Positions 1 through 64,000 of a stretch of 64,000 bases of DNA are shown here, piece by piece. This DNA is from Sinosporangium album (GTDB taxonomy: Bacteria > Actinomycetota > Actinomycetes > Streptosporangiales > Streptosporangiaceae). The DNA lies in contig NZ_FNCN01000001.1 of the NCBI RefSeq assembly GCF_900100605.1, positions 124,001-188,000 on the forward strand. The letters run 5' to 3'. Both the position numbers and the translations under genes were made by a program. The notes under the pieces are model-generated. The model made no database searches. It worked only from the letters and a program-made list of their open reading frames with translations, and was not told the DNA's origin. Positions within the stretch are counted from its first letter, which is position 1; every line of letters begins with the position of its first letter.

Positions 1-75
1 GGACGCGCCCAGCACGCCCGCTATCTCGTCGATCGTCTCCTGGAGTTCCTCCTGCACCCCACCATTGTTGTGCAT
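1..75 (-). CDS. PucR-type transcriptional regulator, N-terminal fragment
   Basis: Only the first 25 codons are inside the window; the gene runs off the left edge. Read leftward from an ATG at 75 it begins MHNNGG and continues VQEELQETIDEIAGVLGAS. This amphipathic start resembles the N-terminus of PucR-family regulators, which often control the neighbouring proline catabolic genes in actinomycetes. A GGAG lies 9 nt upstream of the ATG; a GTG at 57 is the alternative start. The gene is divergent from proline dehydrogenase, so a shared control region would fall at about 76-151. The family call rests on context and a very short peptide. Confidence 0.4.
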   Translation of the reverse strand, partial: MHNNGGVQEELQETIDEIAGVLGAS

Positions 76-151
76 TTGTATGAACTCCAGCGCCAACGAC
101 CGTGGCGAATGTCGATGGGCCTGGCCTGAGCTGGGGTTTTACGCTGGTTAC

Positions 152-1078
152 ATGCTCGGTTCGTTGCTCTTGGCCGGTTCGCGCAGTGCGCTCGTCCGGC
201 GCGCCGTCTCCGGTTTTCCGGTCACCCGGAAGGTCGTCAACCGGTTCGTCGCCGGCGAGACGACCGCCGACGCCGTCGCCGCGACACGCCGCCTGGCGGC
301 GGCCGGGCTCGCCGTCACCATCGATCACCTGGGCGAGGAGACCCGCGACGCGGCGTCCGCCGGGGAGACGGCCAAAGCGTACGTGGCGCTGCTTGAGGCG
401 CTCCAGCCGTACGACCTGGGGCACCGGGCCGAGGTCTCGGTCAAACTGTCGGCCGTCGGGCAGGCGCTCGGCGCCGACGGCGACCGCATCGCGCTGGAGA
501 ACGCGCGGGTGATCTGCGAGGCGGCCCAGGCCGCGGGCGGCACGGTCACCCTGGACATGGAGGACCACACCACCGTCGACTCCACCCTCGGCATCCTGCG
601 CGACCTGCGGGCCGACTTCCCGGCGACGGGCGTGGCGATCCAGGCGTACCTGTTCCGCAGCGAAGGCGACTGCCGCGACCTCGCCGGCGAAGGATCACGG
701 GTGCGGCTCGTGAAAGGCGCCTACGCCGAGCCCGCGTCGGTCGCCCACCAGAAGAAGGCCGACGTCGACAAGGCCTACGTCCGCGCCCTGCGCATCCTCA
801 TGGAGGGCCGGGGCTACCCGATGATCGCCACCCACGACGACCGGCTGATCGAGATCGCCGAGACCCTGGCGGAACGGTGCGGCAGAGCCCAGGGTACGTA
901 CGAGTACCAAATGCTCTACGGCATCAGAACGGACAAGCAGGAGGCCCTCGCGGGGGCCGGGCACACCATGCGCGTCTACGTGCCCTACGGCGACGACTGG
1001 TACGGCTACTTCATGCGCCGCCTCGCCGAACGGCCCGCCAACATCGCCTTCTTCCTGCGCTCGTTCACGTCAAAGTAA
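152..1078 (+). CDS. Proline dehydrogenase
   Basis: FAD enzyme that oxidises L-proline to 1-pyrroline-5-carboxylate, the first step of proline catabolism. The 308-residue protein is a single-domain PRODH barrel. Family blocks are visible in order: EDHTTVDSTL, IQAYLFRSEGDC, RLVKGAYAEP, IATHDDRL, YEYQMLYGIR, and the C-terminal YFMRRLAERPAN, whose arginines bind the substrate carboxylate in this family. I chose ATG 152 (MLGSLLLAGSR) because the upstream in-frame extension to 65 has no homologous look and would overlap the divergent gene. The next gene encodes the second enzyme of the pathway 24 nt downstream, so the two are very probably one operon that passes the product on to glutamate. Confidence 0.93.
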   Translation: MLGSLLLAGSRSALVRRAVSGFPVTRKVVNRFVAGETTADAVAATRRLAAAGLAVTIDHLGEETRDAASAGETAKAYVALLEALQPYDLGHRAEVSVKLSAVGQALGADGDRIALENARVICEAAQAAGGTVTLDMEDHTTVDSTLGILRDLRADFPATGVAIQAYLFRSEGDCRDLAGEGSRVRLVKGAYAEPASVAHQKKADVDKAYVRALRILMEGRGYPMIATHDDRLIEIAETLAERCGRAQGTYEYQMLYGIRTDKQEALAGAGHTMRVYVPYGDDWYGYFMRRLAERPANIAFFLRSFTSK

Positions 1079-1102
1079 GAATCGTCTAGAAGAGGTCTCC
1101 CT

Positions 1103-2728
<1,626 letters not shown>

Positions 2729-2740
2729 CCTCCATAAGCA

Positions 2741-2778
2741 CGCCCGTGTCCCCGTCGGGCGAGGCGGGGACACGGGCG
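2741..2778 (+). terminator. Intrinsic terminator of the proline operon
   Basis: Perfect 14-bp stem, cgcccgtgtccccg at 2741-2754 pairing with cggggacacgggcg at 2765-2778, around a 10-nt loop. It starts 13 nt after the pruA stop codon. There is no long T tract, as is common in high-GC actinomycetes. Confidence 0.8.
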
Positions 2779-2844
2779 TATCCATGCCCGCCGGGCGGGG
2801 CCGCCGGCGAGCGTCCAGCCGGCGGCTTGCTCACGTTGCCGCCA

Positions 2845-3081
2845 GTAGGCGGCCAACACGATGGGATCACGGCGATCGTCGATGGCGTCCAGGCGCAGTT
2901 TCCCGGGTTCGTGTTCACCCAGGTCGGTGAGGCCGACGCCCACCATCGCCAGGTGCGTTTCCGCTGGGGCCTGGGCCCGGAGGGAGCCGAGCCGCTGGTG
3001 ATCGGATTCGACGTCCTGGTGCTGGACGAGTCAGGCCGGATCCAGGACGTACGCGGTTTCCTGGACAAGGTGCCGGCATGA
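2845..3081 (+). pseudogene. SnoaL/NTF2-like protein, C-terminal remnant
   Basis: An open frame ending at TGA 3081 encodes about 78 residues that read as the C-terminal half of a SnoaL-like (NTF2-fold) protein: GVQAQFPGFVFTQ, DAHHRQVRFRWGLGPEG, VIGFDVLVLDESGRI, then GFLDKVPA. The N-terminal half is missing. Upstream, the frame runs straight back into the pruA terminator and has no plausible start codon or ribosome site. The last codons overlap the DUF1330 gene by ATGA, which suggests the two were once a coupled pair. The remnant is probably untranslated now. Confidence 0.6.
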
Positions 3082-3440
3082 CGGCGCCGCGCGCGTACGT
3101 GATCGCTTACCTGAAGGATGTCGAAGTCGGCCCGGAAATCGTGGAGTACATCGAGCGGATCGAGGCCACGATGGTACCGTACGGCGGTCGCTACCTCGTG
3201 CACGGCGGACAGCTCATCGGGTATGAGGGAACCTGGGACAGCGACATCGTGATGCTGGAATTCCCCGATCTGGCCAGCGCTCAGGAGTGGTACAAGTCGC
3301 CGGACTACCAGGCGATCCTGCCGCTCCGCACCGAGCACGCGACCTCGATGGTCGCACTGGTCGAGGGGGTACCCGACGGCCATCGTGCCATCCACAAGAT
3401 CCGGCAGCTGTTCCCGCATCAGGCCGCCCCGGCCAGCTAG
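3078..3440 (+). CDS. DUF1330 family protein
   Basis: A 120-residue small ferredoxin-like-fold protein of the DUF1330 family, recognised from YVIAYLKDVEVGPEIVEYIERI, the GGRYLVHGGQLIGYEGTW segment, VMLEFPDLASAQEWYKSPDY and QAILPLR. Members resemble dimeric alpha/beta barrel proteins such as antibiotic monooxygenases, but no reaction is established. ATG 3078 overlaps the TGA of the preceding SnoaL-like remnant by 4 nt, so translation was probably coupled to that gene. With the remnant truncated and a terminator just upstream, present expression is uncertain. Confidence 0.8.
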   Translation: MTAPRAYVIAYLKDVEVGPEIVEYIERIEATMVPYGGRYLVHGGQLIGYEGTWDSDIVMLEFPDLASAQEWYKSPDYQAILPLRTEHATSMVALVEGVPDGHRAIHKIRQLFPHQAAPAS

Positions 3441-3706
3441 GCGAGCCGGGCACGCACCGACCACCACTCAGCGATGCCCCGCGGCCTCCCGTCGACGTCG
3501 CTGTGAACGATCCCGACCACATGGCCGCAGATCAGGATGAATGTTCGGCGACGTCGGCGGCCGGCATCGGGATCACTCGCAACCTGGTCAAGCGCGTCCT
3601 CGGCCTGGCAAGTCGCTCTCGGCGGCACACCAGGCAGTTGTCGAGGATCTGCCGACAGCGGGGAATATGGAGGAGCTGGAGGAGTTCCTCTTCCAGTTCC
3701 GGCCGG

Positions 3707-4471
3707 TCATGTCTCCGTACGGCGGCGCAGCAGATAGGTGTCCATGATCCAGCCCTTGCGGGCGCGGGCCTCGGAGCGGGCCGCGACGATCTGCTCGGCC
3801 ACCTGCCGTACCGGCCCGGAGATCAGGATCTCGTCGGGCATCCCCAGGTAGGCGCCCCAGAAGATCTCGAGGTCGGGGTCGTCGAGTTCGGCGAAGGTGT
3901 TGTGCGCGTCGAGCATGACCACGAGGTCGTCGACGTCTCCGGGTCGGCCCTCGGCGAGCCGCCGCCCGGTGGTGATCTGCACGGGGCGGCCCACCCGGTT
4001 CAGGCCGGTCCGGTGCCGTGCGGCGAGCGCGGAGACGCTGCTGATCCCGGGGATCACCTCGATCTGGAATGTGATACCGGTCCGAGCCAGCACATCCTCA
4101 AGGATCGGGAGGGTGCTGTCGTACAGGCTCGGATCTCCCCATACCAGGAACGCCCCGGTCTGCCCTGGACCGAGTTCTCGCTCGATCAGTTCCCCGCAGA
4201 CATCCGCCCGGCGCCGGCGCCAGTCGTGGACGGCCTCGGCGTAGGCGCCGGCGGAGCGGTCGCGTTCGGGATCCCTGCCCCGCACCAGCCGGAACGGCCG
4301 ATCTCCGCAATGCCGCCGCAGGATCTCCTCCCGCAGGTCCACCAGCTCCTGCTTGACCTCCCCCTTGTCCAGCACAAAGAAGACGTCCACCCGGTTCAGC
4401 GCCTTGACCGCTTGGACGGTGACCTGGTCGGGATCACCCGCTCCGATTCCAATGACGATGATTGTCTGCAT
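3707..4471 (-). CDS. cobF: Precorrin-6A synthase (deacetylating)
   Basis: SAM-dependent methyltransferase of the aerobic cobalamin pathway. It methylates precorrin-5 at C1 and releases acetate to give precorrin-6A. The 254-residue protein has the tetrapyrrole methylase fold: VIGIGAGDPDQVTVQAVKAL at the N-terminus, a GDPSLYDST block, and EVIPGISSVSALAARH. The start is ATG 4471 (MQTIIVIGIG); the in-frame extension to 4705 is low-complexity repeat sequence and was left out. No other cobalamin gene lies within the window, so cobF is detached from its pathway here. Confidence 0.92.
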   Translation of the reverse strand: MQTIIVIGIGAGDPDQVTVQAVKALNRVDVFFVLDKGEVKQELVDLREEILRRHCGDRPFRLVRGRDPERDRSAGAYAEAVHDWRRRRADVCGELIERELGPGQTGAFLVWGDPSLYDSTLPILEDVLARTGITFQIEVIPGISSVSALAARHRTGLNRVGRPVQITTGRRLAEGRPGDVDDLVVMLDAHNTFAELDDPDLEIFWGAYLGMPDEILISGPVRQVAEQIVAARSEARARKGWIMDTYLLRRRTET

Positions 4472-4555
4472 TGCCCTAGCCTCTCGCACGTCGCACGGAC
4501 CTCCGGCGCCCGGTCCGCAGTTGGCGGACGGCATGTCCACAGTGTCGACGGGCCA

Positions 4556-4620
4556 GGTCGACCGGCCGGGTCGACCGGCCGGGCTGACCGGCCGGGCTGA
4601 CCGGCCGGGTTGACCGGTCT
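4556..4620. repeat. 13-bp tandem repeat upstream of htpG
   Basis: Five consecutive 13-bp units: ggtcgaccggccg twice, ggctgaccggccg twice, then the degenerate ggttgaccggtct. They lie between the divergent cobF and htpG genes, about 100 nt before the htpG start. Each unit contains the dyad accggcc/ggtc, so the array may fold or bind a regulator. No role can be read from sequence. Confidence 0.85.
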
Positions 4621-4721
4621 GGGCCCCCTCCTTAGGCTCGGGCCGATCACAGGCTGCCTCCCCCGGCCGACTCCTGCGGGGTTGCGGCCTGCCGTCCCGA
4701 CACACATCGAAGAGGGAGCCG

Positions 4722-6773
4722 ATGAGCGTAGACGCGACTGAAGAGACATTCAGATTCCAGGCCGAGGTGGCGCAACTCCTGGACCTGATGACCCATTCGC
4801 TCTACAGCAACAAGGAGATCTTCCTGCGTGAGCTGATCTCGAACGCCTCCGACGCGATCGACCGGCTGCGTTTCGAACGGTTCTCCCGGCCCGAACTCGC
4901 CGAAGAGGCCGATAGCGACGAGAAGCTCCGGATCCGGGTCGCGTTCGACCCGGAGGCCCGCACGATCACGGTGTCCGACAACGGCATCGGGATGAGCAGG
5001 GAGGAGGTGATCGGCAACATCGGCACCATCGCCAAGTCCGGCACCGGCGAGTTCCTCAAGAAGCTGAGCGGCGACCAGCGCGGCGACGCGGCGCTCATCG
5101 GCCAGTTCGGCGTGGGGTTCTACTCGGCGTTCGTGGTGGCCGAGCGGGTCGTGCTGACCACGCGCCGGGCGGGCGCGCCGCCCAGCGAGGGCGTGCGCTG
5201 GTCGTCGGACGGCAAAGGCGAGTACACCCTGGAGACCGTCCACGGCGACACCCGCGGCACCGCGATCGTGCTGCATCTGCGGGAGGGCGAGGACGACCTG
5301 CTGAACGGCTACCGCCTCCGGTCCGTCATCCAGAAGTACTCCGACCACATCAGTCTGCCGATCGTGATGGCGTCGGAGGCATCGGCCGACGGCGAGGCGG
5401 CCGATGCCGAGGGCACCACCCAGAAAACAGCCGAGGAAACAGCCGAGGAAACAGCCGAGGAAACCACCGTCAACCGGGGCTCGGCCCTGTGGACCCGCCC
5501 CAAAAGCGAGCTGACCGAGGCGGACTACCACGGTTTCTATAAGCACGTCAGCCACGACTTCAGCGACCCGCTCGCCTATCTGCACGCCAAAGTCGAAGGC
5601 CGCTACGAATACACGCTGCTGCTGTTCGTCCCCTCCCGGGCCCCCTACGACCTGTGGGCGCAGCAGCCGCGCCAGGGCGTGAAGCTCCACGTCCAGCGGG
5701 TGTTCATCCTTGAGGACAGCGGCCAGGTGCTGCCGCACTATCTCAGGTTCGTGCGCGGCGTCATCGACTCCGGCGATCTGCCGCTGAACGTCTCCCGGGA
5801 GATGATGCAGGGCAGCCGGGCCGTGGACCACATCCGCGGCAGCGCCGTCAAGAAGGTGCTGAAGCTCCTCAAGGACATGGCGGAGAACGACGCGGAGAAG
5901 TACGCGGCGTTCTGGAAGCAGTTCGGCGCCGTGCTCAAGGAGGGTGTCGCCGAGGACTACGGCAACCGCGAGGAGATCGCGGGGCTGCTGCGGTTCACCT
6001 CGACCTACTCCCCCACGCAGGAGCCGGACGTCTCCCTCGACGACTACGCGGGCCGCATGAAGGACGGGCAGGACAAGATCTACTACCTGCTCGCCCCGAC
6101 GCTCTCCGCCGCGTCGACCAGCCCGCACCTGGAGGCGTTCCGGAAGAAGGGCATCGAGGTGCTGCTTCTCGGCGAGGTCGTGGACAACTGGGTGGTGACC
6201 GGCCTGCTGCAGGAGTTCAAGGGCACGCGGCTGCAGTCGGTCGCCCAGGGCGTCCCGGACTTCGGCGACCTGGAGGACGCGGCGGAGAAGGAGGAGTCCG
6301 AGAGGGCCGCCGCCGACTTCGCGGAGCTGCTCGGCCGGCTGAAGGAGACCCTGAACGGCAAAGCCTGGGACGTGCGGGTGACGAGCCGCCTCACCACATC
6401 TCCGGCCTGCATCGTGGCCAACGAGGCGGAGACGGACTTCAGCCTGGCGCAGCGGCTGCGCGGATCGGGGCTGCCCAACCAGCCGGTCCTGGAGGTCAAC
6501 CCGCGCCATCCGCTGGTCGAGCGGCTGCGGCGCGAGCAGGACGAGGCGCGTCTCGCCGACTGGGCTCACATCCTCTTCAACCAGGCCGCGCTCACCTTGG
6601 GAGCGCGCCTGGACGACCCGGCCGATTTCGTCGGCCGCCTCAACGGCCTGCTCGTCACCCTGACGGGTGACACAGGCAGCACAGACGGCACAGACGGCAC
6701 GGACGGCACAGGCGACACAGACGGCACAGACGGCAGCCCCGGACACGGCGACCCGGGAGCCGAGCCCCGGTGA
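4722..6773 (+). CDS. htpG: Molecular chaperone HtpG (Hsp90)
   Basis: Cytosolic ATP-dependent Hsp90 chaperone. The 683-residue protein carries the GHKL ATPase blocks ELISNASDAIDRLR, DNGIGM and GQFGVGFYSAFVV, followed by the middle and C-terminal dimerisation regions. It is longer than the usual 620-640 residues because of two low-complexity additions. One is an acidic ETAEETAEE insert after the ATPase domain, encoded by three perfect 12-bp repeats at 5425-5460. The other is a C-terminal tail of TDG repeats encoded by 9-bp repeats at about 6670-6735. ATG 4722 follows GAGGGAG. The gene stands alone, with a 13-bp repeat array and cobF divergently upstream. Confidence 0.95.
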   Translation: MSVDATEETFRFQAEVAQLLDLMTHSLYSNKEIFLRELISNASDAIDRLRFERFSRPELAEEADSDEKLRIRVAFDPEARTITVSDNGIGMSREEVIGNIGTIAKSGTGEFLKKLSGDQRGDAALIGQFGVGFYSAFVVAERVVLTTRRAGAPPSEGVRWSSDGKGEYTLETVHGDTRGTAIVLHLREGEDDLLNGYRLRSVIQKYSDHISLPIVMASEASADGEAADAEGTTQKTAEETAEETAEETTVNRGSALWTRPKSELTEADYHGFYKHVSHDFSDPLAYLHAKVEGRYEYTLLLFVPSRAPYDLWAQQPRQGVKLHVQRVFILEDSGQVLPHYLRFVRGVIDSGDLPLNVSREMMQGSRAVDHIRGSAVKKVLKLLKDMAENDAEKYAAFWKQFGAVLKEGVAEDYGNREEIAGLLRFTSTYSPTQEPDVSLDDYAGRMKDGQDKIYYLLAPTLSAASTSPHLEAFRKKGIEVLLLGEVVDNWVVTGLLQEFKGTRLQSVAQGVPDFGDLEDAAEKEESERAAADFAELLGRLKETLNGKAWDVRVTSRLTTSPACIVANEAETDFSLAQRLRGSGLPNQPVLEVNPRHPLVERLRREQDEARLADWAHILFNQAALTLGARLDDPADFVGRLNGLLVTLTGDTGSTDGTDGTDGTGDTDGTDGSPGHGDPGAEPR

Positions 6774-6881
6774 CATCGGCCGGGCACGGCGAGGCCGGCT
6801 TCCTTTGCGGCTTTGTGGTTGAAGATTGAGCGGTCACAGCAGGTCCGGCTGCGGAAAACCCGGATAATTGACAAAGAGGGC

Positions 6882-6910
6882 GCCCGGGACTCGCCATATC
6901 AGTCCCGGGC
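6882..6910. terminator. Bidirectional terminator between htpG and the biosynthetic cluster
   Basis: Inverted repeat gcccgggact (6882-6891) and agtcccgggc (6901-6910) with a 9-nt loop. It lies between the convergent htpG gene and the DAO-family gene and could stop transcription from both sides. Confidence 0.65.
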
Positions 6911-6948
6911 CCCTCCTCTGTTCCGGGCGCCTCCGGCCCCGGGAGCGG

Positions 6949-8022
6949 TCAGATGACGGCGCGGAGGGTTCGGGCGGCGAGGCCGGGCGCCAGCCGTACT
7001 CCCGACCCGGAGCCGCCCAGGGCGGCGGCGAGGCCGGGCAGCCCGGGGGACGTGAGGACGACGGGCAGCCGGTCGGGGGTGTAGAGGTCGCAGAAGGCCC
7101 TTCCGCCGGTGACGAGGCCAGCGGCGTCGGGCAGCCGGTCGGCGAGCATGCGCGTGCCCTCCAGGATGTCGGCGTGGTCGGCCCTGCCGTCCACGCTCTC
7201 CGGGTCCGTCCCCCAGGCGTCGCGGCGGAAGCTGACGAGGGCCTGCCCCGCCGCGAGCGGAAGCACGAACAGGTCGTCGGCGACGAAGTAGACCAGAGGG
7301 TCGCCGAAGCGCACCGGCAGCCGCGCGTGCAGGGCGGCGATGCGTTTGCGTCGTGCTCCCGGGGGGTCTCCGAGTGCGACCGGCAGCGGCTCCGGCAGAT
7401 CCCACGGACCGGGCGCGAGAACCACCCTCCGGGCCCGCCACTCCCCTTCGGCCCGCAGCACGTAGCCCTCCCGGGAGGCGTCCACCCGCCGGACGCGCTG
7501 CCCGATCTCGACCGCCGTACGGCCGCGGCCTACGGCGGCCGACAGCAGGGCGTCGGCCAGGGGGCGGGCGTGGACGACCGCCCCCGGCTCATCGTGCGTC
7601 ACGAACACCTCGCCCGGAGCGGTGGACAGACCGGGCAGCATCTCCTCGACCCTGTCCCGCTCGGCCGCGGTGAGCGGGCGCAGCACGGCCGCGACCTGGG
7701 TGCCGAACCGCTCTAGGCGGTCGCGGGGCAGGAGGTACACGATGGGGACCTCGCGGAGGAAGGCCCCGGCGGCGGTGCCGCGCAGGTCGGCGTATCTCGC
7801 GCGGCTGTCGGCGACCAGCGCGCGATGCCCCGGTGTCGCGGCGATGGGGAAGTCCGCGCCGGCCGACCACGCGGTCGCGCCGCTTCCGGGGGCGTGCCGT
7901 TCCAGGACCACGATGTCCCAGTCGGGCCGCAGCCGGCCGGCCTCGTAGGCGACGAAGGCGCCCACGATGCCTCCGCCGACCACGGCCAGGTCCGCCGTCA
8001 ACGCCCGCCCCCGAGCCACCAC
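6949..8022 (-). CDS. DAO-family FAD-dependent oxidoreductase (hydrazine pathway)
   Basis: A 357-residue flavoprotein of the glycine oxidase/D-amino acid oxidase family. The dinucleotide fold VVGGGIVGAFVAYEA starts at about residue 14, a second FAD element is RRVVLAPGPW, and the end reads ALGGSGSGVRLAPG. In known hydrazine pathways a homologue oxidises the N-N linked lysine adduct so that the lysine half leaves as aminoadipate semialdehyde and a free hydrazino acid remains. That role is inferred here from the neighbours. It is the last gene of the operon. The GTG start at 8022 overlaps the cupin gene by 25 nt; a TTG at 8001 giving a 4-nt overlap is a fair alternative. Confidence 0.85.
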   Translation of the reverse strand: MVARGRALTADLAVVGGGIVGAFVAYEAGRLRPDWDIVVLERHAPGSGATAWSAGADFPIAATPGHRALVADSRARYADLRGTAAGAFLREVPIVYLLPRDRLERFGTQVAAVLRPLTAAERDRVEEMLPGLSTAPGEVFVTHDEPGAVVHARPLADALLSAAVGRGRTAVEIGQRVRRVDASREGYVLRAEGEWRARRVVLAPGPWDLPEPLPVALGDPPGARRKRIAALHARLPVRFGDPLVYFVADDLFVLPLAAGQALVSFRRDAWGTDPESVDGRADHADILEGTRMLADRLPDAAGLVTGGRAFCDLYTPDRLPVVLTSPGLPGLAAALGGSGSGVRLAPGLAARTLRAVI

Positions 8023-8342
8023 ACGCTGAAGACCTCAAGCGGCTCCGCCCCCGCCTGCACCTGGTGCGGAACCATGGACGGGAAGTAGACGGCGTCGCCG
8101 GGGCCGACCTCGATCTCCTCGCGGTCGGAGCGCACCGTGCCGGTGCCGGTGCGCACCAGCCACAGCTCGGCCACCTCGTGGACGTCGAGTTCGCTCACGG
8201 CGCCGGAGGGCACCACGAACCTGGAGCCTTGGAACGGCCAGGCCTGCGCGGGCTCCCCGGCTCCGGTGGAGATCTCCTCCACGACCATGCCCGACGGCGT
8301 CGCGTCCGCGGTGCCGTACCGGATTTTCACGGGTCGGGTCAA
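7998..8342 (-). CDS. Single-domain cupin, probable N-N bond forming partner
   Basis: A 114-residue small cupin. The two cupin motifs appear as SELDVHEVAELWLVRTG (H55, E59) and VGPGDAVYFPSMVPHQVQ (H93), so likely metal ligands are present although the first motif lacks the second histidine of a classical HxH. In s56-p1-type pathways a cupin domain fused to a MetRS-like domain rearranges the amino acid ester of N6-hydroxylysine into a hydrazine. Here it is a separate protein. It overlaps the lysine hydroxylase by 4 nt and the DAO-family gene by 25 nt. The function is inferred from this context. Confidence 0.82.
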   Translation of the reverse strand: MTRPVKIRYGTADATPSGMVVEEISTGAGEPAQAWPFQGSRFVVPSGAVSELDVHEVAELWLVRTGTGTVRSDREEIEVGPGDAVYFPSMVPHQVQAGAEPLEVFSVWWLGGGR

Positions 8343-9724
8343 CGTCCCTCCACAGGTGCGAGATCCAAGGGGAACGGGCCGTGCACCGGGATGTGGTCCC
8401 CGGGCGGCGGCGGGACCGCGCCGCGGTCCCGGTCTTGGTCCAACTCCGGCTGCCGGGCCCAGGTCACGGTGGTGGAGAAGCCGTCGAGGCGGTAGATCTC
8501 CTGGTCCGTCAGAGAATTGATCACTTGTGCGCTGCGCCAGGCGCCCAGGCTGAGATTGGGGTCGGCGATTCCATGCGTGCTCTCCGCCCAGTTCTGCACA
8601 TAGATGCGAAGGTGGTCAGGGCCGTCCCACTCCAGGGAGTAGTCCGGTCGTATCCGGAAGTCGCCGTGTTCGTTGACAAGTCGTTCCCGCAGGGGCTCCA
8701 TATAGTCGGGGAAGGGACTGCGGTAGCCCGTACAGAAGATCACCACGTCGGCGACCGAGCGTTCCATCTTCCCGGTGTCGCCCTCGCGCAGTGTCACCGC
8801 CAGCCCGGAGCCATGAGACGAGCCGTGCGAGCGCAGGTCCGTCACCCGGCGGTTCGGCAAAAGGTGGTGGCGCAACCGCCCTCCGGCGATGTCCAGCTCG
8901 TACAGCCGGCGATAGATCGTGCGCAGCAGCGTCTCCGATATGCCGTCGCTGGCCAGCCGCTGGTGCCGGAGCAGTTCCGTCCTGCGCTCCGGCGGCAGGG
9001 TCTGGAAGTGGTCCACGTACGGCGGCGCGAACCACTCGTTGCTGAACGGCGAGTCGTCGAGAGGCAGGAAGCCGACGCGGCTGGAGATCCACAGCAGCGA
9101 GGCGGGGAGTTCCCGATCGTCGGCCAGCAGGTGGTCGACGACCTCCGCGCCGCTCTGGCCGGCGCCGACGACCACGACGCGCCGTCCCCGCACGGCAGGC
9201 CGCACATGCAGCAGGTCATTGCTGTGCAGTACGTCGCGTCCCTCGAACACGGCGGCGAAGTCCGGCAGGGCCGGGACCCGGCCGGACCCGAGCACCAGAG
9301 CCGGGGCGGCGAACCGGCCTCCCTCTTCGCAGACGACCTCGAACCCCGCGTCGGCCACCTGGACGGATTTGACCCGCTGCCCCCAGTGGATGCCGGGCAG
9401 CTGGTCGGCCACCCACTGGTAGTACTGCTCGAATTCCTGCCGGGAGCAGCCGACCTGGTTGGCGATCAGCGAGCGGTAGATGCGGCCGTGGTGCACCAGG
9501 AAGTTGAGATAGGAGTAGCGGCTGGTGGGATCGATGAGTGTGACCAGGTCCTTGAGGTAGGACACCTGGAGACGGGCCCCGGGGAGCATCATCCCCGGGT
9601 GCCATTGGAATCTCGGCCGGGCTTCCAGGAATCGCGCCCGCAGACCGGCGACCGGTCGCGCCAGCGCGGCCAGACTCAGGTTCGACGGCCCCACCCCGAT
9701 GCCGACCACGTCACATTGTTCCAC
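8339..9724 (-). CDS. L-lysine N6-monooxygenase family enzyme
   Basis: FAD- and NADPH-dependent amine hydroxylase of the lysine/ornithine N-monooxygenase family, 461 residues. Visible elements are the FAD motif GIGVGPSNLSLAAL near residue 8, the substrate-region block LKDLVTLIDPTSRYSYLNFL, the NADPH motif VVVVGAGQSGAEV, and the FCTGYRSPFPDY block typical of these enzymes. It should make N6-hydroxylysine, though ornithine cannot be excluded from sequence alone. No siderophore synthetase is nearby. Instead a MetRS-like gene and a cupin flank it, which points to hydrazine formation. The GTG start at 9724 follows aaggaggt. Confidence 0.93.
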   Translation of the reverse strand: MEQCDVVGIGVGPSNLSLAALARPVAGLRARFLEARPRFQWHPGMMLPGARLQVSYLKDLVTLIDPTSRYSYLNFLVHHGRIYRSLIANQVGCSRQEFEQYYQWVADQLPGIHWGQRVKSVQVADAGFEVVCEEGGRFAAPALVLGSGRVPALPDFAAVFEGRDVLHSNDLLHVRPAVRGRRVVVVGAGQSGAEVVDHLLADDRELPASLLWISSRVGFLPLDDSPFSNEWFAPPYVDHFQTLPPERRTELLRHQRLASDGISETLLRTIYRRLYELDIAGGRLRHHLLPNRRVTDLRSHGSSHGSGLAVTLREGDTGKMERSVADVVIFCTGYRSPFPDYMEPLRERLVNEHGDFRIRPDYSLEWDGPDHLRIYVQNWAESTHGIADPNLSLGAWRSAQVINSLTDQEIYRLDGFSTTVTWARQPELDQDRDRGAVPPPPGDHIPVHGPFPLDLAPVEGR

Positions 9725-9749
9725 CGGACCTCCTTGTCGTTCGGAGCGT

Positions 9750-11402
9750 TCACCCGTGTGCCCGGCCGGGTGTCAGCAGGGGGCACGCGCCGACGAGATC
9801 TCCGGCCTTGAGCTCCGTCGCCATGTCGGGGCCGAGCGTGTTCCACCTGATCTCTCCGGCGGATCCCGGATGCCCGAGCGCCTTCCAGAGCTGGTCGCCC
9901 AGTTCCGGAGCGACGGGGTACAGGCCAGCCGAAAGCACAGCCGCCACCGCCAGTTCCGCGTGTACGGCACGGGCGAAAATATCGTGAAAGCGGAGCCGCC
10001 CAGTCAGATGTTCCGCGTCGTCGCCCGTCTCTTCGGCCGCGCGTACCAGCAGATCGAGTGCACGCACGGCCGTATGCGGCGAGAAGCGTTCGACCGAGTA
10101 GGCCTCGTCGACCACCCGCAGCGTGTCGGCGGTCAACGCGCGCAGTTCCCGGACGCGCCGGTCGGCGGAGCGGCCCCACACGGTCGGCGGCCCCCCGTCC
10201 CCGTCGTTCGCCGCCGCCTTACCGCACCGGCGGCCGAGGCCCGTCAGCCAGCCGCGCCACCGGGGGAACACGTCGTCGTAGAGAACAGTGCGCATTCCCG
10301 CCCAAGTGAACGTGGTCTGCGCCGCGACGGGCCTGGTCCAGGTGAGGTAGAGCCGCAGATGGTCGGCGGGAGTGGTCTCCAGGGCGTCCAGCAGCCAGAC
10401 GGCGTGGCGCCTGCTCGTGGAGAACTTCTCCCCGTCCAACCGGTAGAACTCATTGGAGATGAAATCCGTGGGCAGCGGCACGTCGGGGTCGTAGGCATGC
10501 ATGATCGCCGGGAAGAGCACGGCGTGAAAGTAACCGTTGTCGTAGCCGAAGCACTGGGCCACGCGCCGGCCAGGGCGCCACACGCCGGGGTGCCCCGTGC
10601 CGTCTGCACCCGCCGCCAGGTAGCCCGCCGCCATCTCGAACCAGACGTAGACGCGATGCCCCGGGAACTCCTCGACCGGCACCTCGACGCCCCACGTCGC
10701 CGGATGCGACACGGCGATCTCCGGCAGGCCGTCCGCCGCCATCTCGGCGCAGAGCGCGGTCAGGTGGCTGTTCATCCGGACCTGGCTCCAGAAGCGCCGC
10801 AACGGTGAGACATGCCGGGCCAGCGGAAAGTAGAGCCGCTCGCAGTCCCGCAGTTCGCAGGCCGCACCGCAGACCGTGCAGCGGGGGTCGCCGAGGTCGG
10901 CGCAGTCGTTGGGCCGTCCGCAGACCTCGCAGGCGTTGCCGCATGAACGCGTGCCGCAATGCGGACACGAACCGACGACGTAGGCTTCGAACGCCCAGCG
11001 GTCGCAAGGCACGCAATACGGCAGGGGCCGCACGCGCGGCACGATGTCCCCCCGGTCGACCAGGGTGCGGAAGATGCGGCGGGTGAGGTGCGCGTGGTGC
11101 GGGGCCTGGTCGGGGCGGCCGATGACGTCGAAGCGCACTCCGGCGCCCTCCCACGCGTCGACGATCCGGTCGCCGAACCACCTGGCCACATCCGCGGCCT
11201 TGGTGCCTTCCCGGACGGCGTGGGCCTCGGTGTAGCTCTGGTTGTCGTCGATGCCGGTCATCGTCGTCGCGCCGGGCGCACGCCTGCGCAGGTGCCGCCC
11301 CAGGATGTCGGCCGCCAGGTAGGGCCCGGAGAGGTGGCCGAGGTGGAGGTCCCCGTTCGGGGTGGGCGGGGTGGCGGTGATCAGCCAGGGCTCAGCGGAC
11401 AT
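9750..11402 (-). CDS. Methionyl-tRNA synthetase-like hydrazine synthetase subunit
   Basis: A 550-residue class I synthetase-like protein. It carries the adenylate-forming signatures HLGH (residues 20-23, HIGH motif) and KFSTS (326-330, KMSKS motif). Between them is a cysteine-rich zinc insert with many CxxC pairs (about C130-C187). In the s56-p1 and triacsin families such a domain, fused to a cupin, activates an amino acid and esterifies it to N6-hydroxylysine before N-N bond formation. A housekeeping metS is unlikely because the gene lies mid-operon between a hydrolase and a lysine hydroxylase. The start ATG 11402 follows GGGAGGAG and overlaps the hydrolase by 11 nt. The upstream in-frame extension to 11609 lies over the hydrolase and was rejected. 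Confidence 0.9.
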   Translation of the reverse strand: MSAEPWLITATPPTPNGDLHLGHLSGPYLAADILGRHLRRRAPGATTMTGIDDNQSYTEAHAVREGTKAADVARWFGDRIVDAWEGAGVRFDVIGRPDQAPHHAHLTRRIFRTLVDRGDIVPRVRPLPYCVPCDRWAFEAYVVGSCPHCGTRSCGNACEVCGRPNDCADLGDPRCTVCGAACELRDCERLYFPLARHVSPLRRFWSQVRMNSHLTALCAEMAADGLPEIAVSHPATWGVEVPVEEFPGHRVYVWFEMAAGYLAAGADGTGHPGVWRPGRRVAQCFGYDNGYFHAVLFPAIMHAYDPDVPLPTDFISNEFYRLDGEKFSTSRRHAVWLLDALETTPADHLRLYLTWTRPVAAQTTFTWAGMRTVLYDDVFPRWRGWLTGLGRRCGKAAANDGDGGPPTVWGRSADRRVRELRALTADTLRVVDEAYSVERFSPHTAVRALDLLVRAAEETGDDAEHLTGRLRFHDIFARAVHAELAVAAVLSAGLYPVAPELGDQLWKALGHPGSAGEIRWNTLGPDMATELKAGDLVGACPLLTPGRAHG

Positions 11403-12381
11403 GGGCGCTCCTCCCAGTCGTGACTCTGTGGATGAACCGGGCCAGGCGCCGGCGCACGCCGTCCAGGTCGTCCAGCCACGGGACGTGACCCGCGCCGGGC
11501 ACGATCTCGACGGCGCAGTCCCGCATCGCGGCGGCCAACTCCAGCGCGGACGGCTCGGCCGACCACGGATCTTCGGCCCCGTTGAGCACCAGCGCCGGGA
11601 CCGCGACACGGGCGGCGACCTCGGGCAGGTCGGGCCAGGGCAGCCGTCCGGCGAGGAAGGCCCGTACGGCGGAGAGCCGCCATGTCCGGGAGCAGACCTC
11701 CAGGAAGAGCCGATGCCTCGGCCCGAGAACTGGAAAGGTCACGGCCAGGTCGGCGACCAGAAGGCCGCGCAGGGTGGCGGCGTCGCCCGGCGGGTCCGCG
11801 GAGAGCGCGGAGAGCGCGGAGAGCGCGGACTGGGCCGCTCGCGCCCGCTCCCCGAGGGGGCCGACCAGGGCGCGGAGCCGTTCCTCCAGGAGCGCCGGGT
11901 TGTCGATGCGGTCGCGCACCTGACCGGAGATCAGCACGATGCCCGCCGGGCGCACCGCGCCGGCCGCGGCGGCGGCCCGCAGCACCGCCCAGACACCGGC
12001 GGAGTGTCCGACGAGGACGACCGGGCCGGCGCCGCCCTCCCGGTCCAGCAGCTCGACAAGCCGGTCGGCCTGCCGGGCGCACGGGTCGCCTCCCGGATCG
12101 CACCGCGAGGAGGCATAGGCCGTCCGCCAGGTCGAGGGCAGCGGTAGCTCCGCGAGGGTCTCCGCGCCGAGCCCCGGCCCGCCCGGAGCGAGAAGCGCCG
12201 TCGGGGCCGCGGGGGCTCCAGGGCCGGCTCCGGGACCGGCTCCAGGGCCCACTCCGGGACCACTCGACCTCCTCATGACGGGGACTCCAAGGCCGGGTCC
12301 AGGGCCGAGTCCAAGGCCGGGTCCAGGGCCGGGTCCAGGGCCGGGTCCAGGGCCGACTCCGGAGCCGCGCGACCCCCTCAT
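11392..12381 (-). CDS. Alpha/beta hydrolase of the biosynthetic cluster
   Basis: A 329-residue alpha/beta hydrolase. The nucleophile elbow is VGHSAGVWAV, the acid lies in NGAEDPWSAEP, and the catalytic histidine in GAGHVPWLDD, so the triad is intact. ATG 12381 overlaps the SET gene stop by ATGA. The first 75 or so residues are a glycine/proline-rich stretch built on 12-bp DNA repeats, and a near-copy of the start context recurs at ATG 12276, which may be the real or a second start. A further in-frame repeat encodes SALSALSALSA. Possible roles are release of a thioester or ester intermediate, or amide hydrolysis; the substrate is unknown. Confidence 0.85.
   Translation of the reverse strand: MRGSRGSGVGPGPGPGPGPGPGLGLGPGPGLGVPVMRRSSGPGVGPGAGPGAGPGAPAAPTALLAPGGPGLGAETLAELPLPSTWRTAYASSRCDPGGDPCARQADRLVELLDREGGAGPVVLVGHSAGVWAVLRAAAAAGAVRPAGIVLISGQVRDRIDNPALLEERLRALVGPLGERARAAQSALSALSALSADPPGDAATLRGLLVADLAVTFPVLGPRHRLFLEVCSRTWRLSAVRAFLAGRLPWPDLPEVAARVAVPALVLNGAEDPWSAEPSALELAAAMRDCAVEIVPGAGHVPWLDDLDGVRRRLARFIHRVTTGRSAHVR
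12288..12361. repeat. 12-bp tandem repeats encoding a Gly/Pro-rich leader
   Basis: About six units related to ggccgggtccag in the 5' end of the hydrolase gene. They encode GPGPGPG on the minus strand. Because 12 is a multiple of 3, changes in copy number keep the frame. The motif tcatgacggg occurs at both ends of this block, which suggests that the gene start was duplicated. Confidence 0.75.
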
Positions 12382-13007
12382 GACGGGACGGCCGAGCGGT
12401 GCCGCTCCACCACGACGACGCTGCCCCGGCGCAGCGGGATCTCCTGAGGCACGCGCTCCGCCGCCCTCAGCGCGGGGGCCATGCGGCGGCGCCACGCCGA
12501 CACGACCTCCCGCGGCGGCTCGCCCGCGGGACCCGCCGCGCCCGCACGACCGGCCGACCCGACCGTTCCGCCCGTTCCTCCCGACCCTCCCGATCCGGGG
12601 CGGACGACGCGCGCGCACTCGCGGGAACCGCACGCGCAGGCGAACTCCCACGGATCGTCGTAGCGGAACGTGCGGTAGTCGCAGGTCACCTCCTCGCCCG
12701 CGTGGATGTCGCGTACGGCGATGCCTCCGGCGAGGCCGTGGTCCAGAACCGCGGCCTCGCATGAATGGTTGAAAAGGTGCGCGCCTCCGCAGGGCAGGAT
12801 GAGGCTCCGGTCGGACAGCCGATATCCGAACTCGTCGAGCCACTCCAGCACGGCGGACGGCATGCCGTACTGCTCGTCGGCAGCCCACGTGCGGCACCCG
12901 GCGCACGGCCCCCAGACGACGGTGCCCTGGCGGATGTCGCGCAAGGCGATGAGGCCGGTGCCCGCGATGGCGCTGAACCCGGGGTACAGGGCGGAGTTCA
13001 GCATCAC
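12378..13007 (-). CDS. SET-domain protein in a biosynthetic operon
   Basis: A 209-residue protein with a SET methyltransferase core. It has the NHSC block (residues 80-83, in HLFNHSCEAAV), GEEVTCDYRTF with the catalytic tyrosine (about Y111), and a post-SET zinc site with three cysteines (CACGSREC, 124-131). A glycine/alanine-rich linker and a basic C-terminal tail follow. SET proteins use SAM to methylate lysine, usually in proteins. A place inside a lysine-using metabolite operon suggests a small molecule, carrier or cluster protein as target, but this is inference. GTG 13007 overlaps the ATP-grasp stop, with ATG 13004 as alternative, and the 3' end overlaps the hydrolase by ATGA. Confidence 0.85.
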   Translation of the reverse strand: MMLNSALYPGFSAIAGTGLIALRDIRQGTVVWGPCAGCRTWAADEQYGMPSAVLEWLDEFGYRLSDRSLILPCGGAHLFNHSCEAAVLDHGLAGGIAVRDIHAGEEVTCDYRTFRYDDPWEFACACGSRECARVVRPGSGGSGGTGGTVGSAGRAGAAGPAGEPPREVVSAWRRRMAPALRAAERVPQEIPLRRGSVVVVERHRSAVPS

Positions 13008-14305
13008 GCGATCCCGATCCCGAGGATCCGCTCAAGGCGGCTCTCGGCGTCGGCGACGGCGTCGTCGTCGCACCCCACCACCAGGTAGCGCCACTTGCCG
13101 TCGACATCGAGGGTGTCGGCGGTGAGTACGGCACGGGCCGGGGCGGCCGGGTCCGACAGCCCCTCCGCTCCGAGCTTGGCCACCGCGCCTGCGAAGTCGA
13201 GGCCGGCCGCGCCGTGCCGTACATCCGCCCGCCAGCGCACCGGCGAGTCCCCGGACCGCAGCCGACGCGCCAGTTCTTCGAGGTAGGTGCCTCCGGTGCG
13301 GCGCACGTTCGCCTCGGTCACCACGTAGCCGCCGTCGTGGACGCCGCAGTCGACGTCGTAGATCCCGCGGTAGCCGCGCTCCCGCAGCCAGCCGCCGACG
13401 GCGTGCGCCGCCACGACGAGGGCGTGGTGGCGCGGCCCTTCGCGGGCCGGGGTGACCATGCCGGTCCACGCGTTGTTCACGGTGCGCTGGTCGCAGGTGT
13501 AGAACTCGGTCACTCCTCCGTCCTCGACGAGCATCTCCATGCTGGGCGTCGCCGTGAACGGCAGGAACTCCTCGAACACCCAGCCGCAGCCCCGGAGGGG
13601 CTGCCCGGCGACGGCGTCGTGGACCTGCTCCTCGATGGTGCGCTCCGCGTCCCGCCGGATCACGGCGTTCCCGAACCCGTTGGACGCCCGGTTGGTCTTG
13701 ATGATCACGGCCTCGCGCGTGCCGAGAAAGCCGCCGATCCGCTCGGCGAGCTCGGCGACGGTGGCGGCGTGGCCGCCGTCCGCGACGGGCAGCCCCAGAC
13801 CGGCGGCGACCTCGCGGAACCCCCGCTTGGTGTTGATCAGCCGCAGCGCCGCCACGACCGCGTCGTCGGGCGGGTCGCCGTACGGCAGGAGCCGGACGCC
13901 CCGCCGGCGGGCGAACTCCAGCACCGGGGCGTCCAGGACGAAGGGCAGCAGCTCCTCCCGCTCGGCGACGCGGTCCAACGCGCCGAGGTCGGCGGCGACC
14001 TCCAGCGCGTGTGCACCGCGCACCTCGGGCGGGGCGACGATCTCGACCCGGTCGACGTCCAGGTCGATGACGGACGCCACGTAGTCGCGGAAGACCGCAC
14101 TGCACGGAGCGAGCATGACGACGCAGTCCCCGGGGTGCGCCTGCCAGAGCTTGCGGGGGGTCACGGCGGCCATCGCGCGGCGGTAGGCCTCCGTCGGCGC
14201 CTCGACCATGATGTCGTTGACGATGTTGGCCAGGATGGCGCGGCTCGTGCGGCTCGTGCGGCCCGGTCGGCCTGGTCGGCTCGGCCGGCCCGGTCGCGTG
14301 GTCAT
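13004..14305 (-). CDS. ATP-grasp peptide ligase, PGM1-like
   Basis: A 433-residue ATP-grasp ligase with a pre-ATP-grasp N-terminal region, like the PGM1-type ligases that join amino acid units with ATP. Visible parts are the ATP-binding lysine strand EAVIIKTNRASNGFGNAV, the grasp segment WVFEEFLPF, and the metal-binding end YDVDCGVHDGGYVVTEANVRRTGG. It probably activates a carboxylate and forms an amide bond between pathway building blocks, for example the hydrazino acid and an amino acid; this is inference. The extreme N-terminus is a GRPSRPGRPGR repeat. ATG 14305 overlaps the methyltransferase stop by 4 nt. Confidence 0.87.
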   Translation of the reverse strand: MTTRPGRPSRPGRPGRTSRTSRAILANIVNDIMVEAPTEAYRRAMAAVTPRKLWQAHPGDCVVMLAPCSAVFRDYVASVIDLDVDRVEIVAPPEVRGAHALEVAADLGALDRVAEREELLPFVLDAPVLEFARRRGVRLLPYGDPPDDAVVAALRLINTKRGFREVAAGLGLPVADGGHAATVAELAERIGGFLGTREAVIIKTNRASNGFGNAVIRRDAERTIEEQVHDAVAGQPLRGCGWVFEEFLPFTATPSMEMLVEDGGVTEFYTCDQRTVNNAWTGMVTPAREGPRHHALVVAAHAVGGWLRERGYRGIYDVDCGVHDGGYVVTEANVRRTGGTYLEELARRLRSGDSPVRWRADVRHGAAGLDFAGAVAKLGAEGLSDPAAPARAVLTADTLDVDGKWRYLVVGCDDDAVADAESRLERILGIGIA

Positions 14306-15042
14306 GCCTCCACCTCGCGGGTGGCCGTGAAGATCGCGTGGCCGGCGTACATCCAGGCCACGTCGACCTCGCAGAAGCCCGCCTCACGCAGCCAGTCCAC
14401 GTGCTGCGCCACCGTGGAAGGCTTGTCCACAGGGTCGGGCCAGGGCAGGCGGAAGTGGTTCCATTCCGTTCGCTCGAACGCCGCCCACGCGTCGGGCCCG
14501 CCGTACAGCGTCTCCGACGCGTGCCGCACGGCCGCCTCCCACTGGTCACCGGCCAGCGTGCGGGCCCGCCGCCCCGGCGTCTCCACCAGGTCGGCCATGA
14601 CGAAGACGCCGCCCGGTTCGAGCATGGCGTGGATGTCGCGATAGAGCGCCCTCTTGCCGTCGCCGTCGAGGTGGTGCACGGCGAGCGACGTCATCACCCC
14701 GCCGTACAGCGTTCCCTTCCGCCACGCCGACCCCTCAAGGTCCGCCTGCACACGTGAGATCCGCTCGGCGTACGGCGCCAGCCTCCGACCGGCCGCCTCC
14801 AGCATCTCCTCCGAGCCGTCCAGCAGTGTCACCCGCGCGCCGGGAACACGGCTCAGGTATTCCTCGGCGAGCCGTCCCTCTCCGCAGCACAGGTCCAGGA
14901 CATGCGCGACCGGGAGGTCGCGGAGCAGATCGCACACCGTGGCGACCTGCTCCCGGCGCCTGGGCACGAAGGCGTCACCGTACTTGATGAACACGTCTGT
15001 ATCGGACAGCTCCCAGCCGTCGGCTGCGGGGGACTCCGTCAT
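14302..15042 (-). CDS. Class I SAM-dependent methyltransferase
   Basis: A 246-residue small-molecule methyltransferase. Motif I is VLDLCCGEGRLAEEYL, followed by the acidic residue at the end of strand 2 (VTLLDGSEEML) and a motif II/III region MTSLAVHHLDGDGK. It likely N- or O-methylates an intermediate or product of the cluster; the position cannot be predicted. It overlaps the ATP-grasp gene by ATGA and lies about 160 nt downstream of the aminomutase gene. It is the first member of the tightly coupled eight-gene run down to the DAO-family oxidase. Confidence 0.88.
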   Translation of the reverse strand: MTESPAADGWELSDTDVFIKYGDAFVPRRREQVATVCDLLRDLPVAHVLDLCCGEGRLAEEYLSRVPGARVTLLDGSEEMLEAAGRRLAPYAERISRVQADLEGSAWRKGTLYGGVMTSLAVHHLDGDGKRALYRDIHAMLEPGGVFVMADLVETPGRRARTLAGDQWEAAVRHASETLYGGPDAWAAFERTEWNHFRLPWPDPVDKPSTVAQHVDWLREAGFCEVDVAWMYAGHAIFTATREVEA

Positions 15043-15202
15043 CTACGCACCTCCAGGGGCGTGGAGTTCTCGGCGTTCGGATTGAGCAGTGCGTGTCGGT
15101 GGCAGTGCGTGTCAGTGCGTCGCGGTGTGTGCGCGATCTCCAGGGCGCGCCGCCGAGGGCGCACGGCGTGTGGATCGTCTCCCCTGCGGCGGGCGGCGGC
15201 TT

Positions 15203-16258
15203 TCAGCTCCGCTCGGCGGTGGGCGCCGGCGGATACACGTGCTCCTCGTCCCACGGATCGGTGACGCGGTGGGAGTCGCCGTCGGCCCGGATGTAGGTGG
15301 GGCCGATCGGCACCTTGCCATGGCCGCCGGGTATGTCGAGCACGTAGGTCGGCTGGCAGACGCCGGACACCCGCCCCCGCAGCCTCCTCACCAGCTCCTG
15401 GCCCTCGCCGACGGTGGTGCGGAAATGGCTGGTGCCCTGCGCGAGATCACCGTGGTGGAGGTAGTACGGCTTCACCCGATTGACGATCAGCGTCCGGAAC
15501 AGGTCCTCCAGCGCCTCAGGCGTGTCGTTCACGCCCCTCAGCAGGACCGTCTGGCTCAGCAGAGGGATGCCACCCCGGCTCAGGCGGCTCAGCGCGGCCC
15601 GAGCGGCTTCGCCGATCTCCTGACTGTGATTGGTGTGGACGACCACCCACACCGGAGTGTCGGTGCCGAGGGCGGCCACGAGTTCCTCGGTGATGCGGTC
15701 GGGGTCGACCACGGGCACCCGCGTGTGGAACCGGATCACGTTGACGTGCTCGATCGCGTCCAGCGCGGCCATGATCGGCCGTAGTCGGGCCGGCGATATG
15801 ATCAACGGGTCGCCGCCGGTGAGAATGACCTCCCACACCTGCGGGTGCGTACGGATGTAATCCAGCGCGGCCTCCATTTCGGTCGCGCTGAGCATCCCCT
15901 CCCCTGGGCCGACGACCTCGCGCCGGAAGCAGAACCGGCAGTAGACCGGGCACAGGTGCATCGGTTTGAGCAGCAACCGGTCCGGATAGCGGTGGGTGAT
16001 CCCCTTCACCGGGGTGAAGGGGTCGTCGCCGATCGGGTCCAGCCGTTCCTCGGGAGTAGTGACGAGTTCGGCCGCCGTCGGAATGAACTGCATGGCGACG
16101 GGGTCGTCTCGATCCCTGATCCGGTCCTGCATCGCACCGGTGATACTGATCGCGTACTGCTTTGCGACGTCGCGGATTTCGACAAGGGCGTCTTCGGCGA
16201 TGAGGTCGTTCTTCAGCAGGGAGTCCGGGGTTCGGATCGTTTTCGGGCGGCGAGGCAT
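15203..16258 (-). CDS. kamA: Lysine 2,3-aminomutase (radical SAM)
   Basis: Radical SAM, PLP-dependent enzyme that interconverts L-lysine and beta-lysine. The 351-residue protein holds the CxxxCxxC iron-sulfur motif (C103, C107, C110 in HLCPVYCRFC), the SAM-associated GGDPL block, and the PLP-lysine region LDIPGGHGKVP. It is shorter than the 416-residue clostridial KamA but in range for KamA/EpmB-like relatives. There is no epmA or efp gene nearby, and the gene sits in a lysine-using cluster, so a biosynthetic role is favoured. ATG 16258 follows ggaaagg; the in-frame extension to 16570 is unlikely. Confidence 0.88.
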   Translation of the reverse strand: MPRRPKTIRTPDSLLKNDLIAEDALVEIRDVAKQYAISITGAMQDRIRDRDDPVAMQFIPTAAELVTTPEERLDPIGDDPFTPVKGITHRYPDRLLLKPMHLCPVYCRFCFRREVVGPGEGMLSATEMEAALDYIRTHPQVWEVILTGGDPLIISPARLRPIMAALDAIEHVNVIRFHTRVPVVDPDRITEELVAALGTDTPVWVVVHTNHSQEIGEAARAALSRLSRGGIPLLSQTVLLRGVNDTPEALEDLFRTLIVNRVKPYYLHHGDLAQGTSHFRTTVGEGQELVRRLRGRVSGVCQPTYVLDIPGGHGKVPIGPTYIRADGDSHRVTDPWDEEHVYPPAPTAERS

Positions 16259-16606
16259 CGCATCACCTTTCCTCGTGACATGGCCACTGCGGAGGCGGAG
16301 TACGCCGGGGCACCGGACATCCAGCGAAAATCCAGAGTCCGTGAACTGGGCCGTCGCATACCGACACGCCGGCACATGGCGGATCCGTGGAATTGCACGA
16401 GCATGGGCACGGTGATTCAACGCAGCATATGTCGGAACACTGCGAAAACCTTGAAACAAACGACACGTGATCTCAGGTGATGCACAGAGCGTGCGGCTTG
16501 CCACTCCGAGGCAGCGGCTGTGCGCGCCGACGAGAAAAGTGTTCCGGCGCCGCCGACCACGGTTCTCCACATAGAGAAGAACACTTACATGATCGCTGTG
16601 ACGCCA

Positions 16607-16636
16607 AGCCTATGGAATCGCACTCGCGACCGTCAA
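16607..16636 (-). promoter_or_regulatory. Candidate sigma70-type promoter for the kamA operon
   Basis: On the minus strand TTGACG (16636-16631) is followed after 18 nt by TAGGCT (16612-16607), matching the actinobacterial -35 and TANNNT -10 patterns. It would drive kamA and the downstream biosynthetic genes. Pattern match only. Confidence 0.35.
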
Positions 16637-16835
16637 GAGGCTAATGGCAAGATGATGCTCGAAAGAGCAGGAATATGCCTGACCGCAAACCCGTCGCCCA
16701 TATTTTCGGGCGACCTGCCCGATCACATGGAACACCTTTATGCCGATACAGACGGACCTGCGCACACCCTCTCTCTAAAGTCACGCTGCGTATTTTTAAA
16801 TTAAAGCAGCACGGCAGCCGGAACTCGAATAATGG

Positions 16836-16856
16836 GCGCACCGATCGATCGTGCGC
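16836..16856 (-). terminator. Possible terminator after the MFS gene
   Basis: Short dyad gcgcac (16836-16841) and gtgcgc (16851-16856) just past the MFS stop codon. On the minus strand it leads into the AT-rich ccattattcg. The stem is short, so this is weak. Confidence 0.3.
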
Positions 16857-16869
16857 ACCGACCCGGGCC

Positions 16870-18132
16870 TCAGGCGGAACGGCTTCGCGAGAGCAGGGCG
16901 GAACCGAAGACGGCCGCGACGAGCGTGCTCGCGCAGGCGACCGCGAAGGCCGCCTCCAGCGACTGGGCCGCCAGCAGACCCCCGATCGCGGCGCCGACAG
17001 GGAGACCGGACATGTTGATACTTGAGGACACGGCGAGGACCTGTCCCAGGCGGGCCGGATCCGTCATGCGCTGACGGAGGGTCAGCACACTCACGTCGAT
17101 GGGCCCGCCGAAGGCCCCGATCGTCAGCAGCGCGACGGCGAGCGCCACCACTCCTGCCCCGGCGATTCCCGGAACGAAGGCGGCGGTCATGAGGACAAGC
17201 CCTATGCCGATGATCCGGTGCTCCCGCCCGATCACGCTCAGCCTCCCCGCGACCAAGGCGCCGACCGCCCCGATCACCCCCATCGCCGCCCAGATCACCC
17301 CGGTCATCAGGTCGGCGTCGCCCTTGCCGAACTCCTCCGCGAGCAGGACCGGGGTGACGACGACGAAGATCCCCCAGCTCACCATGTAGAGCGAGTACGA
17401 CACGGCGAGTCCCCGCAGCACCCGGTGCCGCACGACATAGACGACGCCTCTGGCCGACTCGCGCAGAAGGGAGGAGGACGCCTGCCGCGAATCGCGCGCA
17501 GGCCGGCTGCGCAGCAGCGGGACGAGCGCGACGACGGAGACGAGGTAGAGCACGGACACGACGGTCAGGGTCGGGCTTCCGCCGAGGAGGCTCATGAGTG
17601 CTCCGGCCGCCACCGGCCCGAGTACCTCCGCCACGCCGAACACGCTCGTGTCCAGCGCGTTCGCCCGGTCGAGGGCGCGGCGTGGGACGAGGCGCGGGAT
17701 CAGCGTCCGCACTCCGGCCAGGCTCAGCGGACTGGTCAACGAGTAGAGGAAGGCCACCGTCAGCAGGAGCTGCGGGCTGAGGAAGCCGAGGGGCTGCGCC
17801 AAGGCCGTCAACGCCACCACAGCGGCGCTGAGAACGAGGTCCACGACCAGCGCCGAGACCGACCCGAAGCGATCAAGAAACGCTCCCGCGATGGGACTGA
17901 CCACAAATCCCGGGGCGAAGGCCAGGAACGCCACGACTCCGGCCAAGGACGCCGAATCAAATTGCTGGATCGTGTACAGAACGAAGACCAGCGTCATCAT
18001 CTCGGCGGCGAGACGGCTGAAGAATGCGGCCACGATGAGCTGTGCCATGTTCGGCAGCCTCAGAACCCGGCGGTAGCTCAACGCGACGGCGCTGTCCGGT
18101 CCGTCGAATTCCTCTTGTGCTGACTGCGCCAT
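16870..18132 (-). CDS. MFS transporter, probable product exporter
   Basis: A 420-residue major facilitator superfamily protein with about 12 hydrophobic segments. A motif A-like loop is seen in AGAFLDRFGSVSAL, and a second GRLSVIGREHR loop starts the C-terminal half. It resembles drug-efflux permeases of the MFS_3/EntS type. As the upstream gene of the minus-strand cluster it is the natural candidate for product export or self-resistance. The start ATG 18132 has GGAG 8 nt upstream; a GTG at 18147 is possible. A promoter-like element and a large inverted repeat lie just upstream. Confidence 0.88.
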   Translation of the reverse strand: MAQSAQEEFDGPDSAVALSYRRVLRLPNMAQLIVAAFFSRLAAEMMTLVFVLYTIQQFDSASLAGVVAFLAFAPGFVVSPIAGAFLDRFGSVSALVVDLVLSAAVVALTALAQPLGFLSPQLLLTVAFLYSLTSPLSLAGVRTLIPRLVPRRALDRANALDTSVFGVAEVLGPVAAGALMSLLGGSPTLTVVSVLYLVSVVALVPLLRSRPARDSRQASSSLLRESARGVVYVVRHRVLRGLAVSYSLYMVSWGIFVVVTPVLLAEEFGKGDADLMTGVIWAAMGVIGAVGALVAGRLSVIGREHRIIGIGLVLMTAAFVPGIAGAGVVALAVALLTIGAFGGPIDVSVLTLRQRMTDPARLGQVLAVSSSINMSGLPVGAAIGGLLAAQSLEAAFAVACASTLVAAVFGSALLSRSRSA

Positions 18133-18173
18133 CGGCAGAAGCTCCACTCGTCACAGGCCGGAAACCCACCATG

Positions 18174-18200
18174 ATCATAATCATGGCCCCGCCGCGTCAA
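18174..18200 (-). promoter_or_regulatory. Candidate promoter of the MFS gene
   Basis: The minus strand reads TTGACG (18200-18195) and TATGAT (18179-18174) with a 15-nt gap, or ACTTGA with 17 nt. The -10 lies inside the AT-rich dyad atgatcataatcat (18171-18184), which could be an operator. The start codon is about 40 nt downstream. Confidence 0.4.
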
Positions 18201-18219
18201 GTGCAGCTCAGAAATCCCT

Positions 18220-18252
18220 GACTTTCGGTCCTTGTCAGAGTGACCGAAAGTC
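18220..18252. promoter_or_regulatory. Inverted repeat, candidate operator
   Basis: Perfect 11-bp arms, gactttcggtc (18220-18230) and gaccgaaagtc (18242-18252), around an 11-nt centre. It sits upstream of the MFS promoter, in the region between the biosynthetic cluster and the divergent DoxX-like gene. Its length and symmetry fit a dimeric regulator site. No regulator gene lies in the cluster, so the protein would come from elsewhere. Confidence 0.5.
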
Positions 18253-18565
18253 CGGTATACACGCACGGCGAACCTCGGGCACCTAGGACAGAGCAGACTT
18301 TTCTCCGCCCTTCCCCTCCGGCTCCATCGTCCGCCGACACGGCCATGCGACCGCCGGCCCCGGCCATATCAGGGGCGGCGGCCCGACGCGACGGCCGCCG
18401 GGATCGCCGCCGCGAAGGGCGTCCAGCCGCACACTCCCAAGGGCTCGCCCCTGCCCTCTCACACCGCCCCCATATACGACAGCGGCAATGGTGTCGATTC
18501 ACCAATCCAGAAGAAACGGTCAAGCTATATTAGACCCGGCAAACCCCCCAACCAAGGAGATAGCC

Positions 18566-19090
18566 GTGTTTCGGCTGAACCAATCGCATTCACACGAGAC
18601 CCATCCCCCCAGCTCCCTGATCAGTGCGAAAGCCCAGGTATCCGCCATTCTCCAGAAACACTCTTCCGCCATCATGCGAGGCGCCCTCGCCTTAGTGTTC
18701 CTCTGGTTCGGCGCATTGAAGGTGGCACACCTCAGCCCGGTCACCGAACTGGTCGCCGACACACTGGCGTTCGTGCCCGTACCATCCTGGTTCGCGGTGC
18801 CCGCGCTCGGCGTGTTCGAGATCGTGGTGGCCCTGGCACTGATCACCGGGCGGTGGCTGAGGCCCGTTCTGCCGCTCCTCCTGCTCCACCTGATCGGGAC
18901 GTTCCTCGTACTGGCCCTCCACCCCGACATCGCCTTCAAAGACGGACACCCGCTGCTGCTCACGATCGAAGGTGAATTCGTGATCAAGAACCTGGTGCTG
19001 ATAGCCGGGACCCTGGTCGTCGCCGTCACCCTGCCGCCCCGGAGGAAAACAGCCCACCCGGCGGACGTGCCGTCGGCGCAGCAGTCCTGA
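18566..19090 (+). CDS. DoxX/DUF417-like membrane protein
   Basis: A 174-residue membrane protein with about four hydrophobic helices. After a polar N-terminal stretch it has ALALVFLWFGALKVAHLSP, PALGVFEIVVALALITGRW, VLPLLLLHLIGTFLVLAL and NLVLIAGTLVVAVTL. The W-F-G-A-L-K pattern and the GVFEIV helix fit DoxX/DUF417-type proteins, whose roles in redox or thiol stress are poorly defined. GTG 18566 follows aaggaga. A TATATT element at 18526-18531 could be its -10. The gene is divergent from the biosynthetic cluster and is probably independent of it. Confidence 0.7.
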   Translation: MFRLNQSHSHETHPPSSLISAKAQVSAILQKHSSAIMRGALALVFLWFGALKVAHLSPVTELVADTLAFVPVPSWFAVPALGVFEIVVALALITGRWLRPVLPLLLLHLIGTFLVLALHPDIAFKDGHPLLLTIEGEFVIKNLVLIAGTLVVAVTLPPRRKTAHPADVPSAQQS

Positions 19091-19684
19091 CATGGCAGTC
19101 CCCGCAGAACCGCGGCCCCGGCTCATCCGCGAGCCCGCCGCACACCCCCGGCACCCACACCCGCTCAACCGGCGAAGAGTCGGCCGCGGCCGGGGTCCGC
19201 GGCCCGTATCCCTCCAGATCGACCTAGGGTAAGCGCCACCAGCTACCCGTATTCCTGACGAGCGACACGGTGGAACGCCATCCACCACGCACATCCTTGG
19301 CCTCGCAGCCAGTTCGCTCAGGGTGAGCGGCCGGCAGTACTCGGAGCCGGCCGTGGCGAACAGCCCACCCCACGGCCCACAGACACGGCCCACAGACACG
19401 GCCCACAGACACGAGCCACAGACACGGCCCACCAATACGGCCCACTGACACGGCCTGATCCTCGCCGCTGAACAACCGCCGCGAGGTCCACGTGCTGCCG
19501 TTCACCGACGGGCAAGGGGCCACACCAACGAAGCTTGTTAACACCGTCAACGTAAGATCTATGTCGCAGACACCTACCTCCGTGTACTCTTTCGAAGGCG
19601 CAGTGCTCTCCTCACGTGCACTATGGGAAGCCTGTCACTCACTGTTGGCTTCAAACGCCTTCCGCGGGCTGGGGAGAATGAGGA
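19091..19684. other. Intergenic region upstream of the defence operon
   Basis: About 590 nt with no convincing gene. It holds a small dyad gccgcgg/ccgcggc (19183-19203) that may terminate the DoxX-like gene, a 13-bp tandem repeat array, and a relatively AT-rich stretch at about 19530-19600 that probably contains the operon promoter. I could not assign a clear -35/-10 pair. Confidence 0.6.
19371..19455. repeat. 13-bp tandem repeat array upstream of the defence operon
   Basis: About six and a half units of cacggcccacaga. The first three are perfect and the later ones drift (cacgagccacaga, cacggcccaccaa, tacggcccactga). It ends about 230 nt before the kinase-helicase start. There are no spacers between units, so it is not CRISPR. 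Confidence 0.85.
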
Positions 19685-22600
19685 GTGCTCGTGAGCCTGG
19701 ACTTGGTGGCGAATCGGTTCCGACTCCTGGGTGCCATCGCCAGGGGCAACATGGGGGAAGTGCACCGCGCCGAGGATCTTCAAGCGGATGAGGATGCCGC
19801 AGACGGCACGGTGGCGGTGAAGTTGATTCTGCGCAGCCACTCCCACGCGAACAGCCCATGGGACGCGTCTTCCAAGGCCGTCCGGCGGTTCGAGCGCGAG
19901 GTGCGCATCATGCGTCGGCTCCGGCACCCCAACCTTCCGCGCATCGTCGCCGGGGGTGTGGATGCCGCGAACGGCGGCCTGCCGTATCTCGCGATGGAGT
20001 TCCTCGACGGCCGCACCTTGAGCGACCTCATGGCCGAACAGCCGCGTCCGCCCGTTCCCTGGGCCGCGGCCCTCGGCGCACAGATGGCGGACGGCCTGGC
20101 CGCAGCCCACGCCACTGGGGTCATTCACCGAGATCTCAAGCCCGCCAATGCGATGGTGCTGCGAGGAGGCGTGGTCAAGGTCCTCGACTTCGGGCTGGGG
20201 CGGATCCTGGATGATGCGGAGAGGGACCGCGTGACGAGCACCGGCGTCTCGGTCGGCACCGCGCGTTACAGTGCGCCCGAGCAGTTCCTGGCCGCGACGG
20301 TGACCCAGGCGGCCGACCTGTATGCCCTCGGCTGCGTGCTCTACGAACTCCTCACCGGTGTTCCGCCATTCCACAGCGAGTCCGCTCACGAGCTGGGCCA
20401 AAAGCACCTGCACGAGGCGGTGCCCCCCATCCGGCTGCTGCGTTCCGACGTGCCGGGCGACATGGCGAGGCTCGTCGAGCGGATGCTCGCGAAGGACCCC
20501 GTCGACCGGCCGGAGGACGCCGTCGCCGTCCGCGCGGCGCTGCTTCCGTTCGCGGTCGGCGCGGAGAGGGTCGCCGGGTGGGAGGAGTTCGACCCTGTCC
20601 GTCCTCTGTCGGTCGCGGAGCACACCGGTCCGCGCGCGCAGGTGCCCCAGGTACGACCGGTCAGGGTCGGCATGGACGTCTTCGACGTACACCGGCGGCT
20701 CATCGCCGACTACCGGGCCTTCACCGAAGGCGGCACGATCATCCGCGACGAGGCCATCTCGGCGTACGTCGAGGACGATTTGAACGCGAAGTCCCAATGG
20801 CCGGACCCCTGGGTGTCGCTCAACCCGTTCTTCGCCTCGGGCGGCACCGTTTTGGAGCTTACGGCCGAGGGCGTCCTTCACCCGGAGTGCGCGCGCATCT
20901 TCCAGGCCGGCAAGACCGAACGCGGCACCGTGTGCGACGGACGTCCTCTCACGCTCCACCGCCACCAGCGCGACGCGATCGACACGGCCCGGTCGGGCGC
21001 GTCCTACGTGCTCACCACCGGCACAGGCTCGGGAAAGTCGCTTTCCTACATCGTGCCCATCGTCGACAAGGTGCTGAGGGATCGGGAGATCGAAGGGCCC
21101 AAAGCCCGCAAACGGGTCCGGGCGATCATCGTCTATCCGATGAACGCGCTCGCCAACAGCCAACTCAAGGAACTCGACAAGTATCTCCGCGACGGCTACG
21201 GGCCCGGCCGCGAACCGGTCACCTATGCGAGATACACCGGCCAGGAGAACGACGAGCGCCGCAGGCAGATCCGCGACAATCCTCCGGACATCCTGCTCAC
21301 CAACTACGTGATGCTGGAACTGATGCTTACGCGTCCCGACGACCGGCGCTCCCTCATCAAGATGGCCAAGGGCCTTGAGTTCCTCGTCTTCGACGAGCTC
21401 CACACCTATCGCGGCCGACAGGGCGCCGATGTGGCCTTGCTGATCCGCCGGGTGCGTGAGGCCTGCCAGGCGACGAGCCTGCAGTGCGTGGGCACGTCCG
21501 CGACCATGTCGACCGAGGGCACCTCTGAAGACCGGCGCGCAGTCGTCTCCCATGTCGCAGGCACCCTTTTCGGGGTCGAAGTCCACCCCTCCAACGTCAT
21601 CGGCGAGACGCTCGTACGCGCCACCGACGAGTCTCCGGACACCGTGCCGACCGACAGGCTTCGCACCACCGGCGCCCCACGCGCCTACGCCGACCTGGTG
21701 AAGGACCCTCTGGCCCGCTGGATCGAGACACGTTTCGGGCTCGCCACCGACCCGACAGGGCGGCTCGTACGGCAGAAGCCCGCCAAGATCGAGGAGGCGG
21801 CGGCGGAACTCGCCGCGTTGACCGGCGTGGACGAGACCGTATGCGTCGACTCGATCCGCAGCACCCTCAAGGCGGGCTCCGAGGCCAGACATCCCGTCAC
21901 CGAGCGTCCCCTGTTCGCCTTCCGGCTGCATCAGTTCCTCTCCAAGGGCGACACCGTCTACGTCACCCTGGAGGACAAGGCGCAACGTCATCTGACCCGC
22001 GACTACCAGCTGGTCCACCCCGGCTCGGACGGCAAGATCCTCCTGCCGCTGGCCTTCTGCCGGGAGTGCGGCCAGGAATACATGACGGTGTGGCGGACGG
22101 AGAAGCACGGCGCCATCGCTTATGAGCCCCGTCGCGACACCGCGGCCACCGGTGGCCGAGCGGGGGACGGCTATCTCTATGTCGACCCCGACCGCCCCTG
22201 GCCACGCACACCGGAGGAGGCGGTGGCCGACCGCCGCGTCCCCGAGTCATGGCTGGAGATCGACGGCAGCGGGCACGAGATCGTGCGCGCGTCCTTCCGG
22301 ACGAGACTGCCGAGCGCCGTCACCGTGGACCCTTACGGAGTCGAAGGGCGGGGTGAGCTCAAGGCCGCCTTCATCCCCTCCCCCTTCCTGTTCTGCCTGC
22401 ATTGCGGTGTGAGTTATGAACAGACCAGGGGCCGCGATTTCGCCAAGCTCGCCACCCTGGACCAGGAGGGCCGCTCGTCGGCGACCTCCCTGGTGTCGGC
22501 GTCGATCGTCAGGTCGCTCAAAGCCGCCCCCGCCGAAGCGCTCGACAGGAAGGCGCGCAAGCTTCTGACCTTCGTCGACAATCGGCAGGACGCCTCCCTG

Positions 22601-25600
22601 CAGGCCGGTCACTTCAATGACTTCGTGCAGATCACGCAGTTGCGCGGCGCTCTCTACCAGGCCGCGGTGGCGGCGGGAGCCCGCGGCATCACGCATGAGG
22701 AGCTCGCCTCCCGCGTCGCCGAAGCCCTGGGCCTTGAGCTCGCCGACTACGCGGGCGCGTCGGACCTGCCTCCTTCCATGGCCCGCAACGCGGCCAAGAC
22801 TCTGCGCGATGTCATCGCCTTCCGCCTCTATCTCGATCTCGAACGGGGCTGGCGCATCACGATGCCGAACCTGGAGCAGACCGGTCTGCTTGAGATCCAC
22901 TACGAGGACCTCGAGTGGCTCGCCGAGCAGCCGGACCGGTGGTCGGGCACGCATGCGGCGCTGCGTGACGCCGCGCCGGGCCAGCGCGCGGAGATCACGC
23001 GTGTGCTGCTCGACGAGATGCGCCGGGCCCTCGCCATCGACGTGCAGTACTTCCGCGAGGACTTCGACACTATTCAGCGCGCCAGTGAGGAGCGCCTCAT
23101 CGACCCATGGGTGCTGTCCGCCGGCGACCGTCCCAAGGTCGGCACCGCTTATCCGCAGCCGTCCCGACCGGGTCTCGACCGTTCGGGACTGTTCCTCTCC
23201 GGACGCGGAAAGTTCGGGAAGTATCTCCGGCGTGTGCACTTCGGCGACGCCGATCTGTCTCCCGACGACACTCAATCGATCATCGTTGACCTCTTGAAGG
23301 TCCTCGCCAAGGCCGGTCTGGTCAAAGAGATCACGGCGGCGCCGCAGCGGGCGGGCAGGTTCAGGGGCCCGGCAGGACCGTCGGTGACGGGCTACCGCGT
23401 CTCGGCGGCCTCTCTCATCTGGCGGGCCGGAACAGGTGAGACCGGCACTCACGACCCTCTCACCCGCACCTACGCCAGCGGCGACGGTCCCCGGGTCAAC
23501 ACGTTCTTCCGTGACCTTTACCGGAACGCCGCGGGCACTCTCGCCGGTCTGTCCGCGCGGGAGCACACGGCCCAGGTCGCCCCCGAGGAGCGGGAAAAGC
23601 GCGAGGAGGCCTTCCGCAAGGCCGAGCTGAAGCTGCTCTACTGCTCGCCCACGATGGAACTGGGCGTCGACATCTCCGAGCTCAACGCCGTCATGATGCG
23701 CAACGTCCCGCCCACGCCCGCGAACTACGCGCAGCGCAGCGGACGTGCCGGAAGATCTGGGCAGCCCGCGCTGGTCACCACGTACTGCGCCACCGGCAAC
23801 AGCCACGACCAGTACTACTTCCGCCGTTCCGCACGCATGGTCACGGGCGCCGTCGTGCCACCCCGTCTCGACCTCGCCAATGAAGACCTCGTGCGGTCCC
23901 ATATCCAAGCCATCTGGCTCGCCGAGACCGGACTGAGACTCGGCCGCACCCTCCCTCAGGTCATCGACATCGGCTATCTGGAGGACACGCAGCGTCCCGA
24001 CCCCCCTCTCGCCCTGCAAGACGACGTCGCCGCCGCCCTGCGCAATGCCGGCGCGCAGGTCCGTGCCGTAGCGGCCGCCCGCCAGGTCTTCGAAGGTCTG
24101 CTCGCCGCGTTCGCGACGACCACATGGTGGGACGACCAATGGATCGAGGACCAGGTCCGTACGGCTCCTGAGCGTTTCGACCGGGCCTTCGACCGCTGGC
24201 GCGGTCTGTTCAGGGCCGCGCTTGTCGACCAGGCCGAGCAGAACCGCCGTGTCCTCGACCACACGCTCTCGGAACGCGACCGCAGGATCGCCGCCGGTCG
24301 CCGCAAAGAGGCCGAAACCCAGCTCAACCTCCTCAAAAACGAGAGTGTGGACAGCAAGTCGGTCCTCTCCGACTTCAACCCCTACCGCTACCTCGCCAGC
24401 GAGGGATTCCTCCCCGGTTACTCCTTCCCGCGGCTGCCGCTCGCCGCCTACATCCCGATGTCGGGCCGACGGTCCGGCGACGGCGACTACCTCCAGCGTC
24501 CGCGCTTCCTGGCCATCCGCGAGTTCGGACCCGGCGCCCTCATCTATCACGAGGGTGCCCGCTACCAGGTCACACGCATCCAACTACCCCCCGACGGAGC
24601 GGGTGACGTCGTCACCACCGACGCCCGCAGATGCACCGCCTGCGGCTACCACCACGACACCCGCGACCGCGCCGACCGCTGCGAGATGTGCGACGAGCCG
24701 TTGCTGGACACGACCTACGGACTCCTCCAGCTGCACACCGTCTACACCATGCGCCGCGAACGGATCTCCTCCGACGAGGAGGAGCGCCGCCGGGCGGGTT
24801 TCCGTCTGGTGACCTCCTACCGCTTCCACGACCACGGCACGCGGCCCGGCCGCCAGGACGCCCTCGTCTCCGACGGCACGGGCGCACTGGCCACCCTCTC
24901 CTACGGCGATTCGGCGACCGTCCGCATCACCAATGCCGGGCGGGTGCGCGCCAAGCCAGACGAACCCGACGGGTTCTGGCTCGATCCCGCCGACGGGCGC
25001 TGGATGAACGAGCGGGAGGCCGGCGAGGCGTCAGGGGATTCGAGCGAGATGCCGGTGGTCGACGCCGACGGCAATGAGAGGCGCCACAAGAAGCGTGTCA
25101 TTCCGTACGTCGAGGACCGCCGCAACATTCTGGTGGTCAAGCTGAACGAGCCGCTGCCGGAGCCGACCGCCTTGTCGCTGATGTACGCGCTGGAACGCGG
25201 CATCGAGGCCGCCTTCGAACTGGAGGACTCTGAGTTGAGCGGCGAACTGCTGCCGCCGGAGGACGGGCCCCGCGACCGGATGCTGTTCACCGAGGCCGCG
25301 GAGGGAGGCGCCGGTGTGCTGCGGCTCATGCAGTCCGAACCGGACGCGTTCGCCCGTGCCGCGGCCGAGGCGCTGGCCATCTGCCACTTCGACGCCGACG
25401 GTGCGGACCTCGGCGGCCCGCATCCCGATCGCCCGTGCGCCCTGGGCTGCTACGAGTGTCTGCTCACCTACGGCAACCAGCTCAACCACGCCTTCGTCGA
25501 CCGCCACTCGGTACGCGACCTGCTGCTTCGGATCGCAGGCTCGAAGACCCAGACGACCGGGCGGGGCGAATCCCGCTCGGAGCAGATGACGCGTTTGACC

Positions 25601-25921
25601 GAGCAGTCGGACACGTTGCTGGAAGGCAGGCTCGTCACCTGGCTCAAGGAGCGCGGTCTGCGCCTGCCCGACGAGGCGCAGACCTTCGTCACCGAGGCGC
25701 TCGCCCGGCCCGACTTCGTCTACCGGCTGCCCGGAGTCAACGTGGCGGTCTTCGTCGACGGCCCGGTCCACGACCACGCCGTGGTGGCCATGCGTGACCG
25801 CGACGCCGAGGAGCGGCTGTTCGACATGGGCTGGGACGTGGTGCGCTTCCCCCACGACGCCGATTGGTCCGCCGTAGCCACGCGCTTCCAGCGGTATTTC
25901 GGATCAGGTGCGGGCATCTGA
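19685..25921 (+). CDS. Ser/Thr kinase-DExH helicase-DUF1998 fusion (defence)
   Basis: A 2078-residue fusion. Residues 1 to about 290 form a Hanks-type Ser/Thr kinase with VAVKL, HRDLKPAN (catalytic D at about 150) and DFG all present, although the glycine loop is degenerate. From about 430 a superfamily 2 helicase follows: TTGTGSGKS (Walker A, about 445), FDELHTY (DExH, about 570), VGTSATMS and RSGRAGRSG. CxxC pairs are scattered through the middle. The DUF1998 signature CALGCYECLLTYGNQ lies near 1920. The last 70 residues (PDFVYRL...VAVFVDGPVHD) resemble a Vsr/DUF559-like nuclease fold. Helicase plus DUF1998 recalls DISARM DrmA and DrmB, or the MrfA/Hrq1 family. It is first in the operon. 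GTG 19691, 5 nt after AGGAG, is an alternative start. Confidence 0.85.
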   Translation: MLVSLDLVANRFRLLGAIARGNMGEVHRAEDLQADEDAADGTVAVKLILRSHSHANSPWDASSKAVRRFEREVRIMRRLRHPNLPRIVAGGVDAANGGLPYLAMEFLDGRTLSDLMAEQPRPPVPWAAALGAQMADGLAAAHATGVIHRDLKPANAMVLRGGVVKVLDFGLGRILDDAERDRVTSTGVSVGTARYSAPEQFLAATVTQAADLYALGCVLYELLTGVPPFHSESAHELGQKHLHEAVPPIRLLRSDVPGDMARLVERMLAKDPVDRPEDAVAVRAALLPFAVGAERVAGWEEFDPVRPLSVAEHTGPRAQVPQVRPVRVGMDVFDVHRRLIADYRAFTEGGTIIRDEAISAYVEDDLNAKSQWPDPWVSLNPFFASGGTVLELTAEGVLHPECARIFQAGKTERGTVCDGRPLTLHRHQRDAIDTARSGASYVLTTGTGSGKSLSYIVPIVDKVLRDREIEGPKARKRVRAIIVYPMNALANSQLKELDKYLRDGYGPGREPVTYARYTGQENDERRRQIRDNPPDILLTNYVMLELMLTRPDDRRSLIKMAKGLEFLVFDELHTYRGRQGADVALLIRRVREACQATSLQCVGTSATMSTEGTSEDRRAVVSHVAGTLFGVEVHPSNVIGETLVRATDESPDTVPTDRLRTTGAPRAYADLVKDPLARWIETRFGLATDPTGRLVRQKPAKIEEAAAELAALTGVDETVCVDSIRSTLKAGSEARHPVTERPLFAFRLHQFLSKGDTVYVTLEDKAQRHLTRDYQLVHPGSDGKILLPLAFCRECGQEYMTVWRTEKHGAIAYEPRRDTAATGGRAGDGYLYVDPDRPWPRTPEEAVADRRVPESWLEIDGSGHEIVRASFRTRLPSAVTVDPYGVEGRGELKAAFIPSPFLFCLHCGVSYEQTRGRDFAKLATLDQEGRSSATSLVSASIVRSLKAAPAEALDRKARKLLTFVDNRQDASLQAGHFNDFVQITQLRGALYQAAVAAGARGITHEELASRVAEALGLELADYAGASDLPPSMARNAAKTLRDVIAFRLYLDLERGWRITMPNLEQTGLLEIHYEDLEWLAEQPDRWSGTHAALRDAAPGQRAEITRVLLDEMRRALAIDVQYFREDFDTIQRASEERLIDPWVLSAGDRPKVGTAYPQPSRPGLDRSGLFLSGRGKFGKYLRRVHFGDADLSPDDTQSIIVDLLKVLAKAGLVKEITAAPQRAGRFRGPAGPSVTGYRVSAASLIWRAGTGETGTHDPLTRTYASGDGPRVNTFFRDLYRNAAGTLAGLSAREHTAQVAPEEREKREEAFRKAELKLLYCSPTMELGVDISELNAVMMRNVPPTPANYAQRSGRAGRSGQPALVTTYCATGNSHDQYYFRRSARMVTGAVVPPRLDLANEDLVRSHIQAIWLAETGLRLGRTLPQVIDIGYLEDTQRPDPPLALQDDVAAALRNAGAQVRAVAAARQVFEGLLAAFATTTWWDDQWIEDQVRTAPERFDRAFDRWRGLFRAALVDQAEQNRRVLDHTLSERDRRIAAGRRKEAETQLNLLKNESVDSKSVLSDFNPYRYLASEGFLPGYSFPRLPLAAYIPMSGRRSGDGDYLQRPRFLAIREFGPGALIYHEGARYQVTRIQLPPDGAGDVVTTDARRCTACGYHHDTRDRADRCEMCDEPLLDTTYGLLQLHTVYTMRRERISSDEEERRRAGFRLVTSYRFHDHGTRPGRQDALVSDGTGALATLSYGDSATVRITNAGRVRAKPDEPDGFWLDPADGRWMNEREAGEASGDSSEMPVVDADGNERRHKKRVIPYVEDRRNILVVKLNEPLPEPTALSLMYALERGIEAAFELEDSELSGELLPPEDGPRDRMLFTEAAEGGAGVLRLMQSEPDAFARAAAEALAICHFDADGADLGGPHPDRPCALGCYECLLTYGNQLNHAFVDRHSVRDLLLRIAGSKTQTTGRGESRSEQMTRLTEQSDTLLEGRLVTWLKERGLRLPDEAQTFVTEALARPDFVYRLPGVNVAVFVDGPVHDHAVVAMRDRDAEERLFDMGWDVVRFPHDADWSAVATRFQRYFGSGAGI

Positions 25922-25971
25922 ATCGCAGTATCTGAATCGCAGTATCTGAATCGCAGTATCTGAATCGCAGT
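25916..25971. repeat. Four perfect 14-bp tandem repeats at a gene junction
   Basis: atctgaatcgcagt occurs four times in a row at 25916-25971 and is followed by a partial copy. The first unit contains the TGA stop of the kinase-helicase gene, and the array ends 45 nt before the drmD start. Because 14 is not a multiple of 3, copy number changes the phase of the intergenic sequence but not the upstream protein. Confidence 0.92.
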
Positions 25972-26016
25972 ATCCGCAGAGACGACACCATCGACCACGA
26001 CACGAGGACACCCCCG

Positions 26017-28950
26017 ATGACGACCGCCTACACTCCAGGGTCCCTGGTCTCGGCACGTGGCCGCGACTGGGTGGTGCTGCCCGACAGCGCCCCCGACATG
26101 CTCGTCCTGCGTCCCCTCGGCGGAGCCGACGACGACATCGCCGCGGTCTTCCCCGCCTTCGAAACGGTCGAGAGCGCCGAGTTCGCGCCCCCTTCAGCGG
26201 CCGACCTCGGCGACGCCCACGCGGCCGGCCTGCTCCGTTCGGCCCTGCGCATCGGTTTCCGCTCCGGCGCGGGACCGTTCCGCTCACTCGCCGGCATCGC
26301 CGTCGAACCCCGCGCCTACCAGCTCGTCCCGCTCATGATGGCGCTGCGTCACCGGACCGTGCGCCTGCTGATCTCCGACGACGTCGGCATCGGCAAGACC
26401 GTCGAAGCGGGTCTCATCGCCAGTGAGCTGCTCGCCCAGGGCAGCGCTACGGGCGTCGCCGTACTCTGCTCCCCCGCGCTCGCCGAGCAGTGGCAGGAGG
26501 AGCTGCGCACCAAGTTCGGCATAGACGCCGAGTTGGTGCTCGCTTCCACGGTCTCGAAACTCGAACGAGGGTTGGACCTCGGCCAGTCCCTCTTCGACAA
26601 GCACCCTCACGTGGTGGTCTCCACAGATTTCATCAAGTCCACCCGCCACCGCGATGACTTCGTACGGCACTGCCCCGACCTGGTCATCGTCGACGAGGCC
26701 CACACCTGCGTCGCGGCCGACGAAGGCAGCTCGACGCAGAACAGCTCAGCACAGAACAGCTCAGCGCAGAACCAACTGCGCTACGAGCTGCTTCAACGCA
26801 TCGCCGCCGACGAGGACCGCCATCTACTCCTGGTGACCGCGACCCCGCACAGCGGCAAGACGGCGGCCTTCCGCAACCTCCTCGGCCTACTGAAGCCGGA
26901 GTTCGCCACGATCGACACGAACGGCAGAGCCGGGCGCACCTTGCTCGCCCGGCATTTCGTGCAGCGGCGCCGCGCCGACATCCGCAAATACCTTGATGAG
27001 GAGACCGAGTTCCCCGAGGACCGGCACTTCAAGGACGAGACGTACAAGCTCTCCCCCGCCTACCGCGCGCTGCTCGACGACGCCATCGCTTATGCGAGCG
27101 AGCGGGTCAGCGCCGCGGGGGAGCACGGCAGGCGTGAGAGCCGGATCGCGTGGTGGTCGGCGATCGCGCTGCTGCGTTCTCTGGTCTCCTCGCCGCGTGC
27201 CGCCGCCCAGACGCTGCGCACCCGGTCGGCGACCGCGACGGCGGCCACCGCCGAGGAGGCCGACAGGCTCGGCGCTCCCCTGACCGGCGATTCCTCCGAC
27301 AGCGACACCTTGGAGGGCTTGGACGTCGCTCCCGGCGCGGAGACCGGCGACGCCGGCGGGCGGCTCGCCGAACTCGCCGACCGGGCCGCCATGCTGGAAG
27401 GCCCGGCCGGGGACCTGAAACTGGCCGCTCTCATCAAGCACGTGAAGGCCCTGGTCAAGGACGGCTACCACCCGATCGTGTTCTGCCGCTACATCCCGAC
27501 CGCCGAATACGTCGCCGAGCACGTGGACGGCAAACTCGGCAAGAACACCGTCGTCCGTGCCGTCACCGGCACGCTCTCCCCGCAGCAGCGGCTCCAGCGC
27601 ATCGAGGAGCTCGCCGCCGAGGCGGGCGAGGACACCGCGGCCCGCCGCGTCCTCATCGCCACCGACTGCCTCTCCGAAGGCGTCAACCTGCAACACCACT
27701 TCGACGCCGTCGTCCACTACGACCTGGCGTGGAACCCGACGCGCCACGATCAGCGCGAGGGCCGCGTCGACCGCTACGGCCAGAAGAAGGACGCCGTCCG
27801 CGTGATCACCCTGTACGGCAGCGACAACGGCATCGACGGCAAGGTGCTCGACGTCCTCATCAAAAAGCACCGCCAGATCCGCAGGGACCTCGGCATCTCC
27901 GTCTCCGTTCCCGACGCCTCCTCCTCCGGGGTGACCGACGCGATCGTCGAATGGCTGCTCATGCGCGGCAGCCGAGGCGACCAGGAGACCCTCTTCGGCG
28001 TCGAGGAGATCGAAGGGCTCAACGCCAAGGCCGCCGAGCTTGAGGCGGAGTGGAACTCCACCGCCGACCGGGAGAAGCAGTCGCGGTCCCTGTTCGCGCA
28101 GAACACCGTCCGTCCGGAGGAGGTGGAGCCCGAGGTCGCGGCCGTACGCGACGCCCTCGGCGGGGCGGCCGAGATCCGCGACTTCGTCCGCCACGCCCTC
28201 GGCGCGCTGGGCGGAGTCCTGCGTGAGGAGCCTGATGGACTGGGTGACTTCAGCGCCGAGGTGAGCGGCGGACCCGTGGGCCTGCGCGACGCCCTCGCTC
28301 CGGTCCTCGGCGGCGACACCGTGGAGCTGGGCCGCCCCGTCCCGTTCCGTAGGACGGCGGCGGTGGCACGCGGCGAAGCCGCGTTGGTGCGCACCGATCC
28401 GGTGGTCGCCGCTCTCGCCGGTTATGTGCTCAACACCGCGCTTGACCTCCGGGCTCCCGGCCCCCGCCCGGCCCGGCGTTGCGGGGTCGTCCGTACGAGA
28501 TCCGTCGAACGCCGCACCACGCTGCTCCTGGTCCGCTACCGCTTCCACCTCACCCTTCCCTCGCGTTCGGGCGAACGGCAGCTCATCGCCGAGGACGCCC
28601 GCCTGACCGCCTTCGAAGGCTCCCCCGCGAGCGCCGTATGGCTGCCGGCCGAGGAGGCCGCGAAGCTGCTCGATGTGAAGGCCGACGAGAACACCGACCC
28701 CGACTTCGGCGAGCGCACGATGGACCGTGTGCTCGACGGCCTGTACGGCACCGCCCCGCACCTTGAGGCCTACGGCGAAGAGCTGGCGGCCGAGCTGCTC
28801 GCCTCCCACCGCCGGGTCCGCAGCGCCTCCGGCGAGATCGTCCGCGGTGTGAACGTCACCGTGCAGAAACCCGCCGACATCCTCGGCGTCTACATCTACC
28901 TGCCGGTGTCCGGCTCCGCCACCCCCCTCGCCGCCGGAGGAACCCTCTGA
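26017..28950 (+). CDS. drmD: DISARM-type SNF2-like helicase DrmD
   Basis: A 977-residue SNF2-family helicase/translocase. Visible motifs are LLISDDVGIGKTVEAGLIA (Walker A, about residue 122), LVIVDEAHTC (DEAH, about 226), LLVTATPHSG, and the C-terminal RecA lobe with ATDCLSEGVNLQ and DQREGRVDRYGQ. The run AVLCSPALAEQWQEEL and VVVSTDFIKSTRHRDDF match DrmD proteins of class 1 DISARM, where this helicase accompanies an adenine methylase. An SSTQN/SSAQN repeat at 26728-26772 sits between motifs II and III. GAGG precedes ATG 26017. The stop overlaps the methylase start by 1 nt, so the two are translationally coupled. Confidence 0.85.
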   Translation: MTTAYTPGSLVSARGRDWVVLPDSAPDMLVLRPLGGADDDIAAVFPAFETVESAEFAPPSAADLGDAHAAGLLRSALRIGFRSGAGPFRSLAGIAVEPRAYQLVPLMMALRHRTVRLLISDDVGIGKTVEAGLIASELLAQGSATGVAVLCSPALAEQWQEELRTKFGIDAELVLASTVSKLERGLDLGQSLFDKHPHVVVSTDFIKSTRHRDDFVRHCPDLVIVDEAHTCVAADEGSSTQNSSAQNSSAQNQLRYELLQRIAADEDRHLLLVTATPHSGKTAAFRNLLGLLKPEFATIDTNGRAGRTLLARHFVQRRRADIRKYLDEETEFPEDRHFKDETYKLSPAYRALLDDAIAYASERVSAAGEHGRRESRIAWWSAIALLRSLVSSPRAAAQTLRTRSATATAATAEEADRLGAPLTGDSSDSDTLEGLDVAPGAETGDAGGRLAELADRAAMLEGPAGDLKLAALIKHVKALVKDGYHPIVFCRYIPTAEYVAEHVDGKLGKNTVVRAVTGTLSPQQRLQRIEELAAEAGEDTAARRVLIATDCLSEGVNLQHHFDAVVHYDLAWNPTRHDQREGRVDRYGQKKDAVRVITLYGSDNGIDGKVLDVLIKKHRQIRRDLGISVSVPDASSSGVTDAIVEWLLMRGSRGDQETLFGVEEIEGLNAKAAELEAEWNSTADREKQSRSLFAQNTVRPEEVEPEVAAVRDALGGAAEIRDFVRHALGALGGVLREEPDGLGDFSAEVSGGPVGLRDALAPVLGGDTVELGRPVPFRRTAAVARGEAALVRTDPVVAALAGYVLNTALDLRAPGPRPARRCGVVRTRSVERRTTLLLVRYRFHLTLPSRSGERQLIAEDARLTAFEGSPASAVWLPAEEAAKLLDVKADENTDPDFGERTMDRVLDGLYGTAPHLEAYGEELAAELLASHRRVRSASGEIVRGVNVTVQKPADILGVYIYLPVSGSATPLAAGGTL

Positions 28951-31900
28951 TGTCCGCCCCCGCCCGCGCCCAGGTCTTCTCCGCCGTCCACACCGTCGGC
29001 GGCCTCATCCCCGCCGACATGCTGATCCGCATCTCCGAAGGCAAGGACGTCCACGGGGCCAAACCCGCCGACTACCGCGTCATCGGGCCGCGTTCCGTGC
29101 GTGACGAGGCCGAACGCCACTGGGACTACCTGAAGTCCATCTGGCGCGAGCTGCGCCGCAGTCTGCCGGCCGTCCCGGAGGCCGAGACCCCCGCCGACCC
29201 CACGGGACTCGCCGTCACGCAGTGGCTCGAACCGCTCTTCGGTGAGCTCGGCTTCGGCCGCCTCACGGCCATCGGAGCGACCGGCATCGCGGCCGACGGC
29301 GGAGGCAAGACCTTCCCGGTGAGCCACCGCTGGAATCACGTCCCCCTGCACCTGACCGCCTGGAACGCGGCACTCGACAGGCGCTCGGGCGGTGCCGTAC
29401 CCCCGCAGTCGCTCGTCCAGGAATGCCTCAACCGCACCGAGGCGCACCTGTGGGGCGTCCTCACCAACGGCCGCAGGCTCCGGCTGCTGCGGGACTCCAG
29501 CGCGCTGGCCACCGCCTCCTACGTCGAGTTCGACCTGGAGGCCATCTTCGACGGGGAGCTTTTCAGTGACTTCGTCCTGCTGTATCGGCTGCTTCACGTC
29601 TCCCGCTTCGACGTGGCCGAGGGTGCGCCGCCGTCGTCGTGCTGGCTGGAGAAATGGCGCACCGACGCCATCGCGTCCGGCACGAGGGCCTTGGAGAGCC
29701 ACCGCGACGGTGTGCAGAAGGCGATCACCAGGCTCGGCACCGGATTCCTCAAGCATCCCGCCAACGCCGAGCTGCGCAGAAACCTCGACGTCCACGCCTT
29801 CCACGCCGCCCTCCTGCGTCTCGTATACCGGCTGATCTTCCTTTTCGTCACCGAAGACCGCGACGCGCTCCACCCGCCCGCCACGGATGAGAAGACCCGC
29901 AGGCGCTACGCCGAATACTTCTCCTCCGCTCGACTGCGCGGCCAGGCCGCCCGCCGCCAAGGCACCGCCCACACCGACCTGTACCAGGCCCTGCACATCG
30001 TCCTCGACGCGCTCGGAGACGAGCGCGGGAGGCCGGAACTGGGGCTGCCGGGACTCGGCGGCCTCTTCGACGACACCGCCGCCGACGCGCCCCTGCACGG
30101 CCTGTCCCTCTCGAACGCCTACCTGCTGGACGCGGTACGCCACCTCTCCCGGGTCCGCGACCACGACTCCGGTCGCTGGCGGCAGGTGGACTACCGCAAC
30201 ATGGGCTCGGAGGAACTCGGCTCCGTCTACGAGTCGCTCCTCGAACTCGTGCCCAAGCACAGCGCCGTCGACAGCACCTTCGAACTCGTCAACCGCCTCG
30301 GCAACGACCGCAAGAAGACCGGCTCCTACTACACGCCGAGCTCCCTGATCGAGACCCTGCTCGACTCCACCCTCGACCCCGTCATCGACGACGCGCAGAA
30401 ACGCGGCGAGCAGAAGGCGACGGCGGCCGGGCAGCCCGACGCGACGGACACAGTCGTCTCCGAGCTGCTGGCCCTCACCGTCTGCGACCCGGCCTGCGGC
30501 TCCGGCCACTTCCTCGTCGCCGCCGCCCGCCGGATCGCCAAGCGGGTCGCCGCCGTGCGCGAAAGCAACCCCGAGCCCACCCTCGGCGCGGTCCGCCACG
30601 CCCTGCACGAGGTCGTCGCCCGCTGCGTGTACGGCGTCGACCTCAACCCCATGGCCGTCGAACTCGCCAAGGTCTCCCTGTGGCTCGAAGCCTTGGAGCC
30701 CGGAAAACCCCTCGGTTTCCTCGACGCCCACATCAAACACGGCAACGGGCTGATCGGCGCGACACCGGCACTGCTCCGGGAAGGCATCCCCAACAAGGCG
30801 TTCAAGCCCGTCGAAGGCGACGACCCGAAGTACGCGACGTTCCTTGAGAAGCAGAACAACCAGGAACTCGCCGGACAAGGCGGGCTGTTCGACCTGGACG
30901 AGGGGACGAAGGTGGCCAACACCGCCTTCGCCGCCGACCTGCGCCGCATCACAGCCGCCCCCGCCGACACCCTCGGCGACGTCCACCGCCAAGCCTCGGC
31001 CTACCGCACCTGGGAGACCTCCGCCGCCTACCTCCACGCCCTCCACGCGGCGGACGCCTGGTGCGCGGCCTTCATGTGGCACAAGACCAAGGACGCCCCG
31101 CCCGCGATCACCCACGACGTCTTCCGCGCCCTCCAGAACCCCGAAGGCAGCGGCGCCTCACAGGCCACCCACGACGAGATCGTACGGCTCCGCGAACAGT
31201 TCCGCTTCTTCCACTGGCACCTGGCCTTCCCCGACGTCTTCACCGTGCCCGACGGCGACGCCGGCGGCGCCGACATCGACCCCGCCACGGGTTGGGCCGG
31301 CGGCTTCTCCTGCGTCCTCGGCAACCCGCCGTGGGACAAGGTCGACTTCGAGGACAAGAAGTATTTCAGCGTGGTCGAGCCTCGCATCGCCGCGATAGCC
31401 GGTACGGCACGGCGCACGCGAATCGCCGAATGGGTCGAGGAGAATCCAGACGCGGGTCAGTGGTATCACGCCGAACGCCGCAAGGTGAAAGCCACCTTCC
31501 ACTTCGCCGGCAAGTCCGGGTCTTTTCCTCGTTGCCAAGAGGGTCTTAGCGCCAAGGGAGTCAACTCCCTATTCGTCGATCACCTTTTCACAGAACGCTT
31601 CTCCGAGATCGTCGCCCACAAGGGCCGTTTTGGATGCATCGTCCAAACTTCCATCGCCACAGGAGCAGGAGCACAGAATCTTTTCAGCGACCTGAGCCGA
31701 CGTGGCGCTATTTCCTTTTTTTATGATTTCGAGAACCGCAAGCCGCTTTTCGTTGGAGTGGACTCTCGATACAAGTTCTGCCTGCTGTCCATGACAGGGC
31801 GGGCACTACGTGAACCGACAGCTAGGTTCGCGTTCTTCCTTGAGGACACAATCGACCTCGACGACAGCGAGCGTCTCTTTACACTCAACCCGAAAGATAT

Positions 31901-33104
31901 TTCCCTCATAAATCCAAATACCGGCACACTACCCATCTTTCGCACCCGCCGCGATGCTGACCTCACCGCCGCAATTCATCGCCGAGTTCCGATTCTCTGG
32001 AACGAAGCCGAAGCGGATGGGAACCCCTGGGGAATCCACTTTAAGAATCTATTCAACACGACAGACGATTCCGATCTCTTTCAAACCCGGGATGACCTCG
32101 AATCCGACGGCTGGGAGCTTGACGGGAACTCCTTCAGTCGCAACAGGGAGCGGATGCTACCGCTCTACGATGGCAAGATGGCTCATCACTTCGACCACCG
32201 CTGGAACTCCTACTGCGGCACAGGAAATGAAGAATACCGACGCGTGGCACCTTCCGATAAACAAAACCCCGCAACTACAGCTGGGCCGCGCTACTGGATT
32301 AAGGAAGAGGGATTTATTCGCACCGAGAGGAAAAAACAGGAGGTAGAAGTTCCCGGCGTTGCCGAGCGCCTTAAAAAGCTGAACTGGAACCGAGGATGGC
32401 TTTGCGGTTGGCGTGATGTCTGCCGCACCACCGATGAGCGCACAGCCCTTCCAGCATTCATTCCACGTGCCGCCGTGGTAGAGAAGTTCCCACTGATGTT
32501 TCCACGGGTAGCACCAGCCCTCACCTCTGCCCTAATCGCCACACAGAGTTCCTTGGTTTTTGACTATCTGAGTCGCCAGAAGGTTGGCGGTATAAGCATG
32601 GCGCTGTTCGTCTGGAAACAACTCCCAGTCCCCACTCCCGACATGCTGGACCCCCACACCTCCTTTATCACCCCCCGTGTCCTCGAACTCGTCTACACCG
32701 CCTACGACATGGCCCCACTCGCGCGTGACCTGGGCGACCCCGCCGAGGCCCAGCCCTTCCGGTGGGACGAGGAGCGCCGGGCCCAGATCCGCGCCGAGCT
32801 GGACGCCTACTTCTTCCACCTCTACGGCATCTCCCGCGACGACACGGATTACATCCTGGAGACCTTCCAGACCGAGAGCGGCGGCCTCAAGAACAATGAG
32901 ATCGCCAAATACGGCACCTACCGCACCAAGGACCTCGTCCTTGCGGAGTACGACCGGATGTCGCCGGCCGGGGTGGGCCTGGCGGTCCCGCTCACCGACG
33001 GGGAGAGCTTCGTCTCCACGCTCAACCCGCCGCCGGGCCGCGGCCCCCGGCATGACCCGGCTCCGGCCGTACCGGGAAGCCCGCTGGAAGGCGAGGGTGT
33101 CTAG
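28950..33104 (+). CDS. Eco57I-type N6-adenine DNA methylase (DrmMI-like)
   Basis: A 1384-residue DNA adenine methyltransferase. The SAM site is CDPACGSGHFLVAAA (about 513) and the catalytic motif IV is VLGNPPWDKV (about N792). The C-terminal part should contain the target-recognition domain. Size and position after drmD fit the class 1 DISARM methylase DrmMI, which marks host DNA as self. PglX-like BREX methylases are the main alternative, but no pglZ or other BREX gene is present. From about 31500 to 32640 base composition drops sharply compared with both flanks. ATG 28950 overlaps the drmD TGA by 1 nt, and the stop overlaps the next GTG by 1 nt. Confidence 0.88.
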   Translation: MSAPARAQVFSAVHTVGGLIPADMLIRISEGKDVHGAKPADYRVIGPRSVRDEAERHWDYLKSIWRELRRSLPAVPEAETPADPTGLAVTQWLEPLFGELGFGRLTAIGATGIAADGGGKTFPVSHRWNHVPLHLTAWNAALDRRSGGAVPPQSLVQECLNRTEAHLWGVLTNGRRLRLLRDSSALATASYVEFDLEAIFDGELFSDFVLLYRLLHVSRFDVAEGAPPSSCWLEKWRTDAIASGTRALESHRDGVQKAITRLGTGFLKHPANAELRRNLDVHAFHAALLRLVYRLIFLFVTEDRDALHPPATDEKTRRRYAEYFSSARLRGQAARRQGTAHTDLYQALHIVLDALGDERGRPELGLPGLGGLFDDTAADAPLHGLSLSNAYLLDAVRHLSRVRDHDSGRWRQVDYRNMGSEELGSVYESLLELVPKHSAVDSTFELVNRLGNDRKKTGSYYTPSSLIETLLDSTLDPVIDDAQKRGEQKATAAGQPDATDTVVSELLALTVCDPACGSGHFLVAAARRIAKRVAAVRESNPEPTLGAVRHALHEVVARCVYGVDLNPMAVELAKVSLWLEALEPGKPLGFLDAHIKHGNGLIGATPALLREGIPNKAFKPVEGDDPKYATFLEKQNNQELAGQGGLFDLDEGTKVANTAFAADLRRITAAPADTLGDVHRQASAYRTWETSAAYLHALHAADAWCAAFMWHKTKDAPPAITHDVFRALQNPEGSGASQATHDEIVRLREQFRFFHWHLAFPDVFTVPDGDAGGADIDPATGWAGGFSCVLGNPPWDKVDFEDKKYFSVVEPRIAAIAGTARRTRIAEWVEENPDAGQWYHAERRKVKATFHFAGKSGSFPRCQEGLSAKGVNSLFVDHLFTERFSEIVAHKGRFGCIVQTSIATGAGAQNLFSDLSRRGAISFFYDFENRKPLFVGVDSRYKFCLLSMTGRALREPTARFAFFLEDTIDLDDSERLFTLNPKDISLINPNTGTLPIFRTRRDADLTAAIHRRVPILWNEAEADGNPWGIHFKNLFNTTDDSDLFQTRDDLESDGWELDGNSFSRNRERMLPLYDGKMAHHFDHRWNSYCGTGNEEYRRVAPSDKQNPATTAGPRYWIKEEGFIRTERKKQEVEVPGVAERLKKLNWNRGWLCGWRDVCRTTDERTALPAFIPRAAVVEKFPLMFPRVAPALTSALIATQSSLVFDYLSRQKVGGISMALFVWKQLPVPTPDMLDPHTSFITPRVLELVYTAYDMAPLARDLGDPAEAQPFRWDEERRAQIRAELDAYFFHLYGISRDDTDYILETFQTESGGLKNNEIAKYGTYRTKDLVLAEYDRMSPAGVGLAVPLTDGESFVSTLNPPPGRGPRHDPAPAVPGSPLEGEGV

Positions 33105-34957
33105 TGGCCGAGGTCTATCCCGAGTTCTGGATCCGCCTGCCGCATGGGGGACCTGCCGGGCGTGGGCGGCTGCTGGAGGAGAAGGGGAGGAACGGCAGCC
33201 AGAAGTTCCTGGTGAGGGGCGGGTCGCCGGTCCGGCCGGAGGGCGTTCCGTCGTTTCCGGCGCGGATGCCGTCTTCATTCGCGCTGCGGGAGCAGCTGAT
33301 CGCGGACGGCTCGATTGTGGAGTCCACGACGTGGCCGGGCTATTTGGAGACGGCCCGAAACGTCGTCTGCAATTCTCCGTCCGCCGCCGCCGGGATGCTG
33401 ATCGGCCGCAGTTCGAACGGGTGGCTGGAGTGGAAGACGGACGACGGGAGGCCGCTCGCCGACTTCGTGGCACAGGTGTGGTCGGGGCCCAACCGCACGT
33501 GGCTGGTCCGCGGGTCGAATGTGTCGGGGCTTGACCTGGTCCAGGGCTTGTGGCTTCCCGAGGGGCGGGTGAGTGTGGCCGCGGGCCGCCTGCGTGAGGG
33601 GGCGCGGCAGGGCATGTCCAAGGACCGGCTGCGCGGCTTCGTGGAGGAGGACTACCAGGCGACGGCGACGTATGGCCAGAGGCTGCATTTGATCGAGGAG
33701 TTTCACGCCTTCCTGTCGCGGATGAAGCCGGGTGACACGGTGTGCACGATCTCCGGCGGTCGGCTCCACATCGGGACGATCACCGGTGAGGCCGAGCAGG
33801 TCGCCTCCCAGGACGGGCGGTCGAACCTGCGGCGGCCGGTGGAGTGGCAGAGCATCGGCTACGCCTTTGACGATCTGCCAGAGGCGCTTCAGCAGAAGCT
33901 GTCGGTCCAGCATGACGTGGTCGATCTCACCTCGGTTCAGGCACTGGTGGCGGGGCTCGGGCTCAGCGACGACGAGTTGGCCGACGAGGCGGAGGGGGCC
34001 GGAGACGCGGCGAGTGCGGAGATGGCGGCGCTCGTGGCGCGCCGCGAGTTGGAGCTGCCGGAGCCGACGCAGGAGCTCGCGGACGAGCTTCTGGTGCACG
34101 ACGTGGAGTGGCTGCGCGAGGTGCGCGACCTGCTGTGGGACGAGCGCCAGCTCGTGCTGTACGGCCCGCCGGGCACCGGCAAGACGTATCTCGCGCTGAA
34201 GCTGGCCGAGTTTCTCGGCGGCGGCCCCGAACAGGTGAAACTCGTCCAGTTTCACCCTTCTTACGCCTATGAGGATTTCTTCGAGGGATTCCGTCCTCAA
34301 GAGGCGCCAGAGACCAGGGAGGTCGCCTTTCGACTCACGGCGGGACCGCTACGCGAGCTCGCCGACCTCGCCTCTCGCGAAGGCAACCGGCACATCCCCT
34401 ATTTCCTCATCATCGATGAGATCAACCGCGCCAATCTGGCCAAGGTCTTCGGCGAGCTGTACTTCCTGCTGGAATACCGCAACAGGTCGGTGCGCCTCAC
34501 ATACTCCGGCGAGGACTTCGCGCTGCCGCCGAACCTGTTCGTCATCGGCACCATGAACACGGCCGACCGCTCGATCGCGCTCGTGGACGCCGCGATGCGC
34601 CGCCGTTTCGCGTTCGTGGAGCTGTCGCCTCGGACGGAGCCGACCAGCGGACTGCTCCGGCGATGGCTCACCCGCCAAGGGCGCGACGCCGACCCCGCGG
34701 AGCTCCTCGACGCTTTGAACTCGCGCATCGGCGACCCGGATTTCCGCGTCGGCCCCTCGTATCTGATGAAGAAGGGGGTCTACCGCGACGGCGGACTCGA
34801 ACGCACGTGGCGCACCAAGATCCTCCCCCTGCTCGAAGAGCACCACTACGGGGACGACGTGGACGTCGCGCGGCGCTACGGCCTTCCCGCACTGCGGGCC
34901 GCCCTCGCCGCGACTCCGCCGGCCGACGCGTCGGCCGGCGCGTCCGGCCGGCCATGA
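33104..34957 (+). CDS. mcrB: McrB-type AAA+ GTPase with DUF4357-like N-terminus
   Basis: A 617-residue motor subunit of an McrBC-type restriction enzyme. The AAA+ core has LYGPPGTGKTYLALKL (Walker A, about 355), FLIIDEINRANLAKVFGELY (Walker B), and the McrB signature IGTMNTADRSIALVDAAMRRRF. The N-terminal 150 residues contain SPSAAAGMLIGRSSNGWLEWK, which matches DUF4357-type domains rather than the EcoMcrB 5-methylcytosine binder, so the recognised modification may differ. GTG 33104 overlaps the methylase stop by 1 nt, and the mcrC start overlaps its TGA by ATGA. Confidence 0.9.
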   Translation: MAEVYPEFWIRLPHGGPAGRGRLLEEKGRNGSQKFLVRGGSPVRPEGVPSFPARMPSSFALREQLIADGSIVESTTWPGYLETARNVVCNSPSAAAGMLIGRSSNGWLEWKTDDGRPLADFVAQVWSGPNRTWLVRGSNVSGLDLVQGLWLPEGRVSVAAGRLREGARQGMSKDRLRGFVEEDYQATATYGQRLHLIEEFHAFLSRMKPGDTVCTISGGRLHIGTITGEAEQVASQDGRSNLRRPVEWQSIGYAFDDLPEALQQKLSVQHDVVDLTSVQALVAGLGLSDDELADEAEGAGDAASAEMAALVARRELELPEPTQELADELLVHDVEWLREVRDLLWDERQLVLYGPPGTGKTYLALKLAEFLGGGPEQVKLVQFHPSYAYEDFFEGFRPQEAPETREVAFRLTAGPLRELADLASREGNRHIPYFLIIDEINRANLAKVFGELYFLLEYRNRSVRLTYSGEDFALPPNLFVIGTMNTADRSIALVDAAMRRRFAFVELSPRTEPTSGLLRRWLTRQGRDADPAELLDALNSRIGDPDFRVGPSYLMKKGVYRDGGLERTWRTKILPLLEEHHYGDDVDVARRYGLPALRAALAATPPADASAGASGRP

Positions 34958-36165
34958 CGGGCGGCACAGTCGTCGAGCTCGCCGAGCACGGCGCGGCCAT
35001 CACGGTCCCGCTCGACGACGCCACCGGCCGAGCCCTCGCGGCCTCCCGGATCGTCGAGGCGGCACCCGACCCGTTTCTCGCGGGGCGGTGGCGCGTGAAG
35101 GCCGGGGGCAGAGTCGGTGCGGCGGCGGTCGGCGTGCCGGGCGGCGCGACGGTCACCGTGCGGATCACGCCCAAGCTGCCGATCGCGCGGCTCCTGTTCC
35201 TCCTCGGCTACGGGCTCAACGCCAAAGGGTGGCGGGACGAGGATGTGCGGCTCGATGAGGAGTCGGAACTGCTGCCCGCCTTCGCCCGGCTCTTCGAACG
35301 GCAGGCTCACCGCGCGCTGCGCCAGGGGCTGGTCCAGGGCTACCGCACCACCGAGGAGACCTCCTTGGTGGTGCGAGGCCGGATCCGGGAGGCCGACCAG
35401 GTCCGCAGGCACCGGGGCGGACTCGTCCCCGTGGAGGTCGTCCACGACGACTACACCACCGACATCGCCGAGAACAGGCTGCTGCGTACGGCGTGCGAAC
35501 GGCTCTGCCGACTGCCTTCCGGCATCCCCCACGACGTGCGCGGCAGGCTGCTTCGACTGCGGGTGCGACTGGCGGACGTCACGCCGATAGGCCGTGGACA
35601 TGAACCGCCGGTATGGCGGCCGAACAGGCTCAACGCGCGCTACCACACGGCTCTGCGCGTGGCCGAGCTGGTGCTTCGAGGGGCGTCCGTCGAGCATCGG
35701 GCCGGGGATGTGGCTGTGAGCGGGTTCCTGTTCGACATGGCCAAGGTCTTCGAGGACTTCGTCACCGCCGCCCTGCGCGAAGCACTCGGCGGGAGCCGCC
35801 GCGTGGCCTTGCAGGCCGCTCACCACCTCGACGAACACGACGCGATCCGCGTGATCCCCGATCTCGTGATGTATGCCGACGACGGCACACCGCTCGCCGT
35901 GGCCGACGCGAAGTACAAAGCCGAGAAGCGCGAGGGGGTTCCCGACGCCGACCTCTATCAGATGCTCGCCTACTGTACGGCGCTCAACCTGCGGGAGGGC
36001 CATCTCGTGTACGCCAAGGGGAACGCGGCCCATGCCGTACACCAGGTGCGGCACTCCCCCATCGCGATCCACCGGCACGCGCTCGAACTCGACCAGCCTC
36101 CAGCAGGATTGCTCGCCGACGTGCGTGTTCTCGCCCGGCGGCTCGCCGCGACTCCGGCGGTATGA
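34954..36165 (+). CDS. mcrC: McrC-type nuclease subunit
   Basis: A 403-residue partner of McrB. The N-terminal McrC region (VRITPKLPIARLLFLLGYG) is followed by a helical part and a C-terminal PD-(D/E)xK nuclease: RVIPDLVMYADDG (D at about 302) and AVADAKYKAEK (D-A-K at about 318), so the catalytic residues look intact. McrBC complexes translocate along and cut modified foreign DNA. ATG 34954 overlaps the mcrB stop by 4 nt. The longer upstream frame beginning at 34663 lies over mcrB and was rejected. Confidence 0.9.
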   Translation: MTGGTVVELAEHGAAITVPLDDATGRALAASRIVEAAPDPFLAGRWRVKAGGRVGAAAVGVPGGATVTVRITPKLPIARLLFLLGYGLNAKGWRDEDVRLDEESELLPAFARLFERQAHRALRQGLVQGYRTTEETSLVVRGRIREADQVRRHRGGLVPVEVVHDDYTTDIAENRLLRTACERLCRLPSGIPHDVRGRLLRLRVRLADVTPIGRGHEPPVWRPNRLNARYHTALRVAELVLRGASVEHRAGDVAVSGFLFDMAKVFEDFVTAALREALGGSRRVALQAAHHLDEHDAIRVIPDLVMYADDGTPLAVADAKYKAEKREGVPDADLYQMLAYCTALNLREGHLVYAKGNAAHAVHQVRHSPIAIHRHALELDQPPAGLLADVRVLARRLAATPAV

Positions 36166-36201
36166 TCCGTTTCCCTCCCACCAACCCCAGGAGGTCCCCC
36201 C

Positions 36202-38340
36202 ATGCCTCAGCTCGCCTTCGCCAACAGCTTCTGGGAGAGCTACGACGTCCTGGACAAGCAGGTCAAAGCCGGTGTGCGCACGGCAATGGCGAAGTTCCAG
36301 CAACTAACCGTCGCCGAACTGCACGCCGACAAGGGCCTGCACCTGGAAGCAGTGGAGAAATCCCGGGACTCACGCATGCGGACCATCCGCATCAACGCCT
36401 TCTGGCGCGGTGTGGTGCTGGCGCCCGACGATGGCAGTGACACCTTCCTCCTGCTCAACGTCGTGCCGCATGACGACGCCTACGGCTGGGCCGCCAAGCG
36501 CCTCTACACCGTGAACACCGCCACGCGGGCGCTGGAGGTGCGCAATGTGGTCGCGATCGAGCAGCTCACGCCCGCTCTGGAAAGGGCCGCGGCCAACGCC
36601 CCGTCGCTCCTGTTCTCCCGTTTCTCCGACCGCGTTCTCCGTGATCTCGGCGTCGACGAGCAGGTGCTGCCCGCCGTACGAACCATCATCGACAAGTCGC
36701 AGTTGGAGGCATTCGGCTCGCTGCTCCCCGAAGACCAGTTCGAAGTGCTGCAGTTCCTCGCCGAAGGATTCTCCCCTGAGGAGGTCTGGCGGGACGTCGT
36801 GGCCGAACGCCGCCCGGCCGACGCCGGGCCCGATGTGTCGGAGAGTCTCGCGGCGGCCATAGCCAACACGACCAGCCGCATCACCATGGTGAGCGGTCCC
36901 GAGGAACTGGCCGACGTCCTGGACAAGCCTTTCGCCGCGTGGCGCGTGTTCCTCCATCCGTCTCAGCGGAGGGTCGCCTACCGCGTCTCCTACAACGGTC
37001 CCGCACAGGTGACCGGCGGCCCCGGGACCGGTAAGACAGTGGTGGCCCTGCACCGCGTCAAGCATCTCCTGTCACGCTCGCCCGGCAGCAGGGTCCTGCT
37101 CACGACCTTCACCAATGCGCTCGCCGGGACCTTGCGCGAAAACCTCGCCTCGCTTCTGGAGGACGAGGATCGGCTCGCGCGCGTCGACATCACCACGGTC
37201 AACGCCTTCGCGCACCGTACGGTGCGGGCCGTGGCGGGGCACGTGCCGACGCCGATCGGGGACGCCGATGAACTCCAGATCTGGACGGGCGTGCGCCGTC
37301 ACCTCGACCTGCCGTGGAACGAGCAGTTCCTGGCGCAGGAGTTCCGGCATGTCGTCCTGGCGCAGAACATCGCCGACCGCGAGGAATACGGCCGGGCCCA
37401 TCGGCGGGGCCGCGGCTCGGGTCTCGGAGCGCGACAGCGGGACCTCCTGTGGAAGGCGATGAAGGTGTTCGCGGCGGAGCTGAGCGCGGCGGGCTCCGCC
37501 ACTCATCTGCAGGTGTGCGCCGAGGCCGCTCGTCTGCTGAACAACGCGGATCTCACCGTGCACGGATACGACCACATCGTCGTCGACGAGGCCCAGGACC
37601 TGCATCCCGCGCAGTGGCGGGTGCTCCGCGCCGCGGTCACCCGAGGACCGGACGATCTTTTCATCACGGGTGATCCGCATCAGCGGATCTACGACTCGCG
37701 GGTGACGCTCGCCTCGCTCGGCATCTCGGTCGCAGGGCGCAGCAGCCGCCTTCGCATCAACTATCGAAGTACAGAGGAGATTTTGACCTGGTCCGTCGGC
37801 GTGCTCAACCGCTCGCGAATCGAAGACCTCGGCGGCGAGGGCAGTGACAATCTGGCGGGATACCGGTCGCTGCTCCGCGGAAAGCGACCGCACGCCGAGG
37901 GACGGGCGAACGAGAGGGTCGAGGTGGCGACGCTGGTGGACCGGGTGCGGGAGTGGATCGGACAGGGTGTACGGCCCGCCGACATCGCCGTTTGCGCGCG
38001 GTTCACCGCCCTGCTGGAGAAGGTGGAGGACGGCCTGAAGAAGGCGGGCACCCCGGTGGTCTGGGTGAAGGACCATCCGGGTGCGGCCGTCGAAGGGGTG
38101 CGTCTGGCGACCATGCATGCGATGAAGGGGCTGGAGTTCCGCTGTGTGGCCGTGGTCGGCGTGACCGCGAGAGCGGTGCCCTTCACCAAGGCGGTCACAC
38201 CAGTGGATGTCGACCGGATCCAGCACGAGAGCGACATGCTCCGCGAGCGCTGCGTCCTCTTCGTCGCCTGCACGCGGGCCCGTGAAGCACTCCACGTGTC
38301 CTGGAGCGGGGCACCCAGCCCGTTCCTGCCCCCTCAGTGA
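36202..38340 (+). CDS. UvrD-like helicase with N-terminal RelE-like region
   Basis: A 712-residue superfamily 1 helicase. The core has VTGGPGTGKTVVALHRVKHL (Walker A, about 271), IVVDEAQDLHPAQ, ITGDPHQRIYD, RINYRSTEEIL, TMHAMKGLEFRCVAVVG and the final LFVACTRAREALHV. The first 110 or so residues (FANSFWESYDVL, VKAGVRTAMAKFQQL, MRTIRINAFWRGVVLAP, FLLLNVVPHDDAYGWA) look like a RelE/ParE-type toxin fold fused to the helicase, as seen in some actinobacterial helicases. The gene follows mcrC by 36 nt with ccaggaggt before ATG 36202. A role in processing phage DNA alongside McrBC is inferred from position. Confidence 0.83.
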   Translation: MPQLAFANSFWESYDVLDKQVKAGVRTAMAKFQQLTVAELHADKGLHLEAVEKSRDSRMRTIRINAFWRGVVLAPDDGSDTFLLLNVVPHDDAYGWAAKRLYTVNTATRALEVRNVVAIEQLTPALERAAANAPSLLFSRFSDRVLRDLGVDEQVLPAVRTIIDKSQLEAFGSLLPEDQFEVLQFLAEGFSPEEVWRDVVAERRPADAGPDVSESLAAAIANTTSRITMVSGPEELADVLDKPFAAWRVFLHPSQRRVAYRVSYNGPAQVTGGPGTGKTVVALHRVKHLLSRSPGSRVLLTTFTNALAGTLRENLASLLEDEDRLARVDITTVNAFAHRTVRAVAGHVPTPIGDADELQIWTGVRRHLDLPWNEQFLAQEFRHVVLAQNIADREEYGRAHRRGRGSGLGARQRDLLWKAMKVFAAELSAAGSATHLQVCAEAARLLNNADLTVHGYDHIVVDEAQDLHPAQWRVLRAAVTRGPDDLFITGDPHQRIYDSRVTLASLGISVAGRSSRLRINYRSTEEILTWSVGVLNRSRIEDLGGEGSDNLAGYRSLLRGKRPHAEGRANERVEVATLVDRVREWIGQGVRPADIAVCARFTALLEKVEDGLKKAGTPVVWVKDHPGAAVEGVRLATMHAMKGLEFRCVAVVGVTARAVPFTKAVTPVDVDRIQHESDMLRERCVLFVACTRAREALHVSWSGAPSPFLPPQ

Positions 38341-38370
38341 CGGACCCTTGAGTGAGAGGCACCCGCGTCC

Positions 38371-40065
38371 TCACCCGCTCCGACGTTCACTCCCTACATC
38401 ACCGCGGGATACGTCATCGCGTTGCGGGGAGGGGCGCAGAGCGCCGCTGGTGAGGCCGGCGCGTGCCAGTGAGACTGCGCGGGCGCTGAGTTCCGCCAGA
38501 TCTCTAACGCTCCGCTCGAAGTCCTCGATGGTGCGGAAGGCGGTGCCGTACAACCGTTGGTCGTCGACGCTCATCTGGGGGATGCGTGATCCGCGGAGCT
38601 CGGCCCGGAAACCGCCACTGGCGCTCGTGGAGCGCCGGGTGTTCGCGGGGCTGTGCAAGAAGCCGTGCAGAAAGTCGTTGTCGAGCCGGTCACTCATGGA
38701 GACCGCATCGCGTTCGAGGAGCTCGACCAAGCCCGCCCGGACCAGATCGGCCACGCCGACCGTGGCGCCGTCGAGGGCTCCTGGGCCCGAGTCGAGCTGC
38801 GGGAGCAGGCCGGCCAGCTCGTGGAGTCTGCCCAGCAGGGCCTCTCGGGTCGCCGTATAGTTCGCTAGATGGTCGGCGCAGGTGGCGGTGATGTGCTGTG
38901 CCGGTGTGAGGTCCACCGTCTCATCCAGCAAGTCGATCAGCGGTATGTCCGCGATCTGGTGAAGAGCGGGTTGGAGCGGGCCGTCGGGGTCCGCGTCCGT
39001 GAGATCCACCAGCCGGACGGCGGACACCCCGCCTCCCGCGCCCGACGGGCGTGCGAGCATCCACAGGTGCAGGGGCTGGGTGTGTGAGGCGGCCATGCCC
39101 GCCGGAAGTGCGATGAGTTGGGTGAGAATGCCGCGCCGTACGAGCTCTGCGCGGATACGGCGACCCGCCTTGCGATAGGCGACGGAGGGGGGCATCACCA
39201 GAATCGCCCTCCCACCGGGGGCGACGTGGGCGTAGCAGTGCTGCAGCCAGGCCAGCTCGCTTTCTGCCCTTGTCGGGACGCCGAGCTCCCAGCGGGCGTC
39301 GAGCAGCAGGTCTTCACGTCCCCAGTCGGACACGTTGACCGGCGGATCGCACACCACGAGCTCGGCGCGCAGGGTTGGCCAGCCGTCCTCACGGAGGGAG
39401 TCGCCCACTTTGACCTTCACATCCGTCCGCCCGGCAAGTCGCGCGCGCATCATGGCCAGACGGGCGGCCTGCGGGTTGAGCTCTTGCCCGATCGACGCTC
39501 CACCGCCCGCCTCGCCAAGCGCGAGAAGCAGGGAACCGATTCCGCAGGCCGGGTCGAACACGGTGCCGGTCATCGGGGATAGCGCCGCGCCGGATGCCGT
39601 CCCCGCGAAGTGACGCACCGCACGGATCAGCCGGGAGGTCGACACCTGGTCGGAGCCCGCACGGCCGGCCGACTCGATGAAACGCTCCGTCAGGCCTTGC
39701 ATGACCTGCTCTGGGGGATCTTCCTCGGCGAGATCGCTGATCAGCGCTTTCAGATCAGCGCTCAAGGCGTCGGAGGAGCCGGTGGCGAGCAGCTCACACA
39801 CATCGCCGAGGGCCCGAACCATGTCGTCGCCGTACCGCCCCCGCAGCTCCTGCCATAGGACGACCTCGGTGGAAACGTCGTTGCCCTTGCGCTGCCGATC
39901 CAACCAGGCGTGAACCTCGGAGGAGGCGAACAACGCATTGCGCCCTCCGCCTCCGACAGGCGCGGGAAAGTCGGGGTATCGCTTGCGCCAGTTGGAGACC
40001 GCAGCTCGCGTCACCCCGGCCACTCTCGCGATCTCGGCGGCCGAGACCAGAGAATCGGCGTTCAT
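38371..40065 (-). CDS. N6 DNA methylase with MerR-like HTH and altered motif IV
   Basis: A 564-residue protein. Residues 1-60 form an HTH/excisionase-like DNA-binding region (SAAEIARVAGVTRAAVSNWRKR). A class I N6-methylase core follows with SAM motif FDPACGIG (170-177). Motif IV, expected as (N/D)PP(F/Y/W), reads DPPV (240-243), so the aromatic residue that stacks on the flipped adenine is missing. Similar actinobacterial proteins carry DPPF or NPPF. The C-terminal region may be a specificity or dimer part. The gene converges on the defence operon with 30 nt between stops. It may be a weak or dead methylase with a regulatory role. Confidence 0.8.
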   Translation of the reverse strand: MNADSLVSAAEIARVAGVTRAAVSNWRKRYPDFPAPVGGGGRNALFASSEVHAWLDRQRKGNDVSTEVVLWQELRGRYGDDMVRALGDVCELLATGSSDALSADLKALISDLAEEDPPEQVMQGLTERFIESAGRAGSDQVSTSRLIRAVRHFAGTASGAALSPMTGTVFDPACGIGSLLLALGEAGGGASIGQELNPQAARLAMMRARLAGRTDVKVKVGDSLREDGWPTLRAELVVCDPPVNVSDWGREDLLLDARWELGVPTRAESELAWLQHCYAHVAPGGRAILVMPPSVAYRKAGRRIRAELVRRGILTQLIALPAGMAASHTQPLHLWMLARPSGAGGGVSAVRLVDLTDADPDGPLQPALHQIADIPLIDLLDETVDLTPAQHITATCADHLANYTATREALLGRLHELAGLLPQLDSGPGALDGATVGVADLVRAGLVELLERDAVSMSDRLDNDFLHGFLHSPANTRRSTSASGGFRAELRGSRIPQMSVDDQRLYGTAFRTIEDFERSVRDLAELSARAVSLARAGLTSGALRPSPQRDDVSRGDVGSERRSG

Positions 40066-40190
40066 GGAGATAACAGTACACGGGCCACCCCTTGATCCCG
40101 AGGGTGAGGTGTATTGACAGCGTCAACATGAATGCCGCGGTAGGCAAACCCCGACTTAACCCCGCCCGGCCGCCTCGGCGCCGCTTGGCC

Positions 40191-41342
40191 TCAGCGCCAG
40201 TTGGTGAAGCGGCGCAGCGCGTATTCCACCGGCCCGTAGCGGTGGCCGCGCAGCCACCACGCGCTGAGCGCCAGCAGTACGGCGAAGATGACGACGGCGA
40301 TCGCCATCACGCCGAGCGGGGGAACCTGTCCGGCCAGGCCCAGGCCGTACCCGGTGAAGACCAGGCACGCCAGGACGGACTGGCCGAGGTAGTTGGAGGC
40401 GGCGACGCGGCCCGCCGGGTCGAGCACGGCGGGGATGGCGGGGAAACGCCTCCCCAGGCGGATCAGCGTGACCACGTAGGCGGCGGAGAGCAGCGGCGCG
40501 GTGAGGGTGTGCAGCGCGGTCGCAGCCGGCATCTCGGGGCCGTTGATGTTGAACATCGAAGCGTAGACCACCGCCCCCGGCAGGCCGATGAGGAAGCCGA
40601 CCCACTGCACGGCGGACATGCGGTGCGCCCACTCGTCGATCCGGTGGAACAGACCCCACCTGCCGGCCGCGAAGCCGAAGAGGAACATCGCCAGCGCCGT
40701 GGGCCCCTGCGCGAACCAGATCGCGGGCACGGTGCTGAGGTAGTTGGACACGTTGACGGCGAGGAAGTCGAGCGGCCCTGCGGTCGAGGCCGCGAGCATG
40801 CGGGCCCCTTCCTCCGGAGGCAGCGGCGTCATCAGCGTGACGGACGTGGGGCTCAGCGTGATCGCCCACGCGATGAGGGCGTAGAAGGCGGCGACCAGCG
40901 TGAGCAGGACGATCCCGGTGATCAGCGCGGTCTTCGGCTTGATGCGGCGAAGGGCCAGCAGAACGAGGCCGAGCACGGCGTAGAGGGTGAGGATGTCGCC
41001 CGGCCAGAGCAGCAGGCCGTGCAGCGCGCCGATCACGAACAGTCCCAGGCTGCGGCGCAGCGTGCGGGCGACGATGCCGGCGCCGGCTTTCTCCGCCGAG
41101 CTCATCTGGAGCGTGAAGGAGTAGCCGAACAGGAACGAGAAGATGATGTAGAACTTCGACAGCACCAGCGTCTGCACGACGAAGTTGACCGGCCCCGTCG
41201 CGCCCATGCCGATCGTGGCGAGCAGCCGGGGGTCGCCGAAGAAGCCGATGTTGGCGAGGAGGATCCCGCCGAGGGCGAAGCCGCGGATGGTGTCGACCTC
41301 GTGGACGCGCGGCTGGACGGGACGCACGTTCGTCAATGTCAT
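40191..41342 (-). CDS. DUF418 family membrane protein
   Basis: A 383-residue polytopic membrane protein. Near the N-terminus it has EVDTIRGFALGGILLANIGFF, the typical DUF418 opening, and the C-terminal DUF418 block reads VAASNYLGQSVLACLVFTGYGLG. About ten hydrophobic helices are visible. Family members are predicted transporters or acyltransferase-3-like proteins without a settled function. ATG 41342 (MTLTNVRPVQP) was chosen; the extension to 41780 is out of keeping with the family. It is not obviously part of an operon. Confidence 0.85.
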   Translation of the reverse strand: MTLTNVRPVQPRVHEVDTIRGFALGGILLANIGFFGDPRLLATIGMGATGPVNFVVQTLVLSKFYIIFSFLFGYSFTLQMSSAEKAGAGIVARTLRRSLGLFVIGALHGLLLWPGDILTLYAVLGLVLLALRRIKPKTALITGIVLLTLVAAFYALIAWAITLSPTSVTLMTPLPPEEGARMLAASTAGPLDFLAVNVSNYLSTVPAIWFAQGPTALAMFLFGFAAGRWGLFHRIDEWAHRMSAVQWVGFLIGLPGAVVYASMFNINGPEMPAATALHTLTAPLLSAAYVVTLIRLGRRFPAIPAVLDPAGRVAASNYLGQSVLACLVFTGYGLGLAGQVPPLGVMAIAVVIFAVLLALSAWWLRGHRYGPVEYALRRFTNWR

Positions 41343-41810
41343 GTACCGCACACCCCGCCGACTCCCCACTCGGAGGAAAGACCGTGATGTCCCGCCCGCG
41401 TGACACGGGGGGTGTGCCTGGGGGACCGCCCGTCGCCTTCTCGCGGGTCGATCGTTTCTCTGGCTTTCATGCCCCAAGCATGATCGAGGCCGGTGCCGTA
41501 AACCATCCTCTGGGAGGCCGTGTGCCCTCCTCCTTGGGGAGGAGCCCGTGGGGACTCGGCCGACTGCCCGCAGACGGTGACCCGGGCGGGGCCGCCGCCC
41601 GACATTCGAGCAGCGGTTTTCAAAGCGCTCCGATAATCGAAATGGCGGCCCTCGGCAGAGGGCCGCAATCAATCCGGGCATTAATGCTGAAATGTGGCAC
41701 TTGGTTTGGAATGGATTGAAAGCGAGCCGATCGACTTGTGCCTTATGGTTGATCTTGAGAGCCTGGCGATGACGTCCCAACAGGAATAAGCGAAAGGACT
41801 AAATCCGGAT
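41343..41810. other. Intergenic region between divergent genes
   Basis: About 470 nt without a gene. It contains a perfect 9-bp hairpin, gcggccctc (41645-41653) and gagggccgc (41658-41666), and a less GC-rich stretch of about 150 nt before the methyltransferase start, which probably holds its promoter. No riboswitch class was recognised. Confidence 0.5.
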
Positions 41811-42617
41811 ATGTCCGACATCCCCCAGGACGGACTTGCCCCGATAGACTTACAGACCGACCGGCCGCACTCGGCGCGGGTCTACGACTACATTGTGGGC
41901 GGCAAGGACAACTTCGCCGCCGACCGGGAGACCGCGGCCGCGGTGCTGGCGGACTGGCCGGGACTGCGCACGTCGATGCGGGCCAACCGGGCGTGCATGC
42001 ACAGGATGGCGCGCCACCTCACCGAGCTCGGCGTGCGGCAGTTCATCGACGTCGGCACCGGCATTCCAGCCTCGCCCAACCTGCACGAAGTGGTGCAGGA
42101 GACAGCGCCCGACGCGCGGATCGTCTACGTCGACAACGACCGCATCGTCCTGGCCCACGCGCGTGCGCTGCTGGCCGGCACCCCCGAGGGGCGCATCGTC
42201 TACATCCAGGCCGACATGAACTCCCCCGAGGCCCTCCTCGGCGACCCCGCCCTCCACGACGTGCTCGACCTCTCGCAGCCCGTCGCGCTCACCGTGATCG
42301 CGATGCTGCAGTTCGTGGAGGACGCCCAGGGCCTGGTGGAGGCGCTCCTCGCGCCGCTCTCCCGGGGCAGCCACCTCGCCATCACCATCCCCACGGGCGA
42401 CCTCGCCCCCGAGTCCGAGCGGCTGGCCCGCGAATACACTCGCCGCGGCATCCCCATGTACCTGCGCGGCCACGCCGAAGTGGAACGCCTGTTCACCGGG
42501 CTGGAGCTCCTCTCCCCCGGCGTCGTCCCGATGCCCCGCTGGCGCCCCGCTCCCGGCGATCCGCCTCTCGCGGACACCGACACCAACATGTACGCCGCGA
42601 TCGGCCGCAAGCCGTAG
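41811..42617 (+). CDS. SAM-dependent methyltransferase, DUF574/SAV2177 type
   Basis: A 268-residue member of the actinobacterial DUF574 methyltransferase family. Its N-terminal signature is PHSARVYDYIVGGKDNFAAD, the SAM motif I variant is FIDVGTGIPASPNLHEV, and VYVDNDRIVLAHARALL is the strand-2 acidic region. Family members are abundant in streptomycetes and relatives, and their substrates are largely unknown. ATG 41811 has a weak aaagga upstream. It converges on the Fic gene with a short gap. Confidence 0.92.
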   Translation: MSDIPQDGLAPIDLQTDRPHSARVYDYIVGGKDNFAADRETAAAVLADWPGLRTSMRANRACMHRMARHLTELGVRQFIDVGTGIPASPNLHEVVQETAPDARIVYVDNDRIVLAHARALLAGTPEGRIVYIQADMNSPEALLGDPALHDVLDLSQPVALTVIAMLQFVEDAQGLVEALLAPLSRGSHLAITIPTGDLAPESERLAREYTRRGIPMYLRGHAEVERLFTGLELLSPGVVPMPRWRPAPGDPPLADTDTNMYAAIGRKP

Positions 42618-42663
42618 CGCCCGCAAGCCCTGGGCACCCTCTCCGCGACGTCCGCGTCGTGCG

Positions 42664-43794
42664 TCAGTACGGTTCGCGGAACGGTTCAGTGGAACTTTTC
42701 ACCGCGTCGAGAACCTGTTGCATCGCAGGCCCGGCCACGTAGTACCGGCCGCGTGCCTGCCCCTGAGCGGTCAGCCACCCGAACCGGCAGAGGTCCCGGA
42801 TATCGCGGGTCGACTGCTGGGTGCTCAGTTCCGCATCCTGCTGGTAGATGGCGCGGCGGACTTTGGACCCCCAGAATGCGGGCAGGAGAGCGAAGATGAC
42901 TCGCTCGTCCAGTCCGGCGAGCGCGACGACCTCCGTGAGCATCCCCCAGGCCCGGCTGATCAGGTCGACTCGACGTTTGGCCTGCTGGGCTTGGAGGTGA
43001 TGAGCGCGCAGGCAGAACCTGATCCAGGGGTGCGCGTCGCCGTCGGGGCTCCAGTGCGCTCCTCCGGTCCTCTTGAGGATCTCGTAGTAGGCATAGGTGT
43101 TCTGCCCCCGGCCGAGCCACTCCTCGATGGAAGAGAACTCCGCGGGTATCAGCGCCTCACGCGAGAAGACCAGAGTGGAAAGCGCACGGGACATACGGCC
43201 GTTACCATCAGCCCACGGGTGAATGTTGACCAGGTTCAAATGCGCCATCGAGGCGCGAACGGCGACCGGCGCGTCGAGGTCGCCTTCGTTGAGCCAGGAG
43301 ACCAGTTCCTCCATCAAGCCGCCGACCTCGTCGGTGTCAGGTCCGGTATAGATGGCAATGACCGGATCATCCGGGCTGGAAAGGTAGACCATTCCCTTCC
43401 GGAACCGACCTGGGCGTTTGTCCGGATGGTGCTCCTGCATCATGAAGTGCAGGCTGTTGAGCAGCCCGGTCTCATAGCGGAAACCATCCCCGGCGTCCGA
43501 CAGCGCCTGAATGTAGGTCATCGCCCGCTGGTAGCCTTCCAGCTCCGAACGGATCGCCTCATCGGTCTCCAGCGACTCCTCGCCGACCATGAGGGCTTCG
43601 ACATCGTCGACCGACGCCGGATAGCCCTCGATCGCATTCGACCCCACAATCGCCCTCGCGGTGAGGTTTCGCCGCAGGTGCTTGGTCCAGCGCGCCCGCG
43701 GCTGGACGTGAAGACGAAGGTCGTGCCGCATCTTCTCGATCTCTTCGATCACCTGGCGGTCGGCCCCGTCGAGCCTTGGCGTCTCGAATAGCAT
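42664..43794 (-). CDS. Fic family AMPylase-type protein
   Basis: A 376-residue Fic protein. The active-site motif is VNIHPWADGNGRMSRAL, equivalent to HPFxDGNGR, so the catalytic histidine and phosphate-binding residues are kept. Upstream, VGSNAIEGYP contains the (S/T)xxxE(G/N) inhibitory motif, which marks a class II Fic protein with an intramolecular inhibitory helix. The C-terminal 80 residues look like a winged helix. Such proteins transfer AMP or related groups to hydroxyl side chains of targets, and may be regulatory or toxic. ATG 43794 was chosen; a TTG at 43809 is the longer option. There is no clear ribosome site. Confidence 0.88.
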   Translation of the reverse strand: MLFETPRLDGADRQVIEEIEKMRHDLRLHVQPRARWTKHLRRNLTARAIVGSNAIEGYPASVDDVEALMVGEESLETDEAIRSELEGYQRAMTYIQALSDAGDGFRYETGLLNSLHFMMQEHHPDKRPGRFRKGMVYLSSPDDPVIAIYTGPDTDEVGGLMEELVSWLNEGDLDAPVAVRASMAHLNLVNIHPWADGNGRMSRALSTLVFSREALIPAEFSSIEEWLGRGQNTYAYYEILKRTGGAHWSPDGDAHPWIRFCLRAHHLQAQQAKRRVDLISRAWGMLTEVVALAGLDERVIFALLPAFWGSKVRRAIYQQDAELSTQQSTRDIRDLCRFGWLTAQGQARGRYYVAGPAMQQVLDAVKSSTEPFREPY

Positions 43795-43889
43795 GACTTC
43801 ATGATGCAATCATCGTGTCATCGAGGCAAGCTAAACGGCTAGGAGCATTGGCGGCTCGCCGGTTGAGGTGGAGGTCGGCAATCGTGATC

Positions 43890-44090
43890 TTCCAATGGCG
43901 TGTGCGCGACACGGTCTCCATCGACGACTGCGCGGAGAACGTCCGCGCGGCGGAGCGGATGGGCATGGCGGGGCACCACTTCACGTCCCTGGGTTCCCTG
44001 CGCGAGCGGATCGAGAGCGCGTTCTCACGGGGTCCGGTAAAGATCGTAAAGAACAGGACAACTATGGTTGACCTGGGGATTAACGTCTAG
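43890..44090 (+). pseudogene. HAD-hydrolase C-terminal remnant
   Basis: An open frame at 43815-44090 contains SIDDCAENVRAAERMGMAGHHFTSLGSLRERIESA. This matches the C-terminal motif IV region of HAD-superfamily hydrolases (the FIDD.xENV..A...GM pattern). Motifs I to III are absent, as the upstream 30 residues are unrelated. It looks like a left-over 3' end rather than a working gene. Confidence 0.5.
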
Positions 44091-44100
44091 GGGGACGACA

Positions 44101-44868
44101 GTGGAACGCCGCGAGATCGAAGTTTTCCTGACTCTGGCCGAGGAGTTGCACTTCCGCCGTACGGCAGAGCGGTTGCACCTTTCCACCGCGCGGATCAGCC
44201 AGTCGGTCAAGGAACTGGAGCGGCACATCGGCACGCGCCTGTTCGAACGGACCAGCCGCCGGGTGGCCCTCACCCCGATCGGACGGCAACTCCTTGAAGA
44301 CCTGCGGCCCGGCTACGACCAGATCTGCCAGGGGATCGCCCTGGCGACCGCCGCCGGGCGCGGCATCACCGGCCTCCTCCGCATCGACGTGCTGGGCGCG
44401 ACCGGCGAACACTTCCTCGTCAGGGCCGCCCGGCTGTTCCGCCACCGCCACCCGGGCTGCGAGGTCCGCATCCGGCAGGTGCGGCTCGGGGAGCACCTCA
44501 CTTCCCTGCGCGACGGCGAGACGGAGCTGCTGTTCACCGGCTTCCCCGTCCACGAGCCCGACCTGACCGCCGGACCCGTCCTGTTCCGCGAGCCGCGCGC
44601 GCGCAGACGCACGCGCGCCGCGTCGCCCCGGCGGCAGCCGTACGCCCTCGACCCCGCGGACGAACCGGGTGCGGTCACCACCCGCCTCACGCGGACGACG
44701 TCATGGTCGGATGTCGTCTACGTGCCGTTCCGGAATGCCGTGCCCCTCCACTGGAGGCTCATCCGGCGGGTCGGCGACGAGACCCACCAGATGCGGGCCT
44801 TCGCCCAGGCCGCCCGCGACACCGCCGAAACCGGCGGCTTGGAGACCCGGCCCCGGCTCCCCGCCTGA
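44101..44868 (+). CDS. LysR-type regulator with shortened effector domain
   Basis: A 255-residue LysR-family protein. The N-terminal winged HTH is complete: IEVFLTLAEELHFRRTAERLHLSTARISQSVKELE, then LFERTSRRVALTPIGRQLL. The effector domain starts normally (LLRIDVLGATGEHFLVRAARLF, VLFREPR) but then enters an arginine/proline-rich stretch and rejoins family-like sequence at DVVYVPFRNAVPLHWRLIRR. About 50-70 residues of the usual effector core seem to be missing, which points to an internal deletion or a locally shifted frame. GTG 44101 was chosen. DNA binding may persist without normal ligand control. Confidence 0.72.
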   Translation: MERREIEVFLTLAEELHFRRTAERLHLSTARISQSVKELERHIGTRLFERTSRRVALTPIGRQLLEDLRPGYDQICQGIALATAAGRGITGLLRIDVLGATGEHFLVRAARLFRHRHPGCEVRIRQVRLGEHLTSLRDGETELLFTGFPVHEPDLTAGPVLFREPRARRRTRAASPRRQPYALDPADEPGAVTTRLTRTTSWSDVVYVPFRNAVPLHWRLIRRVGDETHQMRAFAQAARDTAETGGLETRPRLPA

Positions 44869-45221
44869 ACACCGCGCCGCGCCGCCGCCGGCCTATCAGC
44901 CGACCACCCCCGGGATCTCCCGGCCGCGCCCTCCGGCGTCGCCGGACGGGACGTGCCCACCGGCGGCGGAGGTTTCGCATCGGCGGAGACAGGGACCGGC
45001 ATTCTGCGCCAAGATGGGGCCCACGGTCCCGGACCCGATGATCGGCGTGTTGATGATCATGCCGGGCGGGCGAGGGGCCGCGATGCCGGATCGGGGGCGA
45101 TCGCATCGCGGAAGCCGTACAACTCCTGTTTCCCGCTCGACCTGCCCCCAACGCAGGATGCGCATACCGAAGTAGATCGACGAGCGGGACTTGGAAACTG
45201 AATAGGCGCAAGGAGGCTCGG
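44869..45221. other. Intergenic region without a recognisable gene
   Basis: About 350 nt between the LysR-type gene and the next regulator. Several open frames cross it, but none gives a recognisable protein. An aaggagg site before GTG 45222 is the only clear element. Confidence 0.5.
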
Positions 45222-46427
45222 GTGAGAATCGTCATCGGGGTCGTCGGCCCGCACGATCTGGTCGACGACGTCGCCGCGGTCTGCGAGGAGCAACCGGGGG
45301 TGAGCGCCCTGCGGCTGGACTACGACCACGAGTCGCAGGCCCCCGCGATCACCGAGGCGCACACCGCAGGCGTCGAAGGATGGCTGTTCACAGGCGTGGC
45401 GCCGTACACCCGGGCCCGCGACGCCGACACCCTCGCCAGGCCGGCCGCCTTCGTCGACCACGCGGGCGTGACGCTGCTGAGCGCGATCCTACGGCTCCAG
45501 CGCCAGGGCCTCGACGTGACACGCCTGTCCATCGACACCCTGCCCGCGGCGGATGCGGCGGCCACGTTCGCCGAGGCGGGCCTGCCCATCGAGCATGTGC
45601 GCATGCTGCCGTACCGCACCGAGCTGACCGACAGGAACGCGATCACCTTTCACCGCCGCGGCCCCGCCCACCCGGTCATCACCTGCCTCGGCCCGGTGTA
45701 CGACGCGCTCCGCGACGAGATGCACGTGCTGCGGCTGACGCCGTCGGCGCACTCCGTCCGCGTCGCGCTGCGGCAGCTTCTGCTGACCGCGGAAAGCCGG
45801 GCTCAGGAAGACGCCCAGATCGCCCTCGGCCTGATCGAGGTGGAGAGGGAGGAGGGGCTGCTGCGCGAGGCGACGGCGCTCGGCGGCACACTCGCGGCGT
45901 TCCGGGGCGGCACCCACCTGCTGGTGACGACCCGCGGGCCGCTTTACGACGCGACCGGCGGCTTCTCCGGGCTGCCCATGCTGGCGAGGCTGGCCGCACG
46001 CAACCGGATGGCGCGTGTCGGTTTCGGTCTGGGCCGCAGCGCGGCGGAGGCCGAGAGCCTGGCCCGGCGGGCGCTCAGCCGCGCCCGGCGCATCGGCGAG
46101 GTGGCGGCGGTGCTGTCGCTGCGCGCCGACACCGACATCGTGCTGGACTCGGTGGCCCCTGCCCCCGCCGGCGAACCGAATCTCGCCGTCATCGCCCGCA
46201 GGGTCGGCCTGTCGGTGCCGACGCTGTCGAAGCTGATGCAGGCCCGGGCCGCGGCCGGCGGCGAGCCCCTCACCACCCGCGAGATCGCCGAGCAGCTCTC
46301 GGTCCAGCAGCGTACGGCGCGGCGCATGCTCCACCGCCTCGAACTCGCCGGCCTCGCCGAGCGGACCGGCAACCTCACCAGCGGGTCGAGCGGCAGGCCG
46401 CTCACCCTCTACCGATTAACCCTCTGA
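45222..46427 (+). CDS. Putative two-part transcriptional regulator, HTH at C-terminus
   Basis: A 401-residue protein that I cannot place in a named family. The N-terminal 150 residues (IVIGVVGPHDLVDDVAAV, EGWLFTGVAPYTRA) look like a Rossmann-type sensor. The middle has VGFGLGRSAAEAESLARRAL, which resembles the degenerate GGDEF-like element of CdaR/PucR-type regulators. Two HTH-like segments follow: NLAVIARRVGLSVPTLSKLM and TREIAEQLSVQQRTARRMLHRLELAGL, the second a good winged helix. GTG 45222 sits 9 nt after aaggagg. A transcription factor sensing a small molecule is the likely role. The ABC importer begins 2.3 kb away, so a link is only possible. Confidence 0.6.
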   Translation: MRIVIGVVGPHDLVDDVAAVCEEQPGVSALRLDYDHESQAPAITEAHTAGVEGWLFTGVAPYTRARDADTLARPAAFVDHAGVTLLSAILRLQRQGLDVTRLSIDTLPAADAAATFAEAGLPIEHVRMLPYRTELTDRNAITFHRRGPAHPVITCLGPVYDALRDEMHVLRLTPSAHSVRVALRQLLLTAESRAQEDAQIALGLIEVEREEGLLREATALGGTLAAFRGGTHLLVTTRGPLYDATGGFSGLPMLARLAARNRMARVGFGLGRSAAEAESLARRALSRARRIGEVAAVLSLRADTDIVLDSVAPAPAGEPNLAVIARRVGLSVPTLSKLMQARAAAGGEPLTTREIAEQLSVQQRTARRMLHRLELAGLAERTGNLTSGSSGRPLTLYRLTL

Positions 46428-46740
46428 AACAGCCCCGCCCGTACGGCTCACCGGCGGACCCATCACCCCGCCGATCACGGTGCTTGATGCAGATCGACGG
46501 ATACGGATAAGGACCAACCCGTTGACGCGACAATGTCAACACCTCCAGAGGCCACCGACCTCCCTGATCCCAAAAGGCTTGATCTCACGGTAAGCGCCTG
46601 GCCTGAAATGACAACCCCGCATATAGACCTATTTTTCATCGCATTCGAGCCTTAAAAGGCTTCGGCAAGACCCCAAATACCGGCCCCTTCAGCCGGCCAT
46701 TTCCGCTCTCCCCGGCCGACCCGCGCGACCGCCGTCAGGA
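46428..46740. other. Intergenic region with small dyads
   Basis: About 310 nt between convergent genes with no gene seen. It is somewhat AT-rich from 46590 to 46680. It contains the 20-bp dyad described separately and a short agccttaaaaggct hairpin near 46651 that may help end transcription. Confidence 0.5.
46521..46540. promoter_or_regulatory. 20-bp dyad, possible operator
   Basis: gttgac (46521-46526) and gtcaac (46535-46540) form 6-bp arms around an 8-nt centre, downstream of the unknown regulator. Function is unproven, and a chance occurrence is possible. Confidence 0.25.
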
Positions 46741-47514
46741 TCACTCAGGCGGGGTGTCGTGTCCGGCGCCCCGCCGTGTACGGCGCGCCTCGATCTCGGC
46801 CGTGTCCAAAGCAGCGGCCTCCTCGGGGGTGGGCGCGGTGCCGCCGAGGTGGACCGGTTGCCACCAGGCGCCAGGGCGAATGTCAGGGTAGGCGCGCTGG
46901 GCCTGATCGAGCATGGCGGACAGGCGGACGCGCAATTCCGCGGTGAGGGCGGCGGGGTCGTCGTCGGCCTGGGGAAAAGTGGGCTCGCCGACGACGATGG
47001 CGATCGGCACGTGCCGCTGAAGGAGATTGCGCGGGCAGCCCTTGCTCCAGAGACGCTGCGTGCCCCACAGGGCGACGGGGATCAGCGGCACGCCGGCCGA
47101 GGCGGCCATGCGCACGGCGCCGCTCTTCATATCCTTCACCGTGAACGAGCGACTGATCGTGGCCTCGGGGAAGACCCCGACGATCTCCCCTCCCCGCAGG
47201 GCACGCACCGCGTGGTCATACGCTGCGGCTCCCGCGGATCGGTCCACGGGGATGTGGTGCATGGCACGCATGAGAGGGCCGGAGATCTTGTGGTCGAAGA
47301 CCTCCTTCTTGGCCATGAACCGCACGAGCCGCCCAGCGGGGCGGGCGGCGAAACCAGCGAAGATGAAGTCCAGGTAGCTCACATGGTTGGCGGCCAGCAC
47401 CGCTCCCCCGGCCTTCGGGACATGCTCGGCGCCTTCCACGCGCAGCCTCAGGTCCAAGGCGCGAAACGAGGTCAGCGATGTCCAGATCACGGGCGGATAC
47501 ACGATATCGGCCAT
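46741..47514 (-). CDS. 1-acyl-sn-glycerol-3-phosphate acyltransferase (PlsC family)
   Basis: A 257-residue acyltransferase of phospholipid synthesis, which adds a second acyl chain to lysophosphatidate at the membrane. The acyltransferase blocks are present: AANHVSYLDFIF (NHx4D), then a KKEVFDHKISGPLM segment, GVFPEATISRS (FPEG-like, with A for G) and PLIPVALWGTQ. The C-terminal 60 residues are polar and less conserved. ATG 47514 opens MADIVYPPVIW. It stands alone, with a decayed mobile region upstream. Confidence 0.88.
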   Translation of the reverse strand: MADIVYPPVIWTSLTSFRALDLRLRVEGAEHVPKAGGAVLAANHVSYLDFIFAGFAARPAGRLVRFMAKKEVFDHKISGPLMRAMHHIPVDRSAGAAAYDHAVRALRGGEIVGVFPEATISRSFTVKDMKSGAVRMAASAGVPLIPVALWGTQRLWSKGCPRNLLQRHVPIAIVVGEPTFPQADDDPAALTAELRVRLSAMLDQAQRAYPDIRPGAWWQPVHLGGTAPTPEEAAALDTAEIEARRTRRGAGHDTPPE

Positions 47515-47601
47515 ATCCGGAACCGTAACCTACGCACCAGTAACTAGGCGACCCACCTCGCCGCAGTGTCCACCAACCCCCTGCGTCGAACGCCGACCCG
47601 A

Positions 47602-47802
47602 TCAGAGATGCAAGGCGTAGGGCAGGTTATGCAACAGGTCCCCGTCAACCCTTACCCCGGTCTCAAATTCAAGGAAAGCCATGAAGACCGCCTGCAGATA
47701 CACGGGATCGGCGTATTCGTTGTCTTCGAGGTGGCTATCACCCTCCTCCAGCAAGGACCGGTACGACCTGCCAGTGGCGGAGGTCCTGGCCCACTTGCGC
47801 AA
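47602..47802 (-). CDS. Hypothetical small protein
   Basis: A 66-residue open frame with protein-like composition: SYRSLLEEGDSHLEDNEYADPVYLQAVFMAFLEFETGVRVDGDLL. No family was recognised. It lies just downstream of a relaxase remnant, so it could be the end of another decayed mobile-element gene. There is no strong ribosome site. Confidence 0.3.
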   Translation of the reverse strand: MRKWARTSATGRSYRSLLEEGDSHLEDNEYADPVYLQAVFMAFLEFETGVRVDGDLLHNLPYALHL

Positions 47803-47901
47803 GCGGGAGGTCTGAGGCGCCGAGGGCCGGCCGCCCCCGTCTCCGCAGTTCCGCCAGTCGAGCCTTCTGTGGGGCCGCCAACGAGTTCACCGGCGGACTC
47901 A

Positions 47902-48094
47902 TCACCTGGGCGTGGAAGGCGCGTCGAGGTAGCGGCCGAGCTGGGTGAGGGTGGCGTCCGGGGCGGCCGGGGTCGGGCATGCCAAGCATGGCGAAGCCGG
48001 CGACGATGTGCGGGTCGGTGTGCTCGTCGTGGCGGCCGGGGCCGTAGAGGTAACCGAGCTGGCCGCGGATGTTGGACCCGGTCGGTTTGGTGAC
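47902..48094 (-). pseudogene. Relaxase/mobilisation protein remnant
   Basis: From a GTG at 48094 the minus strand reads VTKPTGSNIRGQLGYLYGPGR then HDEHTDPHIVAGFAMLGMPDPGR, the typical N-terminus of actinobacterial relaxases of integrative elements. A frameshift follows near 47960, after which the correct continuation DATLTQLGRYLDAP appears in another frame and stops at 47902. Intact relaxases are several hundred residues long. This is the broken 5' end of a conjugation gene and suggests a lost mobile element here. Confidence 0.68.
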
Positions 48095-48105
48095 TCCTCC
48101 GTCTC

Positions 48106-48540
48106 CTACCCCGGCCCCAGTCCCGGCACCGGGCTCGATCCAACCCCACCGCCGGCTCCGGGCTGCTGCGCCGTACCGGGCTGTTGGCCGACCCCGGCGC
48201 CGGGCTGCTGAACGGTGCCCGGCTGTTGGCCGATCCCGTCGGCGCCGGGGGCGGGTCGCGGTGCCGTGCCGGGCTGTTGGGCGGTGCCCGGCTGGGGGGC
48301 GTAGGCGGGTGGGGGCGTGGCGGCGGCCGAGGGGGCGGGGTCGGTGGGGACGATGAAGGTTTCGGGATGTGAGGGGGCCGGGTCGGGGGCGGCCTGTGCG
48401 CCGCCGAGGCCGACGAAGATGCCGATGAGGAACCCGGCGACGCCTGTGAGCCCGGAGACCAGCAGGATCACGGTGGCGCTCCCGAAGCGCGGGGGCGGCG
48501 GGTGCGGGGGGTAGCGCGGGTCGGGATAGCCGTATGCCAT
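48106..48540 (-). CDS. Proline-rich single-pass membrane protein
   Basis: A 144-residue protein. A short proline-rich N-terminus (YPDPRYPPHPPPP) precedes one transmembrane segment, ATVILLVSGLTGVAGFLIGIFVG. A long Pro/Gln/Gly-rich extracytoplasmic tail follows with repeated QQPGT units, which are also visible as DNA repeats. The layout is common among actinobacterial surface proteins, but no enzyme or binding domain is seen and no function can be given. It is divergent from the ABC importer operon, which starts 143 nt away. Confidence 0.68.
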   Translation of the reverse strand: MAYGYPDPRYPPHPPPPRFGSATVILLVSGLTGVAGFLIGIFVGLGGAQAAPDPAPSHPETFIVPTDPAPSAAATPPPAYAPQPGTAQQPGTAPRPAPGADGIGQQPGTVQQPGAGVGQQPGTAQQPGAGGGVGSSPVPGLGPG

Positions 48541-48622
48541 CTCTCGTCCCTCTCAGTCGGCTTCTCCAAGAGCTACCACAGATGCCGGGGCCTCTGATCA
48601 TATCGCCGTAACTGCACCCTCA

Positions 48623-48651
48623 TTGCAACTACAAAATCCCTTCAGTTAATG
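48623..48651 (+). promoter_or_regulatory. Candidate promoter of the ABC importer operon
   Basis: TTGCAA (48623-48628) and TTAATG (48646-48651) with a 17-nt spacer, just upstream of the ribosome site cggaggt and the ATG at 48683. The -10 match is imperfect. Confidence 0.35.
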
Positions 48652-48682
48652 TCCAAATGTTGCTTACCCCCGGAGGTCCCCC

Positions 48683-50248
48683 ATGAGGCTGGTCCGGCGT
48701 GCCGCCGTGCTCCCGCTGACACTCGCTCTGTTGACCGCCGCCGCGTGCTCGGCGCCCACGCCCCCCGCCGGGAGCGCTCCACAGCAGGATGACACGTTCG
48801 TCATCGCGCTCAGCGCGGAGTTCGAGAGCCTGAACCCGATGCTCGGCTACTCCCCCGACGGGGGGTCGCTGATCTACGACGGGCTGATGAGCCGGGCGGC
48901 CGACCTGTCGATGCAGCCGGCGCTGGCGTCGGCGGCGCCCACGACGGCCGAGGACGGCAAGACGGTCACGTTCACGCTGCGCGACGGGGTGAAGTTCCAC
49001 GACGGCAGGCCGCTGACCAGCGCCGACGTGGAATACACCTACGAGACGATGCTCGATCCGAAGAGCAGCTCGCCTATCGCCGGGGACTACGCGGCCATCA
49101 AGGAGGTCGAGGCTCCGGACGCTACGACGGTGGTGTTCAAGCTGGCCTACCCGTATGCGCCGCTGGTGCAGCGGACGACGCTCGGCATTGTGCCGAAGGG
49201 CAGCCCGTTGGAGGGTACGCCGCCGGGCACCGGACCTTACCGCTTCGGAGCCTGGACTCCCGGTGACAAGGTCACCTTCAGCGCCAACGCCGAGTATTGG
49301 GGCGGCGCTCCGGCGATCAAGAACGTGGTGGTCGCGTTCGCTGAGGACGACAATGTGCGTGCGACTCGCATGAAGGCGGGCGAGTTCGACGCGACGATCC
49401 TGCCGCCGAAGGTGGCGGCGCCGTTCCGCACGGAGACCGGGGTGAAGGTCTACGACGTGGCGAGCGCCGACTACCGCGGGATCATGTTCCCGATGAAGGA
49501 GCCGGTGACGGGCGACCTGGCGGTCCGCAAGGCGTTCAGCCTGGCGATGGACCGGCAGGCGATGGTGGACACGATCCTGGCGGGCGCCGGTGTCCCGGCG
49601 TTCGGACCGCTCCCGACGGAGAGCGAGTGGAACAACCCCGAGGTGACCGGGGCCGGCGCGAGTGACACCGCCGCGGCCGGCAAGGTGCTGGATGAGGCGG
49701 GCTGGAAGCCCGGCCCGGACGGCGTCCGGGTGAAGGACGGCAAGCGTGCCGAGTTCACGCTGATGTATCCCGCGGGTGACTCGCTGCGGAAGGAGCTCGC
49801 GCTGGCGGCGGCCTCCGACGCCACGAAGGTGGGCCTCGACGTGAAGCCCGCCGGTCTGGACTGGGACGCCATTGAGCCCCGCATGTCCAAGGACGCGCTC
49901 ATGATGGGCTGGGGCAGCCCGTTCGACCCGGACTACATCAACTATGAGCTGTTCCACTCGAAGTACGCGGGCAAGGGGTACTTCAACCCCGGCCTCTACG
50001 ACAACCCCAAAGTGGACGAGGCACTGGACAAGGCCCGTGAGTCGGGCGACAAGGCCACCCGCAAGGCCGCCTACGCCGAGTTCCAGAAGCTCATCTTCGA
50101 CGACCACACGTGGTCCTTCCTGGTGTTCCTCAAGCACGTCTATGTGGTCCGCGGCGACTGGGTGGGCCCGACGCCGGGCGTGGACGCGCACGAGCACGCC
50201 ACCGGCGGCCTGTTCCGCGACCTGCACACGTGGAAGCCGGCCGCGTGA
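48683..50248 (+). CDS. ABC transporter substrate-binding lipoprotein (peptide/nickel family 5)
   Basis: A 521-residue extracellular solute-binding protein of family 5, which binds peptides, nickel complexes or similar ligands and delivers them to the membrane permeases. The signal peptide ends in the lipobox LTAAAC with the lipidated cysteine at 22. Family blocks are LRDGVKFHDGRPLTSADVEYTYE, GTPPGTGPYRF, and the C-terminal FDPDYINYELFHSKYAGKGYFN. A good GGAGG site precedes ATG 48683. Its TGA overlaps the first permease start by 4 nt. The exact ligand cannot be told from sequence. Confidence 0.93.
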   Translation: MRLVRRAAVLPLTLALLTAAACSAPTPPAGSAPQQDDTFVIALSAEFESLNPMLGYSPDGGSLIYDGLMSRAADLSMQPALASAAPTTAEDGKTVTFTLRDGVKFHDGRPLTSADVEYTYETMLDPKSSSPIAGDYAAIKEVEAPDATTVVFKLAYPYAPLVQRTTLGIVPKGSPLEGTPPGTGPYRFGAWTPGDKVTFSANAEYWGGAPAIKNVVVAFAEDDNVRATRMKAGEFDATILPPKVAAPFRTETGVKVYDVASADYRGIMFPMKEPVTGDLAVRKAFSLAMDRQAMVDTILAGAGVPAFGPLPTESEWNNPEVTGAGASDTAAAGKVLDEAGWKPGPDGVRVKDGKRAEFTLMYPAGDSLRKELALAAASDATKVGLDVKPAGLDWDAIEPRMSKDALMMGWGSPFDPDYINYELFHSKYAGKGYFNPGLYDNPKVDEALDKARESGDKATRKAAYAEFQKLIFDDHTWSFLVFLKHVYVVRGDWVGPTPGVDAHEHATGGLFRDLHTWKPAA

Positions 50249-51225
50249 GGGTCATCCTCCGCATGGTGGCCTGGCGGGTGGCGTTCGCCGTACCGCTGCT
50301 GCTGATCGTGACGGTCGGCATGTTCGCGCTGGCGAAGGCGTCGCCGTTCGACCCGGTCCGCCAGTATCTGGGGGACCGGGCGATGGTCACCGCGCCCGAG
50401 GTCATGGAGAGGATCCGGGAGAACTGGGGCATCGACCGTCCGGTGCTTGAGCAGTTCACGGCGTGGCTGGGGAACTTCCTCCAGGGCGACTACGGCGAGT
50501 CGCGGACGTTCCACCGGCCGGTGGCCGAGGTCATCATGGACCGTCTGCCGTGGACGCTGCTCGCGACGGGCTGCGCGATCGTGCTCATGCTCGTCGGCAG
50601 CCTGATCGTGGGCACGATCGCCGCGTGGCGGCGGGACTCGTGGGTGGACCGCGTCATCAGCGGCGGCGCTTTCGCCAACGAGTCGGTGCCGGTGTTCTGG
50701 CTGGGGCTGCTGGCCATGTGGGTCTTCGCCGTACAGCTCGGGTGGCTGCCGGCGGGCGGCCTCACCGACCCGGCGTCGACGACGGTGGATCCGCTGGACG
50801 TGGCGCACCACATGGTGCTTCCGGTGCTGGTGCTCGCGGTGTCGCAGTCGTCGTGGCTGGTGCTGTTCGTCCGCGAGTCGGTGATCGGCACACTGCGTGA
50901 GGATTACGTGATCGGCGCCCGGGCCCGCGGTCTGCGTGAGCGCACGGTGCTCGTACGGCATGCGCTGCGCTCGGCTCTGCTCCCGTTCCTGACGCTGCTC
51001 GGCGCGCGGATGCCGGAGCTGGTCACGGGGGCGATCCTGGTGGAGAGCGTGTTCTCGTGGCCGGGTGTGGCGTCGGCGTCGGTGCAGGCGGCGCTGGCGG
51101 TGGACTTCCCGCTGCTGGCGGTGACGACGCTGCTCGGCACGCTCGCGGTGCTCGGGGGCAACCTGCTGGCCGACATCGGATACACGATCGCCGATCCGCG
51201 GGTGCGCACGCTGGGGGTGGGCTGA
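50245..51225 (+). CDS. ABC transporter permease, DppB type
   Basis: A 326-residue inner-membrane permease with about six helices. The first is WRVAFAVPLLLIVTVGMFAL, and the usual extracytoplasmic loop of DppB-type proteins follows. The cytoplasmic EAA-like loop that contacts the ATPase is GARARGLRERTVLVRHALRS. GTG 50245 overlaps the binding-protein stop by 4 nt, and the longer frame starting at 50110 lies over that gene. It ends in a 1-nt TGATG overlap with the second permease. Confidence 0.93.
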   Translation: MRVILRMVAWRVAFAVPLLLIVTVGMFALAKASPFDPVRQYLGDRAMVTAPEVMERIRENWGIDRPVLEQFTAWLGNFLQGDYGESRTFHRPVAEVIMDRLPWTLLATGCAIVLMLVGSLIVGTIAAWRRDSWVDRVISGGAFANESVPVFWLGLLAMWVFAVQLGWLPAGGLTDPASTTVDPLDVAHHMVLPVLVLAVSQSSWLVLFVRESVIGTLREDYVIGARARGLRERTVLVRHALRSALLPFLTLLGARMPELVTGAILVESVFSWPGVASASVQAALAVDFPLLAVTTLLGTLAVLGGNLLADIGYTIADPRVRTLGVG

Positions 51226-52076
51226 TGACCTCGGTCGCTCTTCCCCAGGCGGGGCGGCGGCGCCGTTCGCTGGTGTTCGCGGTGGCGACGCTGGTGGTTC
51301 TCGGCCTGGCCGTACTGCTGGTGCCGCCGATCGTGCAGCTCGACGAGCGGATCGTGGACCTGCGTTCGGCGGGGCTGCCGCCGTCGCTGTCGCATCCGCT
51401 GGGCACCGATGAGGTGGGCCGGGACGTGCTCCTCAGGTCGATCTACGGACTCCGCGTGTCGTTCACGGTCGGGATGGTGGCCTCGCTGGTGTCGATCACG
51501 ATCGGCGGCCTGGTGGGGCTGGTCGCGGGCAGTGTCGGCGGCACCGTCGACCGGGTGCTGATGCGGGTGCTGGACGGGTTCAACTCGATCCCGCATCTGC
51601 TGCTCGGCATCTTCATCGTGGCGATGTTCTCGCCGAGTCCGGTGGCCGTGGTGGTGTCGGTGGGGGTCACCCACTGGACGACGACGGCGCGCATCGTGCG
51701 TTCGGAGGTGCTCAGCCTGCGGTCGAGGCCGTTCATCGAGGCGGCGATCTCGGGCGGCGCGAGCCGGGCCCGGGTGCTCCGCCGCCATCTGCTGCCGCAT
51801 CTGTTCCCGCATCTGATCCTGGCCACCGTGCTGATGATCCCGCACGCGATCTGGCACGAGACGGCGCTGAGCTTCCTCGGGCTGGGCCTGCCCCCGCACA
51901 TGGCCTCCCTGGGCAACATGATCAGCGACGGGCAGCGGTCGCTGCTGACCGGTGACTGGTGGGCGAGCCTGGCTCCCGGCCTGTTCATCGTGCTGCCGAC
52001 GCTCGCCGTCGCCCTGCTGGCCAACCATCTGCGCGACCGGCTCAATCCGCGGCGGCGATCGGAGTTGTCCCTGTGA
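51225..52076 (+). CDS. ABC transporter permease, DppC type
   Basis: A 283-residue second permease with an N-terminal helix (VFAVATLVVLGLAVLLVPPI), the HPLGTDEVGRDVLLRSIYGLR block that marks the DppC/NikC group, and the EAA loop EAAISGGASRARVLRRHLLPH. It pairs with the DppB-type permease to form the membrane channel. ATG 51225 shares one base with the previous TGA, and the following ATPase starts within its last codons. Confidence 0.93.
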   Translation: MTSVALPQAGRRRRSLVFAVATLVVLGLAVLLVPPIVQLDERIVDLRSAGLPPSLSHPLGTDEVGRDVLLRSIYGLRVSFTVGMVASLVSITIGGLVGLVAGSVGGTVDRVLMRVLDGFNSIPHLLLGIFIVAMFSPSPVAVVVSVGVTHWTTTARIVRSEVLSLRSRPFIEAAISGGASRARVLRRHLLPHLFPHLILATVLMIPHAIWHETALSFLGLGLPPHMASLGNMISDGQRSLLTGDWWASLAPGLFIVLPTLAVALLANHLRDRLNPRRRSELSL

Positions 52077-53050
52077 ACCGGCTAACGGTGGAGAATCTGT
52101 CGGTGTCGTTCCGCATCCCCGGCGCGGTGGTGCGGGCGGTGAGCGAGGCGAGTTTCACGGTACGGCCGGGCCGCTGCCTGGCCCTGGTCGGCGAGTCGGG
52201 GTGCGGCAAGTCGGTGCTCGCGCACGCGCTGCTGGGCCTTCTTCCGGGGAATGCGGAGGCGTCGGGCAGTGCCGTACTCTCGCAGAGCGGGGGCGGCGGG
52301 GACGTCGAGCTGATCGGGGCGTCCGAGCGCACGCTGGCCGGCAGGGTGCGGGGGCGGGCGATCGGGCTGATCCCGCAGTCGCCGGCGACGCATCTCACCC
52401 CGGTGCGCACGGCCCGCGCCCAGATGCAGGAGGCGGTGCGCGAGATGGGGCGGCCTCCCGGCACGGCGGACGAGCTGGCCGAGAAGTTCGGCCTGAGCCC
52501 CGCCGACCTGGACAAATATCCGCACGAGCTGTCGGGCGGCATGGCGCAGCGGGTGGCCAACGCGATGGCGCTGGCCGGGGATCCGTGGCTGCTGCTGGCC
52601 GATGAGCCGACGACCGGCCTGGACCGCGACCTGGTGGATCGGGCGATGGGGGCGCTGCGGGCGCTGTGCGACGAGGGCCGGGCGGTGCTGCTGATCACGC
52701 ACGATCTGCGGGCGGCCGAGCGGGTGGCCGATGATCTGGCGGTGATGTATGCCAGTCGGATCGTCGAGTTGGGGCCGGTGCGGGAGGTCCTGGACCGGCC
52801 GCGCCATCCTTACAGCGCGGGTCTGGTGGACGCCCAGCCGGATCGGGCTTTCGTCCCGGTTCCGGGGATGCCGCCGGAGTTGACCGCCCTGCCCGACGGG
52901 TGTGCGTTCGCGCCCCGCTGCGGCCACCGTACGGACGCGTGTGACGTCCGGCCGGCGCGCGGCGGTGGGGACGGGCGGGTGGCGTGCCACCACCCGCTCG
53001 CGGTGCAGGATGGCGTGCAGGAGGACGCGAAGGAGGACAGCCGTGCTTGA
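52073..53050 (+). CDS. ABC transporter ATPase, DppD type
   Basis: A 325-residue ATPase subunit. Walker A is GESGCGKSVLAHALLG, the signature is HELSGGMAQRVANAM, Walker B is LLLADEPTTGLDRD, and the switch histidine lies in LITHDLRAA. The C-terminal oligopeptide extension RHPYSAGLVDAQPD and the cysteine cluster CAFAPRCGHRTDACD, which holds an iron-sulfur or metal site in some family members, are present. GTG 52073 overlaps the permease stop by 4 nt. The 3' end overlaps the second ATPase by 8 nt. Confidence 0.93.
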   Translation: MNRLTVENLSVSFRIPGAVVRAVSEASFTVRPGRCLALVGESGCGKSVLAHALLGLLPGNAEASGSAVLSQSGGGGDVELIGASERTLAGRVRGRAIGLIPQSPATHLTPVRTARAQMQEAVREMGRPPGTADELAEKFGLSPADLDKYPHELSGGMAQRVANAMALAGDPWLLLADEPTTGLDRDLVDRAMGALRALCDEGRAVLLITHDLRAAERVADDLAVMYASRIVELGPVREVLDRPRHPYSAGLVDAQPDRAFVPVPGMPPELTALPDGCAFAPRCGHRTDACDVRPARGGGDGRVACHHPLAVQDGVQEDAKEDSRA

Positions 53051-53810
53051 GGCGCGCGACATCACCGTGCGGTACGGCTCCCGCACGGTTCTCGACCGGG
53101 TGAGCCTGACCGTCGAGCCGGGCGCGGTGCTGGGCCTCGGCGGTCCCAGCGGGTGCGGTAAGTCCACGCTGGCGCGGGTGATGGCGATGATGCTGCGCCC
53201 GCGGTCGGGCTCGGTCGCCGTGGACGGGCGGCCGGTGTCGCGGTGGCGGCAGCGCGCCCCGCGCGAGCTGCGCACCCGGGTGGCGCTGATCTACCAGCAG
53301 CCGCGCTTGGCCGTCGATCCCCGGCTGACCCTCAGGGAGATCGTGGCCGAGCCTCTGGCCGCCGCCGGGACGGCCGCCGCAGGAACGGCCGCCGCAGGAA
53401 CGGGCACCGCCGGAACGGGCACCGCAGGAACGGGCACCGCCGGGACGGGCACCGCCGGGACGGGCACTGCAGGAACGGCCGACGCCGAGCGGGTGGCGGC
53501 GCTGGCGGCCGAGGTGGGGCTCACCGGCGACCTGCTGACCCGCCGGCCGCACGAGGTGTCCGACGGGCAGCTCCAGCGGGCGTGTGTGGCGCGGGCGCTG
53601 ATCCTGTCGCCCGGCTATCTGATCTGCGATGAGATGACCACGATGCTGGACGCCTCGACGCAGGCCCACCTGGTGCGCGTGGTGAACGCCTACCGGGAGC
53701 GCACGGGGGCGGGCGTGCTGGCCATCAGCCACGACGCGGTGCTGCTCGGGCGGTGGGCGGACGGCGTGGCCGAGCTCGGGCAGGGCGGGAAGGCCGCCGT
53801 CTCCGTGTGA
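53043..53810 (+). CDS. ABC transporter ATPase, DppF/NikE type, with repeat insert
   Basis: A 255-residue second ATPase without the usual C-terminal oligopeptide extension, as in NikE-like proteins. Walker A is GGPSGCGKSTLARVMAM, the Q-loop YQQPRLAVDP, and Walker B LICDEMTTMLDA. The signature motif is VSDGQLQRACVARAL instead of LSGGQ. Between the Q-loop and the signature lies an alanine/glycine/threonine-rich insert of about 40 residues built from AGTGT and AGTAA units, not expected in the family. With the preceding ATPase it would form a heterodimer. It ends the importer operon. Confidence 0.88.
   Translation: MLEARDITVRYGSRTVLDRVSLTVEPGAVLGLGGPSGCGKSTLARVMAMMLRPRSGSVAVDGRPVSRWRQRAPRELRTRVALIYQQPRLAVDPRLTLREIVAEPLAAAGTAAAGTAAAGTGTAGTGTAGTGTAGTGTAGTGTAGTADAERVAALAAEVGLTGDLLTRRPHEVSDGQLQRACVARALILSPGYLICDEMTTMLDASTQAHLVRVVNAYRERTGAGVLAISHDAVLLGRWADGVAELGQGGKAAVSV
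53362..53480. repeat. 15-bp in-frame tandem repeats in the second ABC ATPase
   Basis: About eight units related to gcaggaacgggcacc run through the gene and encode AGTGT/AGTAA. Copy-number change would keep the reading frame while altering the length of a loop in the ATPase helical subdomain. Confidence 0.88.
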
Positions 53811-54107
53811 TCCCCCCCGGAGGGCTCACTCTCCTGACAAGTCGGCATTACTGACCAAATAATGACCAATCTCGGTCAAGAAATGATCTATACCTAAAAA
53901 ATCAAGTCTGGTTAGACTCCGCGTTGGATCCGGCCGCCCGGTCAGGGCGGCCGGACAACTCGTCACCCAGCGGGGAGGGGGCCGAGTCCCCTTTCCGTGC
54001 GCCATTGGGTGACACGCCCCCGCGTGCCGTACACCCCATGCACTCCGTGTACGGCTCACGCCTCCGTGTGGTCGGCGAGCTTCCCTCAGCCCCCTCATGG
54101 AGGTGTC
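53811..54107. other. Intergenic region with hairpin before the subtilase gene
   Basis: About 300 nt with no gene. It has an AT-rich stretch at 53840-53920 that probably contains the subtilase promoter, although no clear -35/-10 pair was fixed. A strong hairpin, ccggccgccc (53929-53938) and gggcggccgg (53944-53953), may be in the mRNA leader or act as a terminator. Confidence 0.5.
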
Positions 54108-57100
54108 GTGTCAACGAAGTCCCGGCCCACCTGGTTACCCGGCTCACCCCGAGCCGGAACCCGGCGTGCGGCGGCGGTAGCCGTCGTGGCGACGGCCGCG
54201 CTCCTTCCCCAGCAGGCCGCGCTGGCGGCCCCCACCCCCACCCCCTCGCCCGCCGCGAGCTCGGCCTCGACGTCGAAGTGGACGGCGAAAGCCGTACCGC
54301 CCGGCGAAATCGTCAACGGCGCCCGCTCGCCCAGCGGCAAGCTGGCGGAGAGCAGCGCCGAACTGCTGAAGTCGACGGCGATCACACCGGCCGGTGTGAT
54401 CGTCAAATTGGACTACGACTCGCTCGCCTCCTACCGGGGCGGGCTGCCCGGCCTGCCGGGCACGAGCCCGGCGAAGACCGGCAAGCCGCTGGACACGCGC
54501 AGCGCCGACGCGAAGAAATACGAGAAGCACATTGAAGCTGTGGAAGGCGCGTTCCTCTCGGAGCTCGCCAAGCGCATCCCCGAGGCCGAGGTCGGGCAGC
54601 GGCTGCGCACGGTCTACGGCGGGGTGAGCCTGCGGCTGCCCGCCAACCGCTCCGCCGAGCTGCTCAAGCTGCCCGGCGTGGCGGCCGTGCAGGAGGACAA
54701 GCGGCAGCAGCTCCTCACCAACAAGAGCCCCGCGTTCATCGGCGCCCCGGCGATCTACTCCAAGCTGGGCGGCAGCGCCTCCTCGGGCAAGGGCGTGGTC
54801 GTCGGCGTGCTCGACTCGGGCGCCTGGCCCGAGCACCCGCAGTTCGCCGACCCGGGCGGCCTGCCGGCCGCCCCGCCCACCAAGGACGGCACGCCCCGGG
54901 TGTGCGACTTCGGCGACAACCCTCTGACGCCGGCGAACGACCCGTTCACCTGCAACGACAAGCTCATCGGCGCGCACACCTTCCTCGACACCTACAACGA
55001 GGCCGTGGGCGGCGAGGTCTACCCCGACACGGCGCGCGACTCCAACGGCCACGGCACCCACACCGCCACCACATCGGCCGGCGGCCCGGTCGCCGACGCC
55101 AACCCGCTGGGCATCAGCCGCGGCCCGATCCACGGCATCGCCCCCGCGGCGCACGTGTCGGTCTACAAGGTCTGCGGGAAGGAGGGCTGCTACCCCTCGG
55201 ACATGGTGCAGGCCATCGGCCGCGCCGTACTCGACGGGGTGCGGGTCATCAACTTCTCCATCTCCGGAGGCCGCGACCCCTACAGCGACGCCGTCGAGCT
55301 GGCCTTCCTCGACGCCTACGCCTCCGGGGTCTTCGTGTCGGCCTCGGCGGGCAACTCGGGCCCGACGGCGGGCAGTACGGACCACCGCAGCCCGTGGGTG
55401 ACCACGGTGGCCGCCTCCACCCAGGCGCGGACGTACCAGTCCACGCTCACCCTCACCGGGACGGGCGGGGCCACCGCCACGCTGAAGGGCGCGAGCGTCA
55501 CGGGCGGCATCGCCTCTCCGCTGCCGGTCGTGCCCGCCTCGGCTCCGCCGTACTCCAACCCGCTGTGCACCGCGCCCGCGCCCGCCGGGCTGTTCGCCGG
55601 GAAGATCGTCATCTGCGAGCGCGGCCCGGGCCGGGTGCTGAAGAGCCACAACGTACGGCAGGGCGGGGCGGCCGGGCTGATCCTGGTCAACACCACACCG
55701 CTCGACGTGATGACCGACAACCACTGGGTGCCCACCGTCCACCTGGACAAGCCCGAAGGCGACGCCCTGTCGGCGTTCCTCGCCGCCAACCCGGCGGCGA
55801 CGGCCTCCCTCACGCAGGGCACGGAGACCACGTGGGCGGGCGACGCGATCACCACGTTCTCCTCGCGGGGTCCGGGCGGCGACTTCCTCAAGCCGGACGT
55901 GACCGCGCCCGGCCTGCACATCCTCGCCGGCCACACGCCGAGCACCGAGTCGCCGTCGGAGGGCCCGCCCGGGAACCTCTACCAGGCCATCGCCGGCACC
56001 TCGATGTCGGCGCCGCACGTGGCCGGGTCGGCGGCGCTGCTGTTCGCGCTCAACCCGACGTGGACGCCCGGCCAGGTCAAGTCGGCCTTGGAGACGACGG
56101 CCGTCACCGCGGTCACCAAGCAGGACCGCGTCACCCCGGCCGACCCGTTCGACACCGGCGGCGGGCGCGTGAACCTCACCAAGGCGGGCGACCCCGGTCT
56201 CACGCTGGACGAGTCCGCGGCGAACTTCGCCGCCTCGGCGACCGACCCGCTGAACCGGATCGACCTGAACCTGCCGTCGGTGAACGCACCGGTCATGCCC
56301 GGCCTGATCACCGCCAAGCGCACCGTGACCAACGTGTCCAACCGGACGTTGACCTACCGGGCGTCGGGCACCACCGTGTCCGGCGCGACCATCGCGGTCG
56401 TGCCCCCGGTGTTCACGCTGCGCCCCGGCAAGAGCGCCTCGCTGAAGGTGGTCGTCACGGCCCCGGGGCTGGCCGACGGGCAGTACTTCGGCCGCGTCGA
56501 CCTCAAGCAGGTCGGCGGCAAGCGGCACCTCGGCCTGCCGGTCGCGTTCTACCGCCAGGAGGGCGCCGTGCCGGTGGAGCAGACCTGCGCGCCGGCCGCC
56601 ATCGCGCGAGGCGCGGAGACCACCTGCACGGTGAGCGTGCGCAACGACACCTTCACCGCGACCGAGGTGACGGCCGTCAGTACGGTGAACTCCAAGCTGT
56701 CGGTCACCTCGGCGACCGGGGCCGCCTCCGCCGGGTCGCGGGTGGTGACGGCCAAGCAGACCTTGCCCGGACGGACGCCCGACAACCCGGTGGTGTCTCC
56801 GGGAAGCGGGCCCGCGCCGTATCTCCCGCTCGACGCGTTCGGGTTCACGCCGACGCCGGTGGGCAACGAGCAGGCGGTCAACCTGACCGTGCCGGCGTTC
56901 GTATACGCCGGTAAGACGTACACGCGCATCGGCGTCGTGTCGAACGGCTACGCCGTACCGGGAGGCGTCACCTCGGCGGACCAGATCAGCGCGGCGCCGC
57001 AGGCGCTTCCCGACCCCGCGGTGCCCAACAACGTGCTGGCCTCGTACTGGACCGACCTCGACGGCACCGGAGCGCCGGGCGTCTACGCCGGCATCCTCAC

Positions 57101-57491
57101 CGACGGCGTGAACGACTGGGTCGTCCTGGAGTGGCGGGTCCATGTGGCCGGGACCACCGCCCTGAAGGTGTTCCAGCAGTGGATCGGCGTCAACGGTACG
57201 GAGGACATCACCTTTGCCTACGATCCCGCGAACCTGCCGGGCGCGCCGGGCGGCGGACTGGAGCTCACGGTGGGCGCGGAGAACGACGCGGGCACCGGCG
57301 GCAGCCGTACCACCGGGCCGCCGACCGGGGACCTGCGCGTGGCGAGCACGCCGGGAGCCCCCGGAGGCACGCTGACGTACTCCTTCAAGGCCAAGGGCGT
57401 CGCGCGGGGCGAGGGGACGGTGACCACCGGCACCTCGACCGCCGAGGTCAAGGGCATCACCCTGGAGGTGGACAAGGTCACCGTTCAGTAG
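54108..57491 (+). CDS. Secreted S8 subtilisin-like serine protease
   Basis: A 1127-residue secreted protease. A basic N-terminus with a hydrophobic segment and AALAA cleavage region forms the signal peptide. An I9-like propeptide follows up to about residue 200. The catalytic triad is D236 (GVLDSGAWP), H315 (NGHGTHTA) and S632 ([11 protein letters not shown]), with a protease-associated domain inserted between H and S. Behind the catalytic domain are a fibronectin III-like region (about 700-850) and a C-terminal beta-rich domain ([27 protein letters not shown] style). GTG 54108 follows tggaggtgtc. A terminator lies 43 nt past the stop. It probably degrades external protein, feeding the peptide importer next door. 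Confidence 0.93.
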
Positions 57492-57534
57492 GACGGGCCG
57501 GTAGGACAGCCCTGTAGGACGGGTCCCGAGAGAG

Positions 57535-57567
57535 CGCCGGGCCCCGCGCGAGTCGCGGGGCCCGGCG
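57535..57567. terminator. Strong terminator after the subtilase gene
   Basis: Perfect 14-bp stem, cgccgggccccgcg (57535-57548) and cgcggggcccggcg (57554-57567), with a 5-nt loop. It lies between the convergent subtilase and CBS genes. Confidence 0.85.
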
Positions 57568-57681
57568 TTCAGCCGTAGGGGTTCAGGGACTGCCGGGGCT
57601 CGGGGACGGGGGACGGCCCTTTCGGGGAGGCCGGGGTGGGGAGGTCGAGCTCAGCGTGTGTCGAGCTCCAGGGTGCCGAAC

Positions 57682-58137
57682 TCAGGGTGCCGAACTCAGA
57701 GTGCGGGGCGCGCCGTGGATGTAGCCCACGAGAGACGCCTTTTCCGTCTCCAGTTCCTCGATCGCGCTTTTCACCACGTCACCGATGCTGACGATTCCGA
57801 TGAGTCTTCCGTCTTGCACCACGGGGACGTGGCGGAACCGCTGGGTGGTCATGGTCTTGCGCAGTTCCTCGACGTTCTCACCGGGGTGGCATGTGCGCAC
57901 CTCGGTGGTCATGATCTGTGACACCGGCGCGTCGAGGATCGCCGGGCCGCACTCGTTGAGCCGCCGCACTACGTCACGCTCCGACACGATGCCGGCGATG
58001 CCGACGCCGTCTTCGGAGACCACGACAGCGCCGATGTTCCGTTCGGCGAGTGTGGCCAGCAACTCGGTGACGCTCGCGTGCGGCGGCACGGTCACGACAT
58101 CCCTACCCTTACCTCGCAAGATCGTGCCGATAAGCAT
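57682..58137 (-). CDS. CBS-domain pair protein
   Basis: A 151-residue protein made of two CBS domains: VVTVPPHASVTELLATLAERNIGAVVV and MTTEVRTCHPGENVEELRKTMTTQRFRHVPVV with IGIVSIGDVVKSAIEE. CBS pairs bind adenine nucleotides and regulate partner proteins. The ATG at 58137 has a GAGGTGG site 5 nt upstream; a GTG at 58146 would destroy that spacing. Such short stand-alone proteins are common in actinomycetes, often in dormancy or energy-stress regulons. The partner is unknown. Confidence 0.9.
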   Translation of the reverse strand: MLIGTILRGKGRDVVTVPPHASVTELLATLAERNIGAVVVSEDGVGIAGIVSERDVVRRLNECGPAILDAPVSQIMTTEVRTCHPGENVEELRKTMTTQRFRHVPVVQDGRLIGIVSIGDVVKSAIEELETEKASLVGYIHGAPRTLSSAP

Positions 58138-58471
58138 GGAAACCACCTCGGATCATGCTTTAGGTACCTGTCACAATCCCCATCTCGAAGGTCCTTAAGC
58201 ACCGTCAGGGGGCCCGTTCTCCAGGTCGGGCGGGCCCGGCTTCCGGCCGTCACCGAAGGCCCTGCCGGAGACATGGGTCGCATGGGCCGGACGGGCACGG
58301 ATCAGCGTCGACATTCAGCGGGGACGGCGTAAACCCCTCACGGCCAGGCAACATCGTGATAGCGGCCCTCGTCAAGGGGGCACGTCATGCCGCGAAGGCG
58401 CCCTTCCGGGGTTGTCATGAATCGCGGTATCCGCTGGATAATGCATGCAATAGCACACTTTGGGGGTTTCG
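58138..58471. other. Intergenic region between divergent genes
   Basis: About 330 nt between the CBS gene and the M24 peptidase gene with no gene seen. It must hold two divergent promoters, but no confident -35/-10 pair was found. Confidence 0.4.
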
Positions 58472-59899
58472 ATGGGTGAGAACTCGCCGCTCAACACAGG
58501 CAGCCACGATCTTCCGGTGTCCGAGGCGCTCGCGACGTTCATGAAGTCCGGCTGGGCCGACACCACCCAGTCCGGCCTCACCGCTCTGCCCGTCGCCGCA
58601 TGGGCCGCCAAGAGGCGTGCCGCGCTGGCCGAACGGTTCCCGGGTGAGACGCTGGTGATCCCGTCGGGCACGTTGAAGGTGCGCAGCAACGACTGCGACT
58701 ACCGGTTCCGGCCCCACTCCGCCTTCACCCACCTGACCGGCAGCCAGGAACCCGACGAGGTCCTGGTCATCTCCCCCTCCGGGGCGGCCACCCTGTTCAT
58801 GCGCCCCCGCTCCCCGCGGCGGGCCGAGGGCGGCGCCGGCCAGGAGTTCTACCGCGACCGGCGCTACGGCGAGTTCTGGGTCGGCCGCCGCACCGACCTC
58901 GCCGAGGCCCAGGAGCTCTACCAGATCGACTGCGCCCCCATCTCGTCGCTGCGGAACGCCCTTTCCGGGCCCGCCCGCGTGCTGCGCGGCGTGGACCACT
59001 CCGTCGACGCCGCGGTGGCCCAGGGCGCCGGCGACGGCGAGTTCGCCTGCCACCTGTCGGAGTCGCGGCTGATCAAGGACGAGTGGGAGGTCGCCGAACT
59101 GCAGTACGCCGTGGACGCGACGGCCCTCGGATTCGAAGACGTCGTCCGCGCGCTGCCGCGGGCGGTCGCCCACCGCAGAGGCGAACGCTATGTCGAAGGC
59201 GTGTTCGGGCTGCGCGCCCGGCTCGAAGGCAACGACGTCGGCTACGACACGATCGCAGCGTCCGGGGCGCACGCCTGCGTGCTGCACTGGATCCGCAACG
59301 ACGGCGGGATGCGCGAGAGCGACATGCTGCTGCTCGACGCGGGCATCGAAACCGACAACCTCTACACGGCCGACATCACCCGCACGCTCCCGATCTCCGG
59401 GCGGTTCACCTCGGTCCAGCGGCAGGTCTACGAGCTGGTCTACGAGGCCCAGGAGGCGGCGATCGCCACGCTCCGGCCGGGCGCGAGCTTCCGCGACTTC
59501 CACCTGGCCGCGATGCACGTCATCGCCGAGGGCCTCCACGAGTGGGGCGTGCTGAAGATCAGCGCGGACGAGGCCATGGACCCCGCGAGCGGGCTCTTCC
59601 GCCGCTACACCCTGTGCAGCAGCGGCCACATGCTGGGCATGGACGTCCACGACTGCGCCAAGGCACGGTCATCGGTCTACCTCGACGGCGTCCTCGCCGA
59701 GGGGCATGTGCTCACGGTCGAGCCGGGGCTCTACTTCCAGCCCGACGACCTCACACTGCCCGCGGAGTTCCGGGGCATGGGGGTGCGCATCGAGGACGAC
59801 CTCGTGATCACCTCCGACGGCGCGCGACTGCTGTCGGAGGGCCTCCCCCGGCACCCTGACGAGGTGGAGAACTGGATGGCGCACCTGCTCGCCAAATAG
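58472..59899 (+). CDS. Aminopeptidase P-type M24 metallopeptidase
   Basis: A 475-residue creatinase-fold peptidase that removes N-terminal residues ahead of proline. The N-terminal AMP_N domain holds YRFRPHSAFTHLTGSQEPDEV. The dinuclear metal site is intact: two aspartates in LLLDAGIETDNLYTADITRT, a histidine in SGHMLGMDVHD, and glutamates in VEPGLYFQPDD and GMGVRIEDDL. The length fits class I/II Xaa-Pro aminopeptidases. ATG 58472 is preceded by ggggg; a TTG at 58460 is possible. It would help recycle proline-containing peptides. Confidence 0.94.
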   Translation: MGENSPLNTGSHDLPVSEALATFMKSGWADTTQSGLTALPVAAWAAKRRAALAERFPGETLVIPSGTLKVRSNDCDYRFRPHSAFTHLTGSQEPDEVLVISPSGAATLFMRPRSPRRAEGGAGQEFYRDRRYGEFWVGRRTDLAEAQELYQIDCAPISSLRNALSGPARVLRGVDHSVDAAVAQGAGDGEFACHLSESRLIKDEWEVAELQYAVDATALGFEDVVRALPRAVAHRRGERYVEGVFGLRARLEGNDVGYDTIAASGAHACVLHWIRNDGGMRESDMLLLDAGIETDNLYTADITRTLPISGRFTSVQRQVYELVYEAQEAAIATLRPGASFRDFHLAAMHVIAEGLHEWGVLKISADEAMDPASGLFRRYTLCSSGHMLGMDVHDCAKARSSVYLDGVLAEGHVLTVEPGLYFQPDDLTLPAEFRGMGVRIEDDLVITSDGARLLSEGLPRHPDEVENWMAHLLAK

Positions 59900-60066
59900 G
59901 GGCCAACCGGACCATCGTGACATCCATCACGGAGCCTCCGCCGTACACGCCATCTACCTGGAATCATCACCGGCCGCAATGGGATTTCGTACGCGACTGT
60001 GCACTCTGAGTCGCCGGGCGACTGCGGGTCACGCCCATCCCAGACCGTCGAGCTGTACATTGGGAT

Positions 60067-60130
60067 CTTGACATCCTCCCCTCCCACCAGGGAGGGAACG
60101 CCCGTGGAAAACCGCGGGGGTTCCTCGTTC
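60067..60130 (-). mobile_element. Probable IS200/IS605-type right-end remnant
   Basis: Read on the minus strand this stretch runs gaacgaggaacccccgcgg, continues through a ccctccctggtgggaggg hairpin, and ends gaggatgtcaag. That is the layout of the transposon end and guide-RNA 3' end found after tnpB genes in actinomycetes. No tnpA or tnpB is present to the right, where about 200 nt of unassigned sequence leads to the MarR gene. It looks like an abandoned end. The call rests on pattern memory. Confidence 0.4.
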
Positions 60131-60344
60131 ACCGTCGCACGACCGCCAGGAGGATTTCCTTGAGGCCCTACTCCAGGAAGGCGGGGGCTCCGCCTCCGGC
60201 GCCCGCGCTCGGCCGAAACCGACCGCAGCACACAATCCATAGGGAAACCACCGCGCATTTCAGATTCGGCATGAGCCACAATCTCAAGAGGGAGGGAAGG
60301 GTCCATTCTCTGCACGACGGCCGGGTCGGGGCCCGAAAAGACTG

Positions 60345-60824
60345 ATGAGCACGCTTGAGACCGAGAATGCCGCAGGTCGCTGGCTCAGTACGGGCGAACA
60401 GCGCGCCTGGCGGGTGCACCTGTCCACGCACAAACTCCTGATGCACAGGCTCGACCGGGAACTGGACGCATTCGGCCTGTCACTTAACGACTACGAGATT
60501 CTGGTCAACCTCTCGGAAAGCCCGGGCCACCGGATGCGAATGAGCGACCTCGCCGACGCCACCATCCAGAGCCGCAGCCGCCTCTCGCACCAGATATCCC
60601 GCATGGAGAGCGCGGGACTGGTCGCCAGGGAGAGCTGCGCCTCCGACCGGCGCGGCACTTTCGCGGTGCTCACCGCCCACGGATGGGAAACGATAAAGAA
60701 GGTCGCCCCTTTCCACGTCGCCGGCGTCCGCGAACACTTCATTGATCTGCTCAGCGAAGAACAGCTTCAGTTCCTTGAACGCGCCTACCTCCCGGTCGTC
60801 GACCACCTGAAGAAACTGCGCTGA
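60345..60824 (+). CDS. MarR-family transcriptional regulator
   Basis: A 159-residue winged-helix regulator. The DNA-binding core is MRMSDLADATIQSRSRLSHQISRMESAGLV followed by the wing SCASDRRGTFAVLTAHGWE. Flanking helices form the dimer interface (WRVHLSTHKLLMHRLDRELDAFG at the start, EEQLQFLERAYLPVVDHLKKL at the end). MarR proteins usually repress adjacent genes and respond to phenolic or oxidative signals; no obvious target is next to it. ATG 60345 follows the mobile-element remnant, and its ribosome site is weak. Confidence 0.9.
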   Translation: MSTLETENAAGRWLSTGEQRAWRVHLSTHKLLMHRLDRELDAFGLSLNDYEILVNLSESPGHRMRMSDLADATIQSRSRLSHQISRMESAGLVARESCASDRRGTFAVLTAHGWETIKKVAPFHVAGVREHFIDLLSEEQLQFLERAYLPVVDHLKKLR

Positions 60825-60991
60825 CGCCGCAGCCGACCACGGCCACACCTCACCCCCCTGGCCGAGGTCGCCCCCCGCCCGGTCCGCCGACGATCCGCCG
60901 ACGATCCGGCGCGCCAGCCACGGGCGGGCCGAAGCGAAACCGATACAGGCGCCGCACTCGAACTCCACCTCCGGTGGCAACGATCCGGGTC

Positions 60992-61289
60992 ATGTCCCTC
61001 CGCCGAATCCTCGCGCATGCCGCGCCGCTTCTCGCCACGGTGATCGCAGTCGCCGCGTGCTCCGGTTCCTCCTCGGGCGGAGACGCGCTTCCCGCCAGTG
61101 CGGAGACACTGATAGAAGTCCGCCGACGCCTTGACGCGCACCGAACTCGCCGCGATCTACGACCCGTCGTTGACCCTCAACCCCGCACAGGGCGTCTCCG
61201 TCGGCGTCTCCCTGCTCATGTCCACTGCGGCCGACGTCCGCACCGAGGCGCTGGAGCGGGTCGGAGACGTCGACGCGGGGCGAGGATAG
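60992..61289 (+). pseudogene. Frameshifted lipoprotein gene
   Basis: ATG 60992 begins MSLRRILAHAAPLLATVIAVAAC, a clean lipoprotein signal with the cysteine after IAVAA. The frame then loses coding character near 61110. From about 61116 a different frame reads SADALTRTELAAIYDPSLTLNP, then GVSLLMSTAADVRTEALERVGD, and stops at 61289. Both halves look like real protein, so one indel around 61090-61115 probably broke a gene of about 95 residues. The family was not recognised. Confidence 0.5.
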
Positions 61290-61484
61290 GGTCCTGGGCA
61301 CTCGTGGCTTCGAGCGCCCAGGACCTTGCCGTGAGGCGTGTCGGACGGTCACACCGCCTGCCGTCGGACAGCCTGACGGCCTGTCGGCCGCGGAGGGCCG
61401 CCTGGAGGGGTGCGCAGCCTGGCATTGCGCACGGTTTCGTGCAGTGCTTTGTTTCGTGCAGTGCTTTGTGCAGCGCGATGGTGC

Positions 61485-61518
61485 GGTGTGACCGGGCCGC
61501 TGCGCGGCCGGTCACACC
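61485..61518. terminator. Terminator-like hairpin downstream of der
   Basis: Arms ggtgtgaccgg (61485-61495) and ccggtcacacc (61508-61518) with an inner ccgc/gcgg pairing. It lies about 70 nt past the der stop on the minus strand. The rest of the gap 61290-61586 has a direct repeat of ttcgtgcagtgctttgt near 61437-61470 and no gene. Confidence 0.6.
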
Positions 61519-61586
61519 ATGCGACTGAGAGTCACGAAGCACGAACCCTATGATTACACAGAGTCAGGGAGCGAGTAGGGCCACCA

Positions 61587-63017
61587 TTACTTCTTTTTTG
61601 AGCTTCCACTGCCACTCCGCTTCTCGCGGATCTTCATGGTGAGCGAGATCGGGCTCCCCGCGAAGCCGAACTCCTCGCGGATGCGCCGCTCGATGAAGCG
61701 GCGGTACTGCTCCTCAAGGAAGCCGGAGGTGAACAGCACGAACTTCGGCGGCTCCACGGCCGCCTGCGTGCCGAACAGGATCTTGGGCTGCTTGCCGCCG
61801 CGCACCGGAGGCGGGGTCTGCTGCACCAGCTCGGTGAGGAACGAGTTGAGCCGCCCGGTCGGCACACGGGTGCGCCACGACTCCAGGGCGCGCTCGATCG
61901 CCGGGACCAGCTTCTCCACATGCCGCCCGGTCATGGCGGAGATGTTGACCCGCAGCGCCCACGGCACCCGGGAGAGCTGCCGGTCGATCTCCTTCTCCAG
62001 GTAGTAACGCCGGTCCTCGTCGACCAGGTCCCACTTGTTGAACGCCACGACCATGGCCCGGCCCGACTCGGTCACCATCGTGATGATGCGGAGGTCCTGC
62101 TCGGTGAGCACCTCGCTGGCGTCGATCAGCACCACCGCGACCTCCGACCGCTCCAAGGCGGCCTTGGTGCGCATGCCCGCGTAGAAGTCGGCGCCCTGAA
62201 GCTCGCGCTCCCGGCGGCGGATGCCCGCCGTGTCGATGAAACGCCACGTCTGACCGCCGAGCTCGATCAGCTCGTCCACCGGGTCGCGCGTCGTGCCCGC
62301 CATCGGGTCGACCAGGACGCGCTCCTCACCAGCGAGCCTGTTCAGCAGCGAGGACTTGCCCACGTTGGGCTTGCCCACCAGCGCGATCCGCTGCGGGCCG
62401 CGCTCGGTGCCGAACCGCTGCGGCGGCGCCTCGGGCAGCGCGTCCAGCACCACGTCGAGCAGGTCGCCGCTCGCCCGGCCGTGCAGAGCCGACACCGGGT
62501 GCGGCTCGCCCAGGCCCAGCGACCACAGCGCGTTGGCCTCCAGCTCCGCGCGCTGGTCGTCGACCTTGTTCGCGGCCAGCACGATCGGCTTGCCGGAACG
62601 GCGCAGCACGCCCGACACCGCCTCGTCGGAGTCGGTGATGCCGACCGTGGCGTCCACCACGAACAGGATCACGTCCGCCAGCTCGGCGGCGATCTGCGCG
62701 TGCTCGGCGATGCGCAGCGCCATCCCCGTCGCGTCGGGGTCCCACCCGCCGGTGTCGACCAGGGTGAACCTGCGGCCCCGCCAGGACGCCTCATAGGTCA
62801 CCCGGTCCCGCGTCACGCCGGGGACATCTTCCACGACCGCCTCGCGGCGGCCCAGGATGCGGTTGACCAGGGTGGATTTGCCGACGTTGGGCCTGCCGAC
62901 GACGGCGACGACCGGCAGCGGCCCCGCGTCGAACTCCTCGGCCTCCCGCTCGTCCTCCATCCCGGCGAGCTCGGCCGCGATCCAGCCGCTGTCGTCGTAG
63001 TCGCTCTCGGCCGTCAC
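61587..63017 (-). CDS. der: Ribosome biogenesis GTPase Der (EngA)
   Basis: A 476-residue essential GTPase that matures the 50S ribosomal subunit. It has two tandem G domains: [15 protein letters not shown] with DTGGW and NKVDD, and [15 protein letters not shown] with DTAGI and NKWDL. A KH-like C-terminal domain ([36 protein letters not shown]) and a lysine-rich tail follow. GTG 63017 overlaps the cmk stop by 4 nt, as in many actinomycetes. Confidence 0.97.
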
Positions 63018-63670
63018 GTGCGTTCCTTAATCAGTCGAAGTATCTCCGCGATCACCTCGTCGAGGTTGAGCACGGTGGTGTCCAGTTCGACGGCGTCCGC
63101 CGCCATCGCCAGGGGGTCGGCGGTCCGTGTGGAGTCGAGCCGGTCGCGGCGGGCCATGTCGGCCTGCTGGGCCTCGACGCTGCTCCCCGCGATCTCGGCG
63201 GCCCGCCGCAGCGCACGGGCCTCGGCGCTCGCGGTCAGATAGACCTTGAGCAGCGCGTCCGGGGCCACGACGGTGCCGATGTCACGGCCCTCGACGACGA
63301 TGTCGCCCGCGCCGATGATCGCCCGCTGCTCGGCCACGAGGCGGCGCCGCACCTCGGGGACGGCGCTCACCGCCGACACCGCGCCCGTCACCTCCGGCCC
63401 GCGGATCGGGCCGGCCACGTCGACGCCGCCGACGGCCACCGTCGGCGCGCCGGGGTCGGTGCCCATCTCCAGCACCGGCTCGCCGGCCCGGGCGGCGATC
63501 ATCCCCGGGTCGGTGAGGTCCACGCCCTCGCGCAGCACCCACCAGGTGATCGCGCGATACATCGCCCCGGTATCGAGGTAGCGCAGACCGAGCGCCTTCG
63601 CGACTCCGCGCGACGCGCTCGACTTGCCAGACCCCGAAGGGCCGTCCATGGCGACGACCAGTCCGGTCAC
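63014..63670 (-). CDS. cmk: Cytidylate kinase
   Basis: A 218-residue CMP/dCMP kinase that phosphorylates cytidine monophosphates with ATP. The P-loop is [21 protein letters not shown], followed by [29 protein letters not shown] and the lid region [22 protein letters not shown] 63670 follows gggagagg and gives the normal length; an ATG at 63700 and the frame to 63838 are longer options. It is coupled to der by a 4-nt overlap and lies about 150 nt downstream of the tyrA fragment. Confidence 0.95.
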
Positions 63671-63822
63671 GGCCTCTCCCTGCTCCCGTTGAAATCCCAT
63701 CGAATCCGCCGGACGAGGGTATGCGCTCTCCCCGTCCCCCTGTCCCGATTGTTCTGCGCTTCCTCGCCGCGCATTCGTGCTGTGCTCTCTCCCATGGGAC
63801 CCGCCCAGGCGCCTCCCCCGGG

Positions 63823-64000
63823 TCAGGGGACGTGCCAACCGCGCTCGCGCAGCGCTGCCGACAGCGGCTCCGCCGACTCGGGCTGCACATAGAGGTCGGC
63901 CGCGCCCACGGGCAGCCCCGGGGCGTGCTCCAGCCGTACGTCCTCGATGTTCACCCCGACCTCGTCGGCCACCTGGAACAGGCGGGCCAGCTCGCCGGGG
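63823..64000 (-). CDS. tyrA: Prephenate dehydrogenase, C-terminal ACT part (partial)
   Basis: The last 58 codons of a gene running off the right edge. They read GELARLFQVADEVGVNIEDVRLEHAPGLPVGAADLYVQPESAEPL and end in RERGWHVP. This is an ACT-type regulatory domain as found at the end of actinobacterial prephenate dehydrogenases (tyrosine synthesis), and the order tyrA-cmk-der is common in this group. The catalytic part lies outside the window. Confidence 0.75.
   Translation of the reverse strand, partial: PGELARLFQVADEVGVNIEDVRLEHAPGLPVGAADLYVQPESAEPLSAALRERGWHVP

What the first reader, a model, noticed from the sequence alone, without database searches (positions are those of the whole stretch)
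6949..11402. Hydrazine-forming enzyme set with split cupin and MetRS-like proteins
Four adjacent genes encode a lysine N6-hydroxylase, a MetRS-like protein (HLGH, KFSTS and a cysteine-rich insert kept), a free-standing 114-residue cupin, and a DAO-family flavoenzyme. In s56-p1 and triacsin biosynthesis these activities form an N-N bond between N6-hydroxylysine and an amino acid and then release a hydrazino acid, with cupin and MetRS fused in one protein. Here they are two proteins separated by the hydroxylase gene. The sequence shows the families and the order; the chemistry is inferred.
Basis: partly seen in the sequence, partly recalled or inferred. Interest (0 to 1): 0.88.

Follow-up and report, generated by a model that had tools for sequence, protein, structure and literature searches.

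The report
Negamycin-like cluster with swapped hydrazine maker
The four genes are a real hydrazine-making set, but they sit in a larger ten-gene cluster that looks like the one for the antibiotic negamycin, with the usual iron-heme hydrazine enzyme replaced by an unrelated one and the hydroxylase missing, so it probably makes a deoxy-negamycin-type compound.

Summary
The four genes are present as described (window 6949-11402, minus strand). The free-standing cupin keeps the four zinc ligands of the proven N-N-forming cupin RHS1 at identical spacing, and a separate canonical MetRS exists, so a hydrazine synthetase is well supported. The split is not new: RHS1 and its standalone MetRS-like partner were characterised in 2021. 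The cassette is the downstream part of a ten-gene cluster (6949-18147): MFS, lysine 2,3-aminomutase, methyltransferase, ATP-grasp ligase, SET protein, alpha/beta hydrolase, then the cassette. The same scaffold, up to 81% identical, occurs in other actinomycetes with a KinJ/NegJ-type heme enzyme instead; those clusters match the published description of the negamycin cluster. Scaffold and module trees require at least two module exchanges. The window and S. ossamyceticus lack the JmjC-type hydroxylase found in all NegJ-type clusters. Predicted product: a beta-lysyl N-methylhydrazinoacetate hydrazide (deoxynegamycin type). Parts list and exchange are shown by sequence; glycine specificity, product structure and stereochemistry are inferred. 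New variant of a known kind.

The parts
16870..18147 (-). MFS exporter (425 aa), probable cluster member
   Evidence: PF07690 4.5e-35; homologues inside related clusters: 40% in G1009 (L094), 33% in L088-L090
15203..16258 (-). lysine 2,3-aminomutase (KamA, 351 aa from ATG at 16258): beta-lysine supply
   Evidence: TIGR03822 488.8 bits above cut-off; 2a5h lysine 2,3-aminomutase E 6e-78 with the aligned Asp, Asp and Lys (PLP) positions kept; absent from 10 relatives' genomes
14302..15042 (-). class I SAM methyltransferase, candidate hydrazine N-methyltransferase
   Evidence: PF13649 8e-16; 67-71% to homologues in L064 and L088-L090
13004..14305 (-). PreATP-grasp ligase, candidate hydrazide-bond former
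   Evidence: PF18604 3e-17; PDB 8ynd ATP-grasp peptide ligase; 69-76% in L064, L088-L090; only copy among 347 genomes of the order
12378..13007 (-). SET-domain protein, role unknown, conserved in nearly all related clusters
   Evidence: PF00856 6e-9; 62-63% in L088-L090, 58% in G399
11392..12381 (-). alpha/beta hydrolase (S33 peptidase-like); start codon uncertain, GP-rich N-terminus
   Evidence: PF12697 3e-8; 52-55% homologues in L088-L090
9750..11402 (-). MetRS-like hydrazine synthetase subunit (550 aa)
   Evidence: HLGH, KFSTS; 64% in S. ossamyceticus; best PDB matches 9l8v and 9vq4
8339..9724 (-). lysine N6-hydroxylase (461 aa)
   Evidence: PF13434 3e-103; PDB lysine 6-monooxygenase 5o8p E 1e-65
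7998..8342 (-). free-standing zinc cupin, N-N bond former (114 aa, TTG start)
   Evidence: best PDB match RHS1 5uqp 3e-12; D53/H55/E59/H93 at the spacing of RHS1 D63/H65/E69/H103
6949..8022 (-). DAO-family flavoenzyme, expected to cleave the hydrazine intermediate to a free hydrazino acid
   Evidence: PF01266 2e-26; 58-60% in L064, L043, L044

Best explanation
This is a negamycin-type hydrazide cluster in which the hydrazine module is a split cupin/MetRS hydrazine synthetase instead of the NegJ heme enzyme, and the hydroxylase is absent. Proposed route: the lysine N6-hydroxylase makes N6-hydroxylysine; the MetRS-like protein activates glycine with ATP and esterifies it to the hydroxylamine oxygen; the zinc cupin rearranges the ester to an N-N bond; the DAO enzyme cleaves the lysine side, releasing hydrazinoacetate; the methyltransferase N-methylates it. 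In parallel KamA turns lysine into beta-lysine, and the ATP-grasp ligase joins the two as a hydrazide, giving a 5-deoxynegamycin-type compound exported by the MFS protein. Shown here: gene content, key residues, recurrence of the scaffold with either of two unrelated N-N modules, and conflicting histories of scaffold and module. Inferred: every chemical step in this organism, glycine as substrate, and the product.
For: (1) The scaffold genes recur with the same hydrazine cassette in S. ossamyceticus (KamA 76%, MT 67%, ATP-grasp 69%, MetRS 64%, LysOH 62%, cupin 48%, DAO 58%) and in G399 (61, 48, 47, 43, 45, cupin divergent, DAO 36%). (2) The same scaffold with a KinJ/NegJ-type enzyme in six genomes (L065, L088-L092). 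Each KinJ-like protein has 7 of 7 KinJ residues (R497, M498, N501, H504, H541, R551, R570 listed in PMC12154649) at exact spacing; 0 of 20,000 shuffles of one of them reached 6. (3) PMC12154649 describes the negamycin cluster as a KinJ homologue with N-methylation, lysine hydroxylation, beta-lysine formation and ATP-grasp genes, and NegJ as making hydrazinoacetate from glycine. (4) Window ATP-grasp is 73-76% and MT 68-71% identical to those of L088-L090, so they probably take the same substrates. (5) Cupin zinc ligands exact; canonical MetRS elsewhere. (6) No KinJ homologue in the genomes of the window, S. ossamyceticus, G399, G1009, so the cassette is the only hydrazine source recognised. (7) Trees: hydrazine-synthetase clusters are not one scaffold clade (AU p 0.00015), while MetRS and LysOH group window with S. 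ossamyceticus.
Against: No compound, transcript or enzyme activity is known. Glycine specificity of this MetRS clade is untested; its pocket residues differ from the fused clade. The methyltransferase and ATP-grasp substrates are by analogy. The SET protein and hydrolase have no assigned step. KamA stereochemistry is unknown.
Confidence: 0.7

Rival explanations
1. Same scaffold logic, but the MetRS-like protein activates alanine, serine or another amino acid, so the product is a negamycin analogue with a substituted hydrazino acid rather than a hydrazinoacetate.
For: [quoted passage not shown] the window's MetRS clade is separate from the fused clade and its pocket segments differ.
Against: The MT and ATP-grasp partners are 68-76% identical to those of clusters that use NegJ-type enzymes, and NegJ makes hydrazinoacetate from glycine.
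Confidence: 0.17
2. The cassette and neighbours make a different hydrazine or hydrazide, not of the negamycin family, for example a beta-lysyl peptide with a hydrazine cap.
For: Product unknown; SET protein and hydrolase unexplained; hydroxylase missing; PreATP-grasp ligases make diverse peptides (general knowledge).
Against: The seven-gene core equals the parts list for a beta-lysyl N-methylhydrazinoacetate and recurs in S. ossamyceticus without the SET and hydrolase genes.
Confidence: 0.1
3. One reading: a self-contained hydrazino-acid set of the s56-p1 or triacsin kind, with the neighbouring genes unrelated.
For: The four genes are coupled and sufficient for a hydrazino acid; at G170 the cassette stands without these scaffold genes.
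Against: Co-occurrence with KamA, MT and ATP-grasp in three distant genomes, and tight overlaps across the boundary.
Confidence: 0.02
4. The MetRS-like protein is a second methionyl-tRNA synthetase, for example a resistance copy.
For: MetRS fold and ATP motifs.
Against: Scores far below all NCBIfam MetRS cut-offs (248 against 553), pocket residues changed, canonical MetRS elsewhere, found with hydroxylase and cupin in relatives.
Confidence: 0.01

Closest known systems
Negamycin cluster of Kitasatospora purpeofusca (NegJ; Wang, Wei and Ryan 2025; described in PMC12154649)
   Different: Window has no NegJ/KinJ anywhere in the genome and no JmjC-type hydroxylase; it has a hydroxylase-MetRS-cupin-DAO cassette instead
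Spb38/Spb39/Spb40 (s56-p1) and NngKLM (N-nitroglycine) hydrazinoacetate pathway
   Same: Same enzyme families and expected sequence Lys to N6-OH-Lys to Lys-Gly hydrazine to hydrazinoacetate
   Different: Cupin and MetRS are separate here; the downstream genes differ entirely
RHS1 and its standalone MetRS-like partner, Rhodococcus jostii (PMC8664883, PDB 5UQP)
   Same: Free-standing zinc cupin with Asp, His, Glu, His ligands at identical spacing, plus standalone MetRS-like protein
   Different: RHS1 system uses glutamate and was mined with a saccharopine dehydrogenase-like gene, not a DAO enzyme
Albofungin Afn8/Afn9/Afn18 (cited in PMC11705231)
   Same: Separate MetRS-like, cupin and N6-lysine hydroxylase genes
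   Different: Serves an aromatic polyketide through a hydrazine transferase
Streptomyces sp. SAT1 plasmid cluster (NZ_CP016083.1, uncharacterised)
   Same: MFS, hydrolase, MT, PGM1-type ATP-grasp, SET, aminomutase, monooxygenase, FAD enzyme, MetRS-like
   Different: MetRS-like protein about 665 aa, the size of the fused cupin form seen in its relative G1009; much more distant scaffold (ATP-grasp 37.5%)

Membership tests
cupin/MetRS hydrazine synthetase system | MetRS-like protein with class I ATP motifs, distinct from the cell's MetRS | tested here: met
   HLGH and KFSTS; canonical MetRS at C28
cupin/MetRS hydrazine synthetase system | zinc cupin with (D/H)-x-H-x3-E...H and the catalytic Glu | tested here: met
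   D53, H55, E59, H93, spacing equal to RHS1
cupin/MetRS hydrazine synthetase system | partner lysine N6-hydroxylase | tested here: met
   PF13434 3e-103, adjacent gene
cupin/MetRS hydrazine synthetase system | ATP-dependent, tRNA-independent N-N bond formation with a defined amino acid | not testable with these tools
   needs assay
negamycin (neg) gene cluster | lysine 2,3-aminomutase for beta-lysine | tested here: met
   TIGR03822 over cut-off, LAM residues kept
negamycin (neg) gene cluster | N-methyltransferase and ATP-grasp ligase | tested here: met
   both present, 68-76% to L088-L090; substrate roles not tested
negamycin (neg) gene cluster | NegJ/KinJ-family heme enzyme | tested here: not met
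   no match in the whole genome at 1e-5; the same query matches five other genomes' clusters
negamycin (neg) gene cluster | lysine hydroxylase for the 5-OH (candidate: JmjC-type) | tested here: not met
   no JmjC homologue in the window genome or S. ossamyceticus; present in all NegJ-type clusters and G399
negamycin (neg) gene cluster | production of negamycin | not testable with these tools
   no metabolite data
KinJ/NegJ family (for the enzyme in the comparison clusters) | KinJ residues R497, M498, N501, H504, H541, R551, R570 | tested here: met
   7 of 7 in six proteins; shuffles never above 5
KinJ/NegJ family (for the enzyme in the comparison clusters) | GAF-like C-terminal domain | tested here: inconclusive
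   low-confidence model; best but insignificant Foldseek matches are mostly phytochrome/GAF proteins

The most novel reading that the evidence does not exclude
Two unrelated N-N bond chemistries (heme reduction of nitrite, and ATP-driven cupin rearrangement) are exchanged as interchangeable modules within one antibiotic scaffold, at least twice; and the hydroxylase-free version in this genome is a gene source for deoxynegamycin-type compounds, a class with stop-codon readthrough activity whose biosynthetic genes are not described in the papers available here.
Probability: 0.6. Interest if true: 0.8.

Novelty: new variant of a known kind. Interest (0 to 1): 0.66.

Why it matters
Kenney and co-workers suggested in 2025 that KinJ-type and hydrazine-synthetase sources of hydrazino acids may be interchangeable (PMC12154649). 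Here the same negamycin-type scaffold, up to 81% identical, is found with each module, which makes that idea directly testable by genetic swapping. It also gives a parts list for a predicted deoxynegamycin pathway that needs no nitrite or partner ferredoxin. 3-epi-Deoxynegamycin and its leucyl adduct are known natural products with selective eukaryotic readthrough activity (PMC10296333).

Tried and rejected
The split as the novelty: rejected, it is published. MetRS-like protein as the housekeeping enzyme: rejected. KamA as a core genomic gene: rejected, absent from 10 relatives. Streptomyces ATP-grasp hits L061-L063: lone genes, not this cluster. G399:C16 second ATP-grasp: different neighbourhood. 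PDB search with the KinJ-like protein: no match; its AlphaFold model is poor in the key region. Further scan of G399's family: no second cluster in 35 genomes. Pocket-based prediction of the amino acid: the published eight-residue rule is not in the library, so not applied. Direction of the module exchange: not decided by the trees.
Full report
Observation. On the minus strand the order of transcription is MetRS-like (11402-9750), lysine N6-hydroxylase (9724-8339), cupin (8342-7998) and DAO (8022-6949). Pfam places each in the expected family. The MetRS-like protein keeps HLGH, KFSTS and twelve cysteines between about residues 130 and 187. Gene overlaps or gaps are +25, -4 and -25 bp.

Is it a hydrazine synthetase? 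The closest solved relative of the cupin is RHS1, PDB 5UQP, an experimentally proven N-N-forming zinc cupin whose ligands are Asp63, His65, Glu69 and His103 (PMC8664883). The window cupin has D53, H55, E59 and H93, the same residues at the same spacing. The genome has a separate canonical MetRS at C28 with 477.6 bits against 237.7 for the window protein, and the window protein falls far below every NCBIfam MetRS cut-off. The split form itself is known: the 2021 paper states that these enzymes sometimes exist as two standalone proteins, albofungin has separate Afn8 and Afn9, and separate cupins occur at several loci fetched here.

The larger cluster. Upstream genes run in the same direction with 4-22 bp overlaps up to the methyltransferase: methyltransferase 15042-14302, PreATP-grasp ligase 14305-13004, SET protein 13007-12378, alpha/beta hydrolase to 11392. 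A lysine 2,3-aminomutase (16258-15203) precedes by 160 bp and an MFS gene (18147-16870) by 611 bp. The aminomutase matches clostridial lysine 2,3-aminomutase, PDB 2a5h, and keeps the aspartates that I recall as binding the lysine side chain and the PLP lysine (residue roles from general knowledge). It was absent from 10 related genomes and the ATP-grasp gene was found in no other of 347 genomes of the order, so these are cluster genes and not local housekeeping.

Recurrence with the same cassette. A genome scan with the ATP-grasp alignment found S. ossamyceticus NRRL B-3822 with aminomutase 76%, methyltransferase 67%, ATP-grasp 69%, MetRS-like 64%, hydroxylase 62%, cupin 48% and DAO 58% in the same order, without SET or hydrolase. 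A distant version with a fused cupin-MetRS protein is in G1009, and Streptomyces sp. SAT1 carries an annotated cluster of the same layout with a MetRS-like protein of about 665 aa. The minimal shared set is aminomutase, methyltransferase, ATP-grasp and the four-gene cassette, which is the parts list for a beta-lysyl N-methylhydrazinoacetate hydrazide.

Recurrence with a different N-N enzyme. Dactylosporangium aurantiacum and five Streptomycetaceae-type genomes (family f20) have aminomutase, JmjC-like, methyltransferase, ATP-grasp and SET genes, but in place of the cassette a 575-620 aa protein without Pfam match. The 2025 KinJ paper lists residues R497, M498, N501, H504, H541, R551 and R570 as conserved or needed. 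All six proteins carry all seven at exact spacing; shuffles of one never exceeded five in 20,000. They are KinJ/NegJ-family heme enzymes by this test. Three genomes of one genus (L088-L090) are closest to the window scaffold: aminomutase 78-81%, ATP-grasp 73-76%, methyltransferase 68-71%, SET 62-63%, hydrolase 52-55%, MFS 33%. Their content fits the published description of the negamycin cluster: KinJ homologue, N-methylation, lysine hydroxylation, beta-lysine formation and ATP-grasp. No KinJ homologue exists in the window genome, S. ossamyceticus, G399 or G1009.

Two histories. In a tree of the concatenated scaffold proteins the window and S. ossamyceticus nest with the NegJ-type L088-L090 (100/100), and holding the hydrazine-synthetase clusters window, S. 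ossamyceticus and G399 together is rejected (AU p 0.00015). Even window plus S. ossamyceticus as sisters is rejected (p 0.005), because S. ossamyceticus sits with the NegJ-type clusters (91/93). Yet their MetRS-like proteins (100/99) and hydroxylases (99/98) are sisters. Well-supported branches require at least two changes of module type. The data do not tell which module is older. Caveats: ten rows, one long branch, groups named after the first comparisons, and the SET column block is empty for S. ossamyceticus.

The missing hydroxyl. The JmjC-like family keeps H-x-E...H and a lysine in all seven members, and its predicted structure matches JmjC oxygenases such as NO66 and MINA53 (E down to 7e-12). 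It is the best candidate for the hydroxylase that gives negamycin its 5-OH. No homologue exists in the window genome or S. ossamyceticus. The Mph-like kinase was found only in three clusters that also have the JmjC gene, which would fit self-protection at that hydroxyl; this is speculation. The window product is therefore predicted to lack the 5-OH. [quoted passage not shown] Stereochemistry at C3 cannot be read from sequence.

Verdict. The better reason is that the cassette stands in for the NegJ heme enzyme in a negamycin-type scaffold. Interchangeability of these two sources was suggested in print for other pathways; a search of the paper library for negamycin with hydrazine synthetase found only that preprint, though subscription papers are not covered. 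Confidence: hydrazine synthetase about 0.9, hydrazinoacetate about 0.75, deoxynegamycin-type hydrazide about 0.7.

Noticed in passing
window 19685-40065: Probable defence island: kinase-helicase fusion (DruE/PD-T4-6-like), full-length DpdE helicase (1644 bits), DrmMI-like methyltransferase, GajB-like helicase and type I methyltransferase-like gene.
   Followed up: partly
window 12378-13007 and the related clusters: A small SET-domain protein is conserved in nearly all negamycin-type clusters with either N-N module but is missing in S. ossamyceticus; its role is unknown, perhaps methylation of a ribosomal or other protein for self-protection.
   Followed up: partly
L058:13290-14216 (G399), L065:862-1740, L092:2893-3762: Mph-like phosphotransferase gene near three clusters that also carry the JmjC-like gene, absent from the window cluster: candidate self-resistance by phosphorylation of the 5-OH.
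   Followed up: partly
L089:9936-11168: FemAB/GNAT-like gene between SET and hydrolase in NegJ-type clusters (seen in L089, similar in L088); with the S33-like hydrolase it could attach and remove leucine (leucylnegamycin is known). Not seen in the window cluster.
   Followed up: no
L043 and L044 (G285, G268): Cassettes whose hydroxylase, cupin and DAO are 50-60% identical to the window's but whose MetRS-like protein belongs to the fused-type clade: the substrate-choosing subunit seems to have been exchanged on its own.
   Followed up: partly
L093 (G843): Lone pair of aminomutase (76%) and ATP-grasp (53%) without methyltransferase or N-N module; next to an FAD oxidase and a DMT-type exporter, perhaps a different beta-lysyl amide.
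   Followed up: no
L064:6259-7455, L089:3781-4965: Beta-lactamase-family serine hydrolase directly upstream of the aminomutase in S. ossamyceticus and in L089, not in the window.
   Followed up: no
window 12250-12390: GP-rich repeat at the start of the alpha/beta hydrolase ORF, making its start codon uncertain.
   Followed up: no

Follow-up and report, generated by a model that had tools for sequence, protein, structure and literature searches.

Negamycin is a ribosome-targeting antibiotic, and its deoxy relatives promote nonsense-mutation readthrough (PMC12797225, PMC10296333). Kitasatospora purpeofusca NRRL B-1817 is a negamycin producer, in whose cluster NegJ, a homologue of KinJ, has been placed together with genes for N-methylation, lysine hydroxylation and beta-lysine (PMC12154649). 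NegJ is reported to form hydrazine acetic acid from glycine, and KinJ is described as a protein without known domains, for which the residues C468, R497, M498, N501, H504, H541, R550, R551 and R570 are named (PMC12154649).

An unrelated N-N bond-forming route relies on lysine. A set of monooxygenase, cupin, MetRS-like and DAO-type proteins leads to hydrazinoacetate in s56-p1, triacsin and azaserine biosynthesis; Spb38, Spb40 and Spb39 successively give N6-hydroxylysine, N6-(carboxymethylamino)lysine and hydrazinoacetate (PMC11705231). The amino acid chosen by the MetRS-like protein varies among relatives, with Gly, Ala, Ser, Tyr and Glu described (PMC11705231, PMC8664883), and the DAO homologue Apy10 cuts the other C-N bond (PMC11705231). 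RHS1 (5uqp) is a zinc cupin proven to form N-N bonds (PMC8664883). For clusters of the azaserine, triacsin and N-nitroglycine types, it has been suggested that KinJ and the azaserine enzymes may be interchangeable (PMC12154649).

We analyzed a gene cluster in a 64,000-nucleotide stretch of DNA from Sinosporangium album, hereafter the window. The reading that we favor, with a probability of about 0.7, is that a negamycin-type pathway here draws its hydrazine from an alternative source, lacks a C5 hydroxylase and leads to a 5-deoxynegamycin-type product.

Results

Gene content and layout

Ten genes lie on the minus strand at 6949-18147, all present with a high-GC coding signal (Table 1; domains assigned with Pfam and NCBIfam). 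The first-pass annotation had described hydrazine genes sharing one minus-strand run with hydrolase, SET, ATP-grasp, methyltransferase, KamA and MFS genes, all ten of which were located, and had taken the eight genes from the methyltransferase to the DAO for a single unit. The chaining is indeed tight, with overlaps of 4, 4, 4, 11, 4 and 25 nt and a sole gap, of 25 nt, between the MetRS-like and monooxygenase genes. The KamA gene is located 160 nt upstream of this chain and the MFS gene another 611 nt upstream. In line with what had also been proposed, Pfam detected no PKS, NRPS or carrier domain among 27 proteins of the window, a subset of its genes that barely covers 53-64 kb. Rfam and tRNA scans of the window gave 0 matches each, terminator-like sites were no commoner than in shuffled sequences, and one weak promoter-like site was detected. 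These genes also occur together in genomes that are not related, and thus their grouping is not due to chance.

Table 1. Genes of the run, with predicted or proposed functions (positions in the window).
Gene product	Position	Strand	Evidence and remarks
MFS exporter	16870..18147	-	MFS_1 4.5e-35; alternative start possible at 18132
KamA-type lysine 2,3-aminomutase-like radical SAM enzyme (predicted beta-lysine supply)	15203..16258	-	TIGR03822; CxxxCxxC
SAM methyltransferase, proposed N-methyltransferase of hydrazinoacetate	14302..15042	-	Methyltransf_25
PGM1-type ATP-grasp ligase, proposed beta-lysyl hydrazide bond former	13004..14305	-	PreAtp-grasp
SET-domain protein	12378..13007	-	SET PF00856 5.9e-9; NHSC motif
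Alpha/beta hydrolase, possible aminoacyl hydrolase	11392..12381	-	Abhydrolase_6 2.1e-8, Hydrolase_4 (S33)
MetRS-like half of hydrazine synthetase	9750..11402	-	tRNA-synt_1g 7e-70; HLGH, KFSTS
Lysine N6-monooxygenase	8339..9724	-	Lys_Orn_oxgnase PF13434 3.2e-103
Zinc cupin half of hydrazine synthetase, predicted to form the N-N bond	7998..8342	-	Cupin_2; nearest solved structure 5uqp
FAD oxidase (DAO), proposed hydrazinoacetate release	6949..8022	-	PF01266 2.4e-26

The best solved relative of the window cupin is RHS1, and the zinc-site residues D63, H65, E69 and H103 are all kept. The HLGH and KFSTS motifs of the MetRS-like protein are intact in all eight cupin-type loci described below, and a DAO accompanies all eight cupin modules. 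With a lysine N-monooxygenase, and with a MetRS-like protein and a zinc cupin whose catalytic motifs are intact, the window thus contains a predicted lysine-dependent hydrazine synthetase module. The KamA protein scores 488.8 bits against TIGR03822, for an NCBIfam cut-off of 396.25. The ATP-grasp protein has profile matches to PGM1 (3wvq, 1.4e-24) and to the ligase 8ynd, which makes it a PGM1-type ligase.

Kinship with the negamycin cluster

A search of 100 relatives with the window ATP-grasp yielded distant matches, with approximately 30% identity over long stretches. Better ones were found in genome G118 (47%) and on a plasmid of Streptomyces sp. SAT1 (37%), both with the same surrounding gene set. 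The ATP-grasp profile of three sequences gave scores of 459-610 bits in seven Streptomycetaceae genomes and at most 291 bits in any other, and a nine-sequence profile run against one genome per species identified 21 loci, including that of K. purpeofusca NRRL B-1817. Within its own family, the window's genome alone among 341 matches the ATP-grasp profile at E<=1e-60. A methyltransferase alignment found no match among 351 genomes of another family, a set that holds no positive control.

The K. purpeofusca locus (L104) comprises KamA, JmjC/Cupin_8-like, methyltransferase, ATP-grasp, SET, FemAB/GNAT-like, hydrolase and MFS genes and a long domain-less ORF. The proteins of the window are 78% (KamA), 71% (methyltransferase), 74% (ATP-grasp), 62% (SET) and 55% (hydrolase) identical to their K. 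purpeofusca counterparts, and the order methyltransferase-ATP-grasp-SET is common to both clusters. The MFS proteins share 33% identity, at which level orthology is not clear. With KamA, putative N-methyltransferase and PGM1-type ATP-grasp genes that are clustered and orthologous to those of K. purpeofusca, the window cluster is of the negamycin type.

The gene set had initially been regarded as not belonging to a known cluster. This view does not hold, as the core is that of the negamycin cluster of NRRL B-1817, which rules out a wholly unknown cluster and allows the product class to be named. The companion proposal of a small peptide-like hydrazine joined by ATP-grasp chemistry appears to be right, for a product that is itself predicted. 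The unusual features of the window cluster are the type of its hydrazine module and the hydroxylase that it lacks.

Two hydrazine sources on a shared core

By its position beside the core and its residues, we identify the domain-less ORF of K. purpeofusca as the candidate NegJ. It has no Pfam or NCBIfam family match. Seven of the nine residues named for KinJ are matched at one constant offset in 8/8 rows, in a comparison that used the residue list and not the KinJ sequence; C468 and R550 are unmatched in these rows. The original NegJ paper is reportedly that of Wang, Wei and Ryan (2025, Nat Chem Biol). A NegJ homologue on a Burkholderia plasmid (33%) is clustered with a ferredoxin gene, as is likewise stated for Burkholderia homologues (PMC12154649). 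Genome-wide searches with NegJ were positive in 5/5 NegJ-type genomes and 0/3 cupin-type genomes. No match to this query exists in the window's genome.

Loci with both the core methyltransferase and the ATP-grasp ligase were compared, 16 in all: 11 of the 21 loci from the one-genome-per-species scan, together with the window, L035, L037, L085 and L087. The pairs L103/L083, L104/L084, L110/L088 and L117/L086 each stand for a single contig and enter the count once. We left out L107-L109, L115 and L089, which have no methyltransferase, L118-L123, whose ATP-grasps are distant, and more distant ATP-grasp neighborhoods without a methyltransferase homologue. Within the stretches compared, each of the 16 loci has exactly one hydrazine source (both, 0; neither, 0). 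Eight are NegJ-type (L103, L104, L085, L087, L110, L112 of Allorhizocola, L113 of Lentzea and L116 of Dictyobacter), and eight are cupin-type, with the monooxygenase, MetRS-like and DAO genes and a cupin that is separate or fused (the window, L105 of S. ossamyceticus, L037, L111, L114, L117, L035 and L106, a metagenome bin named Paraburkholderia that may be mis-binned).

The fewest changes between NegJ and cupin labels amount to four on the ATP-grasp tree and four on the methyltransferase tree, the latter with a bootstrap range of 3-5 switches, of which the starred branches alone force only two. On the ATP-grasp tree, the cupin-type window is placed beside the NegJ-type K. purpeofusca group on an unstarred branch (support 82/94). 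The K. purpeofusca NegJ groups with those of the distant L112/L113 clade (100/100). The build of the cupin module differs as well, with a separate cupin in the window's clade and a cupin-MetRS fusion in the SAT1 clade.

As the lysine-dependent set is known in many unrelated clusters (PMC11705231), it might lie beside the negamycin-like core by accident, each serving a product of its own. This is highly improbable, given that hydrazine and core genes form one chain and that the same set recurs with the same core in eight loci, in two arrangements and once on a plasmid. Furthermore, the four KamA and ATP-grasp loci without a methyltransferase (L107-L109 and L089) contain neither module, and the same is true of L115, although its contig is only 7.7 kb long.

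Since the module and NegJ substitute for each other across the loci, glycine is the probable substrate of the MetRS-like protein and hydrazinoacetate the predicted product released. Alternatively, the ligase might join beta-lysine to another hydrazino acid, if the MetRS-like protein did not use glycine but a different amino acid, or if the DAO cut at another bond. The varied specificity of MetRS-like proteins (Gly, Ala, Ser, Glu, Tyr) and the alternative bond cut by Apy10 would be compatible with this scenario (PMC11705231), but across the 16 loci the module replaces an enzyme for which the formation of hydrazine acetic acid from glycine has been reported (PMC12154649), and it adjoins orthologous methyltransferases and ligases. 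We thus consider another hydrazino acid unlikely.

The class I methyltransferase is found in 16/16 loci, by selection, and the SET gene in 15/16, L105 being the exception. We favor the former as the hydrazine methylator because KamA/ATP-grasp loci with no hydrazine module (L107-L109 and L089) do not contain it. The window's genome lacks the FemAB-like gene seen in the K. purpeofusca cluster. Leucylnegamycin is a known negamycin co-metabolite (PMC12797225), and one may speculate that the FemAB-like protein of K. purpeofusca makes it and that the hydrolase removes the leucine. Of this pair, the window keeps the hydrolase only.

A candidate C5 hydroxylase and its absence

Lysine hydroxylation is mentioned for the negamycin cluster (PMC12154649), and the JmjC-like ORF is a candidate hydroxylase. 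Its HRE and WHVG motifs are conserved, and its structural model, of moderate confidence (pLDDT 61.6), has the 2OG oxygenases YcfD, NO66 and MINA53 as best Foldseek matches, with good E-values and low TM-scores (0.2-0.3 over the query). Homologues are present in 7/16 loci, i.e., six NegJ-type loci (L116 weakly, at 30%) and the cupin-type L037. The window's genome has none (best E, 0.69), whereas six of the eight genomes searched were positive. This absence leads us to predict a 5-deoxynegamycin-type product.

It could be argued that the cluster makes negamycin itself, with an unrelated oxygenase from another part of the genome hydroxylating C5. The core enzymes are close to those for negamycin, and L037, where a JmjC-type hydroxylase accompanies the cupin module, indicates that hydroxylation can coexist with the cupin route. 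However, beyond the lack of a hydroxylase homologue in the window's genome, none is present in the compared stretches of L105 and L106, the two closest cupin-type relatives, and we regard negamycin itself as an improbable product.

Proposed pathway

For the favored reading, a deoxynegamycin-type pathway fed by the lysine-dependent module, we infer the following reactions, substrates, stereochemistry and product. The monooxygenase would convert lysine to N6-hydroxylysine, to which the MetRS-like protein would esterify glycine after activating it. The zinc cupin would rearrange the ester to N6-(carboxymethylamino)lysine, from which the DAO would cleave off hydrazinoacetate, and the latter would be N-methylated by the methyltransferase. 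KamA would make beta-lysine, the ATP-grasp ligase would join it to methylhydrazinoacetate to form a 5-deoxynegamycin-type hydrazide, and the MFS protein would export the product. The predicted compound, C9H20N4O3, has a calculated [M+H]+ of 233.161.

The 78% identity between the KamA proteins of the window and K. purpeofusca hints at the C3 configuration of negamycin rather than the 3-epi form. As the window and K. purpeofusca share one type of KamA, 3-epi-deoxynegamycin is not our first choice for the window but is retained as a possible alternative. The SAT1 clade, with its distant KamA (30%) and FemAB-like gene, would be a better candidate for that compound.

Discussion

The analysis turns an unrecognized cluster into a concrete product prediction and provides sequence candidates for deoxynegamycin biosynthesis. 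It also reveals that two unrelated routes to an N-N bond have been exchanged in nature on a common scaffold. The 16 loci make this interchangeability directly testable in the negamycin family, and the analysis suggests that negamycin-type ligases and methyltransferases could take hydrazinoacetate from either source. Our literature search, which covered titles and the beginnings of abstracts, with few subscription journals, recognized no negamycin-type cluster with a cupin route; such variants may possibly have been described earlier, for instance in the published negamycin paper.

A broader reading, for and against which we see even odds, is that hydrazinoacetate supply is a plug-in part, that the window is a dedicated deoxynegamycin source, and that the SET protein is a methyltransferase of a small-molecule pathway. 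The nitrite- and heme-dependent NegJ and the lysine- and O2-dependent module would have been swapped several times on one scaffold, both within Actinomycetota and outside this phylum, and the cluster of the window would have lost the hydroxylase or never had it. Deoxynegamycin would then represent the readthrough-active side of the compound family, and the SET-domain methyltransferase would serve biosynthesis or self-protection.

A product of the s56-p1, azaserine or pyrazomycin type was also considered and rejected, as the scanned proteins include no NRPS, carrier or saccharopine dehydrogenase-like gene product and the core is negamycin-like.

Compared with the K. purpeofusca cluster, the window has the monooxygenase, cupin, MetRS-like and DAO genes in place of NegJ. 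The NegJ, JmjC-type hydroxylase and FemAB-like genes of K. purpeofusca are absent from the whole genome, and its beta-lactamase-like gene is missing from the window, to which that search was confined. The predicted product resembles 3-epi-deoxynegamycin in being a non-hydroxylated negamycin, but its C3 is not predicted to be epi. As in the s56-p1 (Spb38-40), triacsin, azaserine and N-nitroglycine modules, compared by family, the monooxygenase, cupin, MetRS-like protein and DAO occur together. Unlike in those systems, the window cupin and MetRS-like domains are separate proteins, and the downstream genes are negamycin-like, neither NRPS nor PKS. Finally, the window cupin and RHS1 of Rhodococcus jostii are both stand-alone zinc cupins with the four metal-site residues conserved; the RHS1 cluster uses glutamate and a saccharopine dehydrogenase homologue, whereas the window has a DAO instead.

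Genes flanking the cluster

On one side, the negamycin-type cluster adjoins an island of defence-like genes on the plus strand. On the other, a tetrapyrrole methylase gene lies directly beyond that of HtpG and is outside the cluster.

Window features on either side of the negamycin-type cluster
Feature	Position	Strand	Evidence
Tetrapyrrole methylase, CobF-like by eye	3707-4705	-	PF00590
HtpG	4722-6773		
Protein kinase-DEAD helicase fusion with MrfA Zn-binding domain	within 19685-38340	+	PADLOC DruE/PD-T4-6 matches
DpdE-like helicase	within 19685-38340	+	1644 bits
DrmMI/Eco57I-type methylase	within 19685-38340	+	
AAA/DUF4357 protein	within 19685-38340	+	
UvrD-like helicase	within 19685-38340	+	

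Related loci in other genomes

Paired KamA and ATP-grasp genes with 56-77% identity to the negamycin-type core were found in L107, L108, L109 and L089, loci from which the methyltransferase and the hydrazine module are missing. The pair adjoins an EamA transporter in L107, L109 and L089, and a DAO-like oxidase is present in L107 and L089. These pairs possibly make a different beta-lysine product. In L038 (G118:C16:51000-70999), a KamA of the Streptomyces sp. SAT1 type (60%) adjoins a PGM1-type ATP-grasp, and the locus also encodes SAM synthetase, rhodanese and luciferase-like proteins; this cluster is separate from the cupin-type negamycin-type locus of the same genome (L037). A KinJ-family homologue on a Burkholderia stagnalis plasmid (NZ_CP156687.1; L125) is clustered with genes for an AMP-binding enzyme, a C45 peptidase, the ferredoxin FdxA, a carrier protein and a ketosynthase.

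The negamycin-type core, with a NegJ homologue, also occurs in a member of the Chloroflexota, Dictyobacter arantiisoli (L116). Six loci, L035 (14110-28057), L111-L114 and L117, form a second negamycin-type clade, in which no JmjC hydroxylase was found. Their KamA is distant and carries the motif CPQYCGHC; they encode a FemAB-like protein and often an additional ATP-grasp. These clusters are candidate sources of leucyl-deoxynegamycins.

What the first reader, a model, noticed from the sequence alone, without database searches (positions are those of the whole stretch)
19685..25921. Kinase-helicase-DUF1998-nuclease-like single polypeptide
One 2078-residue protein joins a complete-looking Hanks kinase (HRDLKPAN, DFG), a DExH helicase, a DUF1998 region with its cysteine signature, and a C-terminal stretch resembling a Vsr/DUF559 nuclease. 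DISARM splits the helicase and DUF1998 into two proteins and has no kinase. The kinase could sense infection and gate the helicase, much as PglW is a kinase in BREX type 2.
Basis: partly seen in the sequence, partly recalled or inferred. Interest (0 to 1): 0.8.

Follow-up and report, generated by a model that had tools for sequence, protein, structure and literature searches.

The report
Kinase-fused ARMADA anti-phage helicase operon
A known family of bacterial anti-virus DNA helicase-nuclease systems (ARMADA type I) has, once in the actinomycetes, fused its main enzyme to an intact signalling protein kinase; many genera keep every catalytic residue of that kinase, which suggests that phosphorylation controls this defence.

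Summary
One open frame (19685-25921 +) encodes, in order, a complete PknB-like Ser/Thr kinase, a YprA/MrfA-type DExH helicase, a DUF1998 zinc module and a probable Vsr/PD-(D/E)xK nuclease end. The comparison with DISARM misses the nearest relative: the helicase-DUF1998-Vsr chain followed by a BrxHII/DrmD-like helicase and a PglX-like methyltransferase is ARMADA type I, published in 2025 without mention of a kinase. What is new here is the kinase. In 92 distinct actinomycete copies it is fused at the same place. The fused proteins form one fully supported clade nested inside otherwise kinase-less ARMADA I. The fusion probably arose once; one clear loss is seen, and two members are undecidable at contig ends. 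Lys, Glu, HRD and DFG residues are invariant in 92/92, and dN/dS is low. No separate kinase lies next to kinase-less copies. Most likely the kinase regulates (licenses or restrains) the ARMADA restriction complex; substrate and trigger are unknown, and nothing was tested experimentally. A palindromic operator-like site upstream is largely specific to this clade. Verdict: real, a new variant of a known kind.

The parts
19537..19551 (.). Operator-like palindrome GTTAACACCGTCAAC upstream of the operon; a -10-like TGTACT at 19583-19588 follows after 31 nt
   Evidence: Pattern found upstream of 52/92 fused operons, 1/35 unfused, 12/1840 random segments; two perfect sites in the 7.06 Mb genome; sequence. 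Regulator unknown.
19685..25921 (+). Kinase-ArmC fusion protein (2078 aa as read; start probably 19691, 2076 aa)
19703..20566 (+). Hanks-type Ser/Thr kinase, residues 7-294, PknA/PknB-like; K46, E72, D150, N155, D168 present
   Evidence: Pfam Pkinase 129 bits; model matches PknA/PknB with Z 28-30; catalytic residues invariant in 92/92 (N155 in 91/92)
20567..20671 (+). Variable tether, residues 295-329, between kinase and helicase
   Evidence: Low-confidence stretch 314-326 in the model; sequences differ among homologs
20672..23794 (+). YprA-type SF2 helicase core with inserts, residues 330-1370: Walker A 446-452, DELH 570, SAT 605, CxxC at 792 and 904, QRSGRAGR 1350
25178..25462 (+). DUF1998 / MrfA zinc-binding module, residues 1832-1926
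   Evidence: Pfam MZB 34 bits, 38 bits alone; model matches MrfA Z 12.0 and DrmB Z 9.5
25601..25909 (+). Probable Vsr-like PD-(D/E)xK nuclease, residues 1973-2075
   Evidence: Sub-threshold Vsr/DUF559 hits; Z 5.6-5.7 to PD-(D/E)xK cap-snatching endonucleases; conserved PD and D
26017..28950 (+). ArmA-like BrxHII/DrmD-type SNF2 helicase (977 aa)
   Evidence: PADLOC PDLC02853 1644 bits over its full length; DrmD 294 bits, below the 610 cut-off
28950..33104 (+). ArmB-like PglX/DrmMI-type adenine methyltransferase (1384 aa), NPPW at 792
33104..34957 (+). McrB-like AAA GTPase with N-terminal DUF4357; accessory, in 17/80 fused loci
34954..36165 (+). McrC-like nuclease subunit (start inferred from an ATGA overlap; the listed ORF begins at 34663)
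   Evidence: Pfam McrBC 192 bits; PD...DAK motif
36202..38340 (+). ArmD/GajB-like UvrD helicase (712 aa) with a 260-aa N-terminal extension; accessory, in 7/80 fused loci
38371..40065 (-). HTH + N6-methyltransferase-like protein with degenerate motif IV (CDPPV); a recurrent neighbour, near-operator at 40113-40127
   Evidence: Its membership in the system is uncertain.

Best explanation
This is an ARMADA type I anti-phage operon (ArmC-ArmA-ArmB order, here extended by McrBC and an ArmD-like helicase) whose ArmC helicase-nuclease carries a built-in Ser/Thr kinase. Shown here: architecture, operon, clade, conservation of the catalytic residues. Inferred from published relatives: ArmC loads on single-stranded or branched phage DNA, translocates, and cuts with its C-terminal nuclease, while the methyltransferase and second helicase contribute to self/non-self discrimination. 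Proposed and untested: when ArmC engages target DNA or a partner, the tethered kinase autophosphorylates and phosphorylates its own chain or ArmA/ArmB, switching the complex between restrained and active states. So the kinase is a regulatory add-on to a defence that works without it elsewhere. Confidence refers to the regulatory role; that this is kinase-fused ARMADA I I hold at about 0.93.
For: Operon order C-A-B kept in kinase and kinase-less loci, as published for ARMADA I (PMC12458937). Tree: the kinase clade is nested in ARMADA I with support 1.0. Catalytic residues invariant in 92/92; kinase dN/dS about 0.07-0.30, like the helicase: phosphotransfer is selected. No kinase beside kinase-less copies, and one in-clade copy (L173) lacks it while ArmC stays intact: an add-on, not the core. 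The kinase is in cis on a variable tether with no sensor domain of its own, so the helicase or complex is the obvious source of input.
Against: No substrate, trigger or phenotype is known. Ser/Thr residues gained specifically by the fused clade in ArmA, ArmB or ArmC are not visibly enriched. The model gives no evidence of kinase-helicase docking (pTM 0.55). A kinase with other targets would look the same.
Confidence: 0.52

Rival explanations
1. The kinase is a second effector: ArmC recognises phage DNA, and the kinase then phosphorylates host or phage proteins (translation or replication factors) to arrest infection, as stand-alone defence kinases are thought to do.
For: PADLOC defence-kinase models (PD-T4-6, mad6) match the kinase well, though they are generic; the kinase is catalytically intact and no in-operon substrate signature was found.
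Against: E. coli ARMADA II acts without growth arrest (PMC12458937); the kinase is absent from L173 and from all other ARMADA I examined.
Confidence: 0.22
2. The kinase is an anti-counter-defence or guard part: it competes with, senses or reverses interference by phage kinases and inhibitors aimed at the helicase.
For: Phage kinases that disable host defences are reported (cited in PMC12904381).
Against: No direct evidence; strict catalytic conservation argues against a mere decoy.
Confidence: 0.08
3. The protein is a DISARM variant in which DrmA and DrmB merged and a kinase was added.
For: Shared neighbours with class 1 DISARM (DrmD-like, DrmMI-like).
Against: The helicase matches DruE models, not DrmA, among its best hits; it sits with ARMADA I, apart from DISARM, in the tree; ArmA scores 293 bits against the DrmD cut-off of 610, whereas a true DISARM in the same genome scores 1332.
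Confidence: 0.02
4. The operon serves DNA repair or stress response (MrfA-like) with DNA-damage signalling through the kinase, rather than phage defence.
For: MrfA is a repair helicase of the same family (PMC12458937).
Against: Methyltransferase, McrBC and GajB-like neighbours; patchy distribution, 40/200 genomes in the order with either form; DruE close by in one genome.
Confidence: 0.06

Closest known systems
ARMADA type I (Bell et al. 2025 preprint, PMC12458937)
   Same: [quoted passage not shown] association of such a cassette with McrBC reported.
   Different: N-terminal PknB-like kinase, not mentioned in that paper's main text (supplements not readable here); an ArmD-like helicase, which the paper assigns to type II, is also present.
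ARMADA type II (E. coli NCTC 12900, tested)
   Same: The four protein kinds ArmA, B, C, D all have counterparts here.
   Different: Gene order A-B-C-D; no kinase described; the one A-B-C-ordered locus at hand (L096) lies in another branch of the tree.
DISARM class 1
   Same: DrmD-like and DrmMI-like neighbours; YprA-family helicase and DUF1998.
   Different: DISARM has separate DrmA and DrmB genes and usually a PLD nuclease; a true DISARM lies about 250 kb away on the same contig.
Druantia III DruE
   Same: Closest scoring defence helicase models (335 bits), single chain with DUF1998.
   Different: A DruE from a relative scores 617 bits; Druantia III has DruH and PLD domains and no ArmA/ArmB.
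PglW (BREX type 2)
   Same: Large multidomain defence protein with an active Ser/Thr kinase.
   Different: PglW has a NERD nuclease plus tandem kinases and no helicase; PglW model 45 bits against a cut-off of 990.
M. tuberculosis PknA/PknB kinase domains
   Same: Fold, Z 27-30, 32-36% identity over about 255 residues.
   Different: No transmembrane or PASTA part; fused to a helicase.

Membership tests
ARMADA type I | YprA-family helicase and DUF1998 in one chain | tested here: met
   Pfam DEAD, Helicase_C and MZB in one frame; MrfA is the best structural match of the C-terminal model, Z 12.0
ARMADA type I | Gene order YprA - BrxHII-like helicase - PglX-like methyltransferase | tested here: met
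   ArmA in 79/80 and ArmB in 80/80 fused loci with enough flank
ARMADA type I | C-terminal predicted active Vsr-type nuclease | tested here: inconclusive
   Vsr 18 bits, under the cut-off of 27; conserved PD and D; Z 5.6-5.7 to PD-(D/E)xK enzymes
ARMADA type I | CxxC zinc-binding modules inserted in the RecA2 region | tested here: met
   CREC 792 and CLHC 904, cysteines invariant in 45 aligned sequences
ARMADA type I | BrxA-like helical insert after RecA1 | tested here: inconclusive
   A helical insert at 656-733 is modelled; no Pfam hit; the domain alone was not folded or searched
ARMADA type I | Position in the YprA tree apart from DISARM and Druantia | tested here: met
   (39 sequences, FastTree; own DISARM, own YprA and six DruE as references; no published ARMADA sequence could be included)
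ARMADA type I | Anti-phage activity | not testable with these tools
   needs plaque assays
DISARM class 1 | Helicase (DrmA) and DUF1998 (DrmB) in separate genes | tested here: not met
   single frame; contrast L214
DISARM class 1 | DrmD over the curated cut-off | tested here: not met
   294 bits against 610; true DrmD 1332 bits elsewhere in the genome
Druantia III | DruE with C-terminal PLD domains and a DruH partner | tested here: inconclusive
   No PLD hit in the chain; DruE model 335 bits against 617 for a DruE from a relative; DruH was not searched for specifically
BREX type 2 PglW | PglW equivalog over cut-off (NERD plus tandem kinases) | tested here: not met
   45 bits against 990
Active Hanks-type Ser/Thr kinase | Catalytic Lys, Glu, HRD Asp, Asn, DFG Asp and APE | tested here: met
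   present in the window and invariant in 92/92 homologs, Asn in 91/92; PknB fold Z 27-30
Active Hanks-type Ser/Thr kinase | Phosphotransfer activity | not testable with these tools
   needs an in vitro kinase assay

The most novel reading that the evidence does not exclude
A restriction-type anti-phage machine is gated by reversible protein phosphorylation in cis: DNA engagement by the helicase switches on a covalently attached eukaryote-type kinase, which then licenses the nuclease, methyltransferase or co-operonic McrBC. That would be a DNA-sensing kinase checkpoint in bacteria.
Probability: 0.25. Interest if true: 0.85.

Novelty: new variant of a known kind. Interest (0 to 1): 0.55.

Why it matters
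How large DNA-targeting defences such as DISARM, ARMADA and Druantia are kept from attacking the host is open. A clade in which evolution attached an intact kinase to the helicase-nuclease, beside a sister group without it and an in-clade loss, offers a clean natural comparison: point mutants in one residue ask whether phosphorylation controls restriction. It also extends ARMADA, tested so far (in the paper found here) only in E. coli, to many actinomycete genera including Streptomyces.

Tried and rejected
DISARM merger: rejected by scores, by the tree and by the separate true DISARM. Chance or antisense ORF: rejected. Pseudokinase: rejected, catalytic residues invariant. A kinase encoded next to kinase-less ARMADA: none found within the regions of up to 20 kb. 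Clade-specific Ser/Thr substrate sites: a few candidates (ArmC S370 and S1743, ArmA S548 and T667; positions approximate) but no visible enrichment over other residues, so no claim. Copies in phages or viral contigs: none with this query (only a 16% fragment in a Ruminococcus phage). The BrxA-like insert could not be shown: no Pfam hit, and structure matches were filled by kinases. The RelE-like N-terminus of the ArmD-like protein gave no Pfam match. The hypothesis that the HTH-methyltransferase is the regulator of the palindrome is not supported in general: 46 palindrome-bearing loci lack it nearby.
Full report
Observation. The open frame 19685-25921 (+) is real and continuous. It holds Pkinase (17-277), DEAD (426-610), Helicase_C (1288-1359) and MZB/DUF1998 (1832-1926), plus a weak Vsr/DUF559-like end. 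All canonical motifs are present. The likely start is the second GTG at 19691, judged from homologs and a GAGGAG site, so the protein has probably 2076 residues. Genes follow closely on the same strand: a DrmD/BrxHII-like helicase (26017-28950), a PglX/DrmMI-like methyltransferase with NPPW (28950-33104), McrB with DUF4357 (33104-34957), McrC (about 34954-36165) and a GajB/ArmD-like UvrD helicase (36202-38340).

What it is. A 2025 preprint (PMC12458937) describes ARMADA: a YprA helicase with zinc modules, OB-CON-DUF1998 and a C-terminal Vsr nuclease in one chain; in type I the gene order is generally YprA, BrxHII-like, PglX-like. That is this operon. The same genome carries a complete canonical DISARM (DrmD 1332 bits, DrmA 1384, DrmB 690) about 250 kb away on the same contig, an internal positive control: the window's second helicase gives only 293-294 bits against the DrmD cut-off of 610.

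What is new. The word kinase does not occur in the main text of that paper, and text searches found no kinase-YprA fusion elsewhere; the library is partial and supplements could not be read. In the window's order, 40 of 200 genomes have an ArmC match; the full-length matches fall into two groups, about 64-85% identity with frames near 2070-2370 aa, and lower identity (mostly 54-59%) with frames near 1700-1860 aa. Across 136 loci, 99 are kinase-fused, 92 after removing duplicates. They come from Streptomyces, Kitasatospora, Micromonospora, Nonomuraea, Actinomadura, Amycolatopsis, Saccharothrix, Lentzea, Pseudonocardia, Nocardiopsis, Nocardia, Saccharopolyspora and others. Kinase-less copies extend to other Actinomycetota, Deinococcus, Thermus and cyanobacteria, where matches nearly all start at residue 329-331, just after the kinase and tether.

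Evolution. A tree of the helicase parts puts all fused proteins in one clade, support 1.0, with three apparently unfused members: two end at a contig edge and one, L173 (Streptomyces sp. AC1-42W), is a true kinase loss with ArmC intact. A second tree with DruE, the own DISARM and own YprA places this clade inside ARMADA I, apart from DISARM and from Druantia; one locus with A-B-C gene order (L096), possibly ARMADA II, falls beside Druantia. No published ARMADA sequence was available to anchor the names. In the kinase, Lys46, Glu72, HRD, DFG and APE are invariant in 92/92 and Asn155 in 91/92. Pairwise dN/dS of the kinase is about 0.07-0.30, comparable to the helicase. No kinase match lies in the neighbourhood (regions of up to 20 kb) of any kinase-less locus.

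Structure. A model of residues 1-1199 (mean pLDDT 82.9, pTM 0.55) matches PknA/PknB over about residues 1-292 with Z 28-30 and rmsd 2.1-2.5 A for the best rows. The stretch 314-326 is low in confidence and variable, a tether. A model of 1180-2078 (mean pLDDT 73.5) matches MrfA (Z 12.0) and DrmB (Z 9.5); residues 1973-2075 match viral PD-(D/E)xK endonucleases weakly (Z 5.6-5.7). Domain packing is not resolved by these models.

Mechanism. From published relatives (DruE loading on single-stranded tails and cutting long DNA, PMC13192584; ARMADA II giving direct, non-abortive protection that needs the ArmA and ArmC Walker residues and the ArmB NPPW motif, PMC12458937) the core is most likely a DNA-translocating restriction complex. 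The kinase is an addition kept with full catalytic residues, absent from the rest of the family and lost once without loss of the operon. That pattern fits a regulator better than an essential effector. Direction (licensing or restraint), substrate and trigger are unknown. No clade-wide gain of Ser/Thr sites was found, so the substrate may be the kinase itself, a site shared with kinase-less relatives, or a host or phage protein.

Regulation. A palindrome GTTGAC-N3-GTCAAC (window GTTAACACCGTCAAC, 19537-19551) lies upstream of 52/92 fused operons, 1/35 unfused loci, that one being L173, and 12/1840 random segments of the same loci. In the window it ends 31 nt before a -10-like TGTACT, and other copies show similar spacing (inspection). 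In the genome there are two perfect sites only. The pattern was drawn from these same sequences, so the enrichment is descriptive. A one-mismatch copy (40113-40127) precedes the divergent HTH-methyltransferase-like gene, whose motif I is intact but motif IV reads CDPPV; similar sites precede some of its homologs.

Verdict. The architecture is confirmed, the family is known, and the kinase fusion is, as far as I could check, an undescribed and evolutionarily stable variant. I score interest 0.55.

Noticed in passing
window 19537-19551 and 40113-40127; upstream regions of L112, L146, L159, L176, L184 and others: Palindrome GTTGAC-N3-GTCAAC about 31 nt upstream of a -10-like TGTAC/TATAC in 52/92 kinase-ARMADA operons, nearly absent from kinase-less ones; an activator-like position. 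Regulator unknown.
   Followed up: partly
window 38371-40065 (-): HTH_17 + N6-methyltransferase-like protein with intact SAM motif (DPACGIG) but degenerate catalytic motif (CDPPV/A/P/T in close homologs); near 26/80 fused and 2/30 unfused loci. Possibly a SAM-binding regulator rather than a methylase.
   Followed up: partly
L214 1489-14672 (-), same contig as the window: Complete canonical DISARM (DrmD, DrmMI-like, DrmA, DrmB) in the same genome, about 250 kb from the kinase-ARMADA operon.
   Followed up: yes
L201 6067-10758 (+) and L053: In a Nocardiopsis genome a DruE (617 bits) lies roughly 8 kb from the kinase-ARMADA operon, echoing the reported Druantia-ARMADA islands.
   Followed up: partly
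window 42664-43809 (-): Fic-domain protein matching the SoFic defence model (139 bits) close to the ARMADA operon: the window looks like a defence island.
   Followed up: no
window 53997-57491 (+): 1164-aa protein with a subtilase-like match to a PADLOC model (58 bits).
   Followed up: no
window 26017-28950 (+): PADLOC model PDLC02853 labelled DpdE matches this ArmA-like helicase at 1644 bits over its full length, while other DpdE models score under 120 bits: the label is probably wrong and really denotes ARMADA ArmA.
   Followed up: partly
L110: A contig labelled Candidatus Melainabacteria carries a 76% identical kinase-ArmC; probably a mis-binned actinomycete contig.
   Followed up: no
L183:23375-24556, L127:14940-16202: In Streptomyces an EcsC-family gene (11 loci) or an uncharacterised gene (9 loci) follows directly after ArmB, in place of McrBC.
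   Followed up: no
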